Shown in pieces: positions 1 to 34,190 of a stretch of 34,190 bases of DNA. Each line of letters opens with the position of its first letter. Position 1 is the first letter of the stretch. The stretch is from Chloroflexota bacterium (GTDB lineage Bacteria > Chloroflexota > Limnocylindria > P2-11E). The notes under the pieces are model-generated. The model ran no database searches. It had not been told where the DNA came from and saw nothing but the letters and a program-made list of their open reading frames with translations. The translations under genes were made by a program, and so were the position numbers. The stretch covers positions 1-34,190 of the forward strand of contig SHYN01000006.1 of assembly GCA_009692785.1 (NCBI GenBank), given 5' to 3'.

Positions 1-2
1 CC

Positions 3-644
3 GGCGCGACGAGCCTCGTCGTCGTGGCCGACGAGCAGACCGCCGGACAGGGAACGCGGGGACGGACGTGGGATGCGCCCGCCGGCACGGCGCTCCTGTC
101 GTCGTGGGTCTGGCGTCCCTCGCCGCTGGATCCGGCGCTCATGAGTCTCCTCGCGGGGGTGGCTCTCGCGCGGGCCCTCGACGCGGTCGGCGTTCCCGGC
201 GCTCGCCTCAAGTGGCCGAACGACGTGCTGCTCGGTGAGCGCAAGGTCGCGGGCGTCCTGGCGCACGGCACCACCGATGCCTCTGGGGGCGAGCTCGTGG
301 TCGGCATCGGCATCAACGTCGGGCAGACCGCCTTCCCGGATGGGCTCGCCGGCCGGGCGACCTCTCTCGCCCTCGCCGGTCACGCGGTGGACCGGCTCGT
401 GCTTCTCGTCCGCCTCTCCACCGAGCTCGACCGGCTGGCGCCGACCGATGCCCGCGCCCCGGCGCTCGCGGAGTGGCGCGCACGGGCGACGCTGCTCGGC
501 CACGCCGTTCTCGTCCGCTCCGAGGGCCGCGCCGATCTCTCCGGGGTCGCACGGGACATTGGTGACGACGGTGCGCTCATCATCGAAACGGTCTATGGTC
601 ACGAGCATATTCACGCCGGGGAGGTCACCGTAGGTCATGAGTGA
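3..644 (+). CDS. birA: Biotin-protein ligase (BirA), 5'-truncated by window edge
   Basis: Biotin-[acetyl-CoA-carboxylase] ligase, which activates biotin as biotinyl-AMP and attaches it to the lysine of BCCP in the cytoplasm. The visible part has the biotin/ATP loop (ADEQTAGQGTRGRTW, a variant of the usual GRGRxGR), the KWPNDVLL motif with the catalytic-region lysine, RKVAGVL, and a C-terminal SH3-like segment ending in HAGEV. The frame is open to the left edge, so the GTG at 24 is internal and the true start lies upstream; whether an N-terminal DNA-binding domain exists cannot be seen. It overlaps the next gene by 8 nt. The location beside acetyl-CoA carboxylase genes fits its role in modifying BCCP. 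Identity is secure. Confidence 0.93.
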   Translation, partial: GATSLVVVADEQTAGQGTRGRTWDAPAGTALLSSWVWRPSPLDPALMSLLAGVALARALDAVGVPGARLKWPNDVLLGERKVAGVLAHGTTDASGGELVVGIGINVGQTAFPDGLAGRATSLALAGHAVDRLVLLVRLSTELDRLAPTDARAPALAEWRARATLLGHAVLVRSEGRADLSGVARDIGDDGALIIETVYGHEHIHAGEVTVGHE

Positions 645-1497
645 GAAGTTCGCGATCGTCGTCGATGGCACGGCCGGTGTTCCTGCGGACCTTCAGCGCG
701 AGCTCGGGCTTCACGTGCTGCCGCTGCATGTGAACTTCGGCGCCGAGTCGTTCACCGCCGGTCTGGACCTCACCGACGCCCAGTTCTACGCGCGGCTCCG
801 CGACCCCAAGTCGCCGCCGCCAACGACGTCGCAGCCGTCCATCGGCGAGGCGCGCGAGATCTTTGAGCGGTGCGCCGCGGAGAGCGACAGCAAGATCCTC
901 GTCCTCACCGTGGCGAACGAGCTGTCGGGCACGTACTCCGTCTGCAGCAGCACCGCGAAGCAGTTCATCGGCGCCCAGATCGAGGTCGTCGACATGCGCG
1001 GTCTCGCGGGTCAGATCGCTCTGGTGGGCAGCGCGTGCGCTCGCCTCCGGCGGAGCGGCGGCTCGTTCGCCGAGGCGACCGCGCTCGCGAAGCGGCTCGC
1101 AGGAACGGTCCACCTCCTCGCGGCGCTCGACACGCTCGAGCAGCTGAAGCGCTCAGGCCGGGCCTCGTCGATGCAGGCCCTCTTTGGCTCCATCCTTTCG
1201 CTCAAACCGATCCTCCAGGTGCGCGAGGGGAAGCTCGAGGCGATCGAGCGCGTGCGCACGCGCGACAAGGCAGTGGCCCGGCTCAAGGAGCTCATCGAGG
1301 CGCGGATCGCGCCCGGCTCGCGGGTCCGCTTCTGCGCGTTCCACACGAACGACCCCGACCGCGCGCACGCCTTTGGTGAATGGGCACAGGAGCGCTTCCA
1401 CTGCGTGGAGTACTGGATGAATGAGGTCGGCGCGGTGGTCGGCGCCCACGCCGGGCCCGGCGTCGTCGGCGCCTGCTTCTATCCCGCGACGGACTGA
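637..1497 (+). CDS. DegV/FakB-family fatty-acid-binding protein
   Basis: A 286-residue DegV-family protein. Members bind a long-chain fatty acid; in the FakAB system FakB presents it to the kinase FakA for phosphorylation. Visible signs are the N-terminal IVVDGTAGVP (family form IVTDSTADLP), the conserved TSQPS at residues 64-68 that contacts the fatty-acid carboxylate, and SGTY after it. The ATG at 637 overlaps the end of birA, with a GGGGAGG about 12 nt upstream. No FakA-type kinase is visible here. Position directly ahead of the acc/fab genes supports a lipid role (inference). A perfect hairpin forms around its stop codon. Confidence 0.88.
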   Translation: MSEKFAIVVDGTAGVPADLQRELGLHVLPLHVNFGAESFTAGLDLTDAQFYARLRDPKSPPPTTSQPSIGEAREIFERCAAESDSKILVLTVANELSGTYSVCSSTAKQFIGAQIEVVDMRGLAGQIALVGSACARLRRSGGSFAEATALAKRLAGTVHLLAALDTLEQLKRSGRASSMQALFGSILSLKPILQVREGKLEAIERVRTRDKAVARLKELIEARIAPGSRVRFCAFHTNDPDRAHAFGEWAQERFHCVEYWMNEVGAVVGAHAGPGVVGACFYPATD

Positions 1498-1510
1498 GGT
1501 CCGTCGCGGG
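1483..1510 (+). terminator. Perfect 12-bp stem-loop around the degV stop codon
   Basis: CCCGCGACGGAC (1483-1494) pairs perfectly with GTCCGTCGCGGG (1499-1510). The loop is TGAG, and its TGA is the degV stop codon. Only TT follows the stem, so it is not a classical U-tract terminator, but the stem is very stable. It sits between degV and accD (ATG at 1524) and could end or attenuate transcription of birA-degV, or act as an mRNA stabiliser or processing point. The structure is seen; the function is inferred. Confidence 0.6.
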
Positions 1511-1523
1511 TTAGCATCGTCGC

Positions 1524-2375
1524 ATGCGTCTGCGCATGCCCTTCCGTCGGGGGAAGACCGAATTCCCCTCGCACCTCTGGACGCAGTGTCCCAACTGCGG
1601 GGAGATGCTCTTCAACAAGCAGCTCGTGCGGAACCTCTCCGTCTGCACGAAGTGTGAGCATCACTTCAAGTTGGGCGCCAGGGAGCGGATCGCTCTGATC
1701 GTCGACAGTGACTCATTCACCGAGCGGGACGCCACGCTCGTTTCCGGCGACCCACTCGGCTTCACCGACAGCAAGGCCTACCCCGCGAGGATCATCGAAT
1801 CCCAGACGAAGACCGGCGAACGCGACGCGGTCATCACCGGCGATGCCTCGCTCGGCGGCGTGCCGATCACCCTCGCGGTCATGAACTTCGCGTTCATGGG
1901 AGGGTCGATGGGCGGTGTGGTGGGTGAGAAGATCACGCGCGCGGCCGAGCATGCGCTCAGCGCGCGCCGTCCCCTCATCATCGTCTCCGCGTCGGGCGGG
2001 GCGCGGATGCAGGAGGGAACGATCGCCCTCATGCAGCTCGCGAAGACTGTTGCCGCGCTCACCAGGCTTGGCGATGCGGGGTTGCTCTTTCTAAGCGTTC
2101 TCACGGATCCCACGACCGGCGGCGTCCTCGCCTCGTTCGCCTCACTCGGTGACATCATCCTCGCCGAGCCCGGCGCGCTCATCGGATTTTCGGGTGCGCG
2201 GGTGACCAGCGAGACGATCGGCGAGAAGCTCCCCATGGGCTTCCAGCGCGCCGAGTTCCTTCTCGAACGCGGGTTCGTCGATCAGGTGGTGCCGCGCGCC
2301 CAGCTGCGCGATCGGCTCGCGTTCTTCGTCGCCGCGTGTCGTCTGCCGGTCGCCGAACTGCGCTGGGGTCTCTAG
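1524..2375 (+). CDS. accD: Acetyl-CoA carboxylase carboxyltransferase subunit beta
   Basis: A 283-residue beta subunit of the carboxyltransferase, which with AccA moves the carboxyl group from carboxybiotin to acetyl-CoA to make malonyl-CoA. It has the N-terminal zinc ribbon (C22, C25, C41, C44: CPNC and CTKC), the crotonase-like core with SASGGARMQEG, and a TDPTTGGV segment. Length is normal for bacterial AccD. The ATG at 1524 lies 26 nt after degV. The TAG stop abuts the GTG start of accA with no gap, so the two subunits are probably made together. Confidence 0.96.
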   Translation: MRLRMPFRRGKTEFPSHLWTQCPNCGEMLFNKQLVRNLSVCTKCEHHFKLGARERIALIVDSDSFTERDATLVSGDPLGFTDSKAYPARIIESQTKTGERDAVITGDASLGGVPITLAVMNFAFMGGSMGGVVGEKITRAAEHALSARRPLIIVSASGGARMQEGTIALMQLAKTVAALTRLGDAGLLFLSVLTDPTTGGVLASFASLGDIILAEPGALIGFSGARVTSETIGEKLPMGFQRAEFLLERGFVDQVVPRAQLRDRLAFFVAACRLPVAELRWGL

Positions 2376-3302
2376 GTGCAGGCGGTAACGTCGGACGGCG
2401 GGGTCATCATCGATCCGGCGGCCCTGTCCGAGCGGCGCGGGAGCCCCTGGGACGCGGTGCGCCTCGCGCGAGATCAGCGCCGTCCGCATTCGATCGAGCT
2501 CATCGGCTCGGTCTTCGACCGGTTCCAGGAGCTCCACGGTGACCGGGGCTACCGCGATGATCCCGCGGTCGTCTGCGGCATCGGCGAGCTCGAAGGACGG
2601 GCGGTCGTCATCGTCGCCCAGCAGAAGGGCGCGTCGACCGACGAGAATATCGAACGGAACTTCGGCATGTCCTATCCGGAGGGCTACCGCAAGGCGATCC
2701 GCATGTATCGCCTTGCGGAGCGATTCCGCCTGCCGCTCATCACGCTCATCGACACGCCCGGCGCGTACCCGGGACCCGAGGCCGAGGAACGCGGGCAGGG
2801 GGAAGCGATCGCCAAGAGCATCCAGGTCATGAGCGTGTTGCGGACGCCGATCATCGCGGTGGTCATCGGCGAGGGGGGCTCCGGCGGGGCGCTCGCGCTC
2901 GGTGTCGGCGACGTCGTCCTCATGCTCGAGAACGCCGTCTACTCCGTCATCACGCCCGAGGGGTGCGCCGCGATCCTCTTTCGCAGCGCGGCGGAGGCCG
3001 AACGCGCCGCGATGGCGATGCGTCCTTCAGCGCCGGACCTCCTCGCGCTGGGTATCGTGGACGGGCTCGTCCCCGAGCCCGCGGGCGGGGCTCACACCGA
3101 CCACATCGTCATGAGCGCGAGCCTCAAGCGTGCGCTCGTCGCGCAGGTCGAGCGCCTCGACCGCGTGCCGCTCGCCGACCTCCTCTCGGCGCGGTACGAC
3201 CGCTTCCGCGCCATGGGCGTGTGGGTCGATCCCGGCGCCGGTGCTCTCGCGGAGCGGTCAAGGCCGTGGTGGCGCCGCATGCTCAATCGGGCGAGACTCT
3301 AG
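2376..3302 (+). CDS. accA: Acetyl-CoA carboxylase carboxyltransferase subunit alpha
   Basis: A 308-residue alpha subunit of carboxyltransferase, partner of AccD. It shows the early helical region (PWDAVRLARDQRRPHS), the GDRGYRDDPAVV segment, IDTPGAYPGPEAEERGQGEA and the oxyanion-loop region GEGGSGGALALGVGD, all typical of AccA. It starts with GTG immediately after the accD stop. The BCCP-like gene follows 3 nt after its stop. The C-terminal tail is arginine-rich (RPWWRRMLNRARL). Confidence 0.96.
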   Translation: MQAVTSDGGVIIDPAALSERRGSPWDAVRLARDQRRPHSIELIGSVFDRFQELHGDRGYRDDPAVVCGIGELEGRAVVIVAQQKGASTDENIERNFGMSYPEGYRKAIRMYRLAERFRLPLITLIDTPGAYPGPEAEERGQGEAIAKSIQVMSVLRTPIIAVVIGEGGSGGALALGVGDVVLMLENAVYSVITPEGCAAILFRSAAEAERAAMAMRPSAPDLLALGIVDGLVPEPAGGAHTDHIVMSASLKRALVAQVERLDRVPLADLLSARYDRFRAMGVWVDPGAGALAERSRPWWRRMLNRARL

Positions 3303-3305
3303 GTC

Positions 3306-3725
3306 GTGGCTGAGGCCGATCCCGTTCTCGCGCTCCTCGACGATCTCATCCGCCTCGCCCAGAGCTCGGTGGCGACCACGATCGAGGTCTCCTCCGACTC
3401 GTTCTCCCTTGCGGTCACCCGGGACGCCGTGAGCGAAGGTGTGACGTCCTCCTCCTCGTCGTCCGGTGTCCCCGCCGCCCGCCCCGGCATCGCCCCCGTG
3501 TCGGTCCAGCGGGTCCATGCGCCAGCGGTCGGCATCTTCAGCGCGATCCGCATCTGTGCTGTTGGCGACCGCGTCGCGCGCGGCGACGTCCTCGGCGCCG
3601 TACAGACGCTCGGACACATCGCGGAGATCGTCGCCCCTGCCGACGGCACCATCACCGAGGTCCTCGTCTCGGCCGGCGTGCCCGTCGAATACGGTCAGCC
3701 GCTCTTCGCGATCACCCTCGGCTGA
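3306..3725 (+). CDS. BCCP-like protein lacking the biotin-accepting lysine
   Basis: A 139-residue protein built like biotin carboxyl carrier protein: an N-terminal helix (VLALLDDLIRLAQSS), a Ser/Pro-rich linker (about residues 45-68) and a C-terminal biotinyl/lipoyl-type barrel (about 70-139). In normal BCCP the hairpin reads EAMK. Here, aligned with the canonical BCCP at 26776-27240, it reads QTLG (residues 100-103), with glycine at the lysine position. It therefore should not be biotinylated. It starts with GTG 3 nt after accA, is intact, and keeps the rest of the fold, so it looks maintained rather than decaying. It could be a structural part of the carboxylase or a regulator that competes with true BCCP (inference). 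Confidence 0.8.
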   Translation: MAEADPVLALLDDLIRLAQSSVATTIEVSSDSFSLAVTRDAVSEGVTSSSSSSGVPAARPGIAPVSVQRVHAPAVGIFSAIRICAVGDRVARGDVLGAVQTLGHIAEIVAPADGTITEVLVSAGVPVEYGQPLFAITLG

Positions 3726-3745
3726 TCAAAGGTCGGCGACCGAAC

Positions 3746-4660
3746 GTGAGCAGCATCGCGTGGCTCTTTCCGGGGCAGGGTGCGCAGGTCGTTGGGATGG
3801 GGAAGGCGCTCGCCCTTGGGCACCCGGTCGCCGCGCGCACTTTTGAGGAGGCGAACGACGCACTCGGGTTCGATCTCCGCACGCTCTGCTTCGACGGTCC
3901 GCAGGAGACCCTCGATCGGACCGTCAACGCGCAGCCGGCGCTCCTGGCCACGTCGATCGCCGCACTTCGCGCGGTCACCGGTGAGCGGGCGTTCGAGCCG
4001 CTGGGCGCCGCGGGGCACTCGCTCGGCGAGTTCACCGCGCTCGTCGCGGCGGGCGCGCTGGACTTTGGCGCGGCGCTCCGTCTGGTGCGTCGCCGCGGCG
4101 AGCTCATGCAGGCCGCGGACGAGTCGGGCGGGATGGCGGCGGTGCTTGGGCTCGATGCCGCCGCGGTCGACCGCGCGCTCGCGGAGACGGGACTTGTCGT
4201 CGCCAACGACAACGCTCCGGGCCAGGTGGTCGTCAGCGGGCCGCTCGCGTCGTTCGCGGATGCGACCGCGCGGCTCAAGGCCGCGGGTGCGAAGCGGGTG
4301 ATCCCGTTGCGGGTCTCGGGCGCCTTTCACTCGCCGGCGATGCGCGCCGTCGCCCCCGACCTCGCCGCCGTTCTCGCCGCCACGACCTTCCACCCTCTGC
4401 ACGTACCGGTCGTGGCAAACGTCGACGCGGAGCTGCACACGGAAGCGTCCGATTTCCGGTCACTTCTCGAGCGCCAGGTCTGGTCGCCTGTACGATGGGC
4501 GTCCGTCATGCGGCGCCTCGCCGGGGAGGGGGCGACGCTCTTCGTCGAGTTCGGTGCTGGCACCGTGCTCACCGGTCTTGCGAAACGGATCCTCCCCGAG
4601 GCGCGCACGGCCAACGTGTCCGATCCGGCGACGCTCGAGGAGGCACGCAACGTTGTTTGA
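3746..4660 (+). CDS. fabD: Malonyl-CoA:ACP transacylase
   Basis: A 304-residue FabD, which transfers malonate from CoA to acyl carrier protein to supply fatty acid elongation. Motifs are the N-terminal FPGQGAQVVGMG, the nucleophile elbow GHSLGEF with Ser92, and GAFHSPAM with catalytic His195. Start is GTG at 3746, 20 nt after the BCCP-like gene. Its last 8 nt overlap accC. Length and motif spacing are normal. Confidence 0.95.
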   Translation: MSSIAWLFPGQGAQVVGMGKALALGHPVAARTFEEANDALGFDLRTLCFDGPQETLDRTVNAQPALLATSIAALRAVTGERAFEPLGAAGHSLGEFTALVAAGALDFGAALRLVRRRGELMQAADESGGMAAVLGLDAAAVDRALAETGLVVANDNAPGQVVVSGPLASFADATARLKAAGAKRVIPLRVSGAFHSPAMRAVAPDLAAVLAATTFHPLHVPVVANVDAELHTEASDFRSLLERQVWSPVRWASVMRRLAGEGATLFVEFGAGTVLTGLAKRILPEARTANVSDPATLEEARNVV

Positions 4661-6011
4661 TAAGGTCCTCATCGCGAATCGAGGCGAGATCGCCGTGCGC
4701 GTCATCCGCGCGTGTCGCGAGCTCGGGATCCAGACCGTCGTCGCCTACAGCGAGGCGGACGCGCACTCGCTGGCTGTCCACCTTGCCGACGAGGCGATCT
4801 GCATCGGTCCCGCCGCGGCGCGGGGCTCGTACCTCAACATCCCGGCGATCATTTCGGCCGCGCTCATTTCCGGCGCGCAGGCCGTCCATCCCGGCTACGG
4901 ATTCCTGTCCGAGAACGCCGACTTCGCCGAGGTCTGCAGGGAGCACGGACTCGTCTTCATCGGACCGCCGCCGGAGGTCCTCGAGCGGTTCGGCGACAAG
5001 GCGGCAACCCGCGCGGCAATGCGCGAGTTCGGCATCCCGGTGATCCCCGGTTCCGAGGGTCCGGTCCGCACCGCATCTGAGGCGCTGCGGATCGCCGAGG
5101 CCATCGGCTACCCGGTCATGCTGAAGGCGCGGTCCGGAGGCGGCGGGCGCGGCATGCGGAAGGCGACTGCGACCGCGGACCTTCAGCGCATGTGGGACAC
5201 CGCGCGCGCCGAGGCGAAGGCATCGTTCGGTGATGACGGGATCTACCTCGAGCGATGCCTCGAGGGTGTGCGGCACGTCGAGGCGCAGATCCTCGTCGAC
5301 GCGCAGGGCACCGGGCTGTGCCTCGGTGAGCGCGAGTGCTCGATCCAGCGTCGCCACCAGAAGATGGTCGAAGAGGCGCCCTCCGCATCCATCAGCGAGG
5401 ATCTGCGGCAGCGCATCGCGCGGATGGCCGTCGAGGCCGCGGTGCACTTTGGCTATCGCGGCGTGGGCACGTTCGAGTTCCTTGTGGATGGCAATGGCGA
5501 CCCCTACTTCATCGAGGTCAACGCCCGGATCCAGGTGGAGCACACGGTGACCGAGGCGGTCACCGGGGTCGACCTCGTGAAGGAGCAGCTCTGGCTGGCC
5601 GCCGGCCGGCCCCTGTCGTTCAGCGAGGAGCAGATCTGGGTCAAGGGCCATGCGATCGAGTGCCGGATCAACGCTGAGGACTCGACCCAGAATTTCCAGC
5701 CGTCCACGGGTGTGCTCACGACCTGGCAGCCGCCCGGTGGCCCGGGCATCCGGATTGATACGCACTGCTTTCCGGGGTACGAGGTGCCGCCCTACTACGA
5801 CTCGCTCCTCGCCAAGGTCATCGCCTGGGGCCGCGATCGCGCCGAGGCCGTCGCACGGATGCAGCGCGCGCTCGACGAATTCACGATCGTCGGGGTCACC
5901 ACGAACATTCCCTCCCACAAGAAGATCCTCGGAAGCGATCTCTTCATCGCGGGTCAGGTCACGACGCACCTCATCGACACGGTCGGCATCGACGCGCTCG
6001 TCCGCCAGTGA
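4653..6011 (+). CDS. accC: Biotin carboxylase subunit of acetyl-CoA carboxylase
   Basis: A 452-residue biotin carboxylase, which carboxylates biotin on BCCP with ATP and bicarbonate. It begins MFDKVLIANRGEIAVR and has the ATP-grasp glycine loop (SGGGGRGMRK), CSIQRRHQKMVEEAPS and the catalytic VNARIQVEHTVTEA segment, plus a C-terminal domain of normal length. I chose TTG at 4653: GAGGAGG lies about 9 nt upstream, and the translation then starts exactly where family members do. An upstream extension in the same frame overlaps fabD and has no family similarity. It overlaps fabD by 8 nt, suggesting coupled translation. Confidence 0.95.
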   Translation: MFDKVLIANRGEIAVRVIRACRELGIQTVVAYSEADAHSLAVHLADEAICIGPAAARGSYLNIPAIISAALISGAQAVHPGYGFLSENADFAEVCREHGLVFIGPPPEVLERFGDKAATRAAMREFGIPVIPGSEGPVRTASEALRIAEAIGYPVMLKARSGGGGRGMRKATATADLQRMWDTARAEAKASFGDDGIYLERCLEGVRHVEAQILVDAQGTGLCLGERECSIQRRHQKMVEEAPSASISEDLRQRIARMAVEAAVHFGYRGVGTFEFLVDGNGDPYFIEVNARIQVEHTVTEAVTGVDLVKEQLWLAAGRPLSFSEEQIWVKGHAIECRINAEDSTQNFQPSTGVLTTWQPPGGPGIRIDTHCFPGYEVPPYYDSLLAKVIAWGRDRAEAVARMQRALDEFTIVGVTTNIPSHKKILGSDLFIAGQVTTHLIDTVGIDALVRQ

Positions 6012-6018
6012 GCTCAGG

Positions 6019-6498
6019 GTGACGGGAGCGGGTCCGCCCGCCTCCTCGCTGGTCGTGATCACGGCACCGCTGGACCGCGCCGGCATCGAGGCTCTCATCC
6101 CGCACCGCGACCCGTTCCTGCTCATCGATCGCGTGGTGGAGCTCGTGGCCGGCCTGAGCGCGGTCTCCGAGCACGACTTCACCGCGGACGAGTTCTTTCT
6201 CCGCGGCCATTTTCCCGGGAACCCGATCGTCCCCGGCGTCATCCTCGTCGAGTCGATGGCGCAGACCGCGAGCGTCGCGGCGATGGCGCACCCCGACTGG
6301 CGCGAGGGGCTCGGTCTCTTTGCCGGGATCGAGGAGATGCGATTCCGCCGGATCGTGCGGCCGGGCGAGACCGCGCGCTATGAGTCCGTGTTCGAGAAGA
6401 TGCGCCGTGGGTTCGCGCGGGCCAAGGTCCGCGCCACGGTGAACGGCGAGGTCGCGGCCGAGGGCGTGATCCTTGCGATCTTCCAGAAGAAGGCGTGA
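6019..6498 (+). CDS. fabZ: 3-hydroxyacyl-ACP dehydratase FabZ
   Basis: A hotdog-fold dehydratase of fatty acid synthesis. Motifs are IPHRDPFLLIDRVVEL, the active-site GHFPGNPIVPGVILVESMAQ with catalytic His and Glu, and the C-terminal RAKVRATVNGEV. The GTG at 6019 gives 159 residues; a GTG at 6055 gives 147, closer to the usual length, so the start is uncertain. It follows accC by 7 nt and ends the acc/fab run. A degraded copy of its last about 30 codons lies at 16718-16806. Confidence 0.93.
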   Translation: MTGAGPPASSLVVITAPLDRAGIEALIPHRDPFLLIDRVVELVAGLSAVSEHDFTADEFFLRGHFPGNPIVPGVILVESMAQTASVAAMAHPDWREGLGLFAGIEEMRFRRIVRPGETARYESVFEKMRRGFARAKVRATVNGEVAAEGVILAIFQKKA

Positions 6499-6980
6499 CC
6501 GCGGCACGCACCGTGCACGTTGTGGGCGTGCCCTGACCCGTGCTGGAGCCTTCCCCGCCGCACTCACCGGCTCGGCCGATCCCTCAGCGACCGTGCTCGT
6601 GGGCCTGCGCGACGTCGATCCAGGAGAGCGCGAGACGATCAGGCGCTCAGGCGTCCTCGCGCTGACGATGGCGGACGTCGATCGAAGCGGCATGGCGGCG
6701 GTCATGGCCCGCGCGATCGAGGTGGCCTCGCGCGGCGACGGCATCCACCTCTCGCTCGACATGGACGCGATCGATCCCGCTGAGGCGCCCGGTGTGGGCA
6801 CCGGTGCGCGGCGGTCTCACCTACCGCGAGGCACAGCTGGCGATGGAGCTCGTTGCGGCGACCGGCTTGCTCCGCTCGATCGAGATCGCCGAGGTCAACC
6901 CGATCCTCGACCGCGAGAATCGCACCGCCGCGCTCACGGTCGACCTCGTCGCGAGCGCGCTCGGCGCGACGATCCTCTGA
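6495..6980 (+). pseudogene. Arginase-family pseudogene
   Basis: A broken arginase/ureohydrolase. A GTG at 6495 overlapping the fabZ stop opens MTAARTVHVVGVP, a typical arginase N-terminus, and hits TGA at 6534. Immediately after, in another frame, the sequence resumes far into the family: VLVGLRDVDPGERE, then HLSLDMDAIDPAEAPGVGT with the metal-binding Asp-x-Asp. A second frame change near 6800 leads into PVRGGLTYREAQLAME and IAEVNPILDRENRTAAL, ending at 6980. About 130 residues, including the first metal site (GGDHS), are missing. One large internal deletion plus a later +1/-2 frameshift explain this. No function is expected. Confidence 0.82.
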
Positions 6981-7063
6981 CCAGAGGGGCGCAACGAGGA
7001 CCGCAGGTGCGGAGGATACTGATCGGCAAGAGGGCGCGGCTGGTCCGCGGAGGGAGAGTTGCA

Positions 7064-7270
7064 ATGCCGATCGGCTTCGGCGCGGGCGAGGTGATCTTCG
7101 TCCTGATCCTGGTGCTCGTCATCTTTGGCGCGGGAAGAGTGCCGAACGTCCTGACCCAGATGGGCCGCGGGGTCCGGTCGTTCCGCGAGGAAACCGCTGC
7201 GGTGAGCCCGCCCAGCAGCGCACCCGGCGCCGACCGACCGGAAGTGCGACCCGGACCACCGGTCCGCTGA
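7064..7270 (+). CDS. tatA: Sec-independent translocase protein TatA
   Basis: A 68-residue protein with one N-terminal membrane helix (VIFVLILVLVIFGAGRVPNV) followed by an amphipathic helix (LTQMGRGVRSFREET) and a short Pro-rich tail, the TatA/TatE plan. It forms the pore-like component that moves folded proteins carrying twin-arginine signals across the membrane. The ATG at 7064 has a strong GGAGGGAGAG upstream. The next gene encodes a twin-arginine Fe-S protein, so co-localisation with its cargo is likely meaningful. No tatC is in the window. Confidence 0.9.
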   Translation: MPIGFGAGEVIFVLILVLVIFGAGRVPNVLTQMGRGVRSFREETAAVSPPSSAPGADRPEVRPGPPVR

Positions 7271-7299
7271 GCGGTACGGGCCCAGGCGCCCGTCGCCGC
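7271..7299 (+). terminator. Candidate hairpin after tatA
   Basis: ACGGGC (7276-7281) pairs with GCCCGT (7288-7293) over a 6-nt loop, and the outer GCGG (7271-7274) pairs with CCGC (7296-7299) across a small bulge. It directly follows the tatA stop. There is no T-tract. It may separate tatA from the promoter candidate at 7338. Confidence 0.35.
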
Positions 7300-7337
7300 A
7301 CCGGGTGGGCAGAGGTTCCCCTCGTGACATGTCCCCT

Positions 7338-7366
7338 TTGCAGACCGGATGAGCTAGTGCTACGTT
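7338..7366 (+). promoter_or_regulatory. Candidate sigma70-like promoter for the molybdenum hydroxylase operon
   Basis: TTGCAG (7338-7343) and TACGTT (7361-7366) are spaced by 17 bp. The -35 has the key TTG and the -10 keeps T, A and final T. The predicted transcript would start near 7373, giving a leader of about 34 nt that contains the strong GGGAGGGGG ribosome site (7394-7402) before the ATG at 7407. This also argues against the upstream in-frame ATG at 7371 as the start. Confidence 0.45.
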
Positions 7367-7406
7367 CCTCATGCTTCCAATGAAGTCGCGCACGGGAGGG
7401 GGTCCC

Positions 7407-8396
7407 ATGGCTGATGTGGGTAGTTCCGGGCAGTCGGGAACGACTGGCCAGGATCACGAGACGGCGGGCACAGAGGCGAAGCGCGGTTTCACCCGGCGAA
7501 GTTTCCTTGTAGGCGCGGGTGCCGGTGCGGCCACCGCGGGGGTCGTGCTCGGAGGCGCGATTGCCACCAACACGATCACGCTTCCGGGAGCGGCCACGGT
7601 GCCGACGACCGGCGGGTCCGGTCAGGGTTCGATCCCAGCGACGATGCGTCGCGTGACCCTCGACATCGACGCCACCAAGCACGAGGTGGTCGTGGATAAT
7701 CGCGAGACGCTCTGGGAGACGATGACTTACCAGCTCGGTCTCTCGAACTCGAACCTCGGCTGCGACCGCGCCCAGTGCGGCGCCTGCGCCGTGCTCGTCG
7801 ATGGCAAAGCCGTCAACAGCTGCTCCCTCCTGAGCAGTCGGTTGGGGAAGAACCAGGTCATTGGGACGGTCGCCGGACTTTCGACCGGCGTTGGCGTCGC
7901 CGCACTTCATCCGATCCAACGGTCCTTCTGGCTCAACGGTGGCTTCCAGTGTGGCATCTGCACCCGTGGGTTCATCATGTCGACGGTCGCTCTCCTCAAG
8001 ACGACCCCGAACCCGACCGACGACCAGATCGCCGAGGGGCTCTCGGGCAACATCTGCCGCTGCGGCGAGTACTCCAAGATCTTCACCTCGGTGAAGGTCG
8101 CCGCGGCCGAGATGCGTGGCGAGAAGGTCACGTACCTTGCGGCGCCTGTCCTGATGGGTGCAGTCCAGGTCGCGGCCCCCGTCGCAGCCACAGCCGTCTC
8201 CAAGGCATTCGAGTTCGCCGCCGCGCTCGCGACGATCGAGGACTTCGATCCGATCGCCGAGAAGCTGAAGGGGACGAGCGGGGTCCTCGATGTGGGCGGC
8301 AGTGAGCGAACGATCACCGTCAAGTGGGACCCAGCCAAATTCGACGAGACCAAGATCCGCGCTCTGCTTGCGGGTCTCGGTCACGCCGTGAAGTAG
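7407..8396 (+). CDS. Tat-exported [2Fe-2S] subunit of a molybdenum hydroxylase (PaoA-like)
   Basis: A 329-residue iron-sulfur subunit of the xanthine dehydrogenase family. A twin-arginine signal (TRRSFLVGAGAGAA, Arg30-31) is followed by a plant-type [2Fe-2S] domain (C119, C124, C127, C139) and the helical second [2Fe-2S] domain (C182, C185, C217, C219). Residues about 285-329 form an extra C-terminal segment (GVLDVGGSERTITVKWDP onward) that reads like a heavy-metal-associated ferredoxin-like fold without CxxC. The subunit passes electrons from the Mo site to FAD. E. coli PaoA also carries a Tat signal, and its partners are carried along with it. ATG 7407 was chosen for its ribosome site. Confidence 0.9.
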   Translation: MADVGSSGQSGTTGQDHETAGTEAKRGFTRRSFLVGAGAGAATAGVVLGGAIATNTITLPGAATVPTTGGSGQGSIPATMRRVTLDIDATKHEVVVDNRETLWETMTYQLGLSNSNLGCDRAQCGACAVLVDGKAVNSCSLLSSRLGKNQVIGTVAGLSTGVGVAALHPIQRSFWLNGGFQCGICTRGFIMSTVALLKTTPNPTDDQIAEGLSGNICRCGEYSKIFTSVKVAAAEMRGEKVTYLAAPVLMGAVQVAAPVAATAVSKAFEFAAALATIEDFDPIAEKLKGTSGVLDVGGSERTITVKWDPAKFDETKIRALLAGLGHAVK

Positions 8397-8409
8397 GAGG
8401 GTACAAACG

Positions 8410-10884
8410 ATGGCTCGCATCGAAGCGGTCCGCGTCGCCCAGGAGCCAGCTTACGCAGCCAGTCTGAGCGACGCCGATTGGAGCGCCTTGGGACAGGATC
8501 CCGACTGGCAGATGCTCGTCGCCGAACAGTCGGAGATGCTCTCCTCGGTCATCGCGGTCCATGGTCACAAGCTCCCCGGCTCCCGCGCGTCCGATGTGAC
8601 CGCCCCGAATGCGATCCCGGTGGCCGCCAAAGTGGTGGGCACTGCCGTCGCACGCATGCAGGGGCTCGGAACCGTCACCAGCCAGGGCCAGTTCACCGAA
8701 CACCTCGGGATGGCCGGAATGCTCTTCATGCGGACGCTCCGGAGCCGCTATCCCCACGCCAAGATCAAGAGCGTCGACACCTCCAAGGCCGAGAAGCTCC
8801 CGGGGGTTCGGAAGATCCTTCACCGGGGCAACCTGCCCAAGGAGTACGCCAACGTCTTCATCGGCGCCGCTCAGCCCACTCGCTTCCTTTTCAACGAGGA
8901 GGTCTTCGAGGTGGGGTCGCCGATCGCCGCCATCGCCGCGGACAACGAGCACATCGCCGATCAGGCGATGCGGCTTATCGACGTTCAGTACGAGGTGCTG
9001 CCGGCGTCGCTCGACATGCTGGAGGCGATGAAGAGCACGACCCCAAAGCAGTTCGAGACGAAGGAAGCCGGCACGATCATCGCCACGACGCCGCCTCTGG
9101 TCCGCGGCGACCCGAGCAACACGCGGGCCGACGCGACTGTCGATATGGTCACCCGGAGGGCGACCGAGCAGCACGCGCCGCTCGAACCCACTGCCTCGCT
9201 CTCGTATTGGGACGGCGACAAGCTCAACATGACCTACAACAGTTCCTACTCGCACTCTGTGCGGAACGGCCTCGCGCAGGCGCTCGGCATCCCGCAGAAC
9301 AAGGTTCGCGTGTTCCAGCCCGGCTACATCGGCTCGAACTATGGCTACCGCGGCGGCATCGACGTTTCGGAGGTCCACGCCGCTCTCCTCGGCAAGCTGA
9401 CTGGCAAGCCGATCAAGAACCTCTACACGCGCTACGAGGACCTCGTCACCCGCACCCACCGTCCCGAGTTCCGCAACGAGGTGAAGCTCGGCGTGAACAA
9501 GGACGGGTCGATCGTCTTCGGCAAGTTCAAGGTCATCGCGAACGTTGGGGCCCAGCGCGCGGGCGCCGCCAACGGCGCATGGTTCGGGCTGTACAACCTC
9601 TACAAGATTCCGAACCTACTGCTCGAAGCGGTCGACGTCATGACCAACAGCTACAAGTCCGGCCCCTACCGCTGCGTGAGTCACCCCAACGGCACCTTCG
9701 CCCTCGAAATGGCGATGGAGAAGGCCTCCTACGCGATCGGCATGGACCCGGTGGAGTTCCGCCTCAAGAACCTCAACGAGGTGGGGAACCCGGACACGAA
9801 GAAGCCCTTCAGCAATCCCGGCATCCGTGACTGCATCACCGCCGTGCGGGACGCCATCAACTGGAAGGCCACCTGGCACGCGCCCAAGGCCAAGCAGGTC
9901 CGGCCCGGCGTCTTTCACGGGGTGGCCGTTGCGGCGCACGCCTGCAGCCATGGCGGCGGCGGTAACACGGTCAGCGGGCAGGTGATCATCAACGGCGATG
10001 GCACCGTCCAGCTTGTCTCCGCCTCGAACGAGGTGGGCTCCGGACAGCGGACCGAGATGATGATGATTGCCGCCGAGGCGCTCGGCGTGCCTCTCAACCA
10101 GGTCACGATCACTCCGTATGTGGACACCGATCTCATGACCGATACCGGTGTCACCGCCGGGAGCCAGCAGACCAACACCGGTGGCCGCGCGATGTATGAG
10201 GCGGCGATCGACGCGAGGCAGCAGATCCTCAGTTGGGGCGTGAAGAAGCTCATTGACGATGCGTCAAAGAAGGGCCAGAAGCTTGCGCTGACCGTCGCCG
10301 ACCTTGACCTTCAGGATGGCCTCGTCTTCGAGAAGAGAGCGCCGGCGACCAAGATCAAGCTTGCCGAGATCATCGGGTTCAAGCTCACCTCGATCATCGG
10401 CAAGGCCGAGTACATCCAGGATCCCAAGTGGGAGCGGACCGGCTGGGCCGCGCACGCGGCCGAAGTCGAGGTGGACACGGTGACCGGCACGGTGAAGATC
10501 ATTAATTACATTGCCGCCCACGACCTCGGAAAAGCGATCAACCCGTTCATGGTCGAGCAGCAGATCGAAGGTGGTGTGGTCATGGCGGTCGGGGCCGTCT
10601 TCAGCGAGGAGATGCTCATCGACAAGACCACCGGGGTGCCGCTCAATCCCAATCTGCTCGACTACAAGCTGCCGAGCATCAAGGACGCGCCACGGGCGAA
10701 GGTGATCATCATCGAGAAGCCCAAGGAGTACGGCGTCTTCGGCGCGCACGGCATCGGCGAGCCGCCGATGGCCCTCGCCGCTCCGGTCATCGCGAGCGCG
10801 GTCTACAACGCCGTCGGCGTCTGGATGACCGAGATGCCACTTACCCGTGACAAGCTGCTCGCCGCGCTCAAGACGGCCGGGTGA
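8410..10884 (+). CDS. Molybdopterin-binding catalytic subunit of an aldehyde oxidase/xanthine dehydrogenase-family enzyme
   Basis: An 824-residue large subunit that binds the molybdenum-cytosine-dinucleotide-type cofactor and hydroxylates its substrate (aldehyde or N-heterocycle; not determinable here). The conserved domain starts near residue 88 (GTVTSQGQFTEHLGMAGMLF) after a family-atypical N-terminal extension. The catalytic glutamate is E784 in HGIGEPPMALAAP. At the active-site loop it reads GPYRCVSHPNG (C422), which is neither the AYxCSFR of form I CO dehydrogenase nor the AYRGAGR of form II, although it keeps a cysteine. It has no signal of its own, so it probably rides with the Tat subunit. 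AGGAGG precedes the ATG. Confidence 0.92.
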   Translation: MARIEAVRVAQEPAYAASLSDADWSALGQDPDWQMLVAEQSEMLSSVIAVHGHKLPGSRASDVTAPNAIPVAAKVVGTAVARMQGLGTVTSQGQFTEHLGMAGMLFMRTLRSRYPHAKIKSVDTSKAEKLPGVRKILHRGNLPKEYANVFIGAAQPTRFLFNEEVFEVGSPIAAIAADNEHIADQAMRLIDVQYEVLPASLDMLEAMKSTTPKQFETKEAGTIIATTPPLVRGDPSNTRADATVDMVTRRATEQHAPLEPTASLSYWDGDKLNMTYNSSYSHSVRNGLAQALGIPQNKVRVFQPGYIGSNYGYRGGIDVSEVHAALLGKLTGKPIKNLYTRYEDLVTRTHRPEFRNEVKLGVNKDGSIVFGKFKVIANVGAQRAGAANGAWFGLYNLYKIPNLLLEAVDVMTNSYKSGPYRCVSHPNGTFALEMAMEKASYAIGMDPVEFRLKNLNEVGNPDTKKPFSNPGIRDCITAVRDAINWKATWHAPKAKQVRPGVFHGVAVAAHACSHGGGGNTVSGQVIINGDGTVQLVSASNEVGSGQRTEMMMIAAEALGVPLNQVTITPYVDTDLMTDTGVTAGSQQTNTGGRAMYEAAIDARQQILSWGVKKLIDDASKKGQKLALTVADLDLQDGLVFEKRAPATKIKLAEIIGFKLTSIIGKAEYIQDPKWERTGWAAHAAEVEVDTVTGTVKIINYIAAHDLGKAINPFMVEQQIEGGVVMAVGAVFSEEMLIDKTTGVPLNPNLLDYKLPSIKDAPRAKVIIIEKPKEYGVFGAHGIGEPPMALAAPVIASAVYNAVGVWMTEMPLTRDKLLAALKTAG

Positions 10885-10900
10885 TGAGAGGGAGTACACG

Positions 10901-11896
10901 ATGACCATCGAGCTCTACGACGCCAACACGGTCAAAGAAGCGGTCGATCTGCTGAAGAAGCATGCCGACCGCTCGGCAAAAGTCGTCGCGGGCGGGAGCG
11001 ATCTCGTCGGCGGGATCATGAAGGACTTCGTGCAGGGCAAGGGCATGCCGAGGCCCGAGGTGCTCATCGACCTCACGACCATCAAGGACCTCGTCGGCAT
11101 CAAGGTCGCAGCCGACAACATCACGATCGGTGCGGCGACCACGGTGAGCGATGTCGTCGATTCGAAGGACATCCTCGCCAAGTTCCCGATCCTGCAGCAG
11201 TCGGCTGCGAGCGTCGCGTCGCCGCTCATCCGTAACTTTGGCACCGTGGGCGGCAACATCAATCAGCGCCCGCGTTGCTGGTTTCTCCGCGGTGAGGACT
11301 TCAACTGCTACAAGAAGGGCGGGGACTTCTGCTTCGCCGTCACGGGGGACAACCGTTACCACGCCATCATCGGTGGCGAACTCTGCTATATCGTCCACCC
11401 TTCCGACATGGCCACCGCGCTGCTGGCGCTCAATGCCACAGCCAAGATCAGTGGCGCGCAGGGTGACCGGACCGTCCCCTTCGATCAGTACTTCACCGGG
11501 CCGCGCGAGGACGTTCTCCGCGAGAACCAGCTGAAAGCTGGTGAGATCATGACCCACGTCGTGGTCCCCAACGCGGCCCCGGGAACCAAGATGGGCTGGA
11601 CCAAGCTGAAGGATCGGCAGGTCTATGACTTCGCGCTCATTTCCGTGGCGGTCGCTTTCACGGTCGAGAACGGCACCTGGAAGGATGGCAGGGTCACCCT
11701 GGGTGGCGTCGCGCCGGTGCCCTATCGCGCTCTGGTCGTGGAGAACGCCCTCAAGGGCAAGGACATCAAGGCCACGATCAAGGCCGCAGCGGCCCAGATC
11801 CGGACCGTCGCACGCCCGATGAGCCTGAACGCTTTCAAGGTGGATCTGGCCCAGGGTCTCATCGAGCGCACCATCCTCGAAGCCCTCGGCAGCTGA
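10901..11896 (+). CDS. FAD-binding subunit with a probable [4Fe-4S] site (PaoB-like)
   Basis: A 331-residue FAD subunit of the molybdenum hydroxylase. The FAD-binding motifs are VVAGGSDLVGG (about 28-38), TIGAATTVSD and SPLIRNFGTVGGNI (107-120). Directly after them is a cysteine set, C126, C136, C144 and C162 (RPRCWFLRGEDFNC, GGDFC, GGELC). In PaoB and 4-hydroxybenzoyl-CoA reductase this loop holds a [4Fe-4S] cluster. It likely receives electrons from the [2Fe-2S] subunit and passes them on to an acceptor. GAGGGAG precedes the ATG at 10901. It is the last gene of the operon, ahead of a strong hairpin. Confidence 0.92.
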   Translation: MTIELYDANTVKEAVDLLKKHADRSAKVVAGGSDLVGGIMKDFVQGKGMPRPEVLIDLTTIKDLVGIKVAADNITIGAATTVSDVVDSKDILAKFPILQQSAASVASPLIRNFGTVGGNINQRPRCWFLRGEDFNCYKKGGDFCFAVTGDNRYHAIIGGELCYIVHPSDMATALLALNATAKISGAQGDRTVPFDQYFTGPREDVLRENQLKAGEIMTHVVVPNAAPGTKMGWTKLKDRQVYDFALISVAVAFTVENGTWKDGRVTLGGVAPVPYRALVVENALKGKDIKATIKAAAAQIRTVARPMSLNAFKVDLAQGLIERTILEALGS

Positions 11897-11920
11897 CCCA
11901 CTGATCCTCTGTGCTGACCG

Positions 11921-11946
11921 GGGCGGCGGTCGTGAGGCCGCCGCCC
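11921..11946. terminator. GC-rich hairpin between convergent genes
   Basis: GGGCGGCGG (11921-11929) and CCGCCGCCC (11938-11946) form a perfect 9-bp stem with an 8-nt loop. It lies between the FAD-subunit gene (plus) and the IMPase-like gene (minus), which converge here. It could terminate transcription from both sides. There is no clear T-tract on either side. Confidence 0.55.
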
Positions 11947-11969
11947 TGTACGGCCAGTGCCATTCTTGG

Positions 11970-12806
11970 TCAGCTGAGCCCCGCGCCTTTGCCGAGGATG
12001 GTCTTGGTGCCACGCAGCGCCCAGGTGTGGGAGGCTGGATTCGCGGCGACGTAGCTGCCCGTCGAAAGGTGCCAGGAGCCCCCCTCCGCGTCGCTGACGA
12101 GGGCACCAGCCTGCTCAAGGATGACACAGGCGGCTGCCACGTCCCAGGGATTGGCCTCGAGATTCCAGTACGCGTGCAACCGGCCTGCCGCGACGTAACA
12201 GAGCCCGAGCGCAGGCGAGCCCATGATGTGCTGCGCCTGGACCTCCCCGGCGAAGAGTCGGAAGATCTGCATCGCCTGGTCCCGTCGCATCCCGCTGTGT
12301 GGCAGATCCGTGGCGATCAGGGCCTGCTCCCAGAACTCGGGTCCGAGCGCGACGGTTGCCGCCGTGATCGGCCGCCCGTTGAGCGTGGCCACTTCGCCGA
12401 TCCGCGCGGCGAAGGTCTCCTCGGCGACCGGATTGTGGACCACACCCACTCGGAGCTGACCGCCGACCCGCAGGGCGATCGAAATGGCGAAGAACGGGAT
12501 TCCGTGGACGTAGTTGAGGCTTCCGCAGATTGGATCCACGATCCACAGGCGTTCGGCGTTGGCGTCGAGCGGCTCGTCGTCCGGTCCCTCCTCGGCGAGG
12601 ATGGAGTCGCCTGGGCATTCGGCCTGAAGGCTCGACACGATGAGCGCCTGGACGTCCATGACGGATCCCGACACGACATCGCGAAGACCCTTCCACTTCA
12701 GGTACTCGGGGTCGCCGAGGCGCGCTCGGGCGAGTCGTCCTGCGCGAAAGGCGACACGCGTGGCAATCTCAAATGCTTCCTTATCGTCCACGGGTTTGCT
12801 CCCCAC
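11970..12806 (-). CDS. Inositol-monophosphatase-like protein with altered metal site
   Basis: A 278-residue (from GTG 12806) member of the IMPase/FBPase metal-dependent phosphatase superfamily. It keeps LAEEG (E72-E73), WIVDP (D91) and the C-terminal NPWDVAA (D222). The hallmark DPIDGTxNF instead reads DPICGSLNY, so the second metal-binding Asp is Cys94 and the Thr is Ser96. The upstream T-x-D/A-D motif is also poor (VVSGSVMD). It may be catalytically weak, changed in specificity, or non-catalytic. An ATG at 12866 gives 20 more residues but would overlap the divergent gene at 12857, so I prefer 12806. Confidence 0.78.
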   Translation of the reverse strand: MGSKPVDDKEAFEIATRVAFRAGRLARARLGDPEYLKWKGLRDVVSGSVMDVQALIVSSLQAECPGDSILAEEGPDDEPLDANAERLWIVDPICGSLNYVHGIPFFAISIALRVGGQLRVGVVHNPVAEETFAARIGEVATLNGRPITAATVALGPEFWEQALIATDLPHSGMRRDQAMQIFRLFAGEVQAQHIMGSPALGLCYVAAGRLHAYWNLEANPWDVAAACVILEQAGALVSDAEGGSWHLSTGSYVAANPASHTWALRGTKTILGKGAGLS

Positions 12807-12856
12807 CTTATGCCGTTTTGCAGCGACGCTATTGACGAACTGCTGGGAGGTCAAGT

Positions 12857-13264
12857 TTGACCGCATCGGCCGATGCCGGTCGCGACCGGGGAACCGTCCC
12901 GTGCGTCGTGTCCACGATCGTGTGCGCCTACTCCCGTGAGGAGCTGCCCGTGGCCTGGCTGCAGGTCTTCCATCGCTTTGAGCGGGCGGTGGAACAGTCG
13001 GGCCTCTCGATCCGGGTCCGCCTGCTTCCTCTTGAGGAGCTTCCTGAAGCATTTGAGGTTCTGGTGGTCGCGCCAGAACTCGTCGAGCGGGCAACGGCGC
13101 TGGGCATGGGGGCCCGCGTGGTTGCCGTGACGCGCCCGGAGGCCCGTGAGACCGCTGCGGGACTCCTCGCCGAGCTCAGGGCCGGTGGCGGGCCACTCCA
13201 GGCCGAGGTCAGGCGGGCGGACGCACCACGGATCGTCGGCCGGCGTGGCTCGGAGGAGCTGTGA
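12857..13264 (+). CDS. Hypothetical 135-residue protein
   Basis: I do not recognise this protein. It starts with TTG at 12857, 6 nt after GGGAGG (12845-12850), which is the best ribosome site in this stretch. The middle looks like alternating strands and helices (LSIRVRLLPLEELPEAFEVLVVAPELVERA, in pieces), as in a small Rossmann-like or receiver-like fold, but no motif supports a function. It overlaps the next gene by 4 nt (GTGA), so the two are a translationally coupled pair. It diverges from the IMPase-like gene. Confidence 0.65.
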   Translation: MTASADAGRDRGTVPCVVSTIVCAYSREELPVAWLQVFHRFERAVEQSGLSIRVRLLPLEELPEAFEVLVVAPELVERATALGMGARVVAVTRPEARETAAGLLAELRAGGGPLQAEVRRADAPRIVGRRGSEEL

Positions 13265-13659
13265 CAGCACCGGAGCCCGGCGCCGTCGGGGACCAGCGAC
13301 TGGCTGAGCGCCTGACGCGACTCGAGCAGCAGATCCGCTCCTTTCGAGCGTTGCACGTTTCCGAGGTCGGTGACCTTGCGAAACAGCTGCAGACACTCGT
13401 CACGATCCACGCCGATGAGCTGCAGCTGGTCCAGGACGAGCTCAGCCAGATCCTTGCCGAGATCGTGGCCCGGAGGGCCGACGGGACCACCTCCGCGCAG
13501 AGAGACCTGCCGCCCCAGGGCGACCCGGCGGCCAACTCGCCCAAGCGCGCGGCCTGGCTCGCGGCGGAAGAGCTGCGTCGGGCACCAAAGTCGCGGCGCG
13601 AGCTTCTGTTCGGTGGGGAGCGCGACGGGAAGGACGATCCCGGACTGCCCTCGAGCTAG
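13261..13659 (+). CDS. Hypothetical coiled-coil protein, 132 residues
   Basis: Not recognised. It begins with GTG in a 4-nt overlap with the preceding gene. Residues about 12-70 are a likely coiled coil (RLAERLTRLEQQIRSF and QTLVTIHADELQLVQDELSQI), followed by a Pro/Ala-rich link and a basic then acidic tail (APKSRRELLFGGERDGKDD). No membrane segment or signal. Its TAG stop lies inside the 12-bp palindrome CGAGCTAGCTCG (13652-13663), which also contains the stop of the convergent gene. It is likely a partner of the 135-residue protein encoded upstream (inference). Confidence 0.65.
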   Translation: MTAPEPGAVGDQRLAERLTRLEQQIRSFRALHVSEVGDLAKQLQTLVTIHADELQLVQDELSQILAEIVARRADGTTSAQRDLPPQGDPAANSPKRAAWLAAEELRRAPKSRRELLFGGERDGKDDPGLPSS

Positions 13660-14786
13660 CTCGGTCGCGGGTTTCGTCGCGCCCAGGCGCTCGAGCCGAT
13701 GATGATCGCGAGGAGCGTGAGGAGCACCACAGCGGGCTTCTGCCAGTCGTCCTTCGGGTCCGTCGCCCGGGTCGCTGTGCTGAGTGGCGCGAGGTCCCTG
13801 AGCGTTTCGTCAGGCCTCAGAGTGAGCGCGGCCCTGCCCTGCTCATCGAGGGTCACCGCGTAGATCTCGAAGTGGCCGCTCCGCGGTGAGGCGAAGAGCA
13901 GCTGCCGGCCATCCTGGCTGAGGGCGAACGGCCCCTGGGCCTGGATCTTGCGCGCGATCTCGGTCCGTGGCGCATCCACGTCGGGTCGGACGGCCCAGAG
14001 ATCGGTCCAGCTCTGCTCAAGCGAAATGTGTTCGGTGACGTACGAGAGTCGGCCATCGCCGAGGAAGATCGGAAAGTGGCTCTTCTCGCCCGCGGGAGAG
14101 ACGGGGATCGGAACGCCAGCGACGAGGCTGGACATCAGGAGAACTCGCGCGTTATCTCCGTCCGAGAGCGCCAGCCGTTTCCCGTCGGGTGACCACGCCG
14201 CGGAATGGCAGGCGAACGTGCACTGCTGATTCGCCTCGGTCGCGTGGCCGCGGGTGAGCGGAATGGCCGCGCTGCCGTCCCGCTCGACCGTCCAGAGATC
14301 CATCGCCCCCGCCTGGTAGACGAAGAACGCGATCCGTGAGCCGTCGGGGCTCCAGCTCGGGAAGCTCGCCGCCGCCCCGAGTCGGGTGACCTGCGTGCGG
14401 GCGCCGGTCGCGATCTCGCTGATCCAGATCTCTCGTCTGGCCGAGTTGCCCGAGTCCATCGCGAGGAAGCGTCCGTCGGGGCTCCAGCTCGGGTGCCGGT
14501 CGTCCATCTCGCCGCTCGTGATGCGGCGGAGGTTGGTGCCGTCCGCGTCCATGACATACACAAGGTAGGGACCATCCACATTGCTCTGGAAGGCAATCCG
14601 CTTGCCGTCCGGGCTCCAGGCCGGGCGGAGGGTCGAGGCCTGGGTGTTGGTCAGTTGCCGGATCGGTGACGCGGCGATCCCGGCCGATCCAGCAAGGATG
14701 GTCAGGCAGGCGAGCGAGAGGAGGCCGACCGCAACGAGGCGATTGACCTTCACCGCGGCACGCATCAGGTCACGTGGCGTTGGCAC
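13656..14786 (-). CDS. Membrane-anchored TolB-type (PD40) beta-propeller
   Basis: A 376-residue protein with an N-terminal hydrophobic segment (LVAVGLLSLACLTILAGSAG, about 17-36), a series of WSPDG-type repeats (AWSPDGKRIAF, SWSPDGRFLAM, SWSPDGSRIAFF, AWSPDGKRLAL) and a C-terminal membrane helix (VVLLTLLAIIIGSSAWA) followed by RRNPRP. PD40 repeats fold as a beta-propeller and usually mediate protein contacts outside the cytoplasm. The ATG at 14786 overlaps the cytochrome b-like gene by 17 nt; an ATG at 14765 is the alternative. It is the last gene of a ferredoxin-cytochrome-propeller run, suggesting it docks or scaffolds that pair (inference). Confidence 0.82.
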   Translation of the reverse strand: MPTPRDLMRAAVKVNRLVAVGLLSLACLTILAGSAGIAASPIRQLTNTQASTLRPAWSPDGKRIAFQSNVDGPYLVYVMDADGTNLRRITSGEMDDRHPSWSPDGRFLAMDSGNSARREIWISEIATGARTQVTRLGAAASFPSWSPDGSRIAFFVYQAGAMDLWTVERDGSAAIPLTRGHATEANQQCTFACHSAAWSPDGKRLALSDGDNARVLLMSSLVAGVPIPVSPAGEKSHFPIFLGDGRLSYVTEHISLEQSWTDLWAVRPDVDAPRTEIARKIQAQGPFALSQDGRQLLFASPRSGHFEIYAVTLDEQGRAALTLRPDETLRDLAPLSTATRATDPKDDWQKPAVVLLTLLAIIIGSSAWARRNPRPS

Positions 14787-15816
14787 GGCGAGGAAAGACT
14801 AGCCGGAAACAGCGCCAGAGCAAGACGATCGCCAGGACCTCGATGAGGGCGCCTCCGCCAAGGAGGGAAAGCTGTGCCAGGAGGCCCTCCTTGGCGGCCG
14901 TCTTGGCCACAAAGGCGTTGGTGATGAAGAGGAAGGCCACGAGAAGATTGGCGAGCGCCCAAAGGCTCGCGAGGAGGGTGGCGGTGAGATGCGATGAGGC
15001 ACGCAGGGCGTAACGAAGGTGGTCGAGCACCTTGAGGACGATGAGGACCATTGCCGCGACATGGAGGGTCGAGCTGAAGAACAGGATCGGGCTGGGGATC
15101 GGGATGACATAACGCATGGCTTTCAGGATCCCGGTGAGCGTGATGACCGTCAGCGCGACCTCCCAGGTGGGGAATGCCACGACCTTCTCGTAGAAGGAGA
15201 ACTGGCTGGCGGGGGGTGGGGGCTGCCGAAGGTCGAGCCGGAGAACGCGCGCCACGAGGTCACCCACCGGACGCGGGAGCTCATCGGCGAGGCCGCGCAG
15301 CTGCGCTGTCCATTGGCCGCGTCGCACCTGGAGAGGTCGGTCATCGGACAGCCACCAATAGCTGAGGAAGCTGCTCGTCGCCAAAAGGATGAGCGTTGCG
15401 CCGATGTAGTGCACACGGTAGAAGAGGAACAGTGGGATCGGCGCGTTCACATCGAGGATGCCTCCGAGGTACTGCCACATTCCGGTCGGCAGCGCGAGGA
15501 AGATGCCGAGCGCGGTGATCGCGTACAGCGCCCGGGTGCCGGCACCGAACCGCAGACCCTCGCGCGGCGTGCCCTGGTCCGCCTTGTGCGACAGGCCGCG
15601 GAGCGCCCCGAGGGCGACACCCAGACCGAGCACGAAGAAGATGAGCTTGGCGAAGATGAAGTTGTCGAACAGCTCGTCGCTCCAGGGCTGCGCACCGGAG
15701 TCCACCTGAGTGCGGATCGCGACGACGGCCGCGACGGCGGCGAGCGTGCCACCGATCACGAGCAGCCAGCCGGTGGCCCGGTCAGCCCCCTTCGGCAGCG
15801 CCTGCGCCGCGCTCAC
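14770..15816 (-). CDS. Membrane cytochrome b-like subunit
   Basis: A 348-residue integral membrane protein with about eight hydrophobic segments. Histidines sit in or beside helices in RVHYIGATLILLATSS, STLHVAAMVLIVLKVLDH and ASSHLTATLLA, as expected for b-type haem ligands in formate-dehydrogenase gamma or related diheme anchors. The preceding gene on this strand encodes a four-cluster ferredoxin, the usual partner of such an anchor. Likely role: move electrons between the ferredoxin and the quinone pool. It starts with GTG at 15816. Exact family is uncertain, because I cannot align it here. Confidence 0.68.
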   Translation of the reverse strand: MSAAQALPKGADRATGWLLVIGGTLAAVAAVVAIRTQVDSGAQPWSDELFDNFIFAKLIFFVLGLGVALGALRGLSHKADQGTPREGLRFGAGTRALYAITALGIFLALPTGMWQYLGGILDVNAPIPLFLFYRVHYIGATLILLATSSFLSYWWLSDDRPLQVRRGQWTAQLRGLADELPRPVGDLVARVLRLDLRQPPPPASQFSFYEKVVAFPTWEVALTVITLTGILKAMRYVIPIPSPILFFSSTLHVAAMVLIVLKVLDHLRYALRASSHLTATLLASLWALANLLVAFLFITNAFVAKTAAKEGLLAQLSLLGGGALIEVLAIVLLWRCFRLVFPRRANAT

Positions 15817-15841
15817 CCCGCGTTCCGCATGTCCCGTCGGC

Positions 15842-16624
15842 TCAGCCCTTGCCCTTGGCCGGGCTGCCGTCGAAGGTCTGGAAGGACTTGAGCTTGCCCC
15901 ACGTCTCGAGGCTGGCCACGGGTGCCGACAGGCAGAGGTGATCGCTCTTCAGGACGCCTTGCTTGATGCGGATGTTGACCGGGCACCGTTCGACGCAGGC
16001 CGGCCCGCCTTCACGCCAATAGCAGGAGTCACATTTGGTGTACGTGTCCTTGTGGGGGTCGTAGCTGATGCGGCTCGTCTGTCCGAACGTGAGCTGGTTC
16101 GTCGCGCTCGTCTCCGCGCTCACCGGGAAGATACAGGCCTCAGCGCAGCGGCCGCAGGTGACGCAGGTATCTTCCTTGATGTAGCGAGCGCCGCTCTTGG
16201 GCTCCACGCCGATCGCGTCGACCGGACAGACGTGCAGGCATTCCGCGGTCGGGCACTGAAGGCATGGCTGCTGCGTGAATGAGCCGCGATTGGGATAGGC
16301 GAGCTGGATCTCCGGGTTCACCTTCACGGTCGGATCGTTGAAGATCCGGATGCGTGGCAGATCCGAGAGCCCTTGTTCGCGATGCACGAGCGAGCAGATG
16401 ACCTCACACGTCAGACAACCGATGCAGAGGGAAGGGTCAGGGAAGATGACGCTGTCGGCGAGCTTCGTCGCCCGCGGGCTGCCGCCATTGGCGATCCCGA
16501 CAGCGCCGAGCGCCTCCAGCCCGAGGAACGCGACGATCGGGGCGCCGGTCTTGAGGAGATCACGGCGCGTCACCTGCGCCGGGTCGGGCGCAGGTCCGTG
16601 CTCATTGACAAGGTCAGTACTCAA
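15842..16624 (-). CDS. Tat-exported ferredoxin subunit with four [4Fe-4S] sites
   Basis: A 260-residue DmsB/FdnH/HybA-type electron-transfer protein. A twin-arginine signal (TRRDLLKTGAPIVAFLG, Arg20-21) precedes four cysteine sets: C67/70/73/77, C121/124/129/133, C154/157/160/164 and C198/201/210/214, enough for four [4Fe-4S] clusters. The start is TTG at 16624 with GAGGTGA 7 nt upstream. No DMSO-reductase-type or tungsten catalytic partner lies in the window; the nearest exported Mo enzyme is the PaoABC-like set at 7407-11896. The cytochrome b-like gene follows 25 nt later. Confidence 0.9.
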   Translation of the reverse strand: MSTDLVNEHGPAPDPAQVTRRDLLKTGAPIVAFLGLEALGAVGIANGGSPRATKLADSVIFPDPSLCIGCLTCEVICSLVHREQGLSDLPRIRIFNDPTVKVNPEIQLAYPNRGSFTQQPCLQCPTAECLHVCPVDAIGVEPKSGARYIKEDTCVTCGRCAEACIFPVSAETSATNQLTFGQTSRISYDPHKDTYTKCDSCYWREGGPACVERCPVNIRIKQGVLKSDHLCLSAPVASLETWGKLKSFQTFDGSPAKGKG

Positions 16625-16675
16625 TTGATGGTCACCTCATCGTCACTGTCCATTGAGCCTATCGGAACAAGGCCG

Positions 16676-16721
16676 GCATCGCACCCGCGATCGTCCGGCC
16701 GGACGATCGCGGGTGCGATGC
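16676..16721. repeat. 46-bp perfect palindrome
   Basis: Two 23-bp halves (16676-16698 and 16699-16721) are exact reverse complements with no spacer, centred on CGTCCGG|CCGGACG. The arms include GATCG and GGGTGCGATGC. It lies upstream of the ferredoxin gene and touches the fabZ remnant. It could be a cruciform-forming site, a scar of inverted duplication, or the end of a small mobile repeat. A palindrome this long with no spacer cannot be a normal terminator loop. Confidence 0.95.
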
Positions 16722-16806
16722 GGCTTCGTGCGGGCACAGGTCCGCACCACGGTGAATGGCGAGGTCGCCGCTTCGGGTCTCATCCTCGCGCTCTTCCGGA
16801 TAAAGG
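16718..16806 (+). pseudogene. Remnant of a fabZ 3' end
   Basis: In plus-strand frame this encodes CGFVRAQVRTTVNGEV then AASGLILALFRIK, matching the C-terminus of the intact FabZ at 6019-6498 (RGFARAKVRATVNGEV then AAEGVILAIFQKK). The DNA is also visibly similar (for example ACGGTGAA-GGCGAGGTCGC). The 5' part of the gene is absent, its edge coincides with the end of the 46-bp palindrome, and no stop follows at the family position. It is a truncated duplicate or the relic of a second dehydratase gene, not an active gene. Confidence 0.85.
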
Positions 16807-16811
16807 TCTCA

Positions 16812-17561
16812 TCACGGCGCACGTTCGCGTCCCCAGTGCGTCCGTAAGAGCCTCGCCACTCGTGCAGGCTCGGCGACATGCGGCGGGTTCAGGTGGTGCA
16901 GTCCAGCAAATCGCTCCGCCATGAGATCCGAGAATGTGCGTGCGAGCCGTTCCCGCATTCGTTCCCATCGTTGGTTGCTCAGCGAGCCGTACAGGTACAG
17001 CACGGGTCCGCGGTAGGCTGCATATCGGTCGCGCGGGATGCGGTGTTGCCTGATGGCGTCGGCGAATGTCGCGACGAGTGGCCGCTTCGCCAGCCCTGGT
17101 CGTGGCGGACGCATCCGCGGCGGCGCGACCCCGGGCGCGAGCTGCGCCACGAGGAATGCTGTCATCGCGTCATCGGGAGGCAACGCGAGCGCCCGCTCGA
17201 TCTCATGCCAGTTCGGGTCGGCAAGATCCTCGCCGCTGAAGTCCGTCGCGGGCTCGTCGATCGCGAGCGTCGCGACCCGCTCCGGGTATGCCGCGACAAA
17301 TGCGAGCGCCACCGCAGCGCCCGCGGAGTGACCGTACAGATGCATGCGGCCGGCGGCATTCCCGGTATCGACGCGCATGATTCCGTCGATCTCGTCTCGG
17401 ATCGTGAAGGAGGTTTGCGGCGGATCCGTGGCGCAGATCTCAAGATCTTTGGCGATGAGGCGGAGACCGGTCGTCTCGAGCTCACCAAAGAGCGACCGGT
17501 AACTGACCGCCGCCGGCCCGGCGCCGATGCCGGACAGAAAGACGCAGGCCGGTGCGCTCAT
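16812..17561 (-). CDS. Alpha/beta hydrolase
   Basis: A 249-residue alpha/beta-hydrolase (from ATG 17561). It shows an oxyanion-strand start (CVFLSGIGAGPAAVSY), the nucleophile elbow YGHSAGAAVAL with Ser79, the following AYPERVATLAIDEPA, and a likely catalytic His in GLHHLNPPHVAEP. The usual acid position reads LYLYGSLSNQRW without Asp, so the acid is unclear. An in-frame GTG at 17648 would add a low-complexity extension and seems unlikely. It diverges from menF, so a MenH-like role is conceivable, but the DLPGHG-type motif is missing; substrate unknown. Confidence 0.8.
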   Translation of the reverse strand: MSAPACVFLSGIGAGPAAVSYRSLFGELETTGLRLIAKDLEICATDPPQTSFTIRDEIDGIMRVDTGNAAGRMHLYGHSAGAAVALAFVAAYPERVATLAIDEPATDFSGEDLADPNWHEIERALALPPDDAMTAFLVAQLAPGVAPPRMRPPRPGLAKRPLVATFADAIRQHRIPRDRYAAYRGPVLYLYGSLSNQRWERMRERLARTFSDLMAERFAGLHHLNPPHVAEPARVARLLRTHWGRERAP

Positions 17562-17651
17562 CCCAGAAGGATGGACCGTCGGGCCGCGCGGCGCACTCGA
17601 CCGGCTCGCGCGTGGCACCGTTGGTCGATGGACGGTCGGCGTCACCACCCT

Positions 17652-17664
17652 TGATCGACGATCA
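17652..17664. promoter_or_regulatory. Short palindrome in the hydrolase/menF divergent region
   Basis: TGATCG-A-CGATCA is a perfect 13-bp inverted repeat between the divergent hydrolase and menF genes. A further TGATCA occurs at 17706-17711, right at the menF start. It could be an operator. I see no convincing -35/-10 pair for the men operon in this roughly 150-bp region. Confidence 0.3.
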
Positions 17665-17710
17665 GGATCTCACCTCACCAACGGCGACCGCAGCGACGTA
17701 GAGTTTGATC

Positions 17711-19060
17711 ATGCCGTCAAACAAGCACCCGTGCGAGATCGAACGGCTCCACGAGCTCGTCGATCGTGCCGCGGCACTCCTTCGCGTGGGTCGCCAAGGC
17801 GTGGTCTGCGTGAGCGCGTCACTCCGTGGCGCACCGGACCCGCTGTCCTGGGTCGCCGCTGCGCAGGACGAGGTGCGGGCGTACTGGAGCGTGCGTGATC
17901 ACACCATCGCCGGCGTCGGTGCGGCCGTCAGGATCTCCGCCTCGGGACCCGACCGGTTCGTGGATGCGGAACGCGCATGGCGTGAGATCGTCGCGCGGGC
18001 GACGACCGCCGGGTCGGCGAGCGCGCGACCCCTCGCGATCGGCGGCTTCTCGTTCGACCCGCGATCGCGCTGGCGCGGATTTCCAGCGCTTCGCTTCGTC
18101 GTTCCCCGCGTCACGCTCGAGTCACGCCGCGGCACCACGCTCGTCACCCTCACCATCGCTCGCGGTGCGGGCGCCGTGCGCGAACTCCGCGCCGCCCGCC
18201 GCGACCTCGCGAGGCTCGTCGACGCGGTGCCCCTGGAGAGCCGCCCGGCGCGTGTCATCGGCGGCCGCAGCGTTCCCATCGATTCGACGTGGCTGCGGGC
18301 GGTCGCGCGCACCGCGGCCGACGTGCGCGCGCGGCGGATCTCGAAGGTCGTGCTCGCGCGAGCCAGGCTGCTGGTCGCGGGAGCGCCGATCGATCCTGGA
18401 ACGGTCGTCGCTCGCCTACGCGATGCGAACCGCGGTGCCCGTGTGTTCTGGATCGGCACGCCATCGGGTAGTTTCGTCGGCGCGAGCCCGGAATGGCTCG
18501 CGCGGCTTCGGGGTCGCCGCGTCCGTACGGCGGCCCTCGCCGGCTCACTCGTGCCGGGCCTGCCCGGGGCGCTCCTCCTGGACAGCGTGAAGGATCGGAT
18601 CGAGCACGCCCTTGTGGTCAAGGACATCACCGGGCGGCTCCGATCGATGTGCGACCGAGTCGTGGCGGCGAGCCGCCCCGTCGTCGTGCCGATCGGCTAT
18701 ATCCAGCACCTCACCACGCCGATCGCGGGGCACCTTCGTGTGCGCACGGGGCTGTTCGGGGTCACGGCGCGGCTCCATCCGACAGCGGCGATCGCCGGGG
18801 CACCGCGGCAGAAGGCGCTTGCCGTGATCCGAAGGCGCGAGCCGCTCGCGCGCGGCTGGTACGGCGGCGGCGTAGGCTGGATGGACTCAAGTGGTGACGG
18901 TGACATCGCCGTCGCGATCCGCTCGGCGCTCCTGCGCGGCCGCCGAGCCCGGGTCTTTGCAGGCGCGGGCATCGTTGCTATGTCGCGGCAGGAAGCGGAG
19001 CTCTCGGAAACCGAGACCAAGCTCAAGCCGATGCTGCGAGCGCTTGGGGTGGGTGAGTGA
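17711..19060 (+). CDS. menF: Isochorismate synthase
   Basis: A 449-residue chorismate-utilising enzyme converting chorismate to isochorismate, the first step of menaquinone synthesis. Motifs are RISKVVLARA with the catalytic lysine, FVGASPEWL, the TAALAGS loop, SVKDRIEHALVV, IQHLTTPIAG, HPTAAIAGAP, RGWYGGGVGWM, FAGAGIVAMS and the metal-binding SETETKL. The segment between AGS and SVKDR looks several residues shorter than usual and AGT is AGS. The ATG at 17711 was chosen over a TTG at 17705. Assignment as MenF rather than a salicylate or anthranilate enzyme rests on the men genes that follow. It overlaps menD by 4 nt. Confidence 0.92.
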   Translation: MPSNKHPCEIERLHELVDRAAALLRVGRQGVVCVSASLRGAPDPLSWVAAAQDEVRAYWSVRDHTIAGVGAAVRISASGPDRFVDAERAWREIVARATTAGSASARPLAIGGFSFDPRSRWRGFPALRFVVPRVTLESRRGTTLVTLTIARGAGAVRELRAARRDLARLVDAVPLESRPARVIGGRSVPIDSTWLRAVARTAADVRARRISKVVLARARLLVAGAPIDPGTVVARLRDANRGARVFWIGTPSGSFVGASPEWLARLRGRRVRTAALAGSLVPGLPGALLLDSVKDRIEHALVVKDITGRLRSMCDRVVAASRPVVVPIGYIQHLTTPIAGHLRVRTGLFGVTARLHPTAAIAGAPRQKALAVIRRREPLARGWYGGGVGWMDSSGDGDIAVAIRSALLRGRRARVFAGAGIVAMSRQEAELSETETKLKPMLRALGVGE

Positions 19061-20775
19061 AGACCCATGAGGCGTGCGCGGCATTGGCCCGCGCGCTGGT
19101 CAGGTCAGGCGTCCGCGAAGCGTGCGTCTCGCCGGGTTCGCGCTCGACCCCGCTCGCCCTCGCCCTTGCCGAGGAGGCGGGCCTGCGTGTCCGTGTCCAC
19201 CTTGACGAGCGGTCCGCAGCATTCTTCGCACTGGGTGTCGCAAAGGCGTCACGGAGCCCGACGGCGCTCCTCTGCACTTCCGGCACGGCGGCCGCGGAGT
19301 ACCTGCCCGCGGTGCTCGAGGCCCACCTCGCGCACGTACCGCTGATCGTTCTGACGGCCGACCGTCCCGGGGAACTTCAGGACTGCGGTGCCGGGCAGAC
19401 CATCGACCAGAACGGGCTCTATGGCGCGGCGGTGCGCTGGTTCCACCACCTCGAAGGGCCAGCCGATCCGAGGCGGTTCGCGTGGGTCGGCGCGCGCGCC
19501 GTGGCATCGGCGCTGTCGTCGCCCCGCGGCCCCGTCCATGTCAACATCCCGCTCCGCGACCCGCTCGTACCGACCGCGCCGGTATCGTCTGCGCCGATCG
19601 CCATCTCCGTGCAGGTGGCGCGGCTCGGCGCCCCGCTGCAGGTTGCAATGGATGCGCTTGCGGGCGAGCTCGCGGTGATCGAGCGTGGGCTGATCGTCTG
19701 TGGTCCCCACGACGGCGACGACGCGTTCGGTGGCTCGCTCGCCCTACTTGCCGAGGCGCTCGGCTGGCCGGTGCTTGCCGATGGTGCCTCACAGTTGCGA
19801 ACGGGGTCCCACGGAGATGTGATCGCTACCCACGACGCGCTCCTCCGCGATCCCGTCTTCACCGCCGCGCATGTACCCGATACGGTGATCCGTTTTGGTG
19901 CGACCCCGATCTCCAAGCCGCTGAACGAGCTGCTTGCCCGACCGGATATCCGCCGCCAGGTCCTCGTCGATCCGGAGGCGCGTTGGAACGACCCGTGGCA
20001 TGGCGCGACGGACGTGCTGCTCGCCGATGACTCGGCGACCTGCGACGGCCTCGTCGCGGCGCTCGGTCCAGGGTCGGGGCACGACACGCGGTGGCGGCGA
20101 TCGTGGCGCGATGCCGACCGCAGGGCCTCCGAGGAGATCAGGGACAGTCTCGCGGCGACCGGTGAGCTCTTTGAAGGCAAGGTCTTCGCCGAGCTGGCCG
20201 ACCTGTTGCCGGACGGCGCGACGCTCTGCGTCAGCAACAGCATGCCGATGCGCGACCTTGACGCGTTCCTCCCTACGCGCCGCGGGCGGCTCCGGGTGCT
20301 CGTGAACCGCGGCGCCAACGGTATCGACGGCTTTCTGTCGAGCGGGCTGGGCGCAGCCGCCGTGAGCGAGGGGCCGGTGGTCATCGTGATCGGCGACCTC
20401 GCGCTCCAGCACGATCTCGGCGGCCTCGCCGCGGTCGCCCGTGAGGGCATCCGAGCGACCATCGTGCTCCTGAACAACGATGGCGGTGGCATCTTCTCCT
20501 TCCTGCCACAGGCGAACCTGCCGGAGGCGCGCTTCGAGCAGTTGTTCGGCACTCCTCAGGGATTGGTGTTCGCCGATGTCGCGCGTCTTTTCGGCTTGGC
20601 ACACCAGCGCCCCGAGACCTGGCCAGAGTTCCGTGCCGTCCTGCGCGAAGCGCTTGGGGCTCCGTTCACCTCGCTCGTCGAGATTCGCACCGAGCGGCGG
20701 CGCAATGTTGAGTTGCATCGGGACGTGTGGTCCAGGGTTGCGACCGCACTCAGGAGAGAAAGGATCGTGACATGA
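19057..20775 (+). CDS. menD: SEPHCHC synthase (thiamine-diphosphate enzyme)
   Basis: A 572-residue 2-succinyl-5-enolpyruvyl-6-hydroxy-3-cyclohexene-1-carboxylate synthase, joining isochorismate and 2-oxoglutarate. It has [34 protein letters not shown] with the catalytic glutamate, [34 protein letters not shown], and the C-terminal ThDP/Mg site [12 protein letters not shown] plus [18 protein letters not shown] start in a GTGA overlap with menF; it overlaps menB by 4 nt. Length is normal. Confidence 0.96.
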
Positions 20776-21590
20776 GCATTGCCTGGTGCGCGACAAGGGA
20801 GTACACCGATCTCCGCTACGAGGTAGCCGAAGGAATCGCAAAGATCACCATCGATCGGCCGGAGGTGCGCAACGCTTTCCGTCCGAAGACCGTCTTCGAG
20901 CTGATCGACGCGTTCGGTGCGGCCCGCGAGGATCCCACCGTCGGCGTCATCATCCTCACCGGTGCCGGGACCGCCGCATTTTGCTCCGGTGGCGATCAGA
21001 AGACTCGCGGCGTTGCCGGGTACCTTGGCGAAGACGGTGTCCCGCGCCTGAACATCCTCGACGTCCAGCGGCTCATCCGCACGCTGCCGAAGCCCGTCGT
21101 CGCGATGGTCGCGGGGTACGCGATCGGCGGTGGTCACGTGCTGCACGTCGTGTGCGACCTGACGATCGCCGCGGACAACGCGGTGTTCGGTCAGACCGGC
21201 CCTCGGGTCGGCAGCTTCGACGGCGGCTTTGGAGCCGGCTATCTTGCCCGCATCGTAGGACACAAGAAAGCGCGTGAGATCTGGTTCCTGTGCCGTCAGT
21301 ACGACGCCCGTCAGGCGCAGGAGATGGGTCTCGTCAATGCCGTCGTGCCGCTCGAGCAACTCGAGGAGGAAACCGTCAAATGGTGTCGCGAGATGCTCGC
21401 GCTCAGCCCTCTGGCGCTCCGCTGCCTCAAGGCTGCTTTCAACGCCGACACTGACGGCCTGGCGGGCGTGCAGGAGCTCGCCGGAAACGCGACCCTCCTC
21501 TACTACATGACGGCCGAAGCACAGGAGGGCCGCGACGCCTTCACCGCGAAACGTCCCGCCGATTTTTCGCGATTCCCCCGGCTTCCGTGA
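20772..21590 (+). CDS. menB: 1,4-dihydroxy-2-naphthoyl-CoA synthase
   Basis: A 272-residue crotonase-fold enzyme that cyclises o-succinylbenzoyl-CoA to DHNA-CoA. Diagnostic motifs are [46 protein letters not shown] and [19 protein letters not shown], the last being the MenB signature that separates it from other enoyl-CoA hydratases. The ATG overlaps the menD stop (ATGA). The order menD-menB-menC differs from the pathway order but all steps are here. Confidence 0.96.
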
Positions 21591-22627
21591 TCGCGGCGTT
21601 TCCCGGCGAGATCGTCGACGCGTTCCCGTACCGGCTGCCCTTCCGTTCGCCGTTCGCCACCTCAAGGGTCACCCACACGGTGCGAAATGGTCTCATCGTT
21701 CGCATTCGGACCTCCGATGGGGTCGGCGTCGGCGAGGCGTCTCCGCCTCCATCGCTGGGAGTGCGCGCCGTCCTGGATGCGATCGCTGCGCTCCGCGACG
21801 GCGGGGCGCTGCCGCCGTGGGTCCGCTTCGGTCTCGACACTGCGCGGCTGGACCTCCAGGGTCGTGCGACAGGTCGAACCATCGCCACGCTGCTCGATCC
21901 ACGGGCACGGAGCGTGGTCCGCGTCAACGCGACGATCGGCTCCACGGAGCCGCGGATCGTGGCCGAAGATGGGGCACGCGCCAGGGCCGCGGGATTCCTC
22001 ACGGTGAAGGTGAAGGTGGCCGTGGGGTCGCTCGCCGACGACGTGTGTCGCGTCACCGCCCTGCGCGAAGCCGTCGGCCCTTCGGTCGGGATACGCATCG
22101 ACGCGAATCAGGGTTGGACCGCGGACGAAGCGATCGCTGCGCTGCGACAACTGGTCGCGTTCGACATCGAATACGTCGAGCAACCGACGACCGCCGAGCC
22201 CGCGACGTTGGCGCGCGTCCGGGCGAACGTGGGCGTACGCATTGCGGTCGACGAGGCGGTCACGGGTCCCGATGCGGTGCGCGATCTCATCGCGGCGTGC
22301 GCGGCCGATATCTTCGTCATCAAGCCCGCACGCGTCGGCGGTTTCGCACCCGCACGGGAGATCGCCGCTCTGGCGGGGTCCGCCGGCCTGGCCGTGGTGA
22401 TCACGAGCACGATCGATACGTCCATCGGCGTGTGCGCCGCGCTTCACCTTGCCGCTTCGCTCGAGGTGTCGCCGCTCGCCTGTGGTCTCGCGACCGGCCC
22501 GCTGCTCAGCGGCGACCTGGTGAGGGCCCCCCTGGTCGCGCGTGGCGGCGTGATGGCGCTGCCGGAGGGTCCGGGCCTCGGTCTGTCGCTCGACGACGAC
22601 CTGCTCGGAAGATGGTCGGCGACGTGA
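21587..22627 (+). CDS. menC: o-Succinylbenzoate synthase
   Basis: A 346-residue enolase-superfamily dehydratase making o-succinylbenzoate. It shows the KVKV lysine motif ([12 protein letters not shown]), the metal ligands in [14 protein letters not shown] and AVDEAVTG, and the opposite-face lysine in [11 protein letters not shown]. These are the MR/OSBS-subgroup positions. Some enzymes of this group also racemise N-acyl amino acids, but the men context supports OSBS. Start GTG in a GTGA overlap with menB. Confidence 0.93.
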
Positions 22628-23991
22628 TCCCGTTCTCGCCGGCGGGTGGGTGGGACGAGGGGGCGGTCGCCTTCTTCTCGGAGGGCCGCGGCGTGACCTA
22701 CGCGGACCTTGCGGTGCGTGCCGAGCAGGTTGCCAGCCACCTCTACGCCGCGGGCGCGCGAGCCGGCGTGCCGGTCGCGACGCTTCTGGCGCCGGGGCAG
22801 GCGTTCGTGGAGGTGCTGCATGCAACGATGCGGATCGGGGCGGTCCTCATGCCGCTCGATGGCCGGCTCGCAGCGGCCGAGCTTTCGGCGAGGATCGATG
22901 CCGCTCGCTCCACCCTGCTCATTCACGATGACCGTCACGCGGATCTCGCGGGTCGCCTCGATCGGGACCACGTGAATGTCCGCGAGTTGCCGGTCGGGCG
23001 TCCTGCCCCTCGGGCTCCCGTCGGCTCGTTCGACGCGATCCACTCGATCTTCCATACCTCCGGCAGCACGGCTCGGCCAAAGATGGTGCCGCTGAGCGTC
23101 GGGAATCTCTACTGGGGCGCGCTCGCCTCCGCGGCGGTCATCGGAGTTCGGCGGGACGACCGTTGGCTCGCCACGCTCACGACCGCGCACGTCGGTGGTC
23201 TGTCGATCTACCTCCGCAGCGCGATCTACGGCACCTCCGTCGTCATCCACGACGGGTTCGACGCAGAACGAGCGAACCGTGCGATCGACAACGACTCCGT
23301 GACGATCGTGTCGCTCGTGGCAGCCACATTGGAGCGACTCCTTGAGGCGCGCGGCCGCCGCCCGTTCCCTCCGACGCTCCGTTGCGTGCTCGTTGGCGGT
23401 GGGCCGATCCCGGCCACTCTGCTCGACACCTGCGGTGCGCGAGGCGTTCCCGTGGCGCCCACCTATGGGCTGACCGAGGCGGCGTCGCAGGTCGCCACGG
23501 CGGCGCCCGGGTCACGGAGCATGCGAGTGCTGCCGGGCACCGAGGTCCGCCGCGGCGCGGACGGAGAGCTGCTCGTGCGGGGGCCAACGGTGAGTGCCAG
23601 CTGCCTGGGGGCGGACGGCTGGCTCCATACCGGCGACGCCGGACGCGTCGACGACGAAGGTACCGTGCATGTCGATGGGCGGATCGACGATCTCATCATC
23701 ACGGGCGGTGAGAATGTGCAGCCGGCGGAAGTCGAGGCGGCTCTCGCCTCTCACCCCTCGGTCGGCGAAGCGGTGGTCGCCGGCACGAGCGACGGCGCGA
23801 TGGGCAGCGCCGTCGTCGCCTGGGTCCGCCTTCGGCCCGGCCCGGCGGTGTCCGCCGCCGACCTGCGCGCGCATGTCCGTGCGCGCCTCGCGTCCTTCAA
23901 GGTGCCGCGTCGCGTGCATCTAGTCCACGAGCTGCCGACAACGCCGCTGGGCAAGATCGACAGGCGCGCGCTTCGGGAGCCCGGGCCGTAG
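22624..23991 (+). CDS. menE: o-Succinylbenzoate-CoA ligase
   Basis: A 455-residue acyl-adenylate-forming ligase that activates o-succinylbenzoate to its CoA ester. Motifs are the P-loop-like FHTSGSTARPKMVPLS, the aromatic YGLTEAASQVAT, HTGDAGRVDDEG, GRIDDLIITGGENVQP and the C-terminal catalytic lysine in PTTPLGKIDRRAL. I chose GTG at 22624 because it gives the same GTGA overlap as the other men junctions; ATG 22612 is an alternative adding four residues. Slightly compact for the family but complete. Confidence 0.93.
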   Translation: MIPFSPAGGWDEGAVAFFSEGRGVTYADLAVRAEQVASHLYAAGARAGVPVATLLAPGQAFVEVLHATMRIGAVLMPLDGRLAAAELSARIDAARSTLLIHDDRHADLAGRLDRDHVNVRELPVGRPAPRAPVGSFDAIHSIFHTSGSTARPKMVPLSVGNLYWGALASAAVIGVRRDDRWLATLTTAHVGGLSIYLRSAIYGTSVVIHDGFDAERANRAIDNDSVTIVSLVAATLERLLEARGRRPFPPTLRCVLVGGGPIPATLLDTCGARGVPVAPTYGLTEAASQVATAAPGSRSMRVLPGTEVRRGADGELLVRGPTVSASCLGADGWLHTGDAGRVDDEGTVHVDGRIDDLIITGGENVQPAEVEAALASHPSVGEAVVAGTSDGAMGSAVVAWVRLRPGPAVSAADLRAHVRARLASFKVPRRVHLVHELPTTPLGKIDRRALREPGP

Positions 23992-24011
23992 CCGCTCGGC
24001 CAGGTCTTGGT

Positions 24012-24875
24012 GTGTGGCTCCGAGCCGCACGCCTCCCCACGCTCACGGCGGCGATCACGCCGGTGCTTGTCGGCTCGGCTGTGCCCGCGGCCTCTGGCCG
24101 GTTCGATGCAGTGGTGTTCGCCGCGGCGCTTGGAGGGGCGCTGCTCATCCAGGTCGGAGCCAATTACGCGAATGACCTCTTCGACTTCCAGAAGGGCGCC
24201 GACGCCGCCGATCGGCTCGGGCCAACACGCGTGACCGCAACGGGTGCCGTCACCCAGCGGCAGATCGCGATCGCCACCGCCGTCGTCTTCACGCTCGCAG
24301 CCCTGTGTGGTGGACTTCTTCTCGTCAAGGGCGGCGTCATCGTGCTCGTGGTGGGACTGGCCTCGATCGTGGCGGCACTCACGTACGTCGGTGGGCCGTG
24401 GCCCTACGGCTACCACGGGCTTGGTGATCTCGCGTGCTTCGTCTTCTTTGGGGTCGTGCCGGTGGCGACGCTGGACCTTCTCCACGGCGGAGCCCTCACG
24501 CCCGCCTCGATCGGCGCGGCGCTCCCTGTCGGATGCCTCATCTCGGCGATCCTCGTCGTGAACAACCTCCGTGATCTTGAGCAGGATCGGAGGTCGGGAA
24601 AGCGCACGCTGGCTGTCATCCTCGGCGACGGCCCGACGCGTCTGGAGTGGGCCCTTCTCGTTGGCCTTGCCTATGCCATGCCGGCGGCCGGCGTGCTCGC
24701 GGGTCTATGGGGGGCGGGCGCACTCGTGGCCTGGCTCAGCGCGCCGCTCGCGATCCGACTGGCGATGCTCCTTCGCCGAGAGCGTGGACGGTCGCTGAAT
24801 GCTGTGCTGCGCGACACAGCGCGCCTCAACCTTCTCTTCAACGCGCTCTTCGCGTTGGGGCTCATCCTCCGCTAA
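24012..24875 (+). CDS. menA: 1,4-dihydroxy-2-naphthoate polyprenyltransferase
   Basis: A 287-residue UbiA-family membrane prenyltransferase that attaches the isoprenoid tail to DHNA. It has the first Asp-rich motif NYANDLFDFQKGAD, the second NNLRDLEQDRRSGKRTLAV, and about eight to nine hydrophobic helices. GTG start 20 nt after menE. It ends 3 nt before the stop of the convergent TetR gene. menG and a dedicated DHNA-CoA thioesterase are not visible in the window. Confidence 0.93.
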   Translation: MWLRAARLPTLTAAITPVLVGSAVPAASGRFDAVVFAAALGGALLIQVGANYANDLFDFQKGADAADRLGPTRVTATGAVTQRQIAIATAVVFTLAALCGGLLLVKGGVIVLVVGLASIVAALTYVGGPWPYGYHGLGDLACFVFFGVVPVATLDLLHGGALTPASIGAALPVGCLISAILVVNNLRDLEQDRRSGKRTLAVILGDGPTRLEWALLVGLAYAMPAAGVLAGLWGAGALVAWLSAPLAIRLAMLLRRERGRSLNAVLRDTARLNLLFNALFALGLILR

Positions 24876-24878
24876 CGC

Positions 24879-25436
24879 TCAATCGGCTGGCGCCCGGTCG
24901 AGGAGATCCACCAGGAGCTCGTACGCGGCGGCAACGTCGGCATCCGGTACACCCGCGAGCCGCTCGGCGGCGAGGCCCAGCATGAGCGCATCGACGACCA
25001 GCGCGATGGTCTGAGCGTTGTCGCGGCCCTTCGTGCCCGCGACAACGGTCGCGACCAGCTCTCTGCGCTGTGCGAACGAGCTCGCGAGCGCGCCCCTCCC
25101 ACTGCGCGAGTCGGCCGCGAGGACCTCGAAAAAGAGCCGCCACTGGCGTCGGTCGCCCAGCGTCTTGTCGCGCGCGGCCGCGATCCCCGCCAGCGCGCGC
25201 CCACGCGGCTCCGTCGCCACTGACAGCTCGTCCCGTAATCGGCCGAGCTGCTCGTCGAGCATCGCCCGAACGACCGCGACGAGGAGGGCCTCCTTCGTGA
25301 GGTAGTAGTAATGGAGGAGGGCTTGTGCGACGCCCGCCTCCTTCGCGATGTCTCGCATCGACGTGGCCGAGTAGCCGCGGCGGCCGACCGCGCGACGGGC
25401 GGCCGCCAGGATCGCAACGCGGCGCTCCTCTGGCAT
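24879..25436 (-). CDS. TetR-family transcriptional regulator
   Basis: A 185-residue (from ATG 25436) TetR-type repressor. The N-terminal helix-turn-helix is seen in ILAAARRAVGRRGYSATSM and RDIAKEAGVAQALLHYYY followed by LTKEALL; the C-terminal helical domain would bind a ligand. In-frame starts at 25475 and 25526 exist, but 25436 places the HTH at the family position and leaves about 95 bp between it and divergent fabF. It probably controls fabF-accB and itself, in answer to a lipid-related signal (inference from position only). Confidence 0.88.
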   Translation of the reverse strand: MPEERRVAILAAARRAVGRRGYSATSMRDIAKEAGVAQALLHYYYLTKEALLVAVVRAMLDEQLGRLRDELSVATEPRGRALAGIAAARDKTLGDRRQWRLFFEVLAADSRSGRGALASSFAQRRELVATVVAGTKGRDNAQTIALVVDALMLGLAAERLAGVPDADVAAAYELLVDLLDRAPAD

Positions 25437-25477
25437 CGTGCCATTGTGGCTCACGGTCCCGTCCTCGCGCGCCATCA

Positions 25478-25499
25478 GCCGAGGATCGGCTGTCTCGGC
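25478..25499. promoter_or_regulatory. Candidate TetR operator upstream of fabF
   Basis: GCCGAG (25478-25483) and CTCGGC (25494-25499) form an inverted repeat with a 10-nt centre, in the divergent region between the TetR gene and fabF. A TAAACT (25518-25523) lies just before the fabF ATG at 25532 and could be a -10, which would make the fabF mRNA almost leaderless. No good -35 is visible. Placement fits repression of fabF, but short inverted repeats are common in GC-rich DNA. Confidence 0.35.
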
Positions 25500-25531
25500 G
25501 ATGAGCCCGTGAACGCCTAAACTCACCTTGC

Positions 25532-26776
25532 ATGGAGAATGAACCGCGGCGACGAGTGGTCGTCACCGGCCTCGGGATGGTCACGCCGCTCGGGTCCTCC
25601 GTGGCGAAGACCTGGGAGGGTCTCACTGCGGGACGCAGTGGGATCGGACCCATCTCCCGCTTCGATCCAAAGGATCTCGAGACACGCATCGCCGGCGAGG
25701 TCCTCGATTTCGATCCGCTTGACTACCTCGATCGCAAGGAAGTGAAGCGGGCGGACCGGTTCGCACAGTTCGCCGTCGCCACCGCCGCCCAGGCGCTGGC
25801 GGACGCGAAGCTCGCGATCACGGCGGACCTCGCGCCACGGGTCGGCGTCATCGTGGGCTCGGGGATCGGCGGGATCGAGACGCTCGTCGAGAATATCCAC
25901 GCCCACGCCCGCGACCCGCGGCGGGTCTCGCCGTTCATGATCCCGATGATGATCATGGACATGGCGGCCGGCGAGATCGCGATGAAGTTCGGGCCAAAGG
26001 GGCCGAATTTCTCGACCGTGTCGGCCTGCGCGTCGAGTGGGCACGCGATCGGCAACGCCGCCGATATCATCCGTCGCGGTCAGGCCGACGTCATGATCGC
26101 CGGCGGCTCCGAGGCCGGCCTCATTCCCATCGCGATCGGGGCGTTCGCCGCAATGCATGCGCTCTCCCGACGCAACGACGAGCCGCAGAAGGCCTCGCGG
26201 CCCTTTGACCGGGATCGCGACGGCTTCGTCTTCAGCGAGGGCGGCGCGTGCCTCATCCTCGAGGAGGAGTCCTTCGCCCGGGCTCGCGGCGCGCGGATCC
26301 TCGGCGTCATCGCGGGGTACGGGCTCACTGCCGACGCGCATCACGTCACCGCGCCGCCGCCCCGCGCCGACGGCGCGGTCCGTGCGATGCGGCAGGCGCT
26401 CGCGGACGCGGGGGTGGCGCCCGACGCGATCGATTACGTGAACGCGCACGGCACATCCACGCCGGCCAACGACAGCGCCGAGACGACCGCGCTGCACACC
26501 GTGTTCGGCGAGCGCGTCACGCGCGTGCCGATCTCGTCCACAAAGTCGATGACTGGTCACATGCTCGGCGCCGCGGGAGCCGTCGAGGCGGCGATCTGCC
26601 TCCTTGCGATGCGCGACGGTGTTCTTCCGCCAACGATCAATCTGGACGCCCCTGATCCGACCTGCGACCTCGACTACATCCCGCACGTCGCGCGCAAGGG
26701 CACTGTCAACATCGCCCTCTCGAACTCGATGGGCTTTGGCGGCCACAACGTCGCGCTCGTGTTGAGCCGCGCCTAG
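25532..26776 (+). CDS. fabF: 3-oxoacyl-ACP synthase II
   Basis: A 414-residue condensing enzyme (KAS II) that elongates acyl-ACP with malonyl-ACP. It starts VVVTGLGMVTPLGSS and has the Cys-His-His catalytic set: Cys in STVSACASSGHAIG, His in YVNAHGTSTPAND, His in KSMTGHMLGAAGA. C-terminal NIALSNSMGFGGHNVALV is typical. No clear Shine-Dalgarno precedes the ATG. It overlaps accB by 1 nt. It lies 20 kb from the other fab genes. Confidence 0.96.
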   Translation: MENEPRRRVVVTGLGMVTPLGSSVAKTWEGLTAGRSGIGPISRFDPKDLETRIAGEVLDFDPLDYLDRKEVKRADRFAQFAVATAAQALADAKLAITADLAPRVGVIVGSGIGGIETLVENIHAHARDPRRVSPFMIPMMIMDMAAGEIAMKFGPKGPNFSTVSACASSGHAIGNAADIIRRGQADVMIAGGSEAGLIPIAIGAFAAMHALSRRNDEPQKASRPFDRDRDGFVFSEGGACLILEEESFARARGARILGVIAGYGLTADAHHVTAPPPRADGAVRAMRQALADAGVAPDAIDYVNAHGTSTPANDSAETTALHTVFGERVTRVPISSTKSMTGHMLGAAGAVEAAICLLAMRDGVLPPTINLDAPDPTCDLDYIPHVARKGTVNIALSNSMGFGGHNVALVLSRA

Positions 26777-27240
26777 TGGATCCCCGCAAGGTCCGCCCCG
26801 AGATGAACGCCCTCGTGACCGAGCTCCTCGAGCGTCTCGCCACGAGCGGCGTGAGCGCGCTCGAGGTCCGGCGAAACGGGCTGCGCGTGAAGGTGAGCAA
26901 GGACCCGCTGTTCGCTGCCCCGCCCGCGTCGACCCGGCCGTCCCGACCGATCGACGCTCCGCCGCAGGTCGCCGCACCGGAGGTGTCGGTGCCTCACGCC
27001 GGCGTCCAGATCACCGCGCCGCTGACCGGTGTCTTCTACCGGTCGCCGTCGCCTCAGGCCGGCCCATTCGTACAGGTGGGAAGCGTGGTGGGCAATGGCG
27101 ACGTCGTCGCGCTCATCGAGGCGATGAAGCTCTTCAATGAGATCCGCGCCGACAAGAGAGGCGTCGTGCGCAGCGTCCTCGTCGAGAGCGGCCAGCTCGT
27201 GAAGAAGCACCAGCCCCTCTTCGAGCTCGATCCGGTTTGA
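26776..27240 (+). CDS. accB: Biotin carboxyl carrier protein (canonical)
   Basis: A 154-residue BCCP: N-terminal helix (MNALVTELLERLATSGVSAL), a Pro/Ala linker (about 55-75) and a biotinyl domain with IEAMKLFNEI, the biotin-accepting lysine being K118. It carries carboxybiotin between AccC and AccAD. This is the only biotinylatable BCCP in the window; the BCCP-like gene inside the acc run lacks the lysine. GTG start overlaps the fabF stop by 1 nt. BirA at the window start is its expected modifier. Confidence 0.95.
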   Translation: MDPRKVRPEMNALVTELLERLATSGVSALEVRRNGLRVKVSKDPLFAAPPASTRPSRPIDAPPQVAAPEVSVPHAGVQITAPLTGVFYRSPSPQAGPFVQVGSVVGNGDVVALIEAMKLFNEIRADKRGVVRSVLVESGQLVKKHQPLFELDPV

Positions 27241-27407
27241 GCCCGCGCTGCGTCGTGTGCAAGACGCCGCTCGCCGGCAACCCGATCCGACTCCGTTACG
27301 AGGGCAGGTACTACGTGTTTGACCGGCTCGGCTGCAAGATGACCTTCGCCGAGAATCCAGACCGCTGGCTCGATGCCGCCGGTGAGGTGCTTCCGGAGCC
27401 GCGGTGA
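27237..27407 (+). CDS. Small YHS/TRASH-like metal-binding protein, 56 residues
   Basis: A short gene: TTG at 27237 in a TTGA overlap with the accB stop, ending at TGA 27405-27407. It has a CxxC (C5, C8: RCVVCKTPL) and then EGRYYVFDRLGCKMTFAENP with C33, which follows the YHS/TRASH pattern of an aromatic strand, a cysteine and F-x-x-NP-x-x-W/Y. Such domains bind metals. The tight coupling to accB and codon use like its neighbours support a real gene. Function unknown; a zinc or copper site is a guess. Confidence 0.7.
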   Translation: MSPRCVVCKTPLAGNPIRLRYEGRYYVFDRLGCKMTFAENPDRWLDAAGEVLPEPR

Positions 27408-27410
27408 CGT

Positions 27411-28709
27411 CTAGCCGAACCTCCCGATGATCGTGATCGCGACGAGCCCGAGCGAGAGCGCCGAGGCGATCGCGGCGATGCCCCATCCGATGCCGGTCGC
27501 GATCCGCCCGTTCGCCAGCGCGCCCATGATCGTGCGATCGCCTGCGAGCCGCAGGATGAAGACCAGCACCACCGGCAGCAGGAGACCGTTCACGATCTGC
27601 GATGCGACGATGAGCGGGATGAGCGGCACGCCGGGGATGAGGACGACGAGCCCACCCACCACGAGCAGCAGCGTGAAGAGCCCCATGAAGACCGGCGCGT
27701 CGCGAAAGTCCTTGGAGATACCCGACTCCCAGCCGAACGCCTCGCAGATCGCGTACGACGTGGAGAGCGGCATCACGGTGGCCGCGAGCATCGAGGCGCC
27801 AAAGAGCCCCGCCCCGAAGAGGAGCTGCGCCTGCGGTCCGACGAGCGGTCGAAGCGCCCCAGCGGCATCCGCAGCGGTCTCCACGATGACGCCGGCGGGA
27901 AAGAGGACCGACGCCGCGACGACGATCATGAAGAGCCCGTTCACCCCGGTCAGGAGCGAACCCACGAGCACGTCGAGGCGCGCATAGCGGTACTGCGCGA
28001 GGTCGATCCCCTTGTCGACGATCGAGGCCTGAATGTAGAACTGCATGTAGGGCGTGATCGTGGTCCCAACGAGTGCGAGCGCCGCGATGAGCGCGCTCTG
28101 CTCTGCGGGAAGGCGCAGGGTCGTGAGTCCTCCCGCGACGGCCCCCCAGTCCGGCGCGACGATGATCGCGCTGAGCGGATAGGCCACGAACGCGAGGACG
28201 AGGACAAAGAGCGCGCGCTCGACGACGCGGTACGAGAAGAACACGACGAGCGCCCAGATCGCGAGCCCGGCGGCGGGCACCGAGACCAGGCGCGGCACGC
28301 CGAGGAGCTCGAGGCTCGCCGCCACCCCCGCGTACTCAGCCGCGACGTTCGAGAGGTTCGCGACGAGGAGCGCGGTCATCGCCACGCTCGTCCAGCGAAC
28401 GCCGAATCGCTCGCGGATGAGGTCCGAGAGCCCCTTTCCGGTGACCGCGCCCATCCGCGCGCACATCTCCTGCACGACCACGAGTCCGACCGTCGAGATG
28501 AGGAGCAGCCAGAGCAGAGAGAAGCCAAAGTGCGCCCCGACCTGCGTGTAGGTCGTGACGCCTCCGGCGTCGTTCCCGGCGAAGCCGGTGATGATCCCAG
28601 GACCCATGACCGCCAGGAACCCGGCGATCGCCGCGCGACGCGGGGTGGCCCCGCGCCGCACCCGTCCAAGGCTCCGCCGCACCGCGCGACGGGAGAGGGG
28701 CGCTCTCAC
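27411..28709 (-). CDS. Nramp-family transporter with non-canonical metal site
   Basis: A 432-residue membrane protein of the SLC11/Nramp family with about eleven helices. In helix 1 the usual DPGN is DAGG (D47-G50, in GFAGNDAGGVTTY). In helix 6 the usual MPHN is TPYM (219-222, in GTTITPYMQFYIQAS), so the metal-binding Met is gone. Transition-metal Nramps need that Met; these changes resemble the Nramp-related Mg2+ transporters. The gene upstream in the operon encodes an MgtE-N/CBS protein, which supports Mg2+. GTG start, 7 nt after that gene. Substrate is inferred. Confidence 0.88.
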   Translation of the reverse strand: MRAPLSRRAVRRSLGRVRRGATPRRAAIAGFLAVMGPGIITGFAGNDAGGVTTYTQVGAHFGFSLLWLLLISTVGLVVVQEMCARMGAVTGKGLSDLIRERFGVRWTSVAMTALLVANLSNVAAEYAGVAASLELLGVPRLVSVPAAGLAIWALVVFFSYRVVERALFVLVLAFVAYPLSAIIVAPDWGAVAGGLTTLRLPAEQSALIAALALVGTTITPYMQFYIQASIVDKGIDLAQYRYARLDVLVGSLLTGVNGLFMIVVAASVLFPAGVIVETAADAAGALRPLVGPQAQLLFGAGLFGASMLAATVMPLSTSYAICEAFGWESGISKDFRDAPVFMGLFTLLLVVGGLVVLIPGVPLIPLIVASQIVNGLLLPVVLVFILRLAGDRTIMGALANGRIATGIGWGIAAIASALSLGLVAITIIGRFG

Positions 28710-28716
28710 ACTCGGG

Positions 28717-29970
28717 TCACCGCGCGATGGAACGGAGCGACTTCTTCTTCCAGCCGCGCGGCAGGATCAACTCGACGACGTCGTCGACCGTGACCGTGCC
28801 GAGCAGCGTGCGGCGCGCATCCACCACCGGCACGGCAAGGAGGTCGTACTTCGCGATGAGCGAAGCCACCTCCTCCTTGTCGGTGTGCGCCTCCACCTTG
28901 AGGACCTGTGCGCTCATGATCTTGGTCAGCGGAGTCGTCGGGTCCGCGACGACGAGATCGCGGAGCGACACAACACCGTCGAGGCGACCTTCGGCGTCCA
29001 CCACGTAGAGGTAGTAGGCCAGCTCCGGGTCGGGCTTCAGCACGCGCAGGCGGTCGATCGCCGCCGCGGCATCGATCTCGCGCGGCAGCGCGACGAAATC
29101 GGTGGTCATCATGCCGCCCGCCGAATCCTCGGGGTACGCCATGAGCTCCTCGACGTCGCTGCCCTCCTCTTCCTGCATGAGTTCGATGAGCTCCTCGCGC
29201 CGGTGCTCGGGCAGATCCTGCAGGAGGTCCGCGGCCTCGTCGGGTGCCATCTCATCCAGGATGTCGGCGGCGCGCTCCTCGTCGAGATCAGCCACGATCG
29301 CGGCCTGCATCTCCGGCTCGATCTCGGACAGAGCCTCGGCCGCCGTCTCGACGTCGAGTTGCTCGAAGACCGCGCGACGTTCGTCGGCGCTCATTTCTTC
29401 GACGAGGTCCGCGAGGTCAGCTGGATGGAGGAGCGCGAGCTGTGCGCTCGGCACGGTGAGCCGCACGCTCGGCTGAGCCGCCTCGAGCGGCTCCACGAGA
29501 TGCCACGGGATGATCCCGCGGGGGAGCTTTCGGCCCACGATGCCGACCAGTCGTTCAGCGGCGCCCTCCGCCCCGATCCGTCGGAGCAGCCCGCGCAGGC
29601 CGACGTCGGCGCCGACAAGTCGCAGCTGGCCCGAGGTCTCCTCGAGTTGGAGGTCGTTGACGCGCACGACCTTTGCTCCATGCGTATCGACGATCTGCTT
29701 GTCGAGAAGGTCGCGGCCAAGGCAGAGCGCGTCCGGCGGCAGGGTGGTCGGCGCGATGGTCGCCGGGTTGGTGCGCAGCCGGAAGTGGGTCACCTCGGCG
29801 ATGAGGGCGGACCAGGGAATGACGCGCTCGCCATCCTCCGCGGCGAGGACCGCCCACTGGACGGCGGGAAACTGCTCCTTGGGCATGACGGCAACGTCCG
29901 CGAGCCGGCCGGCGACCTTGCCGCTCGGCTCGAGCACGCTCCGATGCTGGATTTCAGAGAGGTACGGCAC
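28717..29970 (-). CDS. PRC-barrel/MgtE-N/CBS sensor-like protein without membrane domain
   Basis: A 417-residue soluble protein. It has two PRC-barrel-like segments (about 10-60, SGKVAGRLADVAV; about 88-150, DLLDKQIVDTHGAKVVRVND), an MgtE N-terminal superhelical domain (about 175-285, rich in Asp/Glu: LADLVEEMSADERR, AADILDEMAPDEAADLL) and two CBS domains (about 295-410). The membrane channel part of MgtE is absent. In MgtE these cytoplasmic domains sense Mg2+ and close the channel. It is encoded just ahead of the Nramp-like gene and probably gates it. GTG start at 29970. Confidence 0.88.
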   Translation of the reverse strand: MPYLSEIQHRSVLEPSGKVAGRLADVAVMPKEQFPAVQWAVLAAEDGERVIPWSALIAEVTHFRLRTNPATIAPTTLPPDALCLGRDLLDKQIVDTHGAKVVRVNDLQLEETSGQLRLVGADVGLRGLLRRIGAEGAAERLVGIVGRKLPRGIIPWHLVEPLEAAQPSVRLTVPSAQLALLHPADLADLVEEMSADERRAVFEQLDVETAAEALSEIEPEMQAAIVADLDEERAADILDEMAPDEAADLLQDLPEHRREELIELMQEEEGSDVEELMAYPEDSAGGMMTTDFVALPREIDAAAAIDRLRVLKPDPELAYYLYVVDAEGRLDGVVSLRDLVVADPTTPLTKIMSAQVLKVEAHTDKEEVASLIAKYDLLAVPVVDARRTLLGTVTVDDVVELILPRGWKKKSLRSIAR

Positions 29971-30063
29971 TGCCCGCGAGCGTACTCCGAACCTCCGTTA
30001 GACTTCATTTCAGACCATCGGCACGAGCCCGATGTCCGCATTCCCCGCGTTGGAGGCAAAACC
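29971..30063. promoter_or_regulatory. Divergent intergenic region (MgtE-N gene / TPR gene)
   Basis: Ninety-three bp separate the divergent starts. A possible -10 for the plus gene is TAGACT (29999-30004) without a good -35. GGAGG at 30052-30056 lies 7 nt before the TTG at 30064 and fixes that start. I see no strong palindrome or riboswitch-like fold. Confidence 0.35.
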
Positions 30064-30912
30064 TTGGCAGCACCTGCTCCCGCCGGAGTCCGCGCTCGGA
30101 TCCTCTCCAATCACGCCGTCCATGCGGCGCTCGACGCCGATTGGGCCAAGGCCATCGACCTGAATCAAAAGGTGCTGGCGCTCGCGCCGGACGACCTCGA
30201 CGCGCGCAACCGGCACGGCCGCGCGCTGCTCGAAACGGGCAAGCTCGACGAGGCGAAGGCGGCCTTTGCCGAGGTCCTCAAGCAGGAGCCGAACAACTCC
30301 ATCGCGATCCGGAACGCCGCCCGCGTGGCCAAGCTTCAGGAGCACAAGCTCAAGCCGAACATGACCAAGTCCAAGACCCAGCCGCGCCTCTTCATCGAGG
30401 ACATGGGCAAGACCGGCATTCTGCAGCTCATCAACCCCGCGCCCTCGCACATCGTCGCGCGGTATAGTCCCGGCGCCGAAGCAGAGCTCCGCGAACGCGT
30501 CGGCCTCCTTGCCGTCCATGCCCGCGACGGCGAGCTCCTTGGGTTCCTCAATCCCAAGGTCGGCCGGCGCCTCATCGACCTCCTTCGCACCGGAAACCAG
30601 TACGTCGTGGCGATCGTCTCGAACGATCAGGTGAACCCGCGGATCGCGATCCGCGAGACGTACCAGAGTGCCGAGAACGCCAACCGCGTTTCGTTCCCGG
30701 GGCATCACCGCACGTCCGACACCAAGGAGCGCGCCTACATCAAGGGCACGTTCTTCCGGGCCGGTCGTGGTGACGAGGACGACGACGCGGAGCCGACTGA
30801 CGCGATCGATGAGACCGCCGGCGACGACGCGGAGCTGAGCGAGGGCAAGCCGCGCGTGGCGCGAGGGGCCCGTGCCAAAGACGACGGTGAGGACGACGAA
30901 GCCGAGGAGTGA
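30064..30912 (+). CDS. TPR protein with an unrecognised C-terminal domain
   Basis: A 282-residue protein starting with TTG at 30064, backed by GGAGG. Residues about 12-95 hold tetratricopeptide repeats (AIDLNQKVLALAPDDLDARN, EAKAAFAEVLKQEPNNSIAI). A second domain (about 105-215) contains FIEDMGKTGILQLINPAP, VGLLAVHARDGELLGFLNP and GNQYVVAIVSNDQVNPRIAI; I cannot name it. The tail (about 240-282) is highly acidic and probably disordered. The reading frame is open far upstream, but that part is antisense to the MgtE-N gene and is not coding. It overlaps the next gene by 41 nt. Confidence 0.85.
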   Translation: MAAPAPAGVRARILSNHAVHAALDADWAKAIDLNQKVLALAPDDLDARNRHGRALLETGKLDEAKAAFAEVLKQEPNNSIAIRNAARVAKLQEHKLKPNMTKSKTQPRLFIEDMGKTGILQLINPAPSHIVARYSPGAEAELRERVGLLAVHARDGELLGFLNPKVGRRLIDLLRTGNQYVVAIVSNDQVNPRIAIRETYQSAENANRVSFPGHHRTSDTKERAYIKGTFFRAGRGDEDDDAEPTDAIDETAGDDAELSEGKPRVARGARAKDDGEDDEAEE

Positions 30913-32701
30913 GGTCAGGCGCGGGACCGCCCGCGCCGGAGCGGCGCTCGGTCTCGCCCTGGCCATGGCGCTCGTTGGGTGCACCGCGCCTCCGGTCCCC
31001 GTGGCGCCCGGAGATGTGCCGGACGGGTCCCGCATCGCGCGCAGCGTCGCGGATACGTTGCTCGCCTTTGCCGCCTACGACTACGGGCTTGCCGGCACGC
31101 TGACGGGGCAGCCGGGCCGGATCGTCTTTCAGGAGCGCTATGCCGCCGTCGCGCGGTCCCTCGCGCGCTCGCTCCTGGCCCAGAATTCGGCGACCGTCGT
31201 CGCGAGCGCGTCCGCGGCGGGACCCGTGCGCGATCGTCTCATTCCGCTTGCCGACAGCCTCACCGATGTTGCCCGCGCCGCGAACGCCTACGCCAACGGG
31301 CGCGAGCCGTCGGCCTTCGCCCGGGTCGCCGCGGCGGTCGGGGTCTCCTGGGACCGGCTTCGCGAACTCATGAGCGTTCTGCCGCCGGACGACGTTCTGG
31401 TCAAGGTCCTCGCGCGCGGGAGCCAGATCGTGGTGACCGCCCGGGAGGAGACCCGCTCGGTGCTCACGGTCGGGCCGTACCTGACCCGCGGCGAGGCCGA
31501 CACCGCGGCCAAGAGCATCGGTCAGGTGGAACGGGTGGAGGGCGGGCCACCCTTCGTGCTCCGCGTCGCGTCGTTTGCCTCCCGCACGGCGGCGGACGCG
31601 GCGGGCGCGGCGCTTGCGGGCAAGAAGATCACCGGCCTGCTCGTCGTGGACGAGGCGCGGTGGTTCTTCATGCGGGCCGGTCCGATCCCGGATGCGGAGC
31701 TCTGGCGAGAGCCGGTGCGCGTCATCGAGAGCGTCGCGGGGACGCGGCGGGTGTCCCTTTCGAGCGACGGCGCCTGGCTCGCGACGGGAGCGGATGACGG
31801 CACGATCGCGATCTTCACCGGAGATGGCGCGCTTCGCGCGCTGCCGCGCCTCCGTGCGGGGGTCGCCCACCTTGTGTTCAGCGACGATGGGAAGCAGCTC
31901 CTTGGTGGCGGCGTGAATCTCCAGATCTTCGCGGTCCCGCAGGGGACGACGCTCGGCACGCTCGATCTGACCAGCCCCGCGACCGCGGTGCTCTTCGCGC
32001 CGGCGCCAGCGTCGCGCGCGTTCGTCGCCGCCTCCCGCGGCCCGACCGGCGTGCCGGGAGGCGGCGCGGGTGCCGTGAACGCCCGAGCGCCGGACGGCGT
32101 GGTCCTCGGCGCGCCGTTCCCGATCGTCACCCCGGCCGCTGGCGCCGTCATCGCGACGTCGCAGGCGGGTGACCTCTACGTGGCGACGCCGACCAGCGGC
32201 GGCGTGACGACGGACATCGAGGTCCTGCGCCTTGGCTTCGAGCGCGCGCTGCGCCCCGTGGCGCGCGTTCCCGGCGCCGCGCGGACCCTCACGATCGACC
32301 GCAGCGGTACTGCCGGCGCGATCCTCACCGATCAGGGCGTCTACCGCTTTGCCCCCACCGGTCCCGCCCTTACGCAGAACCGTGTTCTTGGCCCGGTGCG
32401 CGACATCGCGTACGGCACCGATGGCATCCTCTATGCGCTCGATGCAAGGGCGCTCACGGCGCTGGATCGTTCCGGAGCCGTGCTCTGGACGGCTCCCCTG
32501 ACCGACGGCCGGCGGCTCCTCACCGCCGCTCGAACGCTCGTGCTCGACGGTCCTGATCGGCTTCTCGTCTTCGGCCCCGGTGGGGCGGTCGACGACCTTG
32601 GGGTCGATGGTCCGGTCCAGGACGTGGCGATGTCTCTCAGCGGCCGGAGGATCGCGGTCGTCATCGAGGCGAGGCGCGCCCTACTCTTCGAGTTGCCATG
32701 A
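30872..32701 (+). CDS. Lipoprotein with SPOR-like and beta-propeller regions
   Basis: A 609-residue exported lipoprotein. An Arg-rich N-terminus, a hydrophobic stretch and a lipobox LVGC (Cys37) predict lipid anchoring on the outer face of the membrane. Residues about 190-270 look SPOR-like (VTAREETRSVLTVGPYLTRG, GPPFVLRVASFASRTAADAA). From about 285 on there are WD40-like blades (VSLSSDGAWLATGADDGTIA, LVFSDDGKQLLGGGVNL, RTLTIDRSGTAGAI). SPOR domains bind peptidoglycan glycan strands. GTG start inside the end of the TPR gene; its stop overlaps the next ATG (ATGA). Confidence 0.82.
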   Translation: MPKTTVRTTKPRSEVRRGTARAGAALGLALAMALVGCTAPPVPVAPGDVPDGSRIARSVADTLLAFAAYDYGLAGTLTGQPGRIVFQERYAAVARSLARSLLAQNSATVVASASAAGPVRDRLIPLADSLTDVARAANAYANGREPSAFARVAAAVGVSWDRLRELMSVLPPDDVLVKVLARGSQIVVTAREETRSVLTVGPYLTRGEADTAAKSIGQVERVEGGPPFVLRVASFASRTAADAAGAALAGKKITGLLVVDEARWFFMRAGPIPDAELWREPVRVIESVAGTRRVSLSSDGAWLATGADDGTIAIFTGDGALRALPRLRAGVAHLVFSDDGKQLLGGGVNLQIFAVPQGTTLGTLDLTSPATAVLFAPAPASRAFVAASRGPTGVPGGGAGAVNARAPDGVVLGAPFPIVTPAAGAVIATSQAGDLYVATPTSGGVTTDIEVLRLGFERALRPVARVPGAARTLTIDRSGTAGAILTDQGVYRFAPTGPALTQNRVLGPVRDIAYGTDGILYALDARALTALDRSGAVLWTAPLTDGRRLLTAARTLVLDGPDRLLVFGPGGAVDDLGVDGPVQDVAMSLSGRRIAVVIEARRALLFELP

Positions 32702-34190
32702 CGGTGGAGCGCATGCGATCGCTCGTCCCGCTCGAGACCACGCTGCTTCCCCGACCGCTCAGCCGGTTCGGACGCGCGTTCCCCGCCGCGCTCGCCGACC
32801 TCGCGACCTCGCTCTACGCACCGGAGCATGGCGTGGTCCTTGACCCGCTCGCGCATCCCCTGTCGGCGGCGGATGCTTCGGTCCGCGCGGGCCGGCGCGG
32901 CGTGGCGCGATCGCCACAGCCGCTCGGCGCGTGGGCTCGCCGCGTGGTCGATCAGGCGCCATCCCCCGACGTGATCCTCGCCGCGCTCGCGCAGGTGGGG
33001 GAGAGCGCGCTCGGCGGTCCGGCGCACGCGACGGTGATGCGCGAGCTCTACGGCTCGCGATGTGGGACCTGTCGCGCGCCGGTCGTCGCGGAGGCATTTC
33101 TCTGGGAACGCGATGCGCTCGCGCCAGCGAAGAAGGCGTTCCGCTGCGGCATCTGCGCGCGCGAGGGCCGCGCGCTCCTCATCGAGGCGGTCGACGGCGA
33201 CGACGAGGCGATGGCCCAGGCCCAGGAGGGCCGCGGCCTCCCCTACTGGCAGTTCGTCGAGCGCTTCTCGGAGGTGGAGCGCGGTCTGGGAGAGAACATC
33301 GCCGGCATGCTGTACACGCCCCGGAATCTCTCCGCACTCATGGCGACCCTTCGCGCCATCGAGACGACGCTCGGGGCGGGATCCGAGCGCGAGTTTCTGC
33401 TCCTCGCGTTCCTGGAGGTCGTCGTCGCGGGAAGCAGGCTCAATACCGTTGCGGGTCACGGCGCTCCGCTCCGTATCGAGCGCGGCCGCGCCCGGCGGGG
33501 GAATGCCGCGCAGTCGCGGGAGATCAACGTGTGGCTGGAGTACGAACGCTGCGCGCGCGAGCTCGCGCAGTGGATCGCGGCACGTCCGGCGCAGCTGCGT
33601 TCGCGCGAGTTCGGCGCGCCCGAGGATCTGCCCGGCAAGGCGGATCTCGTCCTCTGCGAAGCGCCGGTCGACGATGCGCTCGGTGGGTGGTCGCATGTCG
33701 CGAGCGTGCTCTGCCTTGGCGCCGCCGCCGCAGGCGCTGTCGATGCGACCGCCGATGGACGGGCGACGGAGCGCGAACGGATCCTCCGCGCGGTGCGGCT
33801 GGCACTCATCGACGGGCACCGGCGCTCGCGAGACGACGCGCCGGCCGTTGTGTATCTTCCCCACGCCGAGCTGAACTCGATCGCGGCGTGCGCTCTCGCC
33901 GGCGCCGGTGCCGGCTACCGCCTCCGCGCCATCCTCTACCAGCGGGACGCGCTTGCGTCCCCGAGCCGCGCGGACGCGTCCGGCGCCGCGGCAGTGCTCG
34001 ACTTTGGTCGCGAAGGTCGCGCGTTGCTGAAGGATCAGACTCCGGCGACGGCGGCCTCGATCGAGGACGCGATCCGCCACGGTGTGCGCGAGGCGATCGC
34101 CGCGCGCGGCGAGCCCGTCGGCGCCGAGATCGCCGGTGTGGGTGCACTTCAGGCGCTCGCGGACCGCGGCCTCCTGTCGTCGCTCGCCCT
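32698..34190 (+). CDS. DNA-methylase-like protein with degenerate SAM and catalytic motifs, 3'-truncated by window edge
   Basis: An open frame of 497 codons running off the window, starting ATG in an ATGA overlap with the lipoprotein gene. Its plan matches Zn-ribbon adenine/cytosine-N4 DNA methylases: LLPRPLSRFGRAFP (16-29), a motif-I position at 47-59, a zinc ribbon C122/C125/C150/C153, GLPYWQFVERF, MLYTPRNLSALMATL and LVLCEAPVDD (317-326). But motif I, normally DPFAGSGT, reads DPLAHPLSAADA, and motif IV, normally DPPY, reads EAPV. It should not bind SAM or methylate DNA in the usual way. Family assignment comes from motif order, not a search. Confidence 0.68.
   Translation, partial: MTVERMRSLVPLETTLLPRPLSRFGRAFPAALADLATSLYAPEHGVVLDPLAHPLSAADASVRAGRRGVARSPQPLGAWARRVVDQAPSPDVILAALAQVGESALGGPAHATVMRELYGSRCGTCRAPVVAEAFLWERDALAPAKKAFRCGICAREGRALLIEAVDGDDEAMAQAQEGRGLPYWQFVERFSEVERGLGENIAGMLYTPRNLSALMATLRAIETTLGAGSEREFLLLAFLEVVVAGSRLNTVAGHGAPLRIERGRARRGNAAQSREINVWLEYERCARELAQWIAARPAQLRSREFGAPEDLPGKADLVLCEAPVDDALGGWSHVASVLCLGAAAAGAVDATADGRATERERILRAVRLALIDGHRRSRDDAPAVVYLPHAELNSIAACALAGAGAGYRLRAILYQRDALASPSRADASGAAAVLDFGREGRALLKDQTPATAASIEDAIRHGVREAIAARGEPVGAEIAGVGALQALADRGLLSSLA

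Follow-up and report, generated by a model that had tools for sequence, protein, structure and literature searches.

A lysine-free relative of the biotin carboxyl carrier protein between accA and fabD in a Chloroflexota genome, with a separate lysine-bearing carrier

Two BCCP-like genes in one window

The window, by which we mean the whole 34,190-nucleotide stretch of DNA analysed here, opens with a gene run for fatty acid synthesis in which a biotin protein ligase gene, truncated at its 5′ end by the contig start (24-644; PF03099 and PF02237), and a DegV gene lie upstream of accD (carboxyltransferase beta, 1524-2375) and accA (carboxyltransferase alpha, 2376-3302), and fabD (3746-4660) is followed by the biotin carboxylase gene accC (4647-6011, start codon uncertain). 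The products of these four genes, which like the ligase gene are on the forward strand, score above the cut-offs of TIGR00515, TIGR00513, TIGR00128 and TIGR00514 respectively. Between accA and fabD lies a frame with a GTG start (3306-3725, forward strand) encoding 139 residues, with three bases between it and the stop codon of accA and 20 between it and fabD. A second BCCP gene is located far downstream (26776-27240, forward strand), its start coinciding with the end of fabF (25532-26776, forward strand; above the TIGR03150 cut-off), and its product carries a canonical IEAMK biotinylation motif at residues 114-118 (27115-27129) with the lysine at K118, just as the preliminary description of this DNA had placed it. 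We refer to the accA-linked protein as type A and to the fabF-linked carrier as type B. The carrier scores 112.1 bits against TIGR00531, under the cut-off of 115.2, and could be overlooked if genomes were annotated with this model only.

Elsewhere in the window, genes for small, large and medium subunits resembling those of CO dehydrogenase or xanthine oxidase occupy 7371-11896, the iron-sulphur subunit opening with a Tat-like signal (RRSFLVGAGAG); judged from translations only, a run at 17705-24875 resembles the menaquinone pathway (menF, D, B, C, E, A); and on the minus strand at 27411-29970 an Nramp transporter gene (PF01566) sits beside a frame like a soluble MgtE-N plus CBS protein lacking the membrane part.

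The type A protein is a genuine BCCP relative, as its score of 40.4 bits against the Pfam Biotin_lipoyl family indicates (cut-off 22.1), but it reaches only 46.6 bits against the BCCP model TIGR00531 (cut-off 115.2). The biotinyl hairpin IEAMK is replaced by VQTLG at residues 99-103 (3600-3614), with Gly103 at the lysine position, so that the glycine-for-lysine substitution pointed out earlier (as QTLG) is indeed present; the E-x-M-K lysine of AccB is likewise absent from all 25 orthologues described below. There is no lysine anywhere in the protein. A downstream motif, PVEYGQPL (residues 126-133, 3681-3704), is retained in type A and missing from the partner carriers. Residue 84 (3555-3557) is a cysteine in the window protein and a tryptophan in nearly all of its orthologues. 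A lipoyl or other lysine-linked carrier is ruled out by the lack of any lysine and the glycine at the hairpin tip; the protein scores 20.8 bits against GCV_H, under the cut-off of 22.2, and has no lipoyl-accepting lysine.

An AlphaFold2 model built with an alignment of relatives predicts an N-terminal helix at residues 6-20 (3321-3365, pLDDT about 80), which the carrier shares, a two-strand hairpin at residues 25-38 (3378-3419, pLDDT 75-77), a linker, and a barrel-sandwich domain at residues 66-138 (3501-3719, pLDDT 89-98); helix and hairpin taken together span pLDDT 75-82. Foldseek places the model close to 1bdo (E 1.7e-6), 4hr7 (the E. coli BC-BCCP complex) and 9a87 (Arabidopsis BCCP1). In its predicted fold the protein is therefore a barrel-sandwich biotinyl domain of the AccB kind, and the helix-linker-barrel plan proposed for it before is recovered, with the hairpin as an addition. 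The plan predicted for the type B carrier is the same, and the thumb of type A in this order is shorter than the carrier's by six alignment columns.

Conservation, selection and distribution

The genomes available for comparison are mostly metagenome assemblies. Within the order to which the window belongs, a type A orthologue is found in 25 of 29 genomes (E below 1e-27), and as to how many relatives keep a lysine-free copy beside accA, which the preliminary description had left to be counted, all 25 lie directly 3′ of accA and read [IV][QRK][ST]LG at the hairpin site. Leu102 and Gly103 are invariant, and V127, E128, Y129, G130, Q131 and L133 are each present in at least 24 of the 25. Of the four genomes without an orthologue, three give no match to accA and one has a contig that stops within accA; because no assembled accA flank exists in any of the four, we see no evidence that type A has been lost in the order. 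An IEAMK carrier is encoded in all 29 genomes.

Among 80 BCCP relatives from other bacteria the lysine is kept in 77. Rates of change were estimated by a simple counting method restricted to close, matched genome pairs, NG86 values across all pairs having been set aside since dS is unreliable at distance, and omega was 0.09-0.31 for the lysine-free gene versus 0.07-0.28 for the carrier. The proposal that the intact frame reflects selection for a non-carrier role, which lysine in relatives or a dN/dS near 1 would have contradicted, gains support from both results, since no orthologue has the lysine and the gene is constrained much as a true carrier is. Decay, assembly error and chance are ruled out by the low omega and by 25 intact orthologues that all share the hairpin pattern.

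We have also surveyed the phylum by a profile search of 400 genomes, in which we inspected 80 loci and read a portion of the 195 matches in the phylum. Among the loci read, lysine-free relatives occur in 17 families beyond the window's order. The residue at the lysine site in 82 sequences from outside the order is G in 33, N in 26, R in five, Q in two, D and H in one each, and K in the remaining 14; G, N and D are residues well suited to tight turns and would fit a hairpin retained for structure. In seven families the type A copy retains its lysine. Within the class the lysine-free gene has accA on one side and accC or fabD on the other, and in most other families with flanks read it follows efp, the usual place of accB in bacteria. 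The carrier of genomes with a lysine-free copy outside the order follows fabF in nearly every case read, adjoining the lysine-free gene instead in two genomes; a separate carrier was not found in three incomplete genomes that have a lysine-free copy. The lysine-free BCCP is thus a widespread type rather than a local oddity, a scope that the preliminary description underestimated.

Similar pairs are found in other phyla. In a sample of 30 Armatimonadota genomes, biased in that these were picked by similarity to a lysine-free protein, the type A lysine is lost (to G, T, D or R) in 14 copies and kept in 16, and the lysine-free copy adjoins accC in most of the 14 genomes. A type B carrier without VEYG (mostly IEAMKVF[SN]E) was identified in 28 of the 29 Armatimonadota genomes searched for a second copy. 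At the Armatimonadota loci L294-L323 and L355-L382 the accC-linked type is still lysine-bearing in about half (IESMK, IETIK or IESLK), and where it keeps the lysine both BCCP types may carry biotin. The bacterium of locus L093 has the same A and B pair. In Neobacillus kokaensis (L047:5761-8164) an accB without the lysine is followed by accC, an accB with the lysine and a gene resembling that of methylmalonyl-CoA mutase, a set that stands apart from its main accB-accC locus.

Two BCCP types and the role of the lysine-free one

Two types of BCCP emerge from these alignments, A keeping VEYGQPL and often having lost the lysine, and B keeping the lysine and lacking VEYG. The motif VE[YFH]G, retained in type A copies almost without exception, follows the lysine in none of 66 partnered carriers versus 12 of 12 solitary carriers (Fisher p 2e-14, which overstates the correlation, since most of the 66 carriers belong to a single clade and do not count as 66 independent events). 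Deep trees made without the two motifs are weakly resolved, the alignments being short with few columns, and one of them put the lysine-free proteins of class-mates among type B. Trees in which type A, type B or the phylum's lysine-free sequences were constrained to form a clade gave better scores (AU p 0.74, 0.77 and 0.56 respectively). The trees agree with, but do not prove, an old split into clades A and B, and they need several changes of lysine state; the division into types therefore seems older than the loss of the lysine.

Type A is a non-carrier protein under purifying selection, tied to the accD-accA-(fabD)-accC run and found with a separate lysine-bearing carrier. The nearest precedent for its role is the plant BADC, which lacks AMKL, assists assembly and binds BC as well as BCCP (PMC11926652), and which has been argued to be either a glue or an inhibitor (PMC11926652; PMC12873504). 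We think it probable that in type A heteromeric acetyl-CoA carboxylase has a dedicated subunit that does not serve as a carrier and acts in the way BADC does, probably by providing a scaffold to biotin carboxylase and the carrier. In such an enzyme type A would use its N-terminal module and barrel to fill places of the BCCP kind in the subcomplex of biotin carboxylase and BCCP, and would keep biotin carboxylase joined with the mobile carrier, so that only type B would shuttle carboxybiotin to AccA/AccD; the ratio of subunits could then also tune malonyl-CoA output. The lysine-free relatives that adjoin accA and accC in class-mates, and accC in Armatimonadota, support a subunit, and the efp rather than acc neighbours in many families and the weak resolution of the deep trees count against one.

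The preliminary description had offered two mechanisms, assembly of AccAD with AccC and competition with holo-BCCP, and while a non-carrier role gains support, sequence does not separate the two. It is conceivable, though rather unlikely, that type A acts mostly by competitive inhibition, driving holo-BCCP off biotin carboxylase or carboxyltransferase and thereby limiting malonyl-CoA, with the amount of the protein controlled by expression or by some signal, for example PII: it has the fold and operon in common with the enzyme, and the earliest description of plant BADC was as a negative regulator (PMC11926652, PMC12873504). A pure inhibitor would be expected to be lost in some lineages, however, yet the gene is present wherever the locus is assembled, and inhibition does not predict the change of motif in the carrier. 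We rank a scaffold above an inhibitor because every assembled locus in this order has the gene and the carrier shows the complementary change, and these, together with the BADC precedent, make the evidence lean towards a structural subunit.

Two further explanations place type A outside the working enzyme. The biotin ligase gene upstream in the window raises the idea that type A, while not itself part of the carboxylase, binds the ligase of its own gene run and either restricts or signals the biotinylation of the carrier, but its neighbours in other families are efp or accC, and we consider this improbable. Still harder to credit is an old accB copy decaying after its replacement by the fabF-linked carrier; such a relic would account for the lysine-free gene at efp, where accB usually lies, for the carrier being elsewhere, and for the several residues at the lysine site (G, N, R, Q, D, H), but frames are intact throughout, omega is low, residues across the barrel and hairpin tip are conserved and the place in the operon is preserved, all of which contradict it already.

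Beyond the subunit role itself lies a broader and more speculative possibility, that many bacteria have a two-BCCP carboxylase whose types arose before at least two phyla parted, type A with its VEYGQPL face being structural and type B biotin-bearing, that type A has lost its lysine more than once, and that plant BADC is a plastid heir of this arrangement or a parallel case. If so, BADC would be the heir or parallel of a bacterial division of labour and not a plant invention. Acetyl-CoA carboxylase is an antibiotic target and an engineering bottleneck, and if a bacterial protein of this kind were expressed in E. coli together with the AccA, AccC, AccD and carrier of its own genome, the question of inhibition or assembly would become directly testable.

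Comparison with known carboxylase subunits

No report of a lysine-free bacterial BCCP was found in the open papers searched, most subscription papers lying outside that scope, and no separate family model for such proteins turned up, so annotation may well label them as ordinary BCCPs. With AccB (E. coli BCCP, TIGR00531) type A shares the N-terminal helix and hairpin, linker, barrel and acc gene neighbourhood, but it lacks the biotinyl lysine that defines AccB, has a shortened thumb in this order, and falls well under the family cut-off. The AccE-type subunits of actinobacteria are similarly non-catalytic and help acyl-CoA carboxylase holoenzyme assembly, but AccE is small and binds the carboxyltransferase subunit (PMC7835884), whereas the window protein is a BCCP relative. 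An unusual BCCP arrangement is also seen in the carboxylase of Chloroflexus aurantiacus, which is probably of the same phylum and has a fused BC-BCCP in which a beta hairpin drives BC tetramer assembly; unlike the window protein, however, the additional BCCP domain there has retained EAMKM and is biotinylated (PMC11077971).

The closest likeness is to plant BADC (Arabidopsis BADC1-3), which are BCCP relatives without the biotinylation motif alongside true BCCPs of a heteromeric carboxylase, and which have been described as unique to the plant enzyme (PMC11926652). Type A is likewise a motif-less BCCP homologue, accompanied by a true BCCP, which every one of the 29 genomes of the order encodes, and by accD, accA and accC in the window. 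It differs in being bacterial, in being encoded in or near acc operons, and in having partner carriers without VEYGQPL. Judged by sequence and analogy, we therefore provisionally file type A as a protein that would work like BADC, and not as a BADC.
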